From Hyphomicrobiales bacterium (GTDB taxonomy: Bacteria; Pseudomonadota; Alphaproteobacteria; JAPOUT01), in contig JAPOUT010000098.1 of NCBI GenBank assembly GCA_026708545.1, positions 1-51,606 of the forward strand: DNA of 51,606 nt. The letters run 5' to 3'. How positions within the stretch are numbered: position 1 is the first letter of the stretch; each line of letters starts with the position of its first letter. The notes under the pieces are model-generated. The model saw only the letters and a list, made by a program, of their open reading frames with translations. It was not told the origin of the DNA and made no database searches. Positions 1 through 51,606 of this stretch are shown one piece after another. The translations under genes were made by a program, and so were the position numbers.

Positions 1-104
1 TCAAGGGCCGAGCGCCAGGGCGCAATGTCCTCCGCCTCCGAGGAAGAGGAAAGCAGCACAAAGGGAGACAGCAACGCAAAGCATGCCCACCACGAGGCGC
101 GCAC
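1..104 (-). CDS. Possible N-terminus of a secreted protein, cut by the window edge
   Basis: A minus-strand frame opens at a GTG (102-104) and stays open to base 1. It reads as a short start, a hydrophobic stretch (about residues 7-18) and a Ser-rich and acidic segment, which resembles a signal peptide. No clear ribosome binding site precedes the GTG. A second frame over the same bases also gives a hydrophobic peptide and ends in a stop at bases 1-3, so the frame choice is uncertain. Function cannot be assigned. It would lie downstream of the histidine kinase on the same strand. Confidence 0.2.
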   Translation of the reverse strand, partial: MRASWWACFALLSPFVLLSSSSEAEDIAPWRSAL

Positions 105-642
105 GCAAAAAACGCGCGTGCGGAGGGCGGCTGTCGCGAACCGCGCGCTCACGACACCGGCCCTCCCGGGACAACCGCGCCGCATGGCGCGTCCCGGCAG
201 ACGCTTTCCCGCATTTTTGCGCGGGAAGAATGGAAAGATTTTTCAGGAAAAGGCCAGCGGGCTTTTAATAAAACCCGGGTGTGGGAACGGTCACCACGCG
301 TATGAAAACACTCCGGACTGTTCCCTTTCACTGCGCGCGAAAGGAATAACTCGTTGCAATCAGCAACCAAGACTCTACGATACAAACGAGATTCCAGCGC
401 GATAAAACTATCGCGGAAACTCATCTTACAAACTCTACCTTAGATTTCTACCTTACTCTTCACCTTCCTTGTATTTCCAATCCTGCATGGATCATGTCAC
501 CGATGCATCCCCCGGCAGACGCCCCGAAAACCGGAGCAACCGGACGCGCATCAACGCGGGGACATTTTAGTCATTTTTTCAACCCTTTGACTAATTAAAA
601 AAAGCAATTCCCCAAAATACCCTCGCTGTGCGCCGGTTTTTT
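105..642. other. Gene-free stretch after the histidine kinase
   Basis: No convincing coding frame is seen in these 538 bases; the ORFs present are short, Arg/Ser rich and lack ribosome binding sites. Visible structure is limited to a CCCGC/GCGGG hairpin near 210-230, a near-palindrome around 259-278 and the perfect inverted repeat at 567-594. Confidence 0.5.
567..594. repeat. Perfect 7-bp inverted repeat downstream of the histidine kinase
   Basis: TTAGTCA (567-573) and TGACTAA (588-594) are perfect inverted arms with a 14-base loop. They lie about 50 bases beyond the stop of the histidine kinase gene. There is no T-run in the right place, so it is not a clear intrinsic terminator; it could be an RNA hairpin or a protein binding site. 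Confidence 0.35.
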
Positions 643-2082
643 TCATTCGATTTTGCGCGCCGGAATCGAATCGGCCGAAGGAAAACGGAGAATCACTCGG
701 CAGCCCGGGTCCGCGTCCTTCATGCAGGCATCGCCGCCGTGGCGACGCACAACCGCCCGCACCAGACTTAATCCCAAACCCGAACCGCTTGTGTTGCGCG
801 ACGAATCCAGGCGAATAAACCTGTCAAACACCCGTTCCCGATCCTGTGCCGGAACCCCCCTGCCCCGGTCGCGAACTTCTAAAAACACATTCTTCCCTTC
901 GCGCCGGCCTCGAACTTCGATTTGTCCCTGCCGGCCGTTCCCGTCGGCTTCTCCCCCGTAGCGAATGGCATTTTCTATCAGGTTGGATATCGCCTGTCCC
1001 AGCAACTCCCGAACCCCGCGAATCATCAAGGAGTCCTCCAGCTCGAACTTCAAGACCTCGTTGCTTTCCTCGGCGGCGGGCGCGTACAATTCACCGACCT
1101 CGCGCGCGACCATGGCCAAATCCAAACGCTCCCACTGGCTTTCCTCCACGCAAGCCTCCAGGCGCGCAATCGAAAGCATCGAATCAAACAGGCGCAGCAA
1201 TTCGTCAATATCGCCAATCGCGTCCTGCAACGCCCGGTGCTGCTCCGCCGCTACATCGCCGTTCTTGCCCTTGGTCATCAGCACCAACTCAAGACGCGAA
1301 CGCATCCGGTTCAAGGGCGAACGCAAATCATGCGCGATATCGTCGCTGACCTCGCGCATCCCCTCCATCAGCGATTCGATGCGGTCAATCATGTCGTTGA
1401 CATTGTACGAAAGCCTGTCCAGTTCGTCGCCGATGCCCTGTGTCGGCAGCCGGCGCGACAAATCCCCCTCCATAATGTCGTGAATACTCGAGTTAATCGC
1501 GTCAATTCGACGCAGCACGTTGCGGCCCACCAAAGCGCCGCCCACCAAACCCAGCAGCACCGTCAAACCCAGCGACCACGCCAGCGTGCCGGTTATGAGA
1601 TGCTCAATCTCGCGCTGGTCGCGGACGTCCCTGCCGACCATCAAATACAATCCGCCGGGAAGAATTACCGCACGGGCGCGGGCAAGAATAACCTCTCTGC
1701 CGCTTCCGCCGGGACGGTAATGCTCGAACTCTATCCAATTGTTTCCGGCATATGTCGGCAGCGGACGAACGTTCAACGTTCCCGCGAGGAACATCCCGTC
1801 CGGGCCGACCAAAAGATAGACGTTCTCGCCGGGATGGCGCGAACTATCGACTTCGCGAATGAGGGAAGACAGCCCGAAACGGCGGTACTGGTCGACAAGC
1901 ATCTCGATCTCCCCGATAACGGCCGCGTCCGTCCGGCTGGTGAGATAGCCCACCGTGCTCCAGTAAACATAACCGAGCAGCAGGCTGACCGACGCACTGA
2001 ATAACAGCATATACAACAGCGCCATGCGAAACGCCGAGGTTGCAAAAATCTTACGGATTGACACGGAGGGAATATCCTGCAC
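643..2082 (-). CDS. Two-component sensor histidine kinase (HAMP, HisKA, HATPase_c)
   Basis: Inner-membrane sensor kinase of 479 aa. Transmembrane helix 1 is at about residues 20-43 and helix 2 at about 165-187, flanking a periplasmic domain of about 120 residues. A HAMP linker follows to about 240, then the dimerisation/phosphoacceptor helix with His251 in DIAHDLRSPL. The N box (NLIENAIRYG, about 360), G1 box (DRGRGVP) and G2 box (GSGLGLSLV) of the ATPase domain are all present, so it should be active. Its start overlaps the end of the response regulator gene by 32 bases, so the two are translationally linked. The partner regulator and the DegP protease upstream on the same strand point to an envelope-stress or cation-response system; the signal is not evident. 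Confidence 0.93.
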   Translation of the reverse strand: MQDIPSVSIRKIFATSAFRMALLYMLLFSASVSLLLGYVYWSTVGYLTSRTDAAVIGEIEMLVDQYRRFGLSSLIREVDSSRHPGENVYLLVGPDGMFLAGTLNVRPLPTYAGNNWIEFEHYRPGGSGREVILARARAVILPGGLYLMVGRDVRDQREIEHLITGTLAWSLGLTVLLGLVGGALVGRNVLRRIDAINSSIHDIMEGDLSRRLPTQGIGDELDRLSYNVNDMIDRIESLMEGMREVSDDIAHDLRSPLNRMRSRLELVLMTKGKNGDVAAEQHRALQDAIGDIDELLRLFDSMLSIARLEACVEESQWERLDLAMVAREVGELYAPAAEESNEVLKFELEDSLMIRGVRELLGQAISNLIENAIRYGGEADGNGRQGQIEVRGRREGKNVFLEVRDRGRGVPAQDRERVFDRFIRLDSSRNTSGSGLGLSLVRAVVRRHGGDACMKDADPGCRVILRFPSADSIPARKIE

Positions 2083-2731
2083 CGCGAACGGTATGCAGCA
2101 ACGAGGTCGGAAAGTTCTTGTCTATCTTCGAACGCAAGCGCGAGATGTGCACGTCAATGACATTGGTGCGCGGATCGAAATGGTACTCCCAGACATTCTC
2201 GAGCAGCATGGTCCGTGTGACCACCTGCCCGGCATTGCGCATGAGATATTCAAGCAACCGGAATTCCCGCGGCTGCAATTCAATCGCACGCCCGCTCCGG
2301 GTGACCGTCCGCGCAAGAAGGTCCATTTCAAGATCGGCAAAGGAGATCTTCGTCTCCACCGCCTCGAAGACGTTGCCGCGCCGGACAAGGGCTTCAATGC
2401 GCGCCTGCAGCTCGGCAAACGCAAAGGGCTTGACGAGATAATCGTCTCCGCCCGAGCGCAGACCGCGGATGCGGTCATTGACCTCCCCCAGCGCGCTCAA
2501 GAACAACACCGGCGTCGAAACCTGCTCGGCGCGGAGGGCTCGCACGACGGAAAGCCCGTCCAAACGCGGAAGCATCCTGTCCACGATAAGCACGTCAAAA
2601 TTGCCGGTCCGCGCAATGTGCAGCCCGTCCTCGCCGTCGCCGGCGTGGTCGACCACATGGCCGCACTCGCGCAATCCTTTCAGGATGTATTCGGCCGCTT
2701 CCTTGTCGTCCTCGATAAGTAAAATATGCAC
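2051..2731 (-). CDS. OmpR/PhoB-family response regulator
   Basis: DNA-binding response regulator of 226 aa from the preferred start. The receiver domain (about 1-115) has the acidic pair ED at 7-8, phosphoacceptor Asp51 in LIVDRMLP and the conserved Lys in VKPF. The winged-helix domain (about 130-222) has the usual REFRLLEYL and the HISRLRSKID recognition region. I chose the GTG at 2729-2731 because it begins exactly at the first receiver strand and has AGAAGG seven bases upstream; an in-frame ATG at 2794 would add 21 residues with no domain. It follows degP on the same strand and overlaps the sensor kinase gene. Likely autoregulated and phosphorylated by that kinase (inference). Confidence 0.93.
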   Translation of the reverse strand: MHILLIEDDKEAAEYILKGLRECGHVVDHAGDGEDGLHIARTGNFDVLIVDRMLPRLDGLSVVRALRAEQVSTPVLFLSALGEVNDRIRGLRSGGDDYLVKPFAFAELQARIEALVRRGNVFEAVETKISFADLEMDLLARTVTRSGRAIELQPREFRLLEYLMRNAGQVVTRTMLLENVWEYHFDPRTNVIDVHISRLRSKIDKNFPTSLLHTVRGAGYSLRVNP

Positions 2732-2872
2732 AAAGGTATCCTTCTGAGATGCAGTCCGGGACGCAAACTCGGAAGTATAACCTAAATCATTCATAAAAAG
2801 AAGGCGCGCCGACGGGTCAGGGGGATACTATACAGCGACCCGCCGACGCATAATCTCTTCTACCCGCCTCCC

Positions 2873-4390
2873 CTAGGCATCCTTGACGGGCAGTGCGACG
2901 TAGTGTTGGGCGCCGCCGCGACGCAAAAGTATAAGAACGGACTCGACACCCTCGGAACGAGCGCTTTCCAGACTCTCGCGGAAGTCCTCGGGCCTGGCGA
3001 CCTCCTTTACTCCGACCGAGACAATGATGTCACCGACGGAGATATTCTTGCGTGCCGCCTCGCTGCCGGGGTCAACCCCGACGACGGCAACGCCCTCGTC
3101 GGTTTGCTCGAGGCGGAGCCCCAGGGCTTCCTCAAGAGCTTCCTGCACCAATGCGGCAACCTCGTCTCTCGGCAACTCGCCGAGAACGACGCGCACGGTC
3201 TGCTCCTCGCCGTCGCGCCAGATTCGAATGTCGCTGGCGGCCCCGGCATCCAGGGATGCAATCCGGCGGGAAAGCCGGCGCGGACGCTTGATGTCCTCGC
3301 CGTCAACGCCCAAAATCACGTCGCCCGAGCGCAACCCGGCGGCATCGGCGGGCGAATCGGGAACAACTTCGGAGATAATCGCGCCGCCGACGCTCTCCTC
3401 AACCCCCAAAGACGCGGCAATGTCCTTGTCAACTTGCTGGATTTGAACGCCGAGCCATCCTCGTGAAACAACGCCGTTCTCCATCAACTCGGCAATGACG
3501 TCCTGTGCGACGCTTGCGGGAATCGCAAAGCCGATGCCCACGTTTCCGCCGCTCGGCGAAAAAATCACGGCGTTCACGCCGACGACCTCGCCGTCAAGGT
3601 CAAAAGTGGGCCCGCCGGAATTGCCGCGGTTGATGGGCGCGTCAATCTGGATGAAATCATCATAGGGACCCGCACCAATGTCGCGCCCGCGCGCCGAAAC
3701 AATCCCGCTCGTGACCGTCCCGCCCAGGCCGAACGGATTGCCGACCGCAACAACCCAGTCGCCGACGCGCAAATCATCCTCTTCGGCAAACGAGACATAA
3801 GAGAAGTCCTCGCCGGCATCGAGTTTCAAAAGCGCAAGATCGGTCTTGGGGTCAATGCCGACGAGCTCGGCGTCATGCTCCTCGCCATCATGGAGAACGA
3901 CAACAAAACGCTCGCCGTCCTTGATGACGTGATGGTTGGTGACCACATAGCCGTCGGGCGAGATGAAGAATCCCGAACCCTGCCCCATCGTTCTGTGGCG
4001 GCGGGAAGGATTGCGGGGAACAGGCGATTCGCCGCCGCGCCTCTCGAAGTGGCGGCGGAAGAATTTCTCCATCGGATGCCCTTCGGGAAGTCCGAAATTT
4101 TCGGGCGCATCGTAGGACGCGTTCGACGGCGCAACCTCGCGCTCAACGCGCACCGAGACCACGGCAGGCGAAACGCTCTCGACAAGATCGGCGAATCCCT
4201 CCTGCACATTTCCTCTTTGCACGCGAACGGGTTCGACCGAACTCCCGGTTTCTTCAACGGCATGGGCGCTGCCCGCGGGAAACGGGGAAATCCCGAAGGC
4301 AAAACCCAGGACGCCGGCGGCGGCTAAGGCAACAAGAAGCCGCGCACCGGCCCTAGGGTGAGTGGGGTGAATCAGGTGTTTCTTACTCAT
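2873..4390 (-). CDS. degP: DegP/HtrA-type periplasmic serine protease (Do family)
   Basis: ATP-independent periplasmic protease and chaperone for misfolded envelope proteins, 505 aa, usual for the Do family. An N-terminal signal peptide has a hydrophobic core at about 17-35 and a likely cleavage after SAHA. The trypsin-like domain carries the triad His154 (TNHHVI), Asp184 (KTDLALL) and Ser258 (GNSGGP). Two PDZ domains follow, at about 300-390 and 410-500. It is the first gene of a minus-strand unit with a response regulator and sensor kinase, 141 bases before the regulator start. The two-component system probably controls it (inference). It diverges from leuD across a short shared promoter region. 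Confidence 0.95.
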   Translation of the reverse strand: MSKKHLIHPTHPRAGARLLVALAAAGVLGFAFGISPFPAGSAHAVEETGSSVEPVRVQRGNVQEGFADLVESVSPAVVSVRVEREVAPSNASYDAPENFGLPEGHPMEKFFRRHFERRGGESPVPRNPSRRHRTMGQGSGFFISPDGYVVTNHHVIKDGERFVVVLHDGEEHDAELVGIDPKTDLALLKLDAGEDFSYVSFAEEDDLRVGDWVVAVGNPFGLGGTVTSGIVSARGRDIGAGPYDDFIQIDAPINRGNSGGPTFDLDGEVVGVNAVIFSPSGGNVGIGFAIPASVAQDVIAELMENGVVSRGWLGVQIQQVDKDIAASLGVEESVGGAIISEVVPDSPADAAGLRSGDVILGVDGEDIKRPRRLSRRIASLDAGAASDIRIWRDGEEQTVRVVLGELPRDEVAALVQEALEEALGLRLEQTDEGVAVVGVDPGSEAARKNISVGDIIVSVGVKEVARPEDFRESLESARSEGVESVLILLRRGGAQHYVALPVKDA

Positions 4391-4459
4391 GGCGCGCAGT
4401 GTGACTCAAACAAGGTTACCGATTGTTATCCGCAAGATGAATTTTTGGTAACATTTCGT

Positions 4460-4488
4460 TTGACGATACGCCCGTGTGGCGCGATACT
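4460..4488 (+). promoter_or_regulatory. Sigma-70-like promoter of leuD, placing transcription start at the ATG
   Basis: TTGACG at 4460-4465, a 17-base spacer, then GATACT at 4483-4488. The expected transcription start is about 4495, which is the A of the leuD start codon, so the mRNA would have little or no leader. No Shine-Dalgarno sequence is present. Nearby, GTTACC and GGTAAC form an inverted repeat around 4414-4452 that may serve the divergent degP promoter. Confidence 0.55.
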
Positions 4489-4494
4489 TCCGCC

Positions 4495-5100
4495 ATGGAC
4501 AAGTTTAAACGCCTTGAAGGCATTGCGGCGCCGTTGCCGATGATTAATGTCGACACCGACCAGATCATCCCCAAGCAGTTTCTCACCACCATCGAGAGAA
4601 GCGGCCTGGGCAAGAGTCTTTTCTTCGACCTTCGCTACACGCCCGACGGCAGGGAACGCGAGGATTTCGTTCTCAACCAAAAACCCTATCGCGATGCGGT
4701 CATCTTGATTGCCGGCGACAATTTCGGATGCGGTTCCTCGCGCGAACACGCACCGTGGGCGTTGCTGGATTTTGGCGTGCGCGCGGTTATCGCACCGAGT
4801 TTCGCCGATATCTTCTACAACAATTGTTTCAAGAACGGCATCCTGCCGGTCACCCTGCCGCAGGAACAAATCGACGAACTCATGCAGCAGGCCGAAAACA
4901 ACAACAGCAACCACTTCACCATTGACCTTGAAACGCAAACCATCGAGACCCCCGGCATCAAACCTGTTCGATTCGACCTCGAGGCCGCACGCAAGAATCA
5001 CCTGCTCGAAGGACTCGATGACATCGGCATCACCCTCCAACGCGAAGGCGACATCCGCGCATTCGAGGAAAAAAGAAAAACCGAACAGCCCTGGATCTAG
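4495..5100 (+). CDS. leuD: 3-isopropylmalate dehydratase small subunit
   Basis: Small subunit of isopropylmalate isomerase, 201 aa, which with LeuC interconverts 2- and 3-isopropylmalate in leucine synthesis. The swivel-domain signatures are visible: [13 protein letters not shown] near residues 17-29, [17 protein letters not shown] in the middle and [12 protein letters not shown] after it. An upstream in-frame ATG (4474) lies before the predicted -10 box, so the ATG at 4495 is preferred; the family start (about MDKFKRLEG) agrees. leuB follows two bases after its stop, then asd, so this is one operon. LeuC, its obligate partner, is not in the window. Confidence 0.95.
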
Positions 5101-5102
5101 CC

Positions 5103-6221
5103 ATGTCCGGAACCCATTCGATACTTTTTGTTCCGGGCGACGGGATCGGCCCCGAAGTCATGGAGGAAGTGCGCCGCGTCATCGATTGGTTTGCGCGCAA
5201 GCGAAACCTGCACGTTGAAATCGAAGACGCGCTCATCGGCGGCGCGTGCTACGATGCCCACGAAGTCGCCATCCTGGATGAAACCGTCGAGAAGGCCAAA
5301 CGCGCAGACGTGGTTTTGCTCGGCGCGGTCGGCGGACCGAAGTGGCGGGACGTTCCCTTCGAGCAACGTCCCGAAGCCGCACTGTTGAAACTGCGCAAGG
5401 AACTCGACCTGTTCGCCAATCTGCGTCCGGCCATTTGCTTTGCGCCAATGGCAGACGCCTCTTCGCTCAAGCGCGAACTCGTGGAAGGACTCGATATCCT
5501 CATCGTGCGCGAACTTACCGGCGGCATTTATTTCGGAACGCCCAGGGGAATCGAAGACCTCGGCAACGGCGAGAAGTCCGCCGTCAACACCCAGCGCTAC
5601 GACTCCCGGGAGATTCGCCGCATCGCCCAAGTGGCCTTTCTGCTGGCGCGGACGCGCCGCTCCCTGGTAACCTCGGTGGAAAAGCGCAACGTCATGGAAA
5701 CCGGAATCCTGTGGCACGAGGAGGTCACGCGCACGCACGAGCGCGAGTACTCCGACGTGCAACTCGAACACCTGCTTGCGGATGCCTGCGCGATGGAATT
5801 GGTGCGCCGTCCCAAACGATTCGATGTCATCCTTGCCGACAATCTCTTCGGCGACATGCTCTCGGATGAAGCCGCGATGCTCACCGGTTCGCTGGGGATG
5901 CTGCCCTCGGCTTCACTGGGCGAGATGGATAAGGACGGGCGGCGGGCGGCAATGTACGAGCCCGTGCACGGCTCGGCTCCCGATATCGCCGGCGAGAGTG
6001 TCGCCAACCCGATTGCAAGCGTTCTGGGGTTTGCAATGGCACTGCGTTACAGTTTCAATCGAAACGAGGATGCCGCCCTGCTTGAGCAAGCCGTCAATGA
6101 CACCCTTGAGGACGGCGTTCGCACGGCGGACATCTGGCAAGAAGGCTGCGAGAAAGTCTCAACTTCGGGAATGGGCGAGAACATCGTCAGCCGTCTGGAA
6201 TCAAACGCGGCGGCATCTTAA
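5103..6221 (+). CDS. leuB: 3-isopropylmalate dehydrogenase
   Basis: NAD-dependent oxidative decarboxylation of 3-isopropylmalate to 2-oxoisocaproate in leucine synthesis, 372 aa, a normal length. Visible family signatures are the N-terminal [11 protein letters not shown], the substrate arginines in the LFANLRPA region, YFGTPRG, and the metal-binding [14 protein letters not shown] stretch followed by [12 protein letters not shown] and [12 protein letters not shown]. It starts two bases after the leuD stop, and asd follows 18 bases after its own stop. This gene order is common in proteobacteria and puts the gene in a constitutive biosynthetic operon. Confidence 0.96.
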
Positions 6222-6239
6222 GCAATACGGACGGGAACG

Positions 6240-7256
6240 ATGGGATATCGGATAGCGGTTGTCGGTGCAACGGGAAACGTCGGACGCGAAATGTTGCGCA
6301 TTCTGGCCGAGCGCGATTTTCCCGCCGACAGCATTGCGGCGCTGGCATCGGCCCGCTCGGTCGGACAAAAAGTCGAGTGCGGCGAGGAAGAATTCGATGT
6401 CCAGGCACTCGAAAGTTTCGACTTCTCCGGCACCGACATTGCCCTGTTTGCGGCAGGCTCGGCGATCTCGCACGAATGGGCCGGCAGAGTCGGCGATGCA
6501 GGCGCGGTGGTGATTGACAACGCTTCGTGCTTTCGCATGGACCCCGATGTTCCCCTAATCGTTCCCGAGGTCAACCCCGAAGCCATCGGGGGTTACCGCG
6601 AACGCAACCTGATTGCCAACCCGAACTGCTCGACCGCGCAGTTGGTGCTCGCACTCAAGCCCTTGCATGACTACGCCGGCATTCGACGCGTCTGCCTGGC
6701 AACCTATCAATCGGTTTCGGGTGCGGGCAAGCAGGCGATGGACGAGTTATTCGAGCAGACTCGCGAGATTTTTGCGGGCGGAGACGCCGAGTGCAACGCC
6801 TTCGCTCAACAGATCGCATTCAATGTGTTGCCGCATGTCGATGTGTTTTTGGATGACGGATCGACAAAGGAAGAGTGGAAGATGGCGGCGGAAACATCCA
6901 AAATCATAGGCGAAGAGATTCCCTTGACGGCAACTTGCGTGCGCGTTCCGGTTTTCATCGGCCACAGCGAAGCGGTGAATGTTTCATTCGAACGCTCCGT
7001 GGATGTTGAAGAGGCTCGAGAGATTTTACGCGCCGCCCCGGGCTGCGAGGTTGTCGACATCGGTGACGAAGGAGATTACATCACGCCGATTTCCTGCGTT
7101 GGTTCGGATGCGACTTTTATTTCGCGCATTCGCCGCGACCCGACCGTCGAGAATGGATTGAGTCTGTGGGTCGTATCGGACAACCTTCGCAAAGGCGCAG
7201 CCCTCAACGCGATACAAATCGCCGAACTGCTGCACGAAACGCAACTACGCGATTAA
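6240..7256 (+). CDS. asd: Aspartate-semialdehyde dehydrogenase
   Basis: NADPH-dependent reduction of aspartyl phosphate to aspartate semialdehyde, the branch point to lysine/diaminopimelate, threonine and methionine; 338 aa. The Rossmann motif GATGNVGREML is at residues 9-19, and the catalytic cysteine is Cys130 in NPNCSTAQ. The substrate-binding GHSEAVNVSFER segment is near 240. It is the last gene of leuD-leuB-asd. The Fic-protein gene converges on it from the other strand, and the accessory island begins directly after it. Confidence 0.96.
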   Translation: MGYRIAVVGATGNVGREMLRILAERDFPADSIAALASARSVGQKVECGEEEFDVQALESFDFSGTDIALFAAGSAISHEWAGRVGDAGAVVIDNASCFRMDPDVPLIVPEVNPEAIGGYRERNLIANPNCSTAQLVLALKPLHDYAGIRRVCLATYQSVSGAGKQAMDELFEQTREIFAGGDAECNAFAQQIAFNVLPHVDVFLDDGSTKEEWKMAAETSKIIGEEIPLTATCVRVPVFIGHSEAVNVSFERSVDVEEAREILRAAPGCEVVDIGDEGDYITPISCVGSDATFISRIRRDPTVENGLSLWVVSDNLRKGAALNAIQIAELLHETQLRD

Positions 7257-7311
7257 ACTTCCCCTACGGTGTACAGGATAAGATTTGGGAATTACCGCCC
7301 GCGTGCCCGAG

Positions 7312-7340
7312 TTACCGAACGACATTAGCCTTATCGGTAA
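7312..7340. repeat. Perfect 7-bp inverted repeat between asd and the Fic gene
   Basis: TTACCGA (7312-7318) and TCGGTAA (7334-7340) are perfect inverted arms with a 15-base loop in the convergent gap. There is no T-run, so it is not a standard terminator. It marks the left edge of the accessory island and could be a folded mRNA end or a recombination scar. Confidence 0.35.
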
Positions 7341-7404
7341 GGAAGTCACCATGCAAACGGGACTGCTGGATCTGGCGGACTTTACTAAAATCAACGAACG
7401 GCAT

Positions 7405-8640
7405 TTATTCGCCAACTTGTTCAGGAAACAGGCCGGGCATCCACTGTGAGGCAAGCCGGGCAGGAAAAGCAAGCCGAAGAGATGCACGCATGCTTTTCGA
7501 GGTCACCACTTCCTTTTCTATCAACGCTGAAGTTACGCGCCTTGCCTGTCGTTCACCACTGCCAACAATTTCTGCAATTTCGCCTCTTGGCAATTCTCCT
7601 CGATACAAAATCGTTTCAAGAACCTTGGCAGATTTTGCAGGCAACTCACCTGCTTGGATTTCCTTGCTCGCCCATGCTAAAATGCGTTCACGTAATTGTT
7701 TTAACTCGATCAACGACTCCATAAACTTAATTTGGTCGAGGCATATTTCGAGAAAAAAACGTGTGAATTCGGCCAGAGCCTCTTCGCTTAAATTTCCACG
7801 CCCATCCAAATCGTTCCGGCGTTCCATATCGCAAGCCCTAAGATGTTCTTTGTATGCCTTTTCGTCGCGTGCCAACCCTCTAGAAACAGACCAAATGCTG
7901 CCCGTATTTAGTGTTTCAAGCAACATTGCATGAGACATCAGCCGAGCGACACGACCGTTACCATCCAAAAATGGATGAATCCATAAAAACCGATGATGTG
8001 CACCCGCTACTGCTACTATCGTGTCGGCCTTACCGAGGCCTGTATAAGCTTCTTCAAACCGGTCGAAAAATCGCGTTAACGATCCGGGGCTAACAGGAAC
8101 ATGCCGTCCCACTTCAACATAACTTGTCCGCAACTCACCCGGTGTAACGAGCAAACGTTCTTTTGTATCAGGCTGCTCAACGTAAAGTAGATCTTCCGGT
8201 AGTTCTTTACAAAAACGTCGGTGTATTTCAATGATTCCATCCTTGGTCGTTGCGCGACCTAAAAGCCCCCCGTCATCAATCCATTTCTGAACCGCAATAT
8301 GTGCTTTGGCTTCGGTCTGAAGGTTTCGCTTGCGGGTATCAGCACTGTAATCGTTCTTAAGGGCGCGCTCGATATCGATAGGATGCGTATTGTGTCCCTC
8401 AATCAAATTGCTGTAATAACAGTTCATCGAGCGAACTAAATCTGCCAGAGACTTGAGTACACCCTCCGGTAGGCTGTGCCGAAAACTGGAAGACCGTGCA
8501 ACCAAATCGACAACCAAATCGTTTATATCTGTCCGATGCCGGGAACTTCCGTGTATAAGCAATGGCTCCATGAGGCCTTCAGACTCCCCATCGTCCATCG
8601 TTTCTGTGTCCGCTTTTATGTCCACTTCCGAATTGCTCAT
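7405..8640 (-). CDS. Fic-domain protein (putative AMP transferase) with its own inhibitory helix and a C-terminal winged helix
   Basis: Fic enzymes transfer AMP, or related nucleotides, to target protein hydroxyls; 411 aa. The active-site loop HPFLDGNGR is at residues 222-230, with catalytic His222 intact. The N-terminal half carries SNLIEG (77-82), which fits the class II inhibitory motif (S/T)xxxE(G/N); its Glu81 would hold the enzyme off. A winged-helix-like segment lies at about 340-395 (AKVLETILYRGELPRGEIAEIV). This layout matches free-standing Fic proteins seen in defence and toxin islands. The gene has a weak ribosome binding site. The target is unknown. Confidence 0.88.
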   Translation of the reverse strand: MSNSEVDIKADTETMDDGESEGLMEPLLIHGSSRHRTDINDLVVDLVARSSSFRHSLPEGVLKSLADLVRSMNCYYSNLIEGHNTHPIDIERALKNDYSADTRKRNLQTEAKAHIAVQKWIDDGGLLGRATTKDGIIEIHRRFCKELPEDLLYVEQPDTKERLLVTPGELRTSYVEVGRHVPVSPGSLTRFFDRFEEAYTGLGKADTIVAVAGAHHRFLWIHPFLDGNGRVARLMSHAMLLETLNTGSIWSVSRGLARDEKAYKEHLRACDMERRNDLDGRGNLSEEALAEFTRFFLEICLDQIKFMESLIELKQLRERILAWASKEIQAGELPAKSAKVLETILYRGELPRGEIAEIVGSGERQARRVTSALIEKEVVTSKSMRASLRLAFPARLASQWMPGLFPEQVGE

Positions 8641-8912
8641 ATTTTCATAGATACTACATAATTAGATGAATTGATAGAATATTAATGGCCGATTTTATGT
8701 CCGCTTCCGCAACCACAATCGGTATATCCTGCGTAAACGCTCTTGGAAAACAAACGCCCCCTGCGCTACAAGAAGGGCGGGATAGCCCAAATGTATTTGT
8801 TATGTGCATGCTGAAGCACAGTGTAAGACAATATCGCGCTGTCAGGAAGTCGGACATGGACTGCGCTTGCCGGTTAATCAGTATGGCGAGCGGATGAACC
8901 AGCCCAAAAAAA

Positions 8913-10103
8913 TTATTCGTCAATGCACCTAGAATCCTCCGGTTGCACAGATTTGACTTCTTCATATCGTGCCTGGAATCTCCAAATAGCGATAACAAGA
9001 AAAGAGACGATAAACAGGAAGACAAGGAACAAACTCAACGCAAGAAGTGATCCAAACATGTCCGCAAGCACGCCACTTGCAATGACGGGTAAAGAGAAAC
9101 CCATATAAGCATATACAAAGAGGCCAGCCGTTGCGCGGGCGCGGTCTTCAGAAGCACGCAGGGAAAACTCCGATAAGCCGCAAAGATAGGTAAAACCGTA
9201 ACTCGCTGAACTGGTGATGCAGGTTCCCGCGAGTATGAGAAGAATTGATTGACTCCAGAAACCGCCGACAAGTGCTAAGAACCCGATAGGAACTAACGCA
9301 TAGCCGATGAGAAGCGCTACCCGACCTTCCATGCGGCGAGCGATGGGCTGGCACAGGAAGCCGATAAAAATCGAAAGGAAGATGATCACGCCGGTATAGG
9401 CGGCAAACCCTTGCGCTTCCAACTGAAGCGGAACAACTGCAATGGTCATACCTGTTGCCGACCAGGCTAAAGCCAAGCCGATTCCATAAGGCCATGTATG
9501 CGGCGGGAAAACCGGAAGGCGTAACAAAGAAACCCGTTTAGGGACATCAACTCGGGGAAGAAACAAAACAAAGACGGACAGTGTCGATGCAAGAATGAAC
9601 AGTGCGATGAAACTAGCCGGCGCAATCGTGCCTCCTTGTAAATTCAAAGAAATACCCGTGGCGAGCGCGCCGCCGCCGAATCCGAGCGAAGTTGCCGATG
9701 TTACGAGAAGGGCGGCTTGTTTGGCTTTTGCTTCTCCAAGAATCTCCGTCATATATGCTGTTCCTGCGGTGGTGGCGAAGCCGGTTCCCATGCCGAGCAT
9801 GAAACGCGCAAGCACCAGCATCTCCCAAATCGGAAAAATGACCAAAAGAAACGTCGCTATGAGACCGAACAGAAGTGCTATGGCTATCGGGATGCGGCGC
9901 CCTATCCGGTCGGAAAGACCACCTAACAACATAAGCGTAGGCATCAGTCCGGCGACATAAGCGGCAAAGGCAAGAGTGACGGCAGTTACGCCGACACTGC
10001 TACCAACAGCATAAACATTGTACAGGGGAGCTTGAAGATTTACGGCAAACGTCACAGTGAACAATGCTGTAGCCAGCAGTGAGGCAAAGATAAAATTCTT
10101 CAT
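8913..10103 (-). CDS. MFS transporter (12 helices, probable efflux)
   Basis: Major facilitator superfamily inner-membrane protein of 396 aa with about 12 hydrophobic helices. The loop between helices 2 and 3 carries the motif LGGLSDRIGRRIPI, typical of the family. The start at 10103 (MKNFIFASLL) opens directly into helix 1; an in-frame ATG at 10274 would add 57 polar residues and overlap the regulatory region of the divergent XRE gene. Similar MFS proteins are usually drug or metabolite exporters, but the substrate is not readable. It faces an XRE-type regulator head to head and may be regulated by it (inference). A decayed copy of its C-terminus seems to lie at about 13.1 kb. Confidence 0.85.
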   Translation of the reverse strand: MKNFIFASLLATALFTVTFAVNLQAPLYNVYAVGSSVGVTAVTLAFAAYVAGLMPTLMLLGGLSDRIGRRIPIAIALLFGLIATFLLVIFPIWEMLVLARFMLGMGTGFATTAGTAYMTEILGEAKAKQAALLVTSATSLGFGGGALATGISLNLQGGTIAPASFIALFILASTLSVFVLFLPRVDVPKRVSLLRLPVFPPHTWPYGIGLALAWSATGMTIAVVPLQLEAQGFAAYTGVIIFLSIFIGFLCQPIARRMEGRVALLIGYALVPIGFLALVGGFWSQSILLILAGTCITSSASYGFTYLCGLSEFSLRASEDRARATAGLFVYAYMGFSLPVIASGVLADMFGSLLALSLFLVFLFIVSFLVIAIWRFQARYEEVKSVQPEDSRCIDE

Positions 10104-10275
10104 GTATGCACTCGCAATGCAGTCGTGTTTTTTTGTAAGTCTGCCGTCAAAAAATCCATGCGGAAGAGTTGACACGATTTCTTCAAGCAATACAATTTTT
10201 TTATTGTAATAAGGACTTAAACACCACGTCAAAAATAAAGTCTTTTTCTCCTGCCCTGCTGGTTCTAAATTCAAG

Positions 10276-10312
10276 GTTTACAATTTGAATTTTATAATGT
10301 CTATTTGTAAAC
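10276..10312 (+). promoter_or_regulatory. Promoter with flanking operator arms upstream of the XRE gene
   Basis: GTTTACAA (10276-10283) and TTGTAAAC (10305-10312) are perfect inverted arms, and a consensus TATAAT sits between them at 10293-10298. This is the layout expected for an autorepressed HTH regulator. A second perfect palindrome, TACAAT-N6-ATTGTA, is at 10191-10208, between this site and the MFS gene. The GTG start at 10334 has GGAGG seven bases upstream. Confidence 0.5.
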
Positions 10313-10333
10313 TGTAAAAATCGGAGGAACCCT

Positions 10334-10621
10334 GTGATAGGAAAAAGACTTAAACTCGCTCGCTCGGCAGCAGGACTTTCTCTGAGGGAACTGGAAGCGA
10401 AAATTGAAAACCTCGTCACGGCACAAGCAATTGGGAAATACGAACGTGACGAATCGATGCCCAGTTCGGACATTCTAATCGCGCTCGCCTTTGCTCTTGG
10501 AGTCTCTGTGGACTACATGATTGGAGACCCGGAGATAATTTTAGAGACAATAGAGTTCCGAAAAAAAGAATTACGAACAAACGTGAAGAAACGCAGGTTG
10601 AAGCCAAGATTTTGCACTTAG
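10334..10621 (+). CDS. XRE-family HTH regulator, N-terminal part of a frameshifted XRE-ImmA protein
   Basis: 95 aa as read. Residues about 5-62 form a Cro/CI-type helix-turn-helix (RLKLARSAAGLSLRELE, then QAIGKYERDESMPSS and LAFALGVSVDYMI). Family members continue in one chain into an ImmA/IrrE-type metalloprotease domain. Here the frame is lost after IEFRKK, and the protease domain continues in the -1 frame (10612 onward). The chain is read through to a short unrelated tail. The junction is an in-phase slippery run (10561-10567). Start: GTG with a strong GGAGG. It could be a working stand-alone repressor, a programmed-frameshift product, or a decaying gene. Confidence 0.8.
   Translation: MIGKRLKLARSAAGLSLRELEAKIENLVTAQAIGKYERDESMPSSDILIALAFALGVSVDYMIGDPEIILETIEFRKKELRTNVKKRRLKPRFCT
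10561..10567 (+). other. In-phase slippery heptamer A AAA AAA at the XRE-ImmA junction
   Basis: The zero frame reads CGA AAA AAA GAA, so the heptamer A AAA AAA is in exactly the phase used for -1 ribosomal slippage. A slip here gives IEFRKK followed by RITNKREETQVEAKILHLVE, joining the two domains with an 18-residue linker before VERYL. As I recall the intact family, that linker has the same length. A one-base deletion or a sequencing error in the A-run would look the same. Confidence 0.5.
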
Positions 10622-11388
10622 TGGAGCGATACCTCACAGTCGAGGAGATACTCGGCATGCAAAACATCAAGTGGCACAAACCGCCTGAAGCTCCATATCC
10701 GGTCACCCGGGACGTGTCCGAGGCTGAACTTGCAGCGATAAACTTGCGCAGAGAGTGGGATCTTGGCATCACCCCTATCCCAAATCTTGCCGAGTTATTA
10801 GAAGAAAAAGGAATCAAGATTTTTTCCGTCAGTTTGACAAACATTGATGGACTGACAGCACGCGCACGCCGCGCCGAAAAAGATGAAATTCCTGTCATTG
10901 CCGTTAATCGCGAAGACCGGGGAGAACGGCAACGTTTTACACTTGCCCGTGAATTAGGCCACATGGTTATGGATGTATCGAACAGAGTGAACGAAGAAAA
11001 AGCGGCGCACCGCTTCGCCGGAGCCTTTCTCATGCCGCGGGATACACTTTGGGCAGAAATTGGCAAACACCGCACGTCAATCAGAAGCGATGAACTGCTC
11101 TTCTTGAAACAGATCTTTGGCGCCAGTGTTCAAACGGTTACTTATCGTTGCAAAGACCTCGGCATTTTCAAACGAACTCTATTTAAGCGTCTATTCGACG
11201 AATTTGACCGCCTCGGTTGGCGCAGCCCGCCGTATAAGGAACCCGACTCCCTTCCCAGCGAGAACCCGGTGCGCTTCAAGCGCCTAACGCTCAGGGCGCT
11301 TGCGGAGGGAGCAATATCAGAGTCGAAAGCGGCAGAATTGCTTGAAATTTCAGTTCACGATTTGGGCAACTGCATAGTGAGGAGTTAA
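10612..11388 (+). CDS. ImmA/IrrE-type (COG2856) protease domain of the frameshifted XRE regulator
   Basis: 258 aa counted from a TTG, though the TTG is probably not a real start: the -1 frame continues upstream to meet the XRE ORF. The fold is the DUF955/ImmA metalloprotease that cleaves or antagonises its cognate repressor. The expected zinc motif HEXXH is RELGH here (Arg113 encoded by CGT at 10948-10950); His117 and the later acidic EEKAAHRFAGAFLMP region are kept. Loss of the first zinc ligand should abolish protease activity. The C-terminus has the ISESKAAELLEIS helix common in this family. The PIN-domain gene follows about 36 bases later, as in known XRE-ImmA/PIN operons. Confidence 0.78.
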   Translation: MHLVERYLTVEEILGMQNIKWHKPPEAPYPVTRDVSEAELAAINLRREWDLGITPIPNLAELLEEKGIKIFSVSLTNIDGLTARARRAEKDEIPVIAVNREDRGERQRFTLARELGHMVMDVSNRVNEEKAAHRFAGAFLMPRDTLWAEIGKHRTSIRSDELLFLKQIFGASVQTVTYRCKDLGIFKRTLFKRLFDEFDRLGWRSPPYKEPDSLPSENPVRFKRLTLRALAEGAISESKAAELLEISVHDLGNCIVRS

Positions 11389-11424
11389 TTCTCCCGATGA
11401 ACTTCGTAGCAGTAAAGGATTAAG

Positions 11425-11922
11425 TTGGTACGGAGATTAGTCTCCGACACCTCCGTTCTTATCGACCTTGAGCGTGGCGGATTGTTGGAGGCATGTTTCA
11501 ATTTATCGTTTCGGTTTACTGCTCCAAACCTGATGCACGAACATGAATTGAAAGAGTATGACAGAGGGAATTTAATCGAACTAGGGCTTTCCATCGAGAG
11601 ATTGGGTGACAGTTGGTTTCACTAGCCGTTAAATATCGACGGGAGAAAACGGCACTTTCCACTTCAGATAGCTTTGTGCTTGCGCTCGCACAAACACGAA
11701 ACTGGATATTGTTATCCGGAGATAAAAACTCTTCGACAACCTGCTGAGAACAATGCGGTCGAATGTCATGGCGTTCTCTGGCCGCTTGATAGAATCCTTT
11801 ACGAAAGTGCTGCAACCATGCAAGAGTTGCATGATGGATTGGTAAAAATATCAGAACATCCCCGATGTCGTTACCAAATTTCGAGGTTCAAAAAAGACTT
11901 CACCTCTATCAAGCCGGTTTGA
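11425..11922 (+). pseudogene. PIN-domain (VapC-like) toxin gene broken by two compensating frameshifts
   Basis: Three frame segments together read as one PIN-like nuclease. Segment one (11425 to about 11612) has SDTSVLIDLERGG with the first catalytic Asp. Segment two (about 11616-11708) reads VSLAVKYRREKTALSTSDSF and WILLSGDK. Segment three (about 11709-11922) reads TLRQPAENNAVECHGVLW and HPRCRYQISRF. The breaks fall at a TTGGTTT run (stop at 11623-11625) and at an AAAAA run near 11706, and they restore the original frame. The first frame opens at a TTG. It lies directly downstream of the XRE-ImmA gene, the usual toxin position. Either it is inactivated or the homopolymers are misread. Confidence 0.72.
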
Positions 11923-12086
11923 GCCCTAAGCCTAATATGACCAAGCTGCACAGGGAAAGTAAGTTGACAGGGGGCACGTGCACTTTCGGATATTAGCACT
12001 CCTTTAATGAGTTGACATGGGACATTCAATTGGGATACAATTTCCGCACGTTACGAATCACGGACACAAAGAGCAGGAGGAATAAA

Positions 12087-12560
12087 ATGCAACAGCAAGT
12101 AAATTCAGTCTTCGCTGTGGCTGATGTATTCAACAACGAGGCGCTTGAGGAACGTGAGGATATGACACCCCTTAAACTGATAAAGTTGTGTTATATCGCT
12201 TATGGATTTTATTTAGGGTACGGTAAAGGAAAACTTTTCCGAGAGAAGATTGAAGCGTGGAAATATGGCCCCGTCATTCCGGCACTTTATCATGATTTAA
12301 AAAAATATAAAGGCTCTCCAATCAGAGAATCTCTGCGATACGATGGCCCACCTCTTGATGATCATGAGAAATTATTTGTTCAAAAAGTTTGGAAGGCATA
12401 CAAAAAATTCAGTGGTTTAGATTTAACAAATTTGACCCATCAAAAAGGAACTCCTTGGAGAGAAGTGTATGACAAAACATTCCGTTTTTCTGCTATTATC
12501 CCGGATGCCTCAATCAAAGCATATTACGAAGGGATTATTGAGACTGGATACGGAACATAA
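12087..12560 (+). CDS. Panacea-domain protein (DUF4065/SocA-like), probable antitoxin
   Basis: 157 aa with the Panacea signature order: TPLKLIKLCYIAYGFYLG near residues 26-44, EAWKYGPVIPALYHDLK near 56-72, and LTHQKGTPWREVYD towards the C-terminus. The domain occurs in phage proteins, in SocA (a ClpXP adaptor-type antitoxin) and in many antitoxins paired with varied toxins. Start ATG 12087 has AGGAGG upstream; the in-frame upstream start at 12012 adds nonconserved residues. A two-helix membrane protein gene follows after five bases, which is the typical two-gene toxin-antitoxin arrangement. AT content is higher than in neighbouring housekeeping genes, consistent with transfer. Confidence 0.85.
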   Translation: MQQQVNSVFAVADVFNNEALEEREDMTPLKLIKLCYIAYGFYLGYGKGKLFREKIEAWKYGPVIPALYHDLKKYKGSPIRESLRYDGPPLDDHEKLFVQKVWKAYKKFSGLDLTNLTHQKGTPWREVYDKTFRFSAIIPDASIKAYYEGIIETGYGT

Positions 12561-12565
12561 GTCTT

Positions 12566-12952
12566 TTGAACACTTCGTTACCAAAAAATATACCAGAAGA
12601 TATTCCTGCGCCAAAAGGGGAAGCGCTGAGTCTATCTGAAGAAATGTATAGGGTCGAGAGCGATGAAATTCTCTTAACAGTACATCAAATAATACTTAAT
12701 TCCATTCAACGAGGCGGGCGTTTGATACCATTGGTTACTGTAGTTTTTATTATTATAACAACGGTGGGTGTTATTGCCGCCCTGTTTACATGGTTATATC
12801 ATATGCTCGTAGGTGAGAAACTTTGGTGGTTGTCAAAAGAACAAGTTATGCAAATTCATGCGTATATTTCTGGTCTTTTGAATGGGTGGTCGTCTCTTGG
12901 GTTATTTTTACTGCTTCGATATTACTTTTATTCAAGACACAATTCTAATTAA
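12566..12952 (+). CDS. Small two-helix membrane protein, candidate toxin of the Panacea pair
   Basis: 128 aa from a TTG start five bases after the Panacea stop; a shorter start at ATG 12644 (102 aa) is possible. There is a polar N-terminal region of about 45 residues, helix 1 at about 52-76 (LVTVVFIIITTVGVIAAL), an amphipathic linker, and helix 2 at about 100-122. No family was recognised. The tight spacing behind a Panacea gene suggests a membrane-acting toxin, a known class of Panacea-neutralised toxins; this is inference. It could also be an unrelated small membrane protein. Confidence 0.6.
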   Translation: MNTSLPKNIPEDIPAPKGEALSLSEEMYRVESDEILLTVHQIILNSIQRGGRLIPLVTVVFIIITTVGVIAALFTWLYHMLVGEKLWWLSKEQVMQIHAYISGLLNGWSSLGLFLLLRYYFYSRHNSN

Positions 12953-13088
12953 GCAGCAGCTGGACACTCGTAACACTTCGGTTTTAGAGTTTTGAAAAAT
13001 AAACAGTTATCATGTATTTGAATTGCGATATAAAGCCTCCTTTGAGTTTTCGTCCGCTTGCCAACTATTGTCAAATCCATAATTATCT

Positions 13089-13215
13089 TCCATCGGAATC
13101 CCTTGGGTCCGATTCCGCATTTCACGCTTGGAAGCACCAGACGCCAACGACAAAAAAAGAGACGACAAACAAAAAAGCAATACACGAATCTGCTGGTAGC
13201 ACCAAAAGTAACTTG
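13089..13215 (-). pseudogene. Decayed fragment resembling the C-terminus of the nearby MFS transporter
   Basis: In one minus frame this stretch reads FLFVVSFFVVGVWCFQA before a stop at 13122-13124. The C-terminus of the MFS gene at 8.9-10.1 kb reads FLFIVSFLVIAIWRFQA. Eleven of 17 residues match, and the bases match in third positions too. The following bases also echo the MFS tail (a Pro, Asp-Ser pattern). No complete gene is present; the surrounding 12953-13311 contains no other believable ORF. Confidence 0.42.
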
Positions 13216-13311
13216 GGATTGGAATCGAAGGCAACTTAATGATACAGTCCGAATCTGGCCACCGAGAAGGCTAGTAAGATGCTGGGGATTGGGCATGTAG
13301 GGAGACATATC

Positions 13312-13806
13312 ATGGATGATAACAAGCGCATGGAGATAGAGAAAAAGGCCGATGAATTTACAGAGGCGTATTTTGAACCTCCGGTTCCCGTCTATGAAGT
13401 TGCACGGGAGAACAAGGTAGAGGTGTATACGGCAGACTTTGAAGAACTTGCAGATACTTTTTCGGGATTTTGTGATTTCAACAGCGACAATATATACCTG
13501 AACCAAGAGGACGCATCAAAAAAGCAATATTTTACGGCCGCTCATGAACTTGGCCATTGGATTCTTCACAAAGATGATTACGTCGCCGATCCGGAAAAAT
13601 ACGTGTTTATGCCAAAGAGAAGAGCAATTGCAAATGACAGTTCTAGCGACCACATGGAAAGAGAGGCAGATTATTTTGCAACATGTTTGCTCTTACCCCG
13701 GGTGTTAGTTAAAAAATTCTACCCTCATTATTCGTCTTCCCAGCTCGCTGAGATATTTAACGTTCCACGTATTTTGATGGAAAAAAGGTTAAAAGAAGTC
13801 TTGTGA
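13312..13806 (+). CDS. ImmA/IrrE-family metallo-endopeptidase
   Basis: 164 aa stand-alone protease of the DUF955 type. The zinc motif HELGH is intact at residues 78-82 within YFTAAHELGHWILH, and the third-ligand region ERE-ADYFATCLLLPR follows near 125. Such proteins relieve repression by cleaving an XRE-type repressor or act beside toxins in islands. The ATG at 13312 has GGGAG seven bases upstream; a start at 13279 is less likely. No XRE gene adjoins it, so its target may be elsewhere, including the XRE protein at 10.3 kb (speculative). A short GTG ORF (13803-13955, 50 aa) overlaps its stop by GTGA but lacks support. Confidence 0.88.
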   Translation: MDDNKRMEIEKKADEFTEAYFEPPVPVYEVARENKVEVYTADFEELADTFSGFCDFNSDNIYLNQEDASKKQYFTAAHELGHWILHKDDYVADPEKYVFMPKRRAIANDSSSDHMEREADYFATCLLLPRVLVKKFYPHYSSSQLAEIFNVPRILMEKRLKEVL

Positions 13807-13848
13807 CAGAGCAAGACAAGGAATCGAGGGAAAAACTTCGTAGAAAAT

Positions 13849-14001
13849 TTACCGACCCCAATCCTGCAGATACTTTGTTCCAGCATGTCTCATCGCCCAT
13901 AACATCCGGTCATCCTTGTTGGCGTCATTACCAAACACATCACAAACCGCAATAACCCGAACGTTCGCGAAAAACTTTTGATGCAGAGTGCGAACCGCAA
14001 T
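13849..14001 (-). pseudogene. C-terminal gene remnant of unknown family
   Basis: A minus-strand frame of 50 codons with natural-looking protein sequence (VRVIAVCDVFGNDANK, then DDRMLWAMRHAGTKYLQ and a final DWGR) ends in a TAA at 13849-13851 and is cut upstream by a TGA at 14002-14004, with no start codon or ribosome binding site. It looks like the tail of a lost gene rather than random sequence. I do not recognise the family. The rest of 13807-14227 has no supported gene. Confidence 0.35.
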
Positions 14002-14227
14002 TCATTGAATCACATTCAAAATCAAGAGACAAACTCTACAGAAAGTAGCATCTTCGTCGCGATGCAAGAACGCGACGGAATTGGCTTAGCCGCCTGCAAC
14101 TACTCTGTTAGAGTAAATCCGAAATTTACTAAATTTATAAAGGAAACTCGCGATGTATATCGCACCGGAAAGAATTTAACCTACGCTCTCAGCAAACCTC
14201 TGGGGGATACTCGTAAAGACAAATCGC

Positions 14228-14875
14228 TTATTTCTTTTTTGCTACGGTTTTCTTTTTCACAACGGCTTTCTTTTTCACGACAGTTTTTTTCGCGGCTGAT
14301 TTCTTCGCCGCGGGCTTCTTCGGTGCAGGCTTCTTTATCTGCGTCTCCTTCTTGGCAGGCGGTTTCGGCTTGCGGACGATGTCGGAGACTTCCGGCGGAC
14401 TGGCACCGTATCCGACCGCAAGAATTTCGTAAAACCGGCTTCCTCCGGGCGTAACGACTTCGACACTGTCGCCCACGCCGCGACGGATGAGCGAGCGCGC
14501 GATGGGCGAATTAATGGAGACGCGGCCCTGACGAGCATCCGCTTCGGCTTCATCGACAATTTTGAAGTCTCGCCGGGTGCCGTCGTTTTGGTCCAGCAGG
14601 CACACCCATGCGCCGAACGCAACCTTGTCACCGCTGAGCTTGTCGATGTCGATGATATCGGCGCGGGAGAGTTTATCTTCCAGCTTTGCGATGTTGCGCT
14701 CGTTGAGGCCTTGCGCCTCCTTGGCGGCATGATATTCGGCGTTTTCAGAGAGATCACCGTGGGCTCTGGCTTCCTCAATCGCCTTGATAATCTCGGGACG
14801 TTTGACGGATTTGAGCCGATGGAGTTCCTCCTCAAGGGAGGCGTGCCCTTCGGGTGTCATGGGAATTCTGTCCAT
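14228..14875 (-). CDS. greA: Transcription elongation factor GreA with a long Lys/Ala tail
   Basis: GreA stimulates transcript cleavage by backtracked RNA polymerase. The N-terminal coiled coil (about 1-80) begins [17 protein letters not shown] and has the acidic tip region [18 protein letters not shown]. The C-terminal FKBP-like domain (about 85-160) includes the [19 protein letters not shown] signature. The normal protein ends near 158; here a further 50-odd residues follow, made almost entirely of Lys, Ala, Val and Pro in near-repeats ([18 protein letters not shown]). The start may be 14875 or the ATG at 14860. It follows carB on the same strand, a standard proteobacterial order. Confidence 0.95.
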
Positions 14876-14914
14876 AGCTTCTACTTCGGTTTCTACTTTA
14901 TCGTTCGGGACGGG

Positions 14915-18185
<3,271 letters not shown>

Positions 18186-18193
<8 letters not shown>

Positions 18194-19361
18194 GCGCCTT
18201 GTTCCCGTTTTTTATGTCTTGCATGAGGGAATGGAAGCGGGCGAAGAGATAGGCGGAATCGTGGGGGCCGGGTGAAGCTTCGGGATGATATTGCACCGCA
18301 AAGACGGGTTTGTTCCGAGCTTGAAAGCCGCAGTTGGAATTATCGAACAGGCTGATGTGTGTTTCCTCGAGGGTGCCGGGAAAGTTGTCGCGTCCAACGC
18401 AGAAGCCATGGTTCATCGAGGTGATTTCGACTTTTCCGCTTTCGAGATGCTTGACCGGATGGTTTGCGCCGTGATGGCCTTGCTGCATTTTTTGGGTTGT
18501 TGCTCCGAAAGCAAGCGCGAGAAGCTGGTGCCCGAGGCAGATGCCGAATAGAGGCACGCCGCTTTCGATAAGTTGCTTGAGTTCACCGCCGACGCGTTCG
18601 AAAGTTGCGCGCGGATCACCCGGCCCGTTGGAAAGAAAAACGCCGTCGGGGTTGCGCCCGAGAATTTCTTTGGCGGATGTCGTCGCCGGCACGACGTCAA
18701 TGTGGCAGTTCTGCGCCTTCAAACAACGCAAAATGTTCCATTTGAGACCAAAGTCAATGGCAACGACACGGAACGCGGCATTGCTGCCGGCGGCACGTTC
18801 CTGCCGCCATGGAAATTTGCACCATTCGTAAGAGTCCTTCGTTGTTGCTTGATGGGCGAGTTCCTGGTTTTCCATGTCGGGACAGGCCTTTGCTTCCTGC
18901 AAAAGGGCGTCAATGGCTTCGGCACTGATGCCGTCAGGATCGTGGAGGACTGCGGCGTTTGCCATCCCTTTGGTGCGTATGCGTCTCGTGAGGGCCCTGG
19001 TATCGACACCGGCGATTCCCGGAATCCCACGCTCGCAGAGCCACTCGTTCAATCCGGAAATGCTTCGGTAGTTGGAGGGCGCGGTGATGTCCGCCCGGAG
19101 CACGAGGGCTCCGGCTGTCGTCGGGGCGGCGGCATCGGCGCTCTCGATATCTTCGCCGTTGGCGCCGACATTGCCGATATGGGGGAATGTGAAGGTGATA
19201 ATTTGCCCCGTATAGGAAGGATCGGTGAGGATTTCCTGGTATCCGGTCATTGCCGTATGGAAGCAGACTTCGCCAACAGCCTTGGCAGGAGCGCCGATTC
19301 CGTCACCAACGAGGATGGTTCCATCGGTCAGGACAAGAACGGCACTGGGAAGGGGTTTCAT
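18186..19361 (-). CDS. carA: Carbamoyl-phosphate synthase small (glutaminase) subunit
   Basis: Supplies ammonia from glutamine to CarB; 391 aa from the preferred ATG at 19361 ([14 protein letters not shown]). An upstream in-frame start at 19487 adds 42 hydrophobic, unconserved residues and is rejected. The N-terminal CPSase domain has the [17 protein letters not shown] signature and the class I amidotransferase domain has the nucleophile elbow [16 protein letters not shown]. The stop overlaps the carB GTG start. Confidence 0.97.
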
Positions 19362-19795
19362 AATTTCGAAAATACCGGAATAAAGAGCAAATCCGAGAGA
19401 CCATACTAGGGAAACCGGTGCCGAAGTCAAGCAATCTTTGCACAGATCAAAAAGATTTAACTTGACTCCCAAAAGAAAATTCGACATTATCCCCCGAAAT
19501 CCTCCGGGAAGAATTCAAAACGCGTTTGAAGGATAGTTTGTTTGCGAGTTCACGAAATGGCAGAACGGGTGGGAACAAAGCGCCTCTGCAGCCGCATCCG
19601 TGCCCGTAAACGGGCAATCTGCCTCGGAACGACGGGGCGCGCCAAAACCGCCAAATGACCCGCTCTTGAACGCAATTGAGCCCGATTCTCTCTCGGTTTT
19701 CGGGGTTTTTTTGATTCGGCTGATAATTCCCTTCCATTTGTGCTAGAATGGCGACTCTCACCTCACCTTGTATAACAAACGGACAAAGCACCCCC
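19362..19795. other. Gene-free divergent promoter region between carA and yqeY
   Basis: 434 bases with no convincing coding frame. It must hold the minus-strand carA promoter and the plus-strand yqeY promoter. A -10-like TAGAAT is at 19744-19749, about 47 bases before the yqeY ATG, without a clear -35 box. No leader peptide or riboswitch was recognised. Confidence 0.45.
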
Positions 19796-20263
19796 ATGGA
19801 ACAACAGGCAAGCCTGCGCGATGCCCTTGCTCAGCGTATGAAATCCGCGCTCAAGGAATCGGACAAGCGAACACTCTCAACCACGCGACTCATCCTCGCG
19901 GCCATCAAAGACCGTGACATCGAGGCTCGAACAAAGGGCAAGGAGGGAATCTCCGAAGACGACATTCTCCGGCTGCTGTCAACCATGACAAAGCAGCGCA
20001 AGGAATCCATTGCCTCCTACGAACAAGCAGGCAGAGCCGAGATGGTCAAACAAGAGCAGGAAGAGATCGAGATCATCGCATCCTTCATGCCGAAGCAATT
20101 ATCACCGGAAGAATTAGAAGCTTCAGTAAAAGAGTTAATCGAAAGCCTTGAGGTCACCGGCCTGAAAGACATGGGACGCGTAATGAATGAATTGAAGTCG
20201 CGCTATCCCGGCCGGATGGATCCTTCTAAAGCCATCACCCTCGTGCGCGACTTGCTCCAATAG
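19796..20263 (+). CDS. yqeY: GatB/YqeY domain protein
   Basis: 155 aa protein related to the tail domain of GatB; its precise role is unknown, perhaps tRNA-related. Typical features are the N-terminal helix LRDALAQRMKSALKES, the DRDIEARTKGKEGISEDDIL segment and the C-terminal GLKDMGRVMNELKSRYPGRMD. The ATG at 19796 is chosen as it matches the family start; an in-frame ATG at 19748 adds an unconserved 16 residues. It is first in yqeY-dnaG-rpoD; dnaG starts three bases after its stop. Confidence 0.93.
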   Translation: MEQQASLRDALAQRMKSALKESDKRTLSTTRLILAAIKDRDIEARTKGKEGISEDDILRLLSTMTKQRKESIASYEQAGRAEMVKQEQEEIEIIASFMPKQLSPEELEASVKELIESLEVTGLKDMGRVMNELKSRYPGRMDPSKAITLVRDLLQ

Positions 20264-20266
20264 CAG

Positions 20267-22174
20267 ATGCCCGCCGCCACTTCACGTTTTCCGGCCGCCT
20301 TTATTGAAGAGGTTCGTGCGCGCGCCAACCTCTATGAAGTCGCCGGACGCTACGTCCAGTGGCATGCGGGAAAGTCCAACCCCTCTCGGCGCGATTGGTG
20401 GGCATGCTGCCCCTTCCACCATGAAAAAACCCCAAGCTTCCACGTTGACGAAGCCAAGGGTTTCTACTACTGCTTCGGCTGCCAGGCCAAGGGCGATGCT
20501 GTCTCCTTTGTCATGGAAGTGGAGAGGTTGTCCTACCCCGAAGCAATCAAGTCTCTCGCCTCGCGCTTCGGCATCCCGCTTCCCGAGATAACTCCGGAAG
20601 TCATTGAGCGGGAAGAACAGGAGCAAAAACAACGTGAGAAAATTCGAAAAACCCTTGAGGCCGCGCAAGATTTTTTCGTCCGGCAATTACGCAAGCAATC
20701 AGGTGAATCCGCGCAAGAACATCTGCTCGGACGGGGCATTAACCGGGAACTGTGGGAACTCTTTGGTCTCGGGTTCGCGCCGCCGGCGAACAAATTGACG
20801 CCGCATCTTGCCGAAAAGGGATTTTCGCAAAAACACATGATTGACGCGGGATTGGTTGCGCTCGGCGAAGGCGACAAAAAACCTTACGAGCGTTTTCGAA
20901 ACCGCATCATCTTTCCCATACATGACACACGGGGCGGACTCATCGCTTTCGGCGGACGTGCACTCACCGCCGACGCTCCCGCCAAATACCTCAACTCCCC
21001 GGAAACATTACTGTTTCAAAAACGCAATAATCTCTACAATCTCGCGCGTGCGCGCAAGCCGTCCCAGCAAGCCCAATCCATCATTCTCGTCGAAGGTTAC
21101 ATGGATGTAATTGCCATGACGGCGGCGGGATTCTCCCATACCATCGCACCGCTCGGAACCGCCCTCGGTGCCGAACAAATCGAATTGCTCTGGCGCCTGG
21201 CGCCCGAACCCGTTGTCTGCTTCGACGGCGACAACGCCGGCATCCGCGCCGCGGAACGCGCCGCGCAGCTCGTCCTCGAGCGGCTTAAACCCGGGCATTC
21301 CATGCGATTCGCACTGCTTCCGAAAGAACAAGATCCCGAAGATATTTTGCGGCAATCCGGAACGGAGGCAATGAACCGCCTTTTACAAGGCGCCTGCCCT
21401 CTTGACGAACTGCTCTGGCAGCAGGAACTTTCCCGAAGCGACTGGCACACGCCCGAACGGCGCGCCCGGCTTGAGCAAAGCATCCAACGCCTCGTTGCGC
21501 GCATCCAGGACCACAAAGTTCGCGCCTTCTACCAATCCGCAATGCGAACGCGCGTGCGCAACTTGTTTTTCGGCAGCAAGAAAGAAGCAAGCGCGAGCCT
21601 TTCGGCGCGGCGAAACACCCTGGCCGGAGCATCCGAGCAAACCCGCCGGCGCGTACGGCTCCTCCTCTATCTCGGCGTGCGCTTTCCCGAACTTATCGAA
21701 CGATACGGCGAAGAGCTGAGCGCCCTCGATATCAGCGACCCCGAAGCCGATGCAGTGCGCGACACTCTGCTTGAGGCAGTGGCTTCGGAAGACGCCGCCG
21801 ATTCGGAAATGTTGCTCTCGCGCCTGAAAGAGAAGTCACTGGGCGGGTTGGTCGACGAATTCCAGCGCCGCGACTGGTCATCGCCGATGGTCGCCGAAGG
21901 AGTCCACCGCGACGACTTCACCCTCGAGCAGGGAGACGAACTCTGGCGGCATGTCTATGCCCTGGAGCAAAAGGCCCAAACCCGCCGCAAGGACATTCCG
22001 GACGCAGCCTCCGAACTCGCATCGCTCTGCGGCGACAAGGACAAGCAAGGCGGCGAGGAGACGCCCGAGATCGAATCGCTCTACCAGCGGCTTCGGGACC
22101 TTCACGACGGACTCGCCAAGCCGCAAGGGAGCGAAACCCGCTTTGAATCCGAAAAAACGCATCCGAATCCTTAA
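20267..22174 (+). CDS. dnaG: DNA primase
   Basis: Makes RNA primers at the replication fork; 635 aa, normal length. The N-terminal CHC2-type zinc finger ([12 protein letters not shown] and [11 protein letters not shown], about 43-73) is complete. The polymerase core follows, with the TOPRIM segment [12 protein letters not shown] near residue 275 and the acidic CFDGDNAG near 325. The DnaB-binding C-terminal domain occupies the last 170 residues or so and is less conserved. It sits three bases after yqeY and 68 bases before rpoD, the classical macromolecular synthesis operon. Confidence 0.97.
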
Positions 22175-22242
22175 AACCACTTGAAATATCTACAAACATC
22201 CTACATAAACAAAACGGCAACACTAGCATAGGTCAGAGGTCC

Positions 22243-24162
22243 ATGACAGAAAACGAAACCGATACGAGCAGCAATCTTTCCGGCGACATTGAGGAGGCGT
22301 TGCGCCAAAACGGCGCAAGCGTATCCGAGCATTTCGACGCAATCATTCAAGCGGCAAAAAAACGCGGCGAAGCCGTGCAAGACGAAATCAACCGAATGGT
22401 CGTTCCTGAAGACCGCTCCAACGACAACATCGAGATGATTATCACCGCATTCTCCGAAGCCGGTATTATTGTCGAACCCAGTGGAAACATCGACAGCGAC
22501 AACAGCAGCAGCGGCGACACGGACGAAATTGCCAACGCGGACGACTCCTCCGAAGAAGACAGCAAAGAAACTCCGGTCGCCGCCATTGACCATACAGACG
22601 ATCCCATGCGGATGTATTTGCGCGAAATGGGCGGAGTCTTCCTACTCTCGCGCGAAGGTGAAATCGCCATCGCCAAACGCATTGAATTCGCGCGTTCGGA
22701 AATGCTTGCAGGCCTGTGCGAAAGCCCCCTCACCTTCCAGTCCATCATCATCTGGGCAAAGGAACTCGAAGAAGAAAGAACCCTGTTGCGCGATGTCATC
22801 GACCTTGAGGCTTCCTACGCCGAAGCCTTTGGCACTAAAAAAATCCCCGCCGGCAGCCTCGACTCCGATGCCGACGACAGCAAGGACCCCTCGGGCCTCT
22901 CCTTCAAAAGCATGGAAGACAAACTCAAGCCGAGAGTGTTCAAAGTCTTCGAAAGCATCTCAAACGATTACAAAAAACTCCGGCGCCTCCAGGACAAATC
23001 CGCCGAACTCCAGACCCAAAAACAGCAACTCTCAACCGTACAGCAAAAGCGGTACGACAGCCTCAAACAATCGATCATGGATGCGGTTAACGGCCTGCAC
23101 CTCCATATCAACCGCATCGACAAACTTACGGGCCAACTCCACATCATCAACGGAAAGCTCATCGGTTGGGAAGGCCGGCTGCTTCGGCTTGCCAATGCAC
23201 AAGGCATACCCCGCAAGGTTTTCCTCGAGCAATATCACGGCAACGAACTCGACCCGAACTGGTTGCGCCGGGTGCGCCGGCTATCCGGCAAAGGCTGGAA
23301 AGAATTCGCCGGCACGGAGCGCGATTCCATCAAACTGATACGCAGTGAAATCAGCGCCCTGATAACCGAGACCGGACTCGACATCGGAAGTTTCCGCCGT
23401 CTCGTCCGGCGCGTCCAGCGAGGCGAGCGCGAAGCGCGCATTGCCAAAAAAGAAATGGTCGAGGCAAACCTGCGCCTCGTCATCTCGATTGCAAAAAAAT
23501 ACACAAACCGCGGCCTGCAATTGATGGATTTGGTCCAGGAAGGAAACATCGGCCTCATGAAGGCGGTCGACAAATTCGAATATCGTCGAGGATATAAATT
23601 CTCGACCTATGCGACATGGTGGATTCGCCAGGCCATCACCCGCGCAATCGCGGACCAGGCGAGAACCATCCGCATTCCCGTCCACATGATCGAGACCATC
23701 AACAAACTCAACAGAGTGGCCCGCCAAATGCTCCACGACATCGGACGCGAACCCACACCCGAAGAGTTTGCCGAAAAGCTCGATATGCCGAAGGAGAAAG
23801 TCCGCAAGGTTCTCAAAATTGCCAAAGAGCCGATTTCGCTTGAAACCCCCGTCGGTGATGAAGACGACAGTTACCTCGGCGATTTTATCGAAGACAAAAA
23901 CGCCGTGCTGCCGTTGGATGCGGCAATACAGTCCAACCTGCGCGAGACAACCACGCTGGTGCTGTCCTCCCTGACGGCACGCGAGGAGCGTGTGTTGCGG
24001 ATGCGTTTCGGCATCGGCATGAGCAGCGACCACACCCTCGAAGAGGTCGGGCAGCAGTTCTATGTCACCCGCGAGCGCATTCGGCAAATCGAAGCGAAAG
24101 CGTTGCGCAAGCTCAAGCATCCCTCGCGCTCGAAAAAATTGCGCAGCTTCCTTGATCACTGA
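22243..24162 (+). CDS. rpoD: RNA polymerase primary sigma factor RpoD (sigma-70)
   Basis: Housekeeping sigma factor, 639 aa. Region 1.1 is near the N-terminus (30-80), followed by an acidic Ser-rich linker (about 85-115). Region 1.2 begins [22 protein letters not shown] large non-conserved insert follows to about 400, then region 2 ([25 protein letters not shown] and the -10 recognition helix [17 protein letters not shown]), region 3 and region 4 ending in [20 protein letters not shown]. The C-terminal [12 protein letters not shown] favours an alphaproteobacterium. Its stop overlaps the ATG of the next cytochrome gene as TGATG. Confidence 0.97.
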
Positions 24163-24623
24163 TGAGAATCGCGATTGCCATAACGCTTCTCGCCCTCGGC
24201 GCGGTTTTGCCGGCGGCAATGGCGCAGGAGGGTGACGTTCAAGCGTTGATTGAACAGCGCCATCAAGAAATGAAGGCCAACGGCGGGGCGATGAAACAAC
24301 TCGGCGGAATCTTCCGGGGAGACGCGCCCTACGACCGTGACGCCGTTATCAAGGCCGCGGGGATTCTCTCAAAACATTCGGGAACGGATTCGGCGGCTCT
24401 CTTTCCCGACAACAGCCTCGAGCATTCCAACAGCGATGCACGCATTGAGATTGCCGACAATCGCAAGAGGTTCGAGCAAATCTTCTCCGACTTGAATGCG
24501 GGTAGCAAGGAACTTGCCGACCTTGCGCGCAGCGACGGCAGCGACAAGGAACTGCGTGCCCTGTTTTCGAAAGTTGCAAAGACTTGTTCCGCCTGTCACA
24601 CCGACTTTCGAGCCAAAAACTAA
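24162..24623 (+). CDS. Class II cytochrome c (cytochrome c' type)
   Basis: 153 aa periplasmic four-helix haem protein. A signal peptide with hydrophobic core is at residues 4-17 and likely cleavage follows AMA-Q. The single haem motif CSACH is near the C-terminus (142-146), as in cytochromes c' and c-556. Such proteins bind or relay NO or electrons; the partner is unknown. Start overlaps the rpoD stop (TGATG), so it can be co-translated with rpoD, an unusual neighbour. A di-haem cytochrome gene follows 12 bases later. Confidence 0.9.
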   Translation: MRIAIAITLLALGAVLPAAMAQEGDVQALIEQRHQEMKANGGAMKQLGGIFRGDAPYDRDAVIKAAGILSKHSGTDSAALFPDNSLEHSNSDARIEIADNRKRFEQIFSDLNAGSKELADLARSDGSDKELRALFSKVAKTCSACHTDFRAKN

Positions 24624-24635
24624 ACCGCAAGCATC

Positions 24636-25514
24636 ATGAAACGCCGGCTTCTCCTTTTGGCGTTTGCGGGAGTGGCGGTTGCCGTCGGCGTCGGCGTCTA
24701 CTTGTTTTCCGAGCCGCCCGCAATTCCTCGCGGGGGCGCCAATCTTGAGGGAAATCCGCAACGGGGCGCTTATGTTTTGCGGCTTGCCGGATGCGTCGCC
24801 TGTCACACCAACGAGAAAGAAAACGGCGCCTTTCTCGCCGGAGGCGCCCCCATCAAAACCGGATTCGGAACCTTCCATGCCCCGAACATCACGCCGCATT
24901 TGGAAGAAGGCATCGGTAAATGGAGCCGGGCCGATTTTTTTACCGCCCTGACCGAAGGAACATCGCCCTCCGGCGCGCATTATTATCCCGCATTCCCGTA
25001 TGGTTTCTACGCACGCATGAAAGACCGGGACATCGCCGACCTGTGGGCGGCACTCCGGCAAGTCAAACCCGCCCCAAGCGCAAACGGAAAAACCGAGCTC
25101 GTCTTTCCGTTTTCACAACGCGCATTGCTGAGGCCTTGGCGCAGACTGTTCTTTCATCCCCGGGCAATGCCGTCTCCGGAAGAACGCGGTGCTTATCTCG
25201 TCGAAGGTCCCGGGCATTGTGGGGCGTGCCATACGCCGCGCAACATTCTTGGCGCACTCAAACACGACGGGGCTCTTGCCGGCGCGTATGTGAACGGCGA
25301 GCGAATTCCTCCTATCACTGCCGAAGCGCTGCGGCAAAACGGCTGGAACATTGAAGATATCGTCTTTGCGCTTGAGACCGGCATTACCCCCGAAGGTGAC
25401 GTGCTCGGCGGAAGCATGGGCGAAGTCGTCAACGAAGCGACCTCGCACCTCACACTCGACGACCTTGAGGCCATCGCAACTTATCTGCTCACGGTCGCAC
25501 CGGAACTCAAATAG
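24636..25514 (+). CDS. Di-haem cytochrome c, membrane-anchored
   Basis: 292 aa with an N-terminal signal or anchor (hydrophobic, about 4-24) and two class I haem domains. The first motif is CVACH at 53-57 and the second CGACH at 195-199. Each half has the expected downstream Met-containing segments (FYARMKD near 128; GGSMGEV in the second half). It resembles the cytochrome subunit that takes electrons from periplasmic sugar or alcohol dehydrogenases, or SoxA/thiosulfate-type di-haem proteins. It is likely in one transcript with the cytochrome c' gene upstream. No dehydrogenase gene is adjacent. Confidence 0.9.
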   Translation: MKRRLLLLAFAGVAVAVGVGVYLFSEPPAIPRGGANLEGNPQRGAYVLRLAGCVACHTNEKENGAFLAGGAPIKTGFGTFHAPNITPHLEEGIGKWSRADFFTALTEGTSPSGAHYYPAFPYGFYARMKDRDIADLWAALRQVKPAPSANGKTELVFPFSQRALLRPWRRLFFHPRAMPSPEERGAYLVEGPGHCGACHTPRNILGALKHDGALAGAYVNGERIPPITAEALRQNGWNIEDIVFALETGITPEGDVLGGSMGEVVNEATSHLTLDDLEAIATYLLTVAPELK

Positions 25515-25936
25515 AGTCCTAAGGAGTTCTTGAAGGGAAACGTGATTCTCCACCGGCGGCTTGGGTGGATTAATATGCGCGAAGATGAAGTTGCTTATCA
25601 GAACTTGCCTGCAGGCTTCATTGGCGAGTTTCATAACGCACGAAAACCGCCAGGTGACAAAAGAATTTCGAGAAAAGAGGCGAAAACAGCCTATTCATCA
25701 GGGCAGAAACCCGCCCGTAAACCAAGAGCAGAAGGATTCCGGATAAAAAATCTCCCAAAAACGACACATAATTTTCTTTTCTTGATTGACGGATTGGAAT
25801 CTTTTGGGATAATGGACTTGTTGGCAGGGCGTTATTTTCCCTTACCTCTGACGTCCTACCACTTTTTTAAATAGGAAAGGAAGCAGATGATGTTGCGCCC
25901 CCGTAATCCTGGATTATCTAAACGGGACAGAGTGTA
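25515..25936. other. Gene-poor stretch before the repeat protein
   Basis: No convincing long gene. The readable elements are the sigma-70-like promoter at 25786-25813 and the 16-codon mini-ORF at 25887-25937. A 114-aa plus-strand frame (25530-25874) has no recognisable domain and a poor start, and is treated as chance. Confidence 0.45.
25786..25813 (+). promoter_or_regulatory. Sigma-70-like promoter for the repeat protein
   Basis: TTGACG (25786-25791), 16-base spacer, GATAAT (25808-25813). The expected transcript starts near 25820, leaving about 115 bases before the main ATG. That leader contains the mini-ORF with the strongest ribosome binding site in the region. Confidence 0.5.
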
Positions 25937-25937
25937 A
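25887..25937 (+). CDS. 16-residue mini-cistron coupled to the repeat protein
   Basis: ATG ATG TTG ... GTG TAA encodes MMLRPRNPGLSKRDRV. A good Shine-Dalgarno (AGGAAAGGAAG) lies just upstream. Its stop codon overlaps the ATG of the next gene as TAATG, so ribosomes ending here can restart on the repeat protein, whose own ribosome binding site is weak. It may serve only for translational coupling; the peptide itself is not recognised. Confidence 0.5.
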   Translation: MMLRPRNPGLSKRDRV

Positions 25938-26635
25938 TGCCCAGAAAAAGACGGTCTTGCATCATTGACGGAGTTCGTTATGAATCCGAGTATTCGGCGG
26001 CTAAGGCTCTGGGCATAGGTGTAATGCTATTGAAAAGGCGTCTTGGTTCTTCCAATTTCCCAAACTACATCTCAAAACATCGCAAAAAAGTCAAACGCAA
26101 AAAAATGATTGCATCAAAAATTTCTTGCACCATTAAGGGAGTTAAGTATGCTTCCGTTTCCGATGCTGCCAAGAAGACTGGAGTGAGTGCCTTTAAAATT
26201 TTCAGTCGGTTGAAATCTCTTGATTATCCCGATTATGTTTGCGCCGACATCGAGAAGGCACCAAAACCAACCAAACACAGATACATGGTTGATGGTAAGA
26301 AATACTCCACATTGCAAGAGATTGCCGATATGGAAAAGCTAACCAAGGAACGAATACGGCAAAAGATGAACAGCCCGTCCCATTCCGGATACCGGCGGCT
26401 TTCACCAAGCGGGTCGGTTGCCGACAATACTCCTTCCCCGAAGAAATATCGCAGAAAATCAATGGACAAGTCTTGCACCGTCGACGGGATTCGCTATGAA
26501 TCACAAGAGATCGCTGCCGGGGCTTTAGGACTGGGAGTCGGAACATTGCGATACCGTCTGCGGTCATCCAATTTTCCTACATATGTTTCAAAACACCACT
26601 CGAAAATCAAAGTCAGAAAGAAGCGAGAGATATAA
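25937..26635 (+). CDS. Basic protein with four NUMOD-like helix-turn-helix repeats
   Basis: 232 aa, rich in Lys and Arg. Four units of about 40 residues have the shape C-x-(I/V)-DG-(I/V)-(R/K)Y-x5-AA-x2-LG-x7-RL-x-S-x2-(F/Y)P-x-Y. They lie at 7-48, 63-103, 115-155 and 179-220; units 1 and 4 are the closest pair (SSNFPNYISKH and SSNFPTYVSKH), while unit 3 is divergent. The pattern recalls the nuclease-associated modular DNA-binding domain (NUMOD1 type) of homing endonucleases, but no nuclease domain is present. Likely a DNA-binding accessory protein of mobile origin; the function is unknown. The linkers are highly basic. Confidence 0.7.
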   Translation: MPRKRRSCIIDGVRYESEYSAAKALGIGVMLLKRRLGSSNFPNYISKHRKKVKRKKMIASKISCTIKGVKYASVSDAAKKTGVSAFKIFSRLKSLDYPDYVCADIEKAPKPTKHRYMVDGKKYSTLQEIADMEKLTKERIRQKMNSPSHSGYRRLSPSGSVADNTPSPKKYRRKSMDKSCTVDGIRYESQEIAAGALGLGVGTLRYRLRSSNFPTYVSKHHSKIKVRKKREI

Positions 26636-26724
26636 AGTCGCGGCATTGATTCCTGTGCTTTCCTGTTTCATCAAGGCCGCATCATCATCCGTCCAATCCT
26701 CTAAACCATGTCTCTCCGACGAAT

Positions 26725-26862
26725 TTACGAGTGCTTTTCATAAATTCGCCACATCTCGGCATAGTCCTTCCTCATCTCAACCTTCTTCAAATCCTGCCTG
26801 ATCGCTTCGGCAATGTTTGAAATAATGCCATAGTCATCGTCCCAAAAGAGTTCGTCGTTCAT
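26725..26862 (-). CDS. Small acidic protein (45 aa), unknown
   Basis: MNDELFWDDDYGIISNIAEA then a helical, charged tail. The ATG at 26860-26862 has AGAAGG upstream and overlaps the stop of the preceding minus-strand ORF as ATGA. These two features make it more credible than other tiny ORFs here. No family was recognised. Confidence 0.4.
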   Translation of the reverse strand: MNDELFWDDDYGIISNIAEAIRQDLKKVEMRKDYAEMWRIYEKHS

Positions 26863-27110
26863 TGCACCTTCTCGTCCGTGTGCTTGCCCTTCCGATTCGA
26901 AGGAAGTTCCACAACATCTGCTTTGCACGGTCTCTTGGCAAAATCCAACGAAACGGAAATGCTACCACCGTGAGATTCGGCATTGACATCCGCGCCGCTC
27001 TTTATTGAACAGCCTGCAATGTCTGTTCGGGCACCCGCAAAAACATTAGTTCCGGAGCGGAATCCACCCTGTAATCCGGCGGCAATCAGGGTATCTTCAG
27101 ACCTGTGCAT
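26859..27110 (-). CDS. Small ORF (83 aa), unknown
   Basis: Starts at an ATG about 20 bases beyond the tRNA-Lys CCA end on the same strand and ends by a four-base overlap with the 45-aa ORF. It reads MHRSEDTLIAAGLQGG and later GGSISVSLDFAKRPCK. No Shine-Dalgarno sequence is visible at the start and no domain was recognised. It is kept because of the ATGA overlap. Confidence 0.3.
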   Translation of the reverse strand: MHRSEDTLIAAGLQGGFRSGTNVFAGARTDIAGCSIKSGADVNAESHGGSISVSLDFAKRPCKADVVELPSNRKGKHTDEKVQ

Positions 27111-27128
27111 ATTACATAAAAAGGCTCG

Positions 27129-27204
<76 letters not shown>

Positions 27205-27232
27205 ACGAGCAAGAGCATACCCCCCTTGCATT

Positions 27233-28390
27233 TCAACGCAAGTCGAGATTCGCCGCGGATCCGGCGCCGATACTCTGGTGAACATGCACGTTCATCACAA
27301 GGCCGAACCCGAACAGCATCGCAACAATGGCGGACCCCCCATAGGAAACAAGAGGCAACGGCATTCCGACAACCGGAATTAAGCCCGTCACCATCGCAAT
27401 GTTGCTAAACGCATGGAGGAAAAAGTTAACCCCCAGGCCCATCGCAAGCATGCGCCCGAAATGCGAACTGCTGCGCTTCGCAATTAAAAACATAAACAAA
27501 AGCACAATGGAATATAAAAGCATCAGTCCAAGCGAACCCATCAAACCTATCTCTTCGGCAAGCACCGTGAAGATGAAGTCGGTCTCTTTTTCCGGAAGGA
27601 AATCGAGGTGGTTTTGCGTGCCGCCGAGATAACCGTGCCCGAACACGCCGCCCGAACCCAGCGCAATCTTCGATTGCAGGATGTGATACCCCGCTCCCAT
27701 AGGGTCCTGCTCGGGATAGAGGAAAGTCAGGACGCGCTGCCGTTGATACGGATGCAGGACAAATTGCCAAATGAACGGCAGGCTCATAAGCCCGAGCAAT
27801 ATCGCAGAGATGAAGTAGCGATAGCGGACGCCGGCAAGAAACAAAATGCCGACCCCCAGCAGCATCGTCAAAATCGCGGTGCCGAGATCGGGCTGCCGAA
27901 GCAACAACACAATCGGCAGCGCTATCAATGCCAGCGGGACAATCATGGAAGAAAACCTGATAATTCTCTCGGCGGGAAGGTCGTGATAGTAACGTGCGAG
28001 AGCGAGAACAAGCGCAATCTTCATCGGCTCGGAAGGTTGCAACGAAAAAATTGCAACATCCAGCCACCTCTGCGCTCCCATGCTTTGATAACCGACAAAC
28101 TCGACAAGAAAAAGCGTCCCGAGCATAAAAAAATAAAACGGATAGGCTATCTTAATCCAAATCCTTATATCGACGAGCACGGCGAGCAGAAGCAACCCCA
28201 TTCCGATGGACAAGCGCGAAATCTGCGCCCAGCCGCGATGCTCCATCGAACCTCCGGCGGTCGAATACAGCATCAGCACGCCGATGCTCGCAATCAACAC
28301 AAGCACCAAAAGAAAAACGTAATTAAGGGCGGCGAGTTTATCAAAAAAGGAGACCCTGCGGCCGAAAGCACGGAATATAACCGCTATCAT
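27233..28390 (-). CDS. rodA: Rod-shape peptidoglycan glycosyltransferase RodA
   Basis: SEDS-family membrane glycosyltransferase that polymerises lipid II with PBP2 in the elongasome; 385 aa from ATG 28390. About ten hydrophobic helices are present, and the signature VGMPLPLVSYGGSAIVAMLFGFGL is near the C-terminus. The essential-region Asp-containing loop QPSEPMKIALVLALARYYHD is near 110-130. A longer start at 28516 lies inside mrdA and is rejected. The ATG overlaps the mrdA stop as ATGA. Confidence 0.95.
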   Translation of the reverse strand: MIAVIFRAFGRRVSFFDKLAALNYVFLLVLVLIASIGVLMLYSTAGGSMEHRGWAQISRLSIGMGLLLLAVLVDIRIWIKIAYPFYFFMLGTLFLVEFVGYQSMGAQRWLDVAIFSLQPSEPMKIALVLALARYYHDLPAERIIRFSSMIVPLALIALPIVLLLRQPDLGTAILTMLLGVGILFLAGVRYRYFISAILLGLMSLPFIWQFVLHPYQRQRVLTFLYPEQDPMGAGYHILQSKIALGSGGVFGHGYLGGTQNHLDFLPEKETDFIFTVLAEEIGLMGSLGLMLLYSIVLLFMFLIAKRSSSHFGRMLAMGLGVNFFLHAFSNIAMVTGLIPVVGMPLPLVSYGGSAIVAMLFGFGLVMNVHVHQSIGAGSAANLDLR

Positions 28391-30228
28391 ACCGCACCCT
28401 GCTTTTTTCGGGTGAGAAGGAATTGCAAAACATCGCGTGCGGGAGGCGCGGCGGCCCTTGAGCCGCTGCCCCCGTGCTCGACCACAATTGAGACCGCATA
28501 GCGCGGCGAACTCCAAGGAGCGTAGGCAACAAACAAGGCATGGTCCCGCAATTTGCGCGCAAGGTGCTCGTTCTTAATGACGCCGCTTCTGCGCTCTTGC
28601 CGCGAGATATTGCGCACCTGCGTCGTCCCGGTCTTGCCGGCAAGGCGCATTGAAGGGTCAATGATACGCGAGCGGTAAGCGGTCCCGCCCGGGACGTTGC
28701 TCACCGCATGCATCGAGTCCTGAATAAACTTCAGCGACGAAGGCGACAGTCCCATCGGGGGCGCCGCCGTGTGCTTGACATGCTCGTTGCCGACACGTTT
28801 GATTATATGCGGAGAAACCGCCATGCCGCCGTTAGCGATGCGCGCAGCCATCACGGCAAGCTGCAAAGGCGTCGTAAGCAAATACCCCTGTCCAACCGCG
28901 GTGATCAAATCCTCTCCTCCGTACCAACTCTCGCCGAGAGCCTCGCGCTTCCAGCGCGGCGAAGGGACGAGCCCGGGCTTGCCGCCGGGAATGCCAATGT
29001 CGAACTTCTCGCCAAACCCCATGCGTCGCGCCATAACGGCAATCCTCTCGACGGGAACGCGCTGCACAAGATTGTAAAAGTAAACATCGCACGAACGCAT
29101 AATCGCGCCGAGCATGTCGAGACGCCCGTGTCCGTGTTCCTTCCAACAGTGGAAATCACGAGTGCCCAGCGAATATTTGCCGGAGCAATAATATGTCTCG
29201 TCCGGATTGACGAGGCCTTCCTCCAAAGCCGCAAGCGCAACAACAAGCTTAAATGTCGATCCCGGTGCATATTGCCCCTCAATGGCCTTGTGCAAAAAAG
29301 GCGTATCCGGATGCCCCATCAACGCTTTCCATCTTTCGGCCGGAATCCCCATGCTGAAATGGTTCGGGTCATACGAGGGAGTTGATGACATCGCGAGGAT
29401 TTCGCCGTTGTGAACATCCATCACAACACCCGCAGCACTCTCGTTCTTGAGAAGTTCATTGAGGTGGAGTTGCGTCGGCAAATCAAGAGAAAGCGCAACC
29501 TCGGTGCCGGACTGCCCTTCGTGGCGTTCGAGTTCGCGCACAATCCGTCCGGCCGCGTTAACCTCGACGCGGCTTGCGCCCGCAACGCCGCGCAGGTATG
29601 TGTCAAAACGGGTCTCCACGCCGGAGCGACCGATACGAAACTCCGGAATCCGCAACAGTGAATCGGAATTGTCCTCAATATCCTCCTTGCGCACCGGCGC
29701 GACATAACCAACCACGTGGGCGAGGGCATCGGCGTGGGGATAATAACGCAGGCGTCCGACCTCGCAATGAATGCCCGGCAGTTCCGGGGCGCGCAGGTTA
29801 ATCTCCGCAAACTCTCCCCACGACAAACCCTCAACCACGGGGATGGCGACAAAACTCGGCAGCCTCCTCGCACTCTCGAGAACCCGCCTTAACGCAGTAT
29901 CGCTAAGCCGGATAAAGCTATTAAGCCGCTGCAGCGCCTGCGGCACGTCCCCGGCTTGTTCGGGAACGAGGATAATGCGGAAATTCTCCCGGCTGCTCGC
30001 CAACTCGGCACCGTTGCGGTCAAGTATGAGTCCGCGCTCGGGCGCAAGCAACACCGTGTTGATGCGGTTTTGCTCGGCGAGTGCGCTGTATCTATCGGAC
30101 TGCTTAACCTGAAGGTAATAGAGCCGCCCGCCTAATACCCCGAATAATCCAAGTTGCAACCCTCCGGCAACAATCGCACGCCTTGTAAACTCGCGCCGCC
30201 GCCATCCTTCCGATTTTGACCTTTCCAC
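28387..30228 (-). CDS. mrdA: Penicillin-binding protein 2 (elongation transpeptidase)
   Basis: Class B transpeptidase that cross-links peptidoglycan during cell elongation; 613 aa. A single N-terminal membrane helix lies at about 13-32, followed by the dimerisation/pedestal domain. The transpeptidase domain shows SxxK as STFK in QYAPGSTFKL (about 330), SxN as SCD in MRSCDVYFYN and KTG in LAGKTGTTQV. The SCD in place of SxN is usual for PBP2. It is followed by rodA with ATGA overlap and preceded by mreD by 12 bases. Confidence 0.96.
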   Translation of the reverse strand: MERSKSEGWRRREFTRRAIVAGGLQLGLFGVLGGRLYYLQVKQSDRYSALAEQNRINTVLLAPERGLILDRNGAELASSRENFRIILVPEQAGDVPQALQRLNSFIRLSDTALRRVLESARRLPSFVAIPVVEGLSWGEFAEINLRAPELPGIHCEVGRLRYYPHADALAHVVGYVAPVRKEDIEDNSDSLLRIPEFRIGRSGVETRFDTYLRGVAGASRVEVNAAGRIVRELERHEGQSGTEVALSLDLPTQLHLNELLKNESAAGVVMDVHNGEILAMSSTPSYDPNHFSMGIPAERWKALMGHPDTPFLHKAIEGQYAPGSTFKLVVALAALEEGLVNPDETYYCSGKYSLGTRDFHCWKEHGHGRLDMLGAIMRSCDVYFYNLVQRVPVERIAVMARRMGFGEKFDIGIPGGKPGLVPSPRWKREALGESWYGGEDLITAVGQGYLLTTPLQLAVMAARIANGGMAVSPHIIKRVGNEHVKHTAAPPMGLSPSSLKFIQDSMHAVSNVPGGTAYRSRIIDPSMRLAGKTGTTQVRNISRQERRSGVIKNEHLARKLRDHALFVAYAPWSSPRYAVSIVVEHGGSGSRAAAPPARDVLQFLLTRKKQGAV

Positions 30229-30240
30229 GAGACGAGCACC

Positions 30241-30765
30241 TCAAATAACGTGAGAACGAACACGCCACAACAACGTAACCGGGTACAACAACGCAGAGAT
30301 ACATGCTTGAAAGAAAAGCGCCTTGGCCGAAACCGCGCCGGCAACAACCCAGCCGACCAGCCATGAGAATATCACAAACAAAATCACCACAAGAATAAAT
30401 CCAAGCCACGAAAACAGCGCCGAACGATTAATGAATTGCAAGAACCCTCCTTGTTGCGAGAGAACAAGCACATAAAGCGACAGATACAGCAAAGCCCAAA
30501 CGCCGATCGTTCCGCCCGAAAGCAAGTCTTGAAAAATCCCAATGAGAAAGATACTGACCGGCCGCGCTTCCGTTTGCTTTTGCAGCACCCAGAAGTAAAT
30601 CACAATGACAGGCAAACCGCCAAGCAGCGAGACTCCCTCGAAATGCACCGGAGGCATGCGCGCAAGCATCACGCAGATGCCTCCAAGCAACACAAGCAAA
30701 AAATTATGAAGCACATGCCTTGCCGCGCGATGGTTGCCGTCAATGGAGAGCAACTCGTTGTTCAT
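30241..30765 (-). CDS. mreD: Rod-shape determining membrane protein MreD
   Basis: 174 aa integral membrane protein with about five or six helices, of the MreD type (segments GGLPVIVIYFWVLQ and IFQDLLSGGTIGVWALLYL). It joins MreC and MreB in the elongasome. Sequence conservation is low in this family, so the call relies strongly on position between mreC (ATGA overlap) and mrdA. Confidence 0.9.
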   Translation of the reverse strand: MNNELLSIDGNHRAARHVLHNFLLVLLGGICVMLARMPPVHFEGVSLLGGLPVIVIYFWVLQKQTEARPVSIFLIGIFQDLLSGGTIGVWALLYLSLYVLVLSQQGGFLQFINRSALFSWLGFILVVILFVIFSWLVGWVVAGAVSAKALFFQACISALLYPVTLLWRVRSHVI

Positions 30766-31673
30766 TGTGAAGCCTCCTGCGCGGAAGCCTGCTGCACGTC
30801 ATCTTGCGCGACGTCACCGGCGATACCGCCTACAGGAATGTCATTGTGCGCGGCATGGACAAGGATGCGCACCCATTCCAACTGGCGCGCCTGCATATAG
30901 GGTTTGACAATGGGAACATCGTCGCTCACATCAATCACCTCGCCGACGGGAAGCCCCGCGGGCAGGAAGCCGCCGTCGCCGGATGTGACAACGAGATCTC
31001 CGGGGGCGGCCGTCTTGCCTTCGGGAAGATATTCGAGACGCAACACATCCTTGTTATTGCCGGTGGCAATGGCATCAACGCCGCCGGATCCCACCAGGAT
31101 GGGAATGCGGGAACTGAAATCCGTAAGCAGAAGCACCCGGCTCGTCGTATCACCGACACCGATGATGCGCCCGACCAGGCCCTGCGCGTTGATGACCCCC
31201 AGGCCGTATTCGACGCCGTCCTGTTTTCCCGCCTGCAGCACCATCGCCTGCTCGAAGGGGCCGCCGGATTTCCCCAGCACCCGGGCGGTCAGGTAGGATG
31301 AATCCGGAACCGCAACCACATTGAGCAAATCCTCGTAATGCGTAAGCTGGCGCTCCAACTCCCGCGCGCGCGAGCGCCATTTCAAAAGCCGGGAATTTTG
31401 CGCGCGCAATTCTTCATTGCGCTCGAGAAGGGAGAAATGGTTTTGCGTCGCAAACCAGATGGCATCGGAAGCGTTCTCCGAGCGCGTCGCAAGCGCGACA
31501 ACCGGAGCGCTGGCATCCATCACCCAAAATTTCCCCCGCTGGAAAAACCCGGCACCGGAACGGTCCAAAACCAGCAACACCAGCGAGAGCACGATCAAGA
31601 AAGTAATCTCGTGACGATGGGCGAATCCGCCCCAGGCGCGTTGCCATTTACTTTCTACAGGAGCCCACATCAA
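30762..31673 (-). CDS. mreC: Rod-shape determining protein MreC
   Basis: 303 aa bitopic protein: a membrane helix at about 24-42, a coiled coil at about 75-115 (RNEELRAQNSRLLKWRSR) and a beta-rich periplasmic domain that activates PBP2/RodA. The segment VINAQGLVGRIIGVGDTTSRV is typical. The C-terminus has an Ala/Gln-rich tail. It overlaps mreD by four bases and follows mreB by 25. Confidence 0.95.
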   Translation of the reverse strand: MMWAPVESKWQRAWGGFAHRHEITFLIVLSLVLLVLDRSGAGFFQRGKFWVMDASAPVVALATRSENASDAIWFATQNHFSLLERNEELRAQNSRLLKWRSRARELERQLTHYEDLLNVVAVPDSSYLTARVLGKSGGPFEQAMVLQAGKQDGVEYGLGVINAQGLVGRIIGVGDTTSRVLLLTDFSSRIPILVGSGGVDAIATGNNKDVLRLEYLPEGKTAAPGDLVVTSGDGGFLPAGLPVGEVIDVSDDVPIVKPYMQARQLEWVRILVHAAHNDIPVGGIAGDVAQDDVQQASAQEASQ

Positions 31674-31698
31674 ACTACTCCACTACCCGTCCTACGAC

Positions 31699-32760
<1,062 letters not shown>

Positions 32761-34335
32761 TTAAAGTGCTCGCAATGAGTGGGGAATGGTGCTTTGTCCT
32801 TTGCCGAGCATCCGGTTCAACGCGCTGACATAGGCGCGCGTGGATGCAAGCAACGTGTCGGTATCGGCACCGCGTCCGATAATAACGCCTTTGTCCCTCT
32901 CCTCGAGGTGGACGCTCACCTCCGCCTGCGCATCCGACCCCCCGGTCACGGCGTGAACCTTGTACAACCGCAAACGGGCATCGTGCGGAAAAATCTCCCT
33001 CACGGCCCGGAAGATGGCGTTGACGGGACCGTCGCCCTCGGCGGTGGCGGCGCACTCAACGCCGTCGACCTCGAGGGTCAGCTCGGCGCGGGCGGGCTGC
33101 CCGGTGCCGCCGGCAACATAAAGCTTCACCACGCGCAGACGTTCGCTTCCAAGGGCGAAGTGGTCCTCGACCAACGCAACAATATCGTCGTCGGTGACCT
33201 CTTTCTTCTTGTCGGCGAGTTCCTTGAACCGGGCAAACAGGCCTTTGAGTCCTTCGTCGTCAAAATTGTAACCGAGTTCCTCAAGCTTCACGCGAAAGGC
33301 ATGGCGACCGGAGAGTTTCCCCATCACAAGCGACGAGCTCGTAAAGCCGACGCTTTCGGGTGTCATGATTTCGTAAGTCTGGTGATGCTTGAGCATGCCG
33401 TCCTGGTGAATGCCCGACTCGTGGGCAAAAGCGTTGCGGCCGACAATCGCCTTGTTGTACTGCACCGGAAAGGATGTCACCGATGAAACGAGCTTCGAGG
33501 CTTTGGCGATTTTCTCGGAGTCGATCCCCGTGGTGAACGGAAAGCGGTCGCCGCGCACCTTGAGGGTCATGACGATTTCCTCCATCGCCGCGTTGCCCGC
33601 ACGTTCTCCGAGTCCGTTGACGGTGCACTCAATCTGGCGGGCGCCGGCTTGAACGCCCGCGAGCGAATTCGCAACCGCCAGGCCGAGATCGTTGTGGCAA
33701 TGGACCGAAAAGACGGCCTTGTCCGAGTTGGGAACGCGCTCCCGCAACATCGAGATGAGCGCGAAAAACTCCTTCGGCTCGCTGTATCCGACGGTATCGG
33801 GGATGTTGATGGTCCCGGCACCGGCCGCAATCGCCGCCTCAACGCATTTGCAGAGGAAGTCATGCTCGGTGCGCGTGGCATCCTCGGGCGACCACTCCAC
33901 GTCATCGACAAGGTTGCGTGCACGGGCGACCGAGAACTTCACCGCCTCCAAAACCTCGTCGGCTTCCATCTGCAGCTTGTGCTTTCGATGCACCGGACTC
34001 GTGGAAATGAAAGTGTGAATGCGCGCCCGCCTTGCATCGCGCAAAGCTTCGCCCGCGCGGTCAATGTCTTTCGCACCCGCGCGCGCAAGTGAACACACCC
34101 GCGCACTTCGAACCTGTTTCGAAATTTCCCGAACCGCTTCGAAGTCGCCGTTGGACGCAATTGCAAATCCGGCCTCGATGATATCGACGCCCATCTCATC
34201 GAGAACATTGGCGACCTGAATCTTGTCTTCCAACGTCATCGATGCACCGGGCGACTGTTCCCCGTCGCGCAATGTCGTATCGAAAATCAAAACGCGTTCG
34301 GGATTCTTTTGTGTTTGCGTGTTTGTAGAATTCAT
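32761..34335 (-). CDS. leuA: 2-isopropylmalate synthase
   Basis: First committed leucine step: acetyl-CoA plus 2-oxoisovalerate to 2-isopropylmalate. 524 aa, the long form with the C-terminal regulatory LeuA dimer domain (about 390-515), where leucine feedback acts. The catalytic barrel begins FDTTLRDGEQSPG (about 19-31), and the metal ligands HxH lie in FSVHCHNDLGLAVAN near 205. The start has AAGGA seven bases upstream. It is preceded by a leader peptide gene and mutually exclusive hairpins, and followed by mreB after 18 bases. Confidence 0.96.
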   Translation of the reverse strand: MNSTNTQTQKNPERVLIFDTTLRDGEQSPGASMTLEDKIQVANVLDEMGVDIIEAGFAIASNGDFEAVREISKQVRSARVCSLARAGAKDIDRAGEALRDARRARIHTFISTSPVHRKHKLQMEADEVLEAVKFSVARARNLVDDVEWSPEDATRTEHDFLCKCVEAAIAAGAGTINIPDTVGYSEPKEFFALISMLRERVPNSDKAVFSVHCHNDLGLAVANSLAGVQAGARQIECTVNGLGERAGNAAMEEIVMTLKVRGDRFPFTTGIDSEKIAKASKLVSSVTSFPVQYNKAIVGRNAFAHESGIHQDGMLKHHQTYEIMTPESVGFTSSSLVMGKLSGRHAFRVKLEELGYNFDDEGLKGLFARFKELADKKKEVTDDDIVALVEDHFALGSERLRVVKLYVAGGTGQPARAELTLEVDGVECAATAEGDGPVNAIFRAVREIFPHDARLRLYKVHAVTGGSDAQAEVSVHLEERDKGVIIGRGADTDTLLASTRAYVSALNRMLGKGQSTIPHSLRAL

Positions 34336-34414
34336 TGTTTCATCCTTTCGCTTTGTCCCGCATATTTTGCGGTTTTTGTTTTTGTTGTCTCCGTTTCCAT
34401 GTTGTACTCACCAT

Positions 34415-34458
34415 CCCCTGAAGACGATCCCTTGAGGAATCCCTGTTGCCCTCAGGGG
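34415..34458 (-). promoter_or_regulatory. Alternative hairpins at the end of the leuA leader peptide
   Basis: On the minus strand the end of leuL contains CCCCTGA (34458-34452), which can pair with TCAGGGG (34421-34415). The overlapping CCCTGAGG (34457-34450) can instead pair with CCTCAAGGG (34437-34429), with one bulge. The two stems share bases and cannot coexist, as in an attenuator. No U-run follows, so the output may be through leuA translation or Rho rather than an intrinsic terminator. Confidence 0.5.
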
Positions 34459-34544
34459 CGGATTAGGAGTAGCGAAAGAATGAGTGTGCTCGCGCCAAAC
34501 GGCGAGGTCGGGGACAAGTGTATGGGCGTGAATGCCTTGTGCAT
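34452..34544 (-). CDS. leuL: Leucine-rich leader peptide of leuA
   Basis: 30 codons from ATG (34544-34542) to TGA (34454-34452), with AAAGGAA just upstream. The peptide ends TLILSLLLIRP: five Leu in eight residues, placed right before the alternative hairpins. Leu codons CTC, CTT, CTA, CTC, CTA include the rare CTA twice. This is the design of ribosome-mediated attenuation, known for leuA in alphaproteobacteria. Stalling on scarce Leu-tRNA would free leuA, and probably mreB onwards, from repression. Confidence 0.75.
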   Translation of the reverse strand: MHKAFTPIHLSPTSPFGASTLILSLLLIRP

Positions 34545-34625
34545 GTTTCCTTTACCTGTTTGTCTTCGCCCGTGCGAGCTTCGAAAGGCCTAGTTGCGGA
34601 ATGCAAAATCAGCCATAACAAGGCA

Positions 34626-34655
34626 TATATACCCCGAAAATTTGCTTTGTGGCAA
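34626..34655 (-). promoter_or_regulatory. Sigma-70-like promoter of leuL-leuA
   Basis: On the minus strand TTGCCA (34655-34650), an 18-base spacer and TATATA (34631-34626). The transcript would start near 34619, about 75 bases before the leader peptide ATG. Confidence 0.55.
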
Positions 34656-34705
34656 GAAGTTTTTATCAAGAATCGCCAAAAAATGCGAATATTGAACGCA
34701 ATCGT

Positions 34706-34748
34706 CGGCGGGATGCCTGCAGAATCGTCCCGCCGCCGCCTGCAGGCA
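34706..34748. repeat. Two interleaved perfect inverted repeats
   Basis: Repeat one: CGGCGGGA (34706-34713) with TCCCGCCG (34728-34735). Repeat two: TGCCTGCAG (34714-34722) with CTGCAGGCA (34740-34748). The arms alternate (1a-2a-1b-2b), so as RNA they are mutually exclusive or pseudoknotted, and as DNA they could be overlapping operators. They lie about 50-90 bases upstream of the leuL promoter. Confidence 0.6.
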
Positions 34749-34784
34749 CAACCTAAAGATGCGGCCCCTCTCAATCAAATTCCG

Positions 34785-34808
34785 AAAAAAACCCGCGAAA
34801 TTCGCGGG
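34785..34808 (-). terminator. Intrinsic-terminator-like hairpin pointing towards leuA
   Basis: On the minus strand CCCGCGAA-T-TTCGCGGG (34808-34792; realistic 6-bp stem and 5-base loop) is followed by seven T (34791-34785). No annotated gene lies upstream on this strand, because iolG runs the other way. It may end an unannotated small RNA or insulate leuA. Confidence 0.5.
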
Positions 34809-35088
34809 AAAAACCACCGGTCCGCCCGGATGCGCCTCTCCCGCCGACGGACGGCAACACCCCCGCAAGCCCCCGTCGCGGGTTTCCTGCCGGGGGAAAT
34901 TGGCGTCCGATGTTTTCCTCGACTTTTTTATTTTTCCCGCCCATATTCGATTTCTGCGCCGGAGACGGCTTCCACCTGCGGCGGATGCCCGGGATCTTGC
35001 CGGGCCCTGAAAGATGCCGTGCCTCCGGCTTTTTATTGCGGCTCCGCAACAAAATCCGGACCACATAACGGAATTAGGGAAAAAGTCC
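34809..35088. other. Structured gene-free gap upstream of iolG
   Basis: No believable coding frame on either strand. GC-rich with several hairpin and T-run combinations, including a GTC(C)GA/TCGAC hairpin followed by TTTTTTATTTTT near 34911-34938 (plus strand), and GCCG/CGGC followed by TTTTT near 35013-35031. No known riboswitch or stable RNA was recognised by eye. The iolG promoter must be near the right end. Confidence 0.4.
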
Positions 35089-36081
35089 ATGTCGAAACGA
35101 TTTGCAATTTTGGGAGCCGGGCGTATCGGGCAGGTCCATGCCCGTGCCGTCAGCAACAATGAAAACGCGGAACTTGCGGCAATTTTCGACCCCGCCGATG
35201 CGGCGGCGGAATCAATTGTCGAGCGCTACGGTGCCGCGCGGATGGACATCGAAGAAATTGCCGCCGACGCCGGCATAGATGCCGTGCTTCTTTGCACGCC
35301 GACGGACCGCCATGCCGAGCAGATAGAATTTTTCGCCCGCGCGGGCAAGGCCGTTTTCTGTGAAAAGCCGATTGACCTTTCATCCTCGCGCGCCCGTGAA
35401 TGTCTTGACACGGTTGAAAAAACAAAGGCAACGTTGATGGTCGGATTCAATCGCCGTTATGACCCGCACTTCATGGCGGTCAAGGCGCAAATTGACAACG
35501 GCTCCATCGGCAATCCCGAAACGGGAGTGATCATTTCGCGTGATCCGGCATTGCCTCCGGCGGAGTACATTAAACGCTCCGGCGGCATTTTCAAGGATAT
35601 GATGATTCATGATTTCGATATGGCGGTTTATCTCATGGGATCGGTGCCCGAGACCGTGTCCGCTACGGGTTCGGTGCTTACCGATCCGGAAGTCGCCGGC
35701 CTGGGAGATTACGACACCGCCTGCGCCGTCCTGCGCTGGACGGACGGCAGGCAGATGATGATCTCGAATTCCCGCCGCGCCGTTTACGGTTATGACCAGA
35801 GGATTGAAGTGCACGGGTCGCAAGGCATGGTCGCGGCGGAAAACCAGCGCCCGGTCGGCATTGAACTGGCAACGGAGAAAGGATACACCCGTCCGCCGCT
35901 GCATGACTTTTTCATGACCCGCTATACCGAGGCCTACGCCAATGAAATCAACGCCTTCATTGAGGCGATCAACGGCGGGGCCGTGGAAATCCCGACGGGG
36001 AAGGACGGCCTCAATTCATTGCTGATGGCGGAAGCGGCGCTGGCGTCGCTGGAAACGGGAACGGTCGTAAAAATAGCCTAA
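35089..36081 (+). CDS. iolG: Inositol 2-dehydrogenase (Gfo/Idh/MocA family)
   Basis: NAD-dependent oxidation of myo-inositol to scyllo-inosose, the entry step of inositol catabolism; 330 aa from ATG 35089. The Rossmann motif ILGAGRIGQVHA is at about 7-18, and the EKP motif in FCEKPIDLS (about 93-101) holds the catalytic Lys. The GGIFKDMMIHDFDM stretch has the catalytic Asp/His pair. An upstream start at 35014 adds unconserved residues. It faces the second Gfo/Idh/MocA gene tail to tail with overlapping stop codons (CTAA). Confidence 0.9.
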   Translation: MSKRFAILGAGRIGQVHARAVSNNENAELAAIFDPADAAAESIVERYGAARMDIEEIAADAGIDAVLLCTPTDRHAEQIEFFARAGKAVFCEKPIDLSSSRARECLDTVEKTKATLMVGFNRRYDPHFMAVKAQIDNGSIGNPETGVIISRDPALPPAEYIKRSGGIFKDMMIHDFDMAVYLMGSVPETVSATGSVLTDPEVAGLGDYDTACAVLRWTDGRQMMISNSRRAVYGYDQRIEVHGSQGMVAAENQRPVGIELATEKGYTRPPLHDFFMTRYTEAYANEINAFIEAINGGAVEIPTGKDGLNSLLMAEAALASLETGTVVKIA

Positions 36082-37202
36082 ACGCTTTCCCAATTTCCGC
36101 TGAGCGACGAGCGGTCAACCGCATCCAGCACCTTTTCGATGACGAGTCCGTCGGAAAAGTTCGGCCAGACGGGAGTGTCCTTTTCAATGGCGTGCAGCAA
36201 TTCGTGCAACTCGCAGACTTTAACATCCATGTAGCCAAGTCCGTGGCCGGCGTTCGGCAAAAAGGCCGAATAGGGTTCATGCATCGGGCCCGTCAGAATG
36301 GTCCTGAACCCGTTGGTCGCGGGATTGTCCTGTCGCGTGAAGAGGCGCAGTTCATTAAGCCTCTCCTGGTTGAAGCAAATCGTGCCTTCGGTGCCGTGCA
36401 CTTCCCAGCGCAGGCCGCATTTCAGCCCCCAGCTGACGCGGCTGGCGCCGATATGGCCGTGGACGCCGTTTTCAAATTTAACCAGCGCCGCAACCATGTC
36501 GTCGTTGTCAACCTTTTCCCTCTTGCCGGGTGCATCGGGAAGGCTGCGCTCGGGATGAACGATTGAAATATCGCCGATAACACGATTGATGGTCGAGCCC
36601 GTCACGAAATGGGCAATGCTGACGACATGACTGAGCACGTCGCCGATGGCACCGGTGCCCGATTTTTCCCGGGACATGCGCCACGACCATGGCCGCTCGC
36701 TGTCCGCTTCGTTATCGACGTCATACCGGCAGAAGAAAGCGGCAATGCGGCCGATTGCCCCGGATTCAATCAATTGCCGCGCATGCGTAACCGCCGGATT
36801 TTTTGTGTAGTTGTAACCGATGATTGTTTTGCCGGAACTGTCCAGGGCGGCTTTTGCCATGGCTTGAGAATCGGCAAGGCTGGCGGACATCGGTTTTTCG
36901 CACCAGACATGCTTGCCGGCCTTGAGCGCCGCAATGGCTATGTCCGCATGGGTGTCGTTCGGGGTGCAGACGGAAATTAATTCCACTTCGGGATCGGCGA
37001 CGACCTCCTGCCACTTGTCGGTATGGCGATTAAATCCCAAATCGGCGGCGCGCCGGGAGGCGCGTTGCGGATCCAGGTCGCAAACAATCTCAAGCCGCGG
37101 CCTCAATCCCGTTCCGAAAACCGAGGCGGACGCGCTGTAAGCTATTGAATGCGCCTTGCCCATGAACATCGTGCCGATGACGCCAACGCCGATTTCCTTC
37201 AT
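36078..37202 (-). CDS. Second Gfo/Idh/MocA-family oxidoreductase, probable inositol-isomer dehydrogenase
   Basis: 374 aa from ATG 37202 (MKEIGVGVIG). The NAD motif GVIGTMFMGKAHSIAYS is at 6-22, EKP lies in WCEKPMSASLADSQAM, and a GAIGDVLSHVVSIAHFV segment carries the active-site His. It is longer than IolG and belongs to a different branch, which suggests another substrate such as scyllo- or chiro-inositol, or a keto-inositol (inference). It diverges from the transporter operon over a region with a candidate RpiR operator. Confidence 0.85.
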   Translation of the reverse strand: MKEIGVGVIGTMFMGKAHSIAYSASASVFGTGLRPRLEIVCDLDPQRASRRAADLGFNRHTDKWQEVVADPEVELISVCTPNDTHADIAIAALKAGKHVWCEKPMSASLADSQAMAKAALDSSGKTIIGYNYTKNPAVTHARQLIESGAIGRIAAFFCRYDVDNEADSERPWSWRMSREKSGTGAIGDVLSHVVSIAHFVTGSTINRVIGDISIVHPERSLPDAPGKREKVDNDDMVAALVKFENGVHGHIGASRVSWGLKCGLRWEVHGTEGTICFNQERLNELRLFTRQDNPATNGFRTILTGPMHEPYSAFLPNAGHGLGYMDVKVCELHELLHAIEKDTPVWPNFSDGLVIEKVLDAVDRSSLSGNWESV

Positions 37203-37284
37203 AGCGTTTATCCTTCCAATATCCGTCGTGAAAGCAAAAAAGAACCCCCGCCAGTCGATTAGCACAATCGGCATCCTTAAGAAA

Positions 37285-37302
37285 ATGGAAATATTTTTCC
37301 AT
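37285..37302. promoter_or_regulatory. Candidate IolR/RpiR operator (GGAA-N6-TTCC)
   Basis: ATGGAAATATTTTTCCAT is a near-perfect palindrome containing GGAA-N6-TTCC (37287-37300), the pattern described for IolR of Sinorhizobium. It sits between the divergent oxidoreductase (ATG 37202) and the transporter operon (ATG 37407). A weaker palindrome, ATGGTCGGGAACGGCCAT, is at 37348-37365. Confidence 0.6.
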
Positions 37303-37406
37303 ATTTAAGAAAAAAATTGTTGATTCTGATTCCCTTATGCTTTTAACATGGTCGGGAACGGCCATCGAAGGGATGGCTTAATGAAATACGATAAAGGGTT
37401 ATACTT

Positions 37407-38333
37407 ATGAAAAAACTCATGATGTTTGCTGTCGCTTTTGCGATGTCAATCGGCGTTGCTTACGCCTCCAACCACCAGGCCAATATTGTTGTTGTGACCC
37501 ACGGTTCCGACACCGATGCCTTCTGGGGGGTTGTCCGCAACGCGGTCAAGGCTGCCGCGGAAGACACGGGTGCTGATGTCCAGTACCGCAATCCGCCGAC
37601 GGGCGACCTCAACGAAATGGCTTCCCTGATCGAAGCCGCCATCGCCCAGAACCCCGACGGTCTGGTTGTTTCCATTCCCGACCCCGACATTCTTAGCGCC
37701 CCCATCAGGGCGGCGGTGGATGCGGGCATCCCTGTCATCTCGATGAACTCCGGTTCCGGTGTATCCAAGGAGCTCGGCGCCATCATGCATGTCGGCCAGC
37801 CCGAGTACGATGCCGGCAGAGGCGGCGGTGAAAGAACCAAAGGCCTCGGCGGCTCCAACGGTGTCTGCTTCAACCACGAACCGTTCAACACCGCCCTCCT
37901 CGACCGTTGCCAGGGATTTGCCGACGGCCTGGGCGAAGAGTTGAACATGGTCGAGGTGTCGCAGGACTTTGACGACATCAAGAACACCGTCATTGCCTAC
38001 ATGACTTCAAACCCGAACACCGGCGCCATCATGGCCGTCGGCCCCACGGGTTGCGACCCGACGATTGCCGCCCTTGAGGAAATGGGAAGGGCCGGCGACG
38101 TCGTCTTCGGCTGCTTCGACCTCGGTCCCGCAATCGTTGACGGCATCATCAACGGCACGGTGCAGTACGCGATCGACCAGCAGCAGTTCCTGCAGGGCTA
38201 CATCCCTGTTGTTGTTCTGCACCTGAACCACCGCAACGGCACGTTGCCGGGCAACTCAATTAACTCCGGCCCGGGTTTCGTCACCAAGGCCAATATTGAG
38301 CAGGTGAAGAAGCTGGCCGGCGTTGAGCGCTAA
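37407..38333 (+). CDS. Sugar ABC transporter substrate-binding protein (CUT2, probable inositol)
   Basis: 308 aa periplasmic binding protein. A signal peptide is at 1-20 (MKKLMMFAVAFAMSIGVAYA). The type I fold has IVVVTHGSDTDAFWGVVRNAV at the start, and aromatic and charged residues typical of CUT2 binding sites. It resembles FrcB/IbpA-type proteins. Its place at the head of an inositol catabolic operon suggests inositol as ligand, though this is inference. The permease and ATPase follow. Confidence 0.88.
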   Translation: MKKLMMFAVAFAMSIGVAYASNHQANIVVVTHGSDTDAFWGVVRNAVKAAAEDTGADVQYRNPPTGDLNEMASLIEAAIAQNPDGLVVSIPDPDILSAPIRAAVDAGIPVISMNSGSGVSKELGAIMHVGQPEYDAGRGGGERTKGLGGSNGVCFNHEPFNTALLDRCQGFADGLGEELNMVEVSQDFDDIKNTVIAYMTSNPNTGAIMAVGPTGCDPTIAALEEMGRAGDVVFGCFDLGPAIVDGIINGTVQYAIDQQQFLQGYIPVVVLHLNHRNGTLPGNSINSGPGFVTKANIEQVKKLAGVER

Positions 38334-38406
38334 TCCGGCAAACTGAATCGGTAGGCGGGCAGGACCATCCTGCCCGCCGCCCGGTGCGTTCTCCGGTAAA
38401 ATTACC

Positions 38407-39468
38407 ATGGCAAGCAACGACGAAAGACTGAGGCAGGTCAGCCTCGCCAGGGACATTGTCTCAAGGCCGGAACTTGGCTCCGTTTTCGGGCTGATTATTA
38501 TCGTCTTAACCTTCATGTCCCTGACCAGCATCAGCGGCACGTTTTCCGCTATGTGGACAAATCCGATCGGCATTCAGGCATGGGTTGAACTGGCGGCGTT
38601 TGTCGGCATCCTCGCCATCGGCGCGGCATTGCTGATGATTGTCGGCGAGTTCGATCTCAGCATGGGGGCGAATATCGCCCTTGCCGGACACTCCTTCGCC
38701 CTCCTCCTGATTTTCGGCGTTCCCGTCGTTCCGGCGATTTTCATCACTTTCTGCGAACTGGCCCTGCTCGGCTTGATCATAGGAACGATTGTTGTCAGAA
38801 CCGGCCTGCCGAGTTTTATCGTCACGCTCGGTTTTTGGTTTGCCAGCCGCGGGCTTGCCGTTTTCCTGAGTCAAACGCTGGTCAACCAGTCGCGCCTTTC
38901 CGTTACGGAGCAACTGAAACCCCCGGCAGGCGGCGGCGAAGACCCGTCGCTCATTGATAATATTTTTGCTTTTGACCGGGCTTTCGGCCTGCCGTTTGAC
39001 GCCGAGGTGTATTACTTCGCCATCCTCGTCGTGATCATGGCGTTGATGCTGCACAAAACAAGATACGGCAACTGGATTTATGCGGCGGGGGGCGACCCGC
39101 AGGCGGCCCGCGCCGTCGGTGTGCCTGTCAACCGCGTCAAGATCAGCCTATTCATGCTTTCCGCCTGCCTGGCCTGTCTGCTCGGCATACTGACGGTGAT
39201 GACCTCCGGCGCGTCCGACCCGAAGGCCGGCGACTTCCGCGAACTCCACGCCATTGCCGCGGCGGTGATCGGCGGCTGCGCATTGACCGGCGGCTATGGT
39301 TCCGTGGTCGGGGCGGTGCTCGGCGCGTTCATCTTCGCCATTGCCAGCCGCGGAATTAATTTCGTGCCGTTCATTGACAACAACCTGTTCCGCGTCATGC
39401 TCGGGCTTCTCGTTCTTGGCGCGGCGCTGCTGAACCAGTTCCTGCGCAACCGCGTGTTGAAAACATGA
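38407..39468 (+). CDS. CUT2-type sugar ABC transporter permease
   Basis: 353 aa inner-membrane protein with about ten helices. Typical features are AAFVGILAIGAALLMIVGEFDLS near the N-terminus, and the coupling-helix segment AAGGDPQAARAVGVPVNRVK near 220-240. The dimer-forming permease would be paired with the ATPase whose ATG overlaps its stop (ATGA). It has an N-terminal cytoplasmic extension of about 30 residues. Substrate predicted as inositol from context. Confidence 0.9.
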   Translation: MASNDERLRQVSLARDIVSRPELGSVFGLIIIVLTFMSLTSISGTFSAMWTNPIGIQAWVELAAFVGILAIGAALLMIVGEFDLSMGANIALAGHSFALLLIFGVPVVPAIFITFCELALLGLIIGTIVVRTGLPSFIVTLGFWFASRGLAVFLSQTLVNQSRLSVTEQLKPPAGGGEDPSLIDNIFAFDRAFGLPFDAEVYYFAILVVIMALMLHKTRYGNWIYAAGGDPQAARAVGVPVNRVKISLFMLSACLACLLGILTVMTSGASDPKAGDFRELHAIAAAVIGGCALTGGYGSVVGAVLGAFIFAIASRGINFVPFIDNNLFRVMLGLLVLGAALLNQFLRNRVLKT

Positions 39469-40226
39469 CGCCGACAATCCAATTAAAAGGCGTTTCCAAG
39501 TTTTTCGGCAACATTATCGCCTTGAAGGATATTTCTTTTGAGGCTCGAAAGGGCCAGGTGACTGCGCTTCTGGGTGACAACGGAGCCGGCAAGTCGACCT
39601 TGATCAAATGCCTTTCCGGGGTGCATACCCCCGACGAAGGCGCCATTTTGATTGAGGGCGAGCCGGTGCGCTTCAGATCGCCCCGGGATGCCGCCGCCGC
39701 CGGGATTGGCACCGTTTATCAGGACCTCGCCCTGCAGCCGCTGATGAGCGTCTCGCGCAATTTTTTTCTCGGACGCGAGGTCAGCAAGGGCATGTTCCTC
39801 GACATGGACACGATGAACGAGGTCACCCGCACGGAAATGGGCAAACTCGGCATTGACGTTGCCGATCCCGAACAGCCGATCGGCACCATGTCGGGCGGCC
39901 AGCGGCAGACGCTTGCCATTGCAAGGGCGATTTATTTCGGCGCCAAAGTGCTGATTCTCGACGAGCCGACTTCCGCCCTGGGGCAGAAGCAGCAACTTGA
40001 AGTGCTTAGGACGGTGAACCAGGTGCGCGACCGCAGCGATATTGCGATCATCTTTATTACCCATAACGATTTGCATGCCAAACTGATTGGCGACCGTTTC
40101 ACTTTCCTCAATCGCGGACGTATCCTCGCCGACGGCGAGCGCACTGAAATTGATACGGACAATCTGCGCAACCTGATGGCGGGAGGAGTCGAACTAGCGG
40201 AACTTGAAACCGAGTTCAAGCAATAA
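39465..40226 (+). CDS. CUT2-type sugar ABC transporter ATPase (single domain)
   Basis: 253 aa with one complete nucleotide-binding domain: Walker A GDNGAGKST near 37-45, signature MSGGQRQTLAIARAI near 144, Walker B VLILDEPTSALG near 161, and the H-loop in IFITHNDLH. Many CUT2 ATPases are fused tandem domains of about 500 aa; here only one is present, as in FrcA, so a homodimer is expected. Its end overlaps the possible upstream starts of the RpiR regulator. Confidence 0.92.
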   Translation: MTPTIQLKGVSKFFGNIIALKDISFEARKGQVTALLGDNGAGKSTLIKCLSGVHTPDEGAILIEGEPVRFRSPRDAAAAGIGTVYQDLALQPLMSVSRNFFLGREVSKGMFLDMDTMNEVTRTEMGKLGIDVADPEQPIGTMSGGQRQTLAIARAIYFGAKVLILDEPTSALGQKQQLEVLRTVNQVRDRSDIAIIFITHNDLHAKLIGDRFTFLNRGRILADGERTEIDTDNLRNLMAGGVELAELETEFKQ

Positions 40227-40254
40227 AACGTTAGTGCGGCGGAACCATTCGGCG

Positions 40255-41097
40255 GTGAATGACAAAGAGCAATTAAGGCCTTCGAAAAGAAATTTGACCA
40301 ACTTCCTGGCCGAAGTGCGCGGCTCTTACGACAGCCTGCCGCGCAAACTCCGAAAGCTGGCCGCTTTCAGTTTTGACCACCCCGACAATATGGCGCTTGA
40401 TTCAATTACCGAACTGGCGCGGCGCATGGACTCCCATCCGTCGGCCCTGGTTCGTTACGCCCAGCATTTCGGCTTCAGCGGCTTTAGCGAATTACAAGGA
40501 CTTTACCGCGAGCATATCCGCAACAACCCGCTCGGTTACGGACTGCGGCCCGACAACAGCGACCACGCCGGCACGACGGACATGCTAAATGCCATCAACC
40601 GGTCGGCAACCCGGTCAACCATGAATCTCGAAGAGACGGTCGGCGGCAAGACCTTGACCGAAGCCATCGAGTTGATTGCCAAAGCACGAACAATCTGGCT
40701 CGTCGGTGCCGGCCGCACCATGGCGGTGCAGTCTTACTTCAACTACCTCTTCACCGGCCTCGGCATGGTCAATCATTCGGTCGGACAGAATCTCGACCAG
40801 ATCGATCGTTATGTCCGATTGATGGCAACCGACGATGTCGTCATTGCCACCAGCTTCCACCCCTACACCCAGGCCACCGTCAAGACGGTCGCCAAGGCAT
40901 GCAAGGAAGGCATCCCTTGCATCTGTCTTACCGATACCAATGTCGGCCCGGTTCACGGGGCGGTCAATTTGATTTACAGCGAGGATCAATTTTCCGGCTT
41001 CCGCTCGATTTCCGCGACCATGAACCTTGCGCTTTTTCTGGCCATTCAAGCAGGCAAACTGCGTCGTGAGAACACCCCTGCAAAAAGAAGGAAGTGA
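40255..41097 (+). CDS. iolR: RpiR/MurR-family regulator, probable inositol repressor
   Basis: 280 aa from GTG 40255; a longer frame starts at TTG 40204 inside the ATPase gene. The N-terminal HTH_6 domain (about 15-90) includes LTNFLAEVRGSYDSLPRK and DSITELARRMDSHPSALVRYAQHFGFSGFSEL (parts). The C-terminal SIS domain (about 120-260) would bind a sugar phosphate or keto-inositol, with IWLVGAGRTMAVQSYF as its first loop. RpiR-type IolR represses inositol genes in rhizobia. The candidate operator at 37285-37302 fits this type. Confidence 0.8.
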   Translation: MNDKEQLRPSKRNLTNFLAEVRGSYDSLPRKLRKLAAFSFDHPDNMALDSITELARRMDSHPSALVRYAQHFGFSGFSELQGLYREHIRNNPLGYGLRPDNSDHAGTTDMLNAINRSATRSTMNLEETVGGKTLTEAIELIAKARTIWLVGAGRTMAVQSYFNYLFTGLGMVNHSVGQNLDQIDRYVRLMATDDVVIATSFHPYTQATVKTVAKACKEGIPCICLTDTNVGPVHGAVNLIYSEDQFSGFRSISATMNLALFLAIQAGKLRRENTPAKRRK

Positions 41098-41103
41098 GTC
41101 GCC

Positions 41104-43011
41104 GTGTCTGCAAGTGATCCGCTTCTTGATGTTATCTGTATCGGCCGGTCTTCCGTTGATCTCTACGGCAAGCAGGTCGGCGGACGGCTGGAGGACATGT
41201 CGAGTTTCAACAAATACATCGGCGGCAGTCCCACCAATATCAGCATCGGCTGCGCCCGCCTGGGACTCAAGTCGGCCCTCGTTACGCGGGTGGGGAACGA
41301 AGCCATGGGCCGGTTCATATCCGAAACCCTTTCCCGCGAAGGCGTCGATACTTCTTTTGTCATCACCGACCCCGAGAGGCTGACGGCGCTCGTCCTGCTT
41401 GGCATCAGGAGTGAAAACCAGTTTCCGCTGATATTCTATCGTGAAAATTGCGCCGATATGGCGCTCTGCAAAGAAGACATGGACGCCGGTTTTATCGCCT
41501 CGGCCCGGGCGGTGCTTGTCACCGGCACGCATTTCAGCACGCGGCAGGTCGCCGAAGCGAGTTTCGAGGCGATAGCGCTCGCCAAAAAAGCAAAACGCAA
41601 GGTCGCGTTTGACATTGATTACCGGCCGAACCTGTGGGCGCTCGGCGGCCATGACGACGGTGAAAGCCGCTTTGCCGAAAGTGCCAGGGTGTCGTCGCAT
41701 CTGCGCGAGATTCTGCCGCATTGCGATTTGATTGTCGGCACCGAAGAAGAATGGAAAATCGCCGGCGGCAACACCGATACAATCTCGGCAATCAAATCGG
41801 CGCGGCAGGTTACCGACGCGGTGATTGTCTGCAAGCGCGGCGCACAGGGATGCATCGTCTTCGATGGTGACGTGACCGGATGGCAGGACGGCATTTCAAC
41901 ACCGGTGCGGGAGATTGAAGTGTTTAACGTTCTCGGCGCCGGTGACGGATTCATGTCGGGTTTTCTTTCCGGCTGGCTGCGCGGCGAGCCGCTGTCCGAA
42001 TGCGCCCGTTACGCCAACATATGCGGGGCGCTCGCCGTATCCCGCCACGGTTGTGCGCCCGCCTATCCGTCACAGCGTGAATTGCGCCACATGATCGAGA
42101 CCGGAAGCAGGCATTTCGCCCTGCGCAAGGATGCAAAGCTTGAGCAAATCCACCATGCCACCACCCGCCGCAAGCGGTACGACTCGCTTGCGGCCTTTGC
42201 ATTTGACCATCGCAAGCAGTTTCTCGAGATTGCCGAAAAACACGGACGCGACGCCGAAGCGGTCGGCCGCTTCAAGCAAATTGCCCTTGAAGCGGTTGCA
42301 TCCATGGAAGAAGGCAATCTTGGCATCCTTGTTGACGACAGTCTCGGGCGCGACGCCCTCCATGCCGCATCCGAGCATGATATCTGGATAGGCAGGCCGA
42401 TAGAACAGTCGGGAATTTTCCCCCTCGCATTGGAAGAGGGACCCGACCTTGGCAGCAGGCTGGCCGAATGGCCCGCCAATCATTGCGTCAAGGTGCTCGC
42501 CCCTCTCCGCCTTGACGACAGCGAGCAAATAATCCGGCATCACGAAGAGACGTTGATGCGGCTTGCCGACGCCTGCCGGAACACCGGCCACGAGTTCCTG
42601 CTTGAAATCATCAACGGCCGGCAGGACGGTAAACCCGCAGACCCGGAACAGATCCTCGCGCTTTTGGAACGGCTTTATGAAATTGGAATTTATCCGGATT
42701 GGTGGAAACTCGAACCCGTCAATGACGCCGCCTTCTGGCAAAAGGCGGGAACGATAACAAGGATGCACGACCCGGACATTCAGGGTATAATCGTCCTCGG
42801 CAAGGCGATGGCCAGCGAGCATCTTTACGATGTCTTCGAGGCGGCACGATCGGAAGAAACGGTGCGGGGTTTTGCTATTGGACGCACTATTTTCAATACG
42901 CCCGCGGAAGAATGGTGTGCGGGCGGAATTGACGACGGTGCAGCAAAACAAATGATGGCCGACAATTTCCGTGCGCTGATTGCCGCATGGCACCGGGCCG
43001 GAGGTACATGA
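41104..43011 (+). CDS. iolC: 5-dehydro-2-deoxygluconokinase fused to a DUF2090 aldolase-like domain (IolC)
   Basis: 635 aa. Residues about 5-320 form a PfkB kinase that phosphorylates 5-dehydro-2-deoxygluconate; it has the substrate motif YIGGSPTNISIGCARLG (near 40) and the catalytic NVLGAGDGFMSGF (near 280). Residues about 330-630 are the DUF2090 domain (FAFDHRKQFLEIAE, then LEIINGRQD and WWKLEP), a barrel related to sugar-phosphate aldolases. This fusion is common in alphaproteobacterial iol clusters. Start GTG 41104. It follows the regulator by six bases. Confidence 0.92.
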   Translation: MSASDPLLDVICIGRSSVDLYGKQVGGRLEDMSSFNKYIGGSPTNISIGCARLGLKSALVTRVGNEAMGRFISETLSREGVDTSFVITDPERLTALVLLGIRSENQFPLIFYRENCADMALCKEDMDAGFIASARAVLVTGTHFSTRQVAEASFEAIALAKKAKRKVAFDIDYRPNLWALGGHDDGESRFAESARVSSHLREILPHCDLIVGTEEEWKIAGGNTDTISAIKSARQVTDAVIVCKRGAQGCIVFDGDVTGWQDGISTPVREIEVFNVLGAGDGFMSGFLSGWLRGEPLSECARYANICGALAVSRHGCAPAYPSQRELRHMIETGSRHFALRKDAKLEQIHHATTRRKRYDSLAAFAFDHRKQFLEIAEKHGRDAEAVGRFKQIALEAVASMEEGNLGILVDDSLGRDALHAASEHDIWIGRPIEQSGIFPLALEEGPDLGSRLAEWPANHCVKVLAPLRLDDSEQIIRHHEETLMRLADACRNTGHEFLLEIINGRQDGKPADPEQILALLERLYEIGIYPDWWKLEPVNDAAFWQKAGTITRMHDPDIQGIIVLGKAMASEHLYDVFEAARSEETVRGFAIGRTIFNTPAEEWCAGGIDDGAAKQMMADNFRALIAAWHRAGGT

Positions 43012-43024
43012 AGGAGAAACGGAC

Positions 43025-44866
43025 GTGGCAACTCTTCGATTGACTATGGCGCAAGCGCTTGTCCGCTGGATGACGGCGCAGCGCATCGAACAATTTGACG
43101 GCGGTGCCGAACCCGCTTTCGCCGGTGTCTGGGCGATTTTCGGCCATGGCAACGTCGCGGGTCTCGGCGAAGCCCTCTATGGCGCGAAGGACGCCCTGCC
43201 GACCTTTCGTGGCCATAACGAACAAGGCATGACGCATAGCGCGATTGCCTATGCCAAACAGAAGCAGCGCCGCCGCATGATGGCGGTGACGACCTCAATC
43301 GGGCCGGGGGCGGCCAATCTTGTAACCGCCGCGGCGCTGGGCCATGTCAACCGCCTGCCCGTCTTGTTGCTGCCCGGAGATGTCTTCGCCAACCGTCGGC
43401 CCGACCCGGTCCTCCAGCAGGTGGAATCCTTTGCGGACGGACTTGTTTCCGTAAACGACTGCCTGCGACCCGTAAGCCGCTATTTTGACCGTATCGGCCG
43501 CCCCGAACAATTGCTCCAGGCGCTGCCCAAGGCAATGTCGGTATTGACCGATCCCGGCGAATGCGGACCGGTGACACTGGCGCTGTGCCAGGATGTGCAG
43601 GCGGAGGCATGGGATTTCCCCGCTTCCTTTTTTGATGAGCGCGTATGGCACATCCGCCGAATCGAACCGGATGCGGATGAACTTGCGCGCGCGGTCGAAA
43701 AACTTTCGGCGGCGAAGAGACCGTTAATCATCGCCGGGGGCGGCGTGCGTTATGCCGGAGCAAGCCGGGACCTTTCGGATTTCGCCGAGAAGACGGGCGT
43801 TCCCGTCGCCTTGACGCAAGCCGGGAAATCCGCGCTCGTCGATGGCGCCGAAATGAACGTCGGCTCGCTCGGCGTCACCGGCTCGTCCGCGGCAAACGAT
43901 CTTGCCCAAAAAGCCGATCTGGTGCTGGCGCTCGGAAGCCGCTTGCAGGATTTCACCACCGGGTCAAACGGACTCATCAAGGGACAGGTTGTCAGCATCA
44001 ATGTGCAGCCTCATGACCTCGCCAAGCACAATGCCACGCCGTTGATGGCCGATGCAAAAAAAGCGATACGCGCGATTGCCCAAGCCATGGGCGGCTACGC
44101 CACTGCCGACGCCTATCGGAAAGAAATCGCGGCCCTCAAGGCGGAATGGACGAAGGCGCGCGACGCTGTCACCAAAGCGCCCGCCGACACCAACACCCTG
44201 CCCTCGGACAGCCAGGTGATCGGCGCCGTCAACAGGGCGGCAACACCGGAGACAATTGCCATCGGCGCGGCGGGTTCAATGCCGGGCGAACTGCATAAAT
44301 TATGGCACGTCGATACGGTTGACGGCTATCACATGGAATACGGATTTTCCTGCATGGGTTACGAAGTGGCCGCCGGGATAGGCGTTGACATGGCGGCGCC
44401 GGAAAGGCCGAATGTCGTCTTTGCGGGAGACGGGTCCTATTTGATGCTTAATGCAGAATTGGCGACGGCGGTGATGATGGGAACGAATATGACATTAATC
44501 CTTACCGACAACCGCGGCTTTGGCTGCATCAATCGCTTGCAGGCGGCAACGGGCGGAGCGGCGTTTAACAATCTGTTTTCGGATTCGGTTCATGAAACCC
44601 TGCCGGAAATAGATTTCGTCGCCCATGCCGCCGCCATGGGAGCGCGGGCCGCCAAGGCGGAATCAATCGCGGAATTGGAACAAATGGCGGGCGAAGCTAT
44701 CAGGCGCAAAGGAGTTGATGTTATTGTTATCGACACCGACCCCGGCCCTTCGACCGAAGCGGGCGGAACATGGTGGGATGTTGCCGTGCCGGAAGTATCC
44801 GACCGGAAAGAAGTCACCGCCGCCTTTCAGAATTATTTGAAAGGCAAGGCGGGGCGGGACAGTTAG
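43025..44866 (+). CDS. iolD: 3D-(3,5/4)-trihydroxycyclohexane-1,2-dione hydrolase (IolD)
   Basis: Thiamine-diphosphate enzyme that opens the inositol ring to 5-deoxyglucuronate; 613 aa. GTG 43025 with AAGGAG eight or nine bases upstream is preferred over in-frame ATG 42980, which lies inside iolC. The catalytic Glu region is near 80 (GHNEQGMTHSAIAYAKQ). The ThDP motif GDGSYLMLNAELATAVMM ... TDNRGFGCIN is near 470-505. A central nucleotide-like domain lies between. It is preceded by iolC and followed by iolB with a good AGGAG. Confidence 0.95.
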   Translation: MATLRLTMAQALVRWMTAQRIEQFDGGAEPAFAGVWAIFGHGNVAGLGEALYGAKDALPTFRGHNEQGMTHSAIAYAKQKQRRRMMAVTTSIGPGAANLVTAAALGHVNRLPVLLLPGDVFANRRPDPVLQQVESFADGLVSVNDCLRPVSRYFDRIGRPEQLLQALPKAMSVLTDPGECGPVTLALCQDVQAEAWDFPASFFDERVWHIRRIEPDADELARAVEKLSAAKRPLIIAGGGVRYAGASRDLSDFAEKTGVPVALTQAGKSALVDGAEMNVGSLGVTGSSAANDLAQKADLVLALGSRLQDFTTGSNGLIKGQVVSINVQPHDLAKHNATPLMADAKKAIRAIAQAMGGYATADAYRKEIAALKAEWTKARDAVTKAPADTNTLPSDSQVIGAVNRAATPETIAIGAAGSMPGELHKLWHVDTVDGYHMEYGFSCMGYEVAAGIGVDMAAPERPNVVFAGDGSYLMLNAELATAVMMGTNMTLILTDNRGFGCINRLQAATGGAAFNNLFSDSVHETLPEIDFVAHAAAMGARAAKAESIAELEQMAGEAIRRKGVDVIVIDTDPGPSTEAGGTWWDVAVPEVSDRKEVTAAFQNYLKGKAGRDS

Positions 44867-44893
44867 AGAATAAACAATACAGGAGTTAAGAAC

Positions 44894-45694
44894 ATGACCG
44901 ATCTTTTAGTCAAACCTGCGAAAAACGGCAACGGCGTTGTTCATGACATAACGCCGCAGTCGGCGAAATGGTCTTATGTCGGCTTCGGCGTCCACGACGT
45001 TAAATCCGGCGAAACCCTCCGTGTTGACGGCACGGATGATGAAGTCTGCCTCGTCCTGCTTTCGGGAGACGCGCGGATTACAGCGAGCGATCTCGACACA
45101 GGCATGCTAAAAGGGCGGCGTAGCGTTTTCGATAAAATTCAACCCCATGCCGTCTATGTGCCGATGAAAACGGGCTGGCAGGTTGAAGCGGGAAGCGATG
45201 TTGAACTCGCAATATCCCGCGCCCCGGGAATTGACGGCAAGCATCCGCCGAGACTTATCGATCCGGAAAAAATGTCTCTTGAAACGAGAGGCGAAGGCAC
45301 CAATACCCGTTATGTGCGCAACATCCTGCCCGAAAGCGAGCCGGCCGACAGCCTCTTGGTGGTCGAAGTGATAACTCCCGCAGGCAACTGGTCGTCTTAC
45401 CCGCCGCACAAGCACGACACGGACGATCTGCCTGGAGAATCCTATCTTGAGGAAACCTATTACCACCGCATCAATCCCGGACAGGGATACGTCCTGCATC
45501 GTGTCTACGATGACAGCCGGGATCTGGATGAAACGATGGCGGCGGAAGATCGCTCGGTTGTGCTGGTGCCGCGCGGCTATCATCCGGTGGGCGTGCCGCA
45601 TGGTTATGAAAGCTATTATCTTAATACCATGGCCGGGCCGAAGCGCATCTGGCGGTTCAAGAACGATCCAAACCATGAATGGATGCTCGGCTAG
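44894..45694 (+). CDS. iolB: 5-deoxyglucuronate isomerase (IolB), first copy
   Basis: Isomerises 5-deoxyglucuronate to 5-dehydro-2-deoxygluconate; 266 aa bicupin. The metal-binding cluster is visible in the second cupin: SSYPPHKHDTDDLPGESYLEE near 173-193 and RGYHPVGVPHGYESYYL near 232. AGGAG lies before the ATG. This copy looks like the standard IolB; a second, more divergent IolB is at 47.6 kb. Confidence 0.94.
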   Translation: MTDLLVKPAKNGNGVVHDITPQSAKWSYVGFGVHDVKSGETLRVDGTDDEVCLVLLSGDARITASDLDTGMLKGRRSVFDKIQPHAVYVPMKTGWQVEAGSDVELAISRAPGIDGKHPPRLIDPEKMSLETRGEGTNTRYVRNILPESEPADSLLVVEVITPAGNWSSYPPHKHDTDDLPGESYLEETYYHRINPGQGYVLHRVYDDSRDLDETMAAEDRSVVLVPRGYHPVGVPHGYESYYLNTMAGPKRIWRFKNDPNHEWMLG

Positions 45695-45727
45695 AAGCGC
45701 TCTTTTGCAGAACAAAGGACCTGTTTC

Positions 45728-46624
45728 ATGAAGCTTCGCCTCGGCATGTCGCCGATTTCCTGGTCGAACGACGACCTTCCGCAGCTTGGCGGGGATACGC
45801 CGCTTGAGGTTTGCCTGCGGGAAACCCGTGAAGCCGGGTTTGTCGGCACCGAAACCGGAGGGAAATTTCCCAAACAGGCAGACGCCCTCGCATCGGTCCT
45901 TGCCGCGCATGATTTGGCGCTTGTTTCGGGCTGGTACAGCGGCACGCTGATCAACAACGACCTGGAATCCGAAAAGCGGAGAATCGCCGAACAACTGGCG
46001 TTGTTCAAGGAAGTCGGCGCATCGGTGATCGTCTACGGTGAGACTTTCAACACCGTGCAAAACCGCCGGGAAAAGCCGTTTTCCTCGAGGCCGAAACTGG
46101 CGGATTTTGATGTCGCCGCCTATGGCAGGCGGCTGACCGTGCTGGCCGAACATTGCGCCGAAGCCGGCATGCCGTTGACCTTCCATCACCATATGGGAAC
46201 AGCCGTCGAAACCGAACAAGAACTTGACGCGCTTATGAATGCCACGGGGGAAGCGGTCGGGCTGTTGCTCGATACCGGGCATCTGGTTTTTGCCGGAGGC
46301 GACAACGCCGCCGTCATCGCCAAGCACGGCAAGCGCATCAATCATTTTCATGCCAAAGACGTTCGTGCGGACATTCTCGCCGATGTCGATCGCCAAATGG
46401 ATTCCTTTCTCGATTGCGTTCTGCGCGGGGTTTTCACCGTCCCCGGCGACGGCATGATTGATTACGGCGCAATTATGAAACAGCTTTTTGATTGCGGTTA
46501 TGAAGGATGGTTAATCGTCGAAGCCGAGCAGGACCCGGCCAAGGCAAACCCGCTCGAATATGCGAAGATGGGTTATGCCGCGCTGAATGATGCATTGCAT
46601 GCGGCCGGATACAAGCTCGCCTGA
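45728..46624 (+). CDS. iolE: Inosose dehydratase (IolE)
   Basis: Dehydrates scyllo-inosose to 3D-trihydroxycyclohexane-1,2-dione; 298 aa xylose-isomerase-like TIM barrel. The N-terminus LGMSPISWSNDDLPQLGGDTP is typical of IolE. Metal ligands are in TFHHHMGTAVET (about 155), LLLDTGHLVFAGGD (about 180) and NHFHAKDVR (about 205). The TGA overlaps the next ATG as ATGA. Confidence 0.95.
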   Translation: MKLRLGMSPISWSNDDLPQLGGDTPLEVCLRETREAGFVGTETGGKFPKQADALASVLAAHDLALVSGWYSGTLINNDLESEKRRIAEQLALFKEVGASVIVYGETFNTVQNRREKPFSSRPKLADFDVAAYGRRLTVLAEHCAEAGMPLTFHHHMGTAVETEQELDALMNATGEAVGLLLDTGHLVFAGGDNAAVIAKHGKRINHFHAKDVRADILADVDRQMDSFLDCVLRGVFTVPGDGMIDYGAIMKQLFDCGYEGWLIVEAEQDPAKANPLEYAKMGYAALNDALHAAGYKLA

Positions 46625-47580
46625 TGAATGCAGAGCGTCTCATCGCCGGCAAAAGGGTGCTTGTGGTGGGTCGCGCCGGCATGGACCTCTATCCGGCTCC
46701 CGACGGCACGCGCATCGAAGCGGCAACGAATTTTGTCAGCGATGTCGGAGGGTCCGCCGGCAATATCGCCGTCGCACTGGCCAGGCAAGGATGCCCCGCA
46801 GGACTAATGACGGCTTTTTCGGATGATGCGGTAGGACGCTTTGTCCTTGCGCAACTCAACAATTACGGCGTTGATACGCGATACTGCAAGACGACAAAAG
46901 GGCTTGAGCGCACTTCGCTGGCCCTTGCCGAAACCGTTGACACCGCGCCATCGGTGGTAATCTACCGAAACAATGCCGCGGACCTCGCCATCACTGAAAC
47001 TGATGCCGATGCCGTTGAACTTTCCGGTATCGGCGCGGTGATTGTGACAGGCACATCCCTCTCAAGCGACCCGTCGCGCTCGGCGGTGCAACGCCTCATT
47101 CGCAGGGCGAAACAGGCAGAGGTGACGGTGATTCTCGATATTGATTACCGCGCCCAGGCTTGGGCCGATGCGGCAAAGGCGAGGTCCGTCACCGCGGCAA
47201 CAGCCGCTCTTGCGGATGTTGTGGTCGGCAATAACGAGGAATTTGACTTCATTGCCGATGGTGAAGGCAGAAAGCACGCCGTTTCCCTTGCCGAAGCCGG
47301 CGCCCTGGTCCTTTACAAGATGGGCGAAGCGGGATGTGATATTATTACCTCCGAAGGCAGGAAATCTGTCGGCGTTTTTGCCGTCACCGCGCTCAAGCCG
47401 TTTGGTGCCGGCGACGCCTTCTTGGGCGGTTTCGTTGCCGCGGTTGCGGAAGGTAAAGATATTTCCGATGCCGTCCGCCGCGGAGCCGCCGCCGCCGCCA
47501 TGGTGGTTTCAACGAGGGGGTGCGCTTCCGCTATGCCTGACAGCGCCGCCCTTGAAGCCTTCATGACACAACACAACTGA
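46624..47580 (+). CDS. Second PfkB-family kinase of the inositol operon
   Basis: 318 aa ribokinase-like enzyme. It has VLVVGRAGMDLYP at the start, SDVGGSAGNIAVALARQG for substrate binding (about 38-57), and the catalytic PFGAGDAFLGGFVAAVA near 258-275. It is related to the kinase half of IolC but is a separate, shorter protein without DUF2090. Translationally coupled to iolE and followed by a second isomerase and an aldolase. It may phosphorylate 5-dehydro-2-deoxygluconate or an isomer from another inositol (inference). Confidence 0.85.
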   Translation: MNAERLIAGKRVLVVGRAGMDLYPAPDGTRIEAATNFVSDVGGSAGNIAVALARQGCPAGLMTAFSDDAVGRFVLAQLNNYGVDTRYCKTTKGLERTSLALAETVDTAPSVVIYRNNAADLAITETDADAVELSGIGAVIVTGTSLSSDPSRSAVQRLIRRAKQAEVTVILDIDYRAQAWADAAKARSVTAATAALADVVVGNNEEFDFIADGEGRKHAVSLAEAGALVLYKMGEAGCDIITSEGRKSVGVFAVTALKPFGAGDAFLGGFVAAVAEGKDISDAVRRGAAAAAMVVSTRGCASAMPDSAALEAFMTQHN

Positions 47581-47598
47581 CGAACGGAGATTAAACCC

Positions 47599-48441
47599 AT
47601 GCATATTACCCCTTTTGATAATGACAACAAGGCAATCATAGATGCGGACAACACGCATGTGCCGCTGACGTACTTCAACATAGTGAAGTTGTCGAAGGGC
47701 AAGCGTTTCAGCTATCGCGTGTCCGGATACGAGACATGCATCGTTCCCGCTACGGGAAGCGTTAGCATCGTCACCGACGGGGAAGCTTTCGATTCCATCG
47801 GCAATCGCGGCAGCGACGTCTGGGATGGTGAACCGGAGGGATGCTACATTCCATCCGGCGCCGAGGCGGAAATGACCTGCACTTCCGATACGGCGGAAGT
47901 GTTCGTAGCCGGGGCAAAGTTTGACGAGACGCTGAAACCCTTCGCCGTTCGGCGCGATGAAATCGATCTCGTTCAATACGGGTCCGACGACACCAAAACC
48001 CATCGTAAAATCAAACACATTCTAGGCCAGAAACAGGCGGGCAAGGTCGGGCGCCTGCTTGTATCGGAACTGTTCACCGTCGGCGCGGGCGGATGGTCCG
48101 GCTTTCCGCCGCACAAGCACGACAGCGAGAGACTGCCTGACGAAACCCGGCATGACGAAGTCTATAATTTCCGCTTTAAGCCGGACCACGGGTTCGGCAT
48201 GCAGTTGCTCGAACCGTCCGACGGCGGCATCGGCGAAGCTTTCCACATTGTTGACGGATCGACTTTCGTGATTAATTCGGGCTACCATCCTTGCGTTGCC
48301 GCTCCGGGATATGAAATGTACTACTTCACCATCCTCGGCGGACTGGCCCAGCGTCCGCTGGTCCAGTATTTCCACCCCGCCTATGCCTGGCAGGTTGAAA
48401 CCATCCCCGGCATCAAGGACATGATTGCCAAGTTCAAATGA
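47599..48441 (+). CDS. Second IolB-like 5-deoxyglucuronate isomerase
   Basis: 280 aa bicupin. The ligand cluster GFPPHKHDSERLPDETRHDE near 173-192 and NSGYHPCVAAPGYEMYYF near 230 match those of IolB, but the sequence diverges clearly from the copy at 44.9 kb outside these motifs. GGAG is nine bases before the ATG. Its stop overlaps the aldolase ATG (ATGA). It probably isomerises a stereoisomer of 5-deoxyglucuronate or is a redundant IolB. Confidence 0.85.
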   Translation: MHITPFDNDNKAIIDADNTHVPLTYFNIVKLSKGKRFSYRVSGYETCIVPATGSVSIVTDGEAFDSIGNRGSDVWDGEPEGCYIPSGAEAEMTCTSDTAEVFVAGAKFDETLKPFAVRRDEIDLVQYGSDDTKTHRKIKHILGQKQAGKVGRLLVSELFTVGAGGWSGFPPHKHDSERLPDETRHDEVYNFRFKPDHGFGMQLLEPSDGGIGEAFHIVDGSTFVINSGYHPCVAAPGYEMYYFTILGGLAQRPLVQYFHPAYAWQVETIPGIKDMIAKFK

Positions 48442-49265
48442 GCCTGGCCTCTCTAGCTGACGTGCTGCGCCCGGCCGTGACCGAAGGCTATGCGGTCATG
48501 GGCGCGGTGGTGCTCGGATGGGAAGACGCGGAAACCTATGTCGAGGCCGCCGAAGAAACGGGAGCGGCGATCATTCTGCAAGCAGGGCCGAATTTCAGGC
48601 AGTCCGTTCCGGTAAATGTTTCCGGGACGATGTTCCGCACCCTCGGCGAAGCCGCCGCCGTTCCGGTGGTAGCGCATATTGACCATGCAAAAAGCATCGA
48701 AGAATGCCGGACAGGAATCGAAGCAGGCTTTACATCAGTGATGTATGACGGCTCCGCGCTGCCGCTTGAGGAAAATATCGCTACTACGGCGGAAGTGGTT
48801 TCGCTTTCCCGCCGCCACGGCGTCTCGGTTGAAGCCGAAATCGGCTTTGTCGGTTATGCCGAGGGCGCAAACTCCGAGCATACCGACCCGCAGGAAGCGA
48901 CCAAACTGGTTGCGGAAACCGGCGTTGACGCGCTTGCTGTTTCCGTGGGAAACACGCATCTTCAGCAATCGGATCTCGCCGAAATCAACCTGGAAAGACT
49001 GGCTGAAATTGAGGCGGTCACCGATTGCCCTCTCGTTCTGCATGGCGCATCCGGCATTCCGGCCGCTATGCGGCGGCATCTGGCACTCAAAACCCGCGTT
49101 TGCAAGTTCAACGTCGGAACGGAATTTCGTTACGCATTCGGCCAAACCCTGCGCCGGGTGCTGGCCGAAGACGCATCCGTTTTTGACCGCCGCGAGATTT
49201 TTAAGAAAACAATGCCGACGCTGAAAACGCTTGCCATCGAGGTAATGTCGTCCATCAGGCCGTAA
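48438..49265 (+). CDS. iolJ: Class II aldolase, IolJ-like (6-phospho-5-dehydro-2-deoxygluconate aldolase)
   Basis: 275 aa zinc-dependent fructose-bisphosphate aldolase family member, of the KbaY/GatY/IolJ branch. The catalytic/metal motif AHIDHAKSIEEC is near 78-89, EAEIGFVGYAEGA near 133-145 follows, and GASGIPAAMRRHLALKTRVCKFNVGTEF (in parts) closes the site. It would split the phosphorylated intermediate into DHAP and malonate semialdehyde. It is the last gene of the operon. The next gene converges. Confidence 0.88.
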   Translation: MSLASLADVLRPAVTEGYAVMGAVVLGWEDAETYVEAAEETGAAIILQAGPNFRQSVPVNVSGTMFRTLGEAAAVPVVAHIDHAKSIEECRTGIEAGFTSVMYDGSALPLEENIATTAEVVSLSRRHGVSVEAEIGFVGYAEGANSEHTDPQEATKLVAETGVDALAVSVGNTHLQQSDLAEINLERLAEIEAVTDCPLVLHGASGIPAAMRRHLALKTRVCKFNVGTEFRYAFGQTLRRVLAEDASVFDRREIFKKTMPTLKTLAIEVMSSIRP

Positions 49266-49337
49266 CCTCTTTCATGGCACCGGTTTTTGCGTATCAACGA
49301 AAGGAAATGCGCATTAACCGGGTAAAAACCCTTCGGT

Positions 49338-50519
49338 CTAACTTTGCCTGCGGCTTGCGAGGGTATCGAGAGCGGCGGTAAATTCCTCAACCGACAGGCC
49401 CTGCCCGAGGGCTTCTATCATGAATTGCGCCTGGGTTTTCGGTGCAAATCCGCCTATGGGCGGGTCCAGATCAAGATTGGTGGGAAAAGAATACCCTTCC
49501 GCACAGGCAAAGACGGCATTTGCCAATTCGGTCTCGCTCAAGGCGTCCTGTTCTTTCGCCTTGAGCAAAACCGGATAAAGCGCCAGGGAAATCCGGTGAC
49601 GATTAACCGTTTCCATGGACCTGCCGAAAGCCGAAGATATCTGCAGCAGGTTTGCTATGCGAAAAACATCGGTGGTGACATTTTTACCCGCCGCGTGCAT
49701 CACTGCCGGATTGAAAAAAATCAAATCGCCCTTTTCAAGAGCCAACTGGACAAAGTTACGCGCAAAGTAATTTTGAAATTCTTCCCGTCCGTAAGCGAGA
49801 TACCCTTCATGAAAATGCTGCGAAAAAGGCAATAACTGCGTCGGACCGCTTTCAATCGGCATATCGCAATGGGCCACCGCTCCCTGCAAGGTTAGATAGG
49901 CCGAGAGCGCGTGAACATGAGAGGGATACCGCGTCGCTTCTTCAACCGTCATGAAACCAAGGTGATAGTCCCGGTGCGGCGTTTGCGCCGCACCGCCCGG
50001 ATTAACGCGGTTCACCTGCGACGTAACCTGGTAACCGCGGCCAAGCCACGCTTCGGACGCAATATTGATCGAGTGGCATGCATAATAGGCGGCAAAATTT
50101 TCGGGATCATGGAGGCAATGTTTCTCCAGGGCATTCCAGACACGATCATTGGCGCCGGCTTCGGCAAAATGGTCGCCGCCGCCCGCGTCCTTTTCGCGTT
50201 CAATAAGGACCTCGAAAACCTCCGTTGCGCGGTCAACGATTGAAATGTCCTTCATGCCGCGCTTGACGGCGAAAATACCCGCACCATTCGCCAAAATCCG
50301 CGTCCATTCGTTCAGCACGTCCCGCCGCATCTCGGCATCGCCCGCCGCTTTCGAAATATAAGCACCTTCGTAAAACGGAATGTTTTTTTGTATATCTACC
50401 GCAAGGGGAACATCGGCGGCACGGGTGGAACGCTGCATAACCCGCTCGAAAATCTTGAAATCCCCGCTATCAGGGCCGAGCCAGCAATGCTGCTCCGAAA
50501 ACGGTCTTTGAATATTCAT
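49338..50519 (-). CDS. Phytanoyl-CoA dioxygenase (PhyH)-family protein
   Basis: 393 aa Fe(II)/2-oxoglutarate oxygenase-like protein. The HxD pair is in TPHRDYHLGF (near 182), the distal His in FFNPAVMHAAGKNVT and the 2-oxoglutarate Arg in VFRIANLLQIS soon after, so the facial triad is complete. The ATG at 50519 (MNIQRPFSEQ) has GGGAG upstream; a longer frame to 50633 is rejected. It converges on iolJ with a 72-base gap and is not clearly part of the iol operon. The substrate is unknown. Confidence 0.82.
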   Translation of the reverse strand: MNIQRPFSEQHCWLGPDSGDFKIFERVMQRSTRAADVPLAVDIQKNIPFYEGAYISKAAGDAEMRRDVLNEWTRILANGAGIFAVKRGMKDISIVDRATEVFEVLIEREKDAGGGDHFAEAGANDRVWNALEKHCLHDPENFAAYYACHSINIASEAWLGRGYQVTSQVNRVNPGGAAQTPHRDYHLGFMTVEEATRYPSHVHALSAYLTLQGAVAHCDMPIESGPTQLLPFSQHFHEGYLAYGREEFQNYFARNFVQLALEKGDLIFFNPAVMHAAGKNVTTDVFRIANLLQISSAFGRSMETVNRHRISLALYPVLLKAKEQDALSETELANAVFACAEGYSFPTNLDLDPPIGGFAPKTQAQFMIEALGQGLSVEEFTAALDTLASRRQS

Positions 50520-50981
50520 CAAAACACTCCCAAAAAAATTCCGAACGATTCGGGGAATTATACATCCCTGTGTGCAAACCCGGCGACAAACCCTTTCCGG
50601 CATCCGGATTCGAAACGAAAGGCCCGGCGGCAATCGGGAGGATTATGCCGTCCGAACCGGCTTCGGAACCGATTTTAACACAAATTCCGCCTGATTTCCG
50701 CAACAATTCCGTATCTTTCTCCCGTCGACTGCTTCCGGAGAGAACAAGCGACCACCTGTCTACCCCAAAGAACATCATCTCCAAAATCAGTCAAGACCCG
50801 ATAAAAGACCGCATCCACATAAAGCCAATACAAACGCTTCCTGATGGCGGATATGGCGCGTAATTTTCGGCAATTTCGGGGTATGAAAGCGATGAAATTA
50901 CAGGCTTATCTGGCACAAGGGAAAAAGGAAGCCCTCGCCAAGTTCAAGGGATTTAGACGGGCGGATTCTTGCGTTTGCCTA
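50520..50981. other. Gene-poor stretch with one short ORF
   Basis: 462 bases with no recognised gene. A plus-strand 36-aa ORF (50884-50994, starting MKAMKLQAYLAQGKKEAL) looks like the start of a Cro-like protein but ends early. It may be a gene remnant. The left part should contain the PhyH promoter. Confidence 0.35.
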
Positions 50982-51287
50982 CTATTTGACTAGCAAATTG
51001 ATAATCAAACTTACGACGGAGACAAAAACACCTACAGCGGCAATAGCGACACCTGTAAAAGTCATTAACTTCGTGGTGCTGGAACTGATGCTTTTCTCCA
51101 CATCCGTGCGAAGTTCTCCAATAGCCTTAACATTGTCCGTTCGAAGCCGTTCAATAGCGGATTCACTTTCGGCATGGGCTGCTTTGTTGTTGGCTTCCAT
51201 AGTTTCCATTTTTGCCTCCACATTGTTCCTCAACATTTCGATTTGATGTTGTTGTTCGGTTAGTTTCTTTTCTGTCTCGGTGTCCAT
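50982..51287 (-). CDS. Small coiled-coil protein with a C-terminal membrane helix
   Basis: 101 aa from ATG 51287 (MDTETEKKLTEQQHQIEM). Residues about 5-70 are a charged heptad-like coiled coil, and residues about 75-99 are a single hydrophobic helix (FTGVAIAAVGVFVSVVSLII), giving a tail-anchored layout with N-terminus in the cytoplasm. GGAG lies 11 bases upstream. A longer frame to 51410 is less likely. Similar small proteins occur in phages and islands; no function is assigned. Confidence 0.6.
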   Translation of the reverse strand: MDTETEKKLTEQQHQIEMLRNNVEAKMETMEANNKAAHAESESAIERLRTDNVKAIGELRTDVEKSISSSTTKLMTFTGVAIAAVGVFVSVVSLIINLLVK

Positions 51288-51606
51288 AGTAGCACGTTCT
51301 CCGTTAACTTTACACAAAAACGAATCATGCCACCTCCTGCACGATTCTTCCCTTAGTTTACCGTCAAAAGCAGTAGACAGAAAAAACCTGATAAAAACCG
51401 CATTATACATCCCTTATTGACCGAGACAGAATCACTCCAAAAACGGCATTATTAAATCATTCGGCACTCTCGGCAATCATCCTCGCCATACACACAGGCA
51501 AGGCAAACCGCATTAGACAAAGTGATTGGCTGACATTGGAACGATGACCGAAGCCCATGCCGGATACCTTCTTCATTGAGTCCCGATAAATGACTGCCGA
51601 CGGATC
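51288..51606. other. Gene-poor right edge of the window
   Basis: No supported gene. One minus frame is open from the edge (51606) to a TGA at about 51467 and has protein-like sequence (MKKVSGMGFGHRSNVSQS), so it could be the end of a gene outside the window. It was not recognised. Confidence 0.3.

Follow-up and report, generated by a model that had tools for sequence, protein, structure and literature searches.

The order of reactions in the iol pathway of inositol catabolism is well established. Two aldolase types and two kinase layouts are known from its late steps, each described separately. On one side, Price et al. 2022 (PMC9007349) already proposed that the DUF2090 domain fused to IolC is an aldolase, and this role of the fusion is also curated in NCBIfam family NF047869, named bifunctional 5-dehydro-2-deoxygluconokinase/5-dehydro-2-deoxyphosphogluconate aldolase. 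On the other, the same study cites fitness data that single out the IolJ-like PGA1_c07220 of Phaeobacter inhibens as the myo-inositol aldolase, and gives nine other inositol users as having IolC-DUF2090 instead, which by implication places P. inhibens outside those nine. Our search for inositol genetics of Phaeobacter and Ruegeria returned only this one relevant paper. Furthermore, a published count lists 548 species in which the iol cluster has multiple matches, mostly because core genes are present more than once (PMC9430895). A joint operon of both layouts, and the isomerase subfamily that we call IolB2, were not found described in the literature.

The window (the whole stretch of 51,606 nucleotides analysed) belongs to a marine-type alphaproteobacterium that carries both sets of late-step genes in one operon, in the order iolC(kinase-DUF2090)-iolD-iolB1-iolE-iolC2-iolB2-iolJ. 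An earlier note on this DNA had placed a second PfkB kinase, a second IolB-like bicupin and an IolJ-like aldolase behind iolC-iolD-iolB-iolE; ORF calling and profile searches of the window bear this out, as all reading frames between 41104 and 49265 are uninterrupted, match the expected profiles and lie where the note had put them. The features are as follows.

35089 to 36081, forward strand: iolG, inositol 2-dehydrogenase (TIGR04380 398.5 bits, cut-off 355); the frame opens at 35014 and the start at 35089 is inferred
36078 to 37274, reverse strand: Gfo/Idh/MocA dehydrogenase (domain match)
37407 to 40226, forward strand: sugar ABC transporter of the ibpA-iatP-iatA type (Peripla_BP_4 match)
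40204 to 41097, forward strand: RpiR-family regulator heading the operon (MurR/RpiR-family matches), start codon uncertain
41104 to 43011, forward strand: iolC, PfkB kinase fused to a DUF2090 aldolase domain, presumed kinase and aldolase of set 1 (NF047869)
43025 to 44866, forward strand: iolD, predicted trihydroxycyclohexane-1,2-dione hydrolase (TIGR04377 876.9 bits, cut-off 715); GTG start at 43025 inferred from the ribosome-binding site
44894 to 45694, forward strand: iolB1, canonical 5-deoxyglucuronate isomerase by profile, set 1 (TIGR04378 332.7 bits, cut-off 205)
45728 to 46624, forward strand: iolE, predicted 2-keto-myo-inositol dehydratase (TIGR04379 395.5 bits, cut-off 290)
46624 to 47580, forward strand: iolC2, stand-alone PfkB kinase of the IolC type, set 2 (TIGR04382 285.4 bits, cut-off 300)
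47599 to 48441, forward strand: iolB2, putative isomerase (bicupin) from a conserved subfamily of its own, set 2 (PF04962 248 bits)
48438 to 49265, forward strand: iolJ, class II (zinc) aldolase by family, set 2 (PF01116 242 bits)
49338 to 50633, reverse strand: PhyH-family dioxygenase (PF05721)

The stop codon of iolE overlaps the start of iolC2 (joint CTGATGAATG), 18 bases separate iolC2 from iolB2, and iolB2 and iolJ overlap again (joint AAATGAG); because of these two overlaps and the short gap, both sets most likely form one transcription and translation unit. The ABC transporter is probably an inositol importer, and at another locus (L016) genes 85-89% identical to it adjoin iolE-C2-B2-J. 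The PhyH dioxygenase, which repeatedly lies near iolB1 and near the iolC2-iolB2-iolJ triad (14/80 loci), had no close solved structure (best E 0.003), and no substrate could be named for it. Elsewhere in the same genome, one sequence matches the methylmalonate/malonate-semialdehyde dehydrogenase family above its cut-off; the match covers 328/477 positions, lies at a contig start and may be truncated.

The first set follows the fused layout. In the profile search, the window's IolC reaches 700.7 bits against the NF047869 cut-off of 600 and thus belongs to that family; DUF2090 (PF09863) occupies its residues 326-631. A LacD-like catalytic lysine and glutamate are present at IolC residues 463 and 501 (K136 and E174 of the domain), both invariant in six sequences aligned with LacD-type aldolases; the phmmer match between DUF2090 and these aldolases has an E-value of only about 0.01 and was used for the residue alignment alone. 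The suggestion of the earlier note that DUF2090 could be the aldolase of the first set agrees with both the published proposal and the curated family.

In the second set, IolC2 has TIGR04382 as its best model and falls narrowly under the equivalog cut-off of 300, whereas its homologues in other triads reach 332 and 375; its closest solved relative is 2qcv, a putative 5-dehydro-2-deoxygluconokinase. IolJ is a member of the class II aldolase family with the catalytic aspartate and zinc ligands, and D82, H83, E134, H174 and H202 are invariant in its relatives. The window's IolJ reached no equivalog cut-off and matched no curated IolJ model in the profile search; its sequence makes it a candidate aldolase for 2-deoxy-5-keto-gluconate 6-phosphate. 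The isomerase, IolB2, belongs to the KduI/IolB bicupin family, but at 161.0 bits (147-164 in homologues) it stays under the TIGR04378 cut-off of 205. The putative metal ligands H172, H174, E187 and H230 are common to IolB2 and IolB1, and the two differ at many invariant positions, several of them beside these presumed ligands. Residues specific to the IolB2 subfamily are H185, N190, F191, T244 and Q251. In every comparison with the window IolB2 is 65-78% conserved, as against 42-59% for IolC2 and IolJ. A tree joins IolB2 with an IolB3 group in one clade (support 0.98); in Rhizobium leguminosarum, one IolB3 gene is part of a hydrolase/ABC cluster unrelated to inositol. An AlphaFold2 model from a 10-row alignment had a mean pLDDT of only 60.6, too poor for pocket mapping or a fold search. 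Judged by sequence, IolB2 is a distinct and very conserved subfamily under the curated IolB cut-off, and probably a 5-deoxy-D-glucuronate isomerase.

Since the operon encodes an isomerase, a kinase and an aldolase twice over, the late steps do exist as two parallel sets, as the earlier note had supposed. What, then, would the second set do? We consider it probable, on the predicted activities of all these enzymes, that the operon holds two isofunctional late sets on one IolG-IolE-IolD trunk of myo-inositol catabolism. IolG, IolE and IolD would yield 5-deoxyglucuronate, feeding both sets. In set 1, the canonical IolB would act first, IolC-DUF2090 would then phosphorylate 2-deoxy-5-keto-gluconate, and its class I-type aldolase domain would cleave the phosphorylated product; IolB2, the stand-alone IolC2 and the class II IolJ would perform the equivalent three steps in set 2. 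Either set would end in dihydroxyacetone phosphate and malonate semialdehyde, and both may be kept for dosage, or for different kinetics or substrate form.

In the window's genome (G000, 91% complete) and in a complete, single-contig genome from another family (G195), two IolB are accompanied by a single IolE and a single IolD that exceed the curated cut-offs; the next best IolD match in G000 scores about 187 bits, and no IolE or IolD steps of its own for the second set were found in either genome. Thus, nothing found there feeds a second branch. Moreover, the parts are exchanged between genomes. The complete single-contig genome G033 (1.41 Mb) has a canonical IolE (401 bits), a canonical IolD (760 bits) and C2-B2-J, and a search of it found no IolB1 and no DUF2090. 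G298 likewise combines canonical IolE and IolD with IolB2 and has no other IolB, and on the Photobacterium plasmid pDA100 one operon combines IolE (422 bits), IolD (865 bits) and IolC (375 bits), all over cut-off, with IolB2 and an aldolase. Such exchange argues that both sets perform identical steps. The assignment of PGA1_c07220 as the P. inhibens aldolase also favours two isofunctional sets, as do the catalytic residues of IolB2, IolJ and DUF2090, which are present at all positions inspected, and the absence of a rate excess for C2 and J relative to B2 in the window. The earlier note had instead proposed that the second set serves a different stereoisomer, and the single trunk in G000 and G195, together with G033 and the Photobacterium operon, speaks against this.

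Nevertheless, the usual home of the triad gives that proposal some ground. A search of bacterial genomes with IolB2 yielded at least 583 related stretches, and in the 80 loci kept the triad is a conserved block (C2 and B2 adjacent in 79/80, B2 and J in 78/80). It usually resides in a separate alphaproteobacterial cluster, which we call type 2, with two divergent arms: a LacI regulator and gfo-iolE2-gfo on one, iolD2-C2-B2-J-iolG on the other, iolG being present often and not always. Annotated examples occur in Ruegeria sp. TM1040 and Rhizobium sp. WL3. The IolE2 of this cluster scores 171-185 bits against the TIGR04379 cut-off of 290, and the window's Gfo/Idh/MocA dehydrogenase is about 40% identical to one of its two dehydrogenases. 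The second set is best explained as coming from this alternative inositol cluster, widespread in alphaproteobacteria, its triad here being joined to a canonical operon. A home with its own IolE2, a LacI regulator and a pair of Gfo dehydrogenases, and a highly conserved IolB2 with residues of its own near the metal site, would also suit a separate branch, in which set 2 handles a stereoisomeric or other deoxyuronate, either derived from another cyclitol by gfo/IolE2-type enzymes encoded elsewhere or imported. The retention of IolB1 and IolB2 together in 90/348 genomes of one roseobacter family points the same way. However, a genuine IolG and an IolD that exceeds its cut-off are often present in the type-2 cluster itself, and the genomes described above place IolB2 behind a canonical trunk, so that we regard a separate branch as doubtful. 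Equally doubtful is its extension, in which the triad would carry out the final steps of a cyclitol pathway not yet described, with the type-2 cluster as its home and IolB2 acting on a different deoxyuronate, and would have been grafted onto the canonical operon such that one transcript handles two stereochemical series.

The counts behind this co-retention come from 348 genomes in the Ruegeria halocynthiae family, their relatedness uncorrected, with IolB1 called at E < 1e-85 to PF04962 and IolB2, which served as the marker of the triad, at E < 1e-80 to the window's IolB2. Each set occurs without the other: IolB1 with DUF2090 was found in 49/348 genomes, and IolB2 without IolB1 or DUF2090 in 42/348. 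IolB1, IolB2 and DUF2090 occur together in 47/348, IolB1 and IolB2 without DUF2090 in 43/348, IolB2 and DUF2090 without IolB1 in 2/348, and IolB1 alone and DUF2090 alone in 5/348 each. Among genomes with IolB1, 43/48 of those without DUF2090 have IolB2, compared with 47/96 of those with it (Fisher p = 1e-6), an enrichment expected if IolC2 and IolJ replace the fused enzyme. IolB1 and IolB2 coincide in 90 genomes where 55 would be expected, a comparison corrected neither for relatedness nor for inositol use as such; this excess, together with the 43 genomes without the fused kinase-aldolase, is not what plain redundancy predicts. Those 43 genomes, and a conservation of IolB2 exceeding that of IolC2 and IolJ, could alternatively mean that IolB2 is an auxiliary on the shared trunk, acting for example on 5-deoxyglucuronate in another form (anomer, hydrate or lactone) or on an IolD side product, with IolC2 and IolJ merely linked. 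We hold this to be unlikely, as IolB2 is the sole IolB in 44/348 genomes and hence must isomerise there if the pathway works. Most of the genomes with IolB2 only (37/42) rely on the divergent IolE2, and the usual home of set 2 could therefore be a pathway for another cyclitol. Against two isofunctional sets we thus counted this reliance on IolE2, the co-occurrence of IolB1 and IolB2, the invariant differences between them, the position of IolB2 under the IolB cut-off and its clade with IolB3.

The doubled layout also recurs, as the mapping of its distribution revealed. The complete genome G195 carries the identical order iolC-DUF2090, iolD, iolB1, iolE, iolC2, iolB2, iolJ (locus L118), and both isomerases accompany DUF2090 in the 47 roseobacter-family genomes counted above. 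In G275 and G338, iolC-DUF2090 lies directly 5' of C2-B2-J; L119/L126 show another doubled arrangement, L034 and a deltaproteobacterial MAG (L080) further ones, and a plasmid of Marivivens sp. JLT3646 (NZ_CP018573, L135) has both sets annotated in RefSeq. Could set 2 nonetheless be a redundant block that arrived by horizontal transfer and is now being lost? The locus is variable, since IolB, IolE and DUF2090 are all absent from the second genome sampled in the host genus, but the reading frames and catalytic residues of the window are intact, the identical operon stands in another family, and L119/L126 hold a different arrangement. Evolutionary rates likewise led us to reject decay of set 2 or a relaxation of selection on it: for the window, the rate ratio (C2+J)/B2 comes to 4.7 compared with a mean of 4.3, no excess for C2 and J, whose high rate ranks taken alone reflect fast lineages. 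We therefore give such a loss very little credence.

If the two sets are isofunctional, natural operons would hold a class I-type fused and a class II free aldolase side by side for identical steps, and IolB2 would be a second, unnamed 5-deoxyglucuronate isomerase subfamily missed by the curated IolB model. Pathway prediction could then show an IolB gap in many roseobacters, namely those with IolB2 and without IolB1. Otherwise, common marine bacteria would have a cyclitol pathway that still awaits description.

Compared with known systems, the window resembles the fused IolC-DUF2090 pathway of proteobacteria (PMC9007349; NF047869) in that its IolC-DUF2090, IolD, IolB and IolE all exceed their cut-offs, but its operon adds a second isomerase, kinase and aldolase. 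With the IolJ-type pathway of Bacillus subtilis (IolJ) and Phaeobacter inhibens (PGA1_c07220), both as cited in PMC9007349, it has in common an inositol operon with a stand-alone IolC and an aldolase of class II; here, however, IolJ coexists with DUF2090, and the place of the isomerase is taken by IolB2, which scores under the IolB cut-off. The type-2 cluster on the Ruegeria sp. TM1040 megaplasmid (L132; iolD-iolC-isomerase-aldolase-iolG) contains the same triad in the same order, yet comes with a dedicated IolE2 and IolD2, a pair of Gfo dehydrogenases and LacI, whereas the triad of the window shares a canonical trunk. The earlier remark that no description of the doubled layout was known holds for the exact arrangement and not for doubling in general, since duplicated core iol genes had been reported and the Marivivens plasmid annotated. 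That plasmid likewise unites both late sets at one locus, but its set 2 lies on the opposite strand facing set 1, keeps gfo-iolE2-gfo and LacI, and does not form one operon with it. The doubled operon thus represents a known pathway in an unusual form, and not a new pathway.

The genus to which the window belongs varies in its inositol locus, since G001, the only other genome sampled from it (93% complete), is without IolB, IolE and DUF2090.

In the window, the inositol genes are adjoined by a dioxygenase gene:

49338-50633 (-): PhyH-family dioxygenase gene

Such a gene also lies beside inositol genes in eight related loci from other genomes (L063, L072, L073, L077, L119, L123, L124 and L129), and iolB1, encoding the canonical 5-deoxyglucuronate isomerase, is often its immediate neighbour. 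A modified cyclitol, e.g. methyl-inositol, may be the candidate substrate of this dioxygenase. Locus L016 encodes a short PhyH-like protein that differs from the window's dioxygenase:

L016:7187-8014: short PhyH-like protein

Its gene occupies the slot between iolE and an ABC importer sharing 85-89% identity with that of the window; iolC-DUF2090, iolD and iolB1 of the same genome are located on contigs other than that of this operon.

A third IolB-like group compares with IolB2, the second IolB subfamily, at about 43%:

L134:11947-12780: member of the third group
L125:9984-10811: member of the third group

These proteins are annotated as '5-deoxy-glucuronate isomerase', a doubtful label; in Rhizobium leguminosarum, the gene neighbours an ABC importer of the oligopeptide type as well as genes for a glycosyl hydrolase and a homologue of mandelate racemase. 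IolB2 itself occurs in a gammaproteobacterium, as the record of plasmid pDA100 (L136) from Photobacterium sp. DA100 has three IolB-family places, and the one examined is an IolB2 within an otherwise canonical iol operon.

Outside the inositol operon, the window carries two further features:

25937-26635 (+): protein in which an I-TevI-type DNA-binding repeat (PF20987) occurs twice
7405-13806: cluster encoding a Fic protein, a pair of IrrE-like Peptidase_M78 proteins and a protein resembling SocA/Panacea antitoxins

The former, isolated with housekeeping genes on either side, is possibly a mobile-element remnant, and the latter resembles a small toxin-antitoxin or regulatory island.
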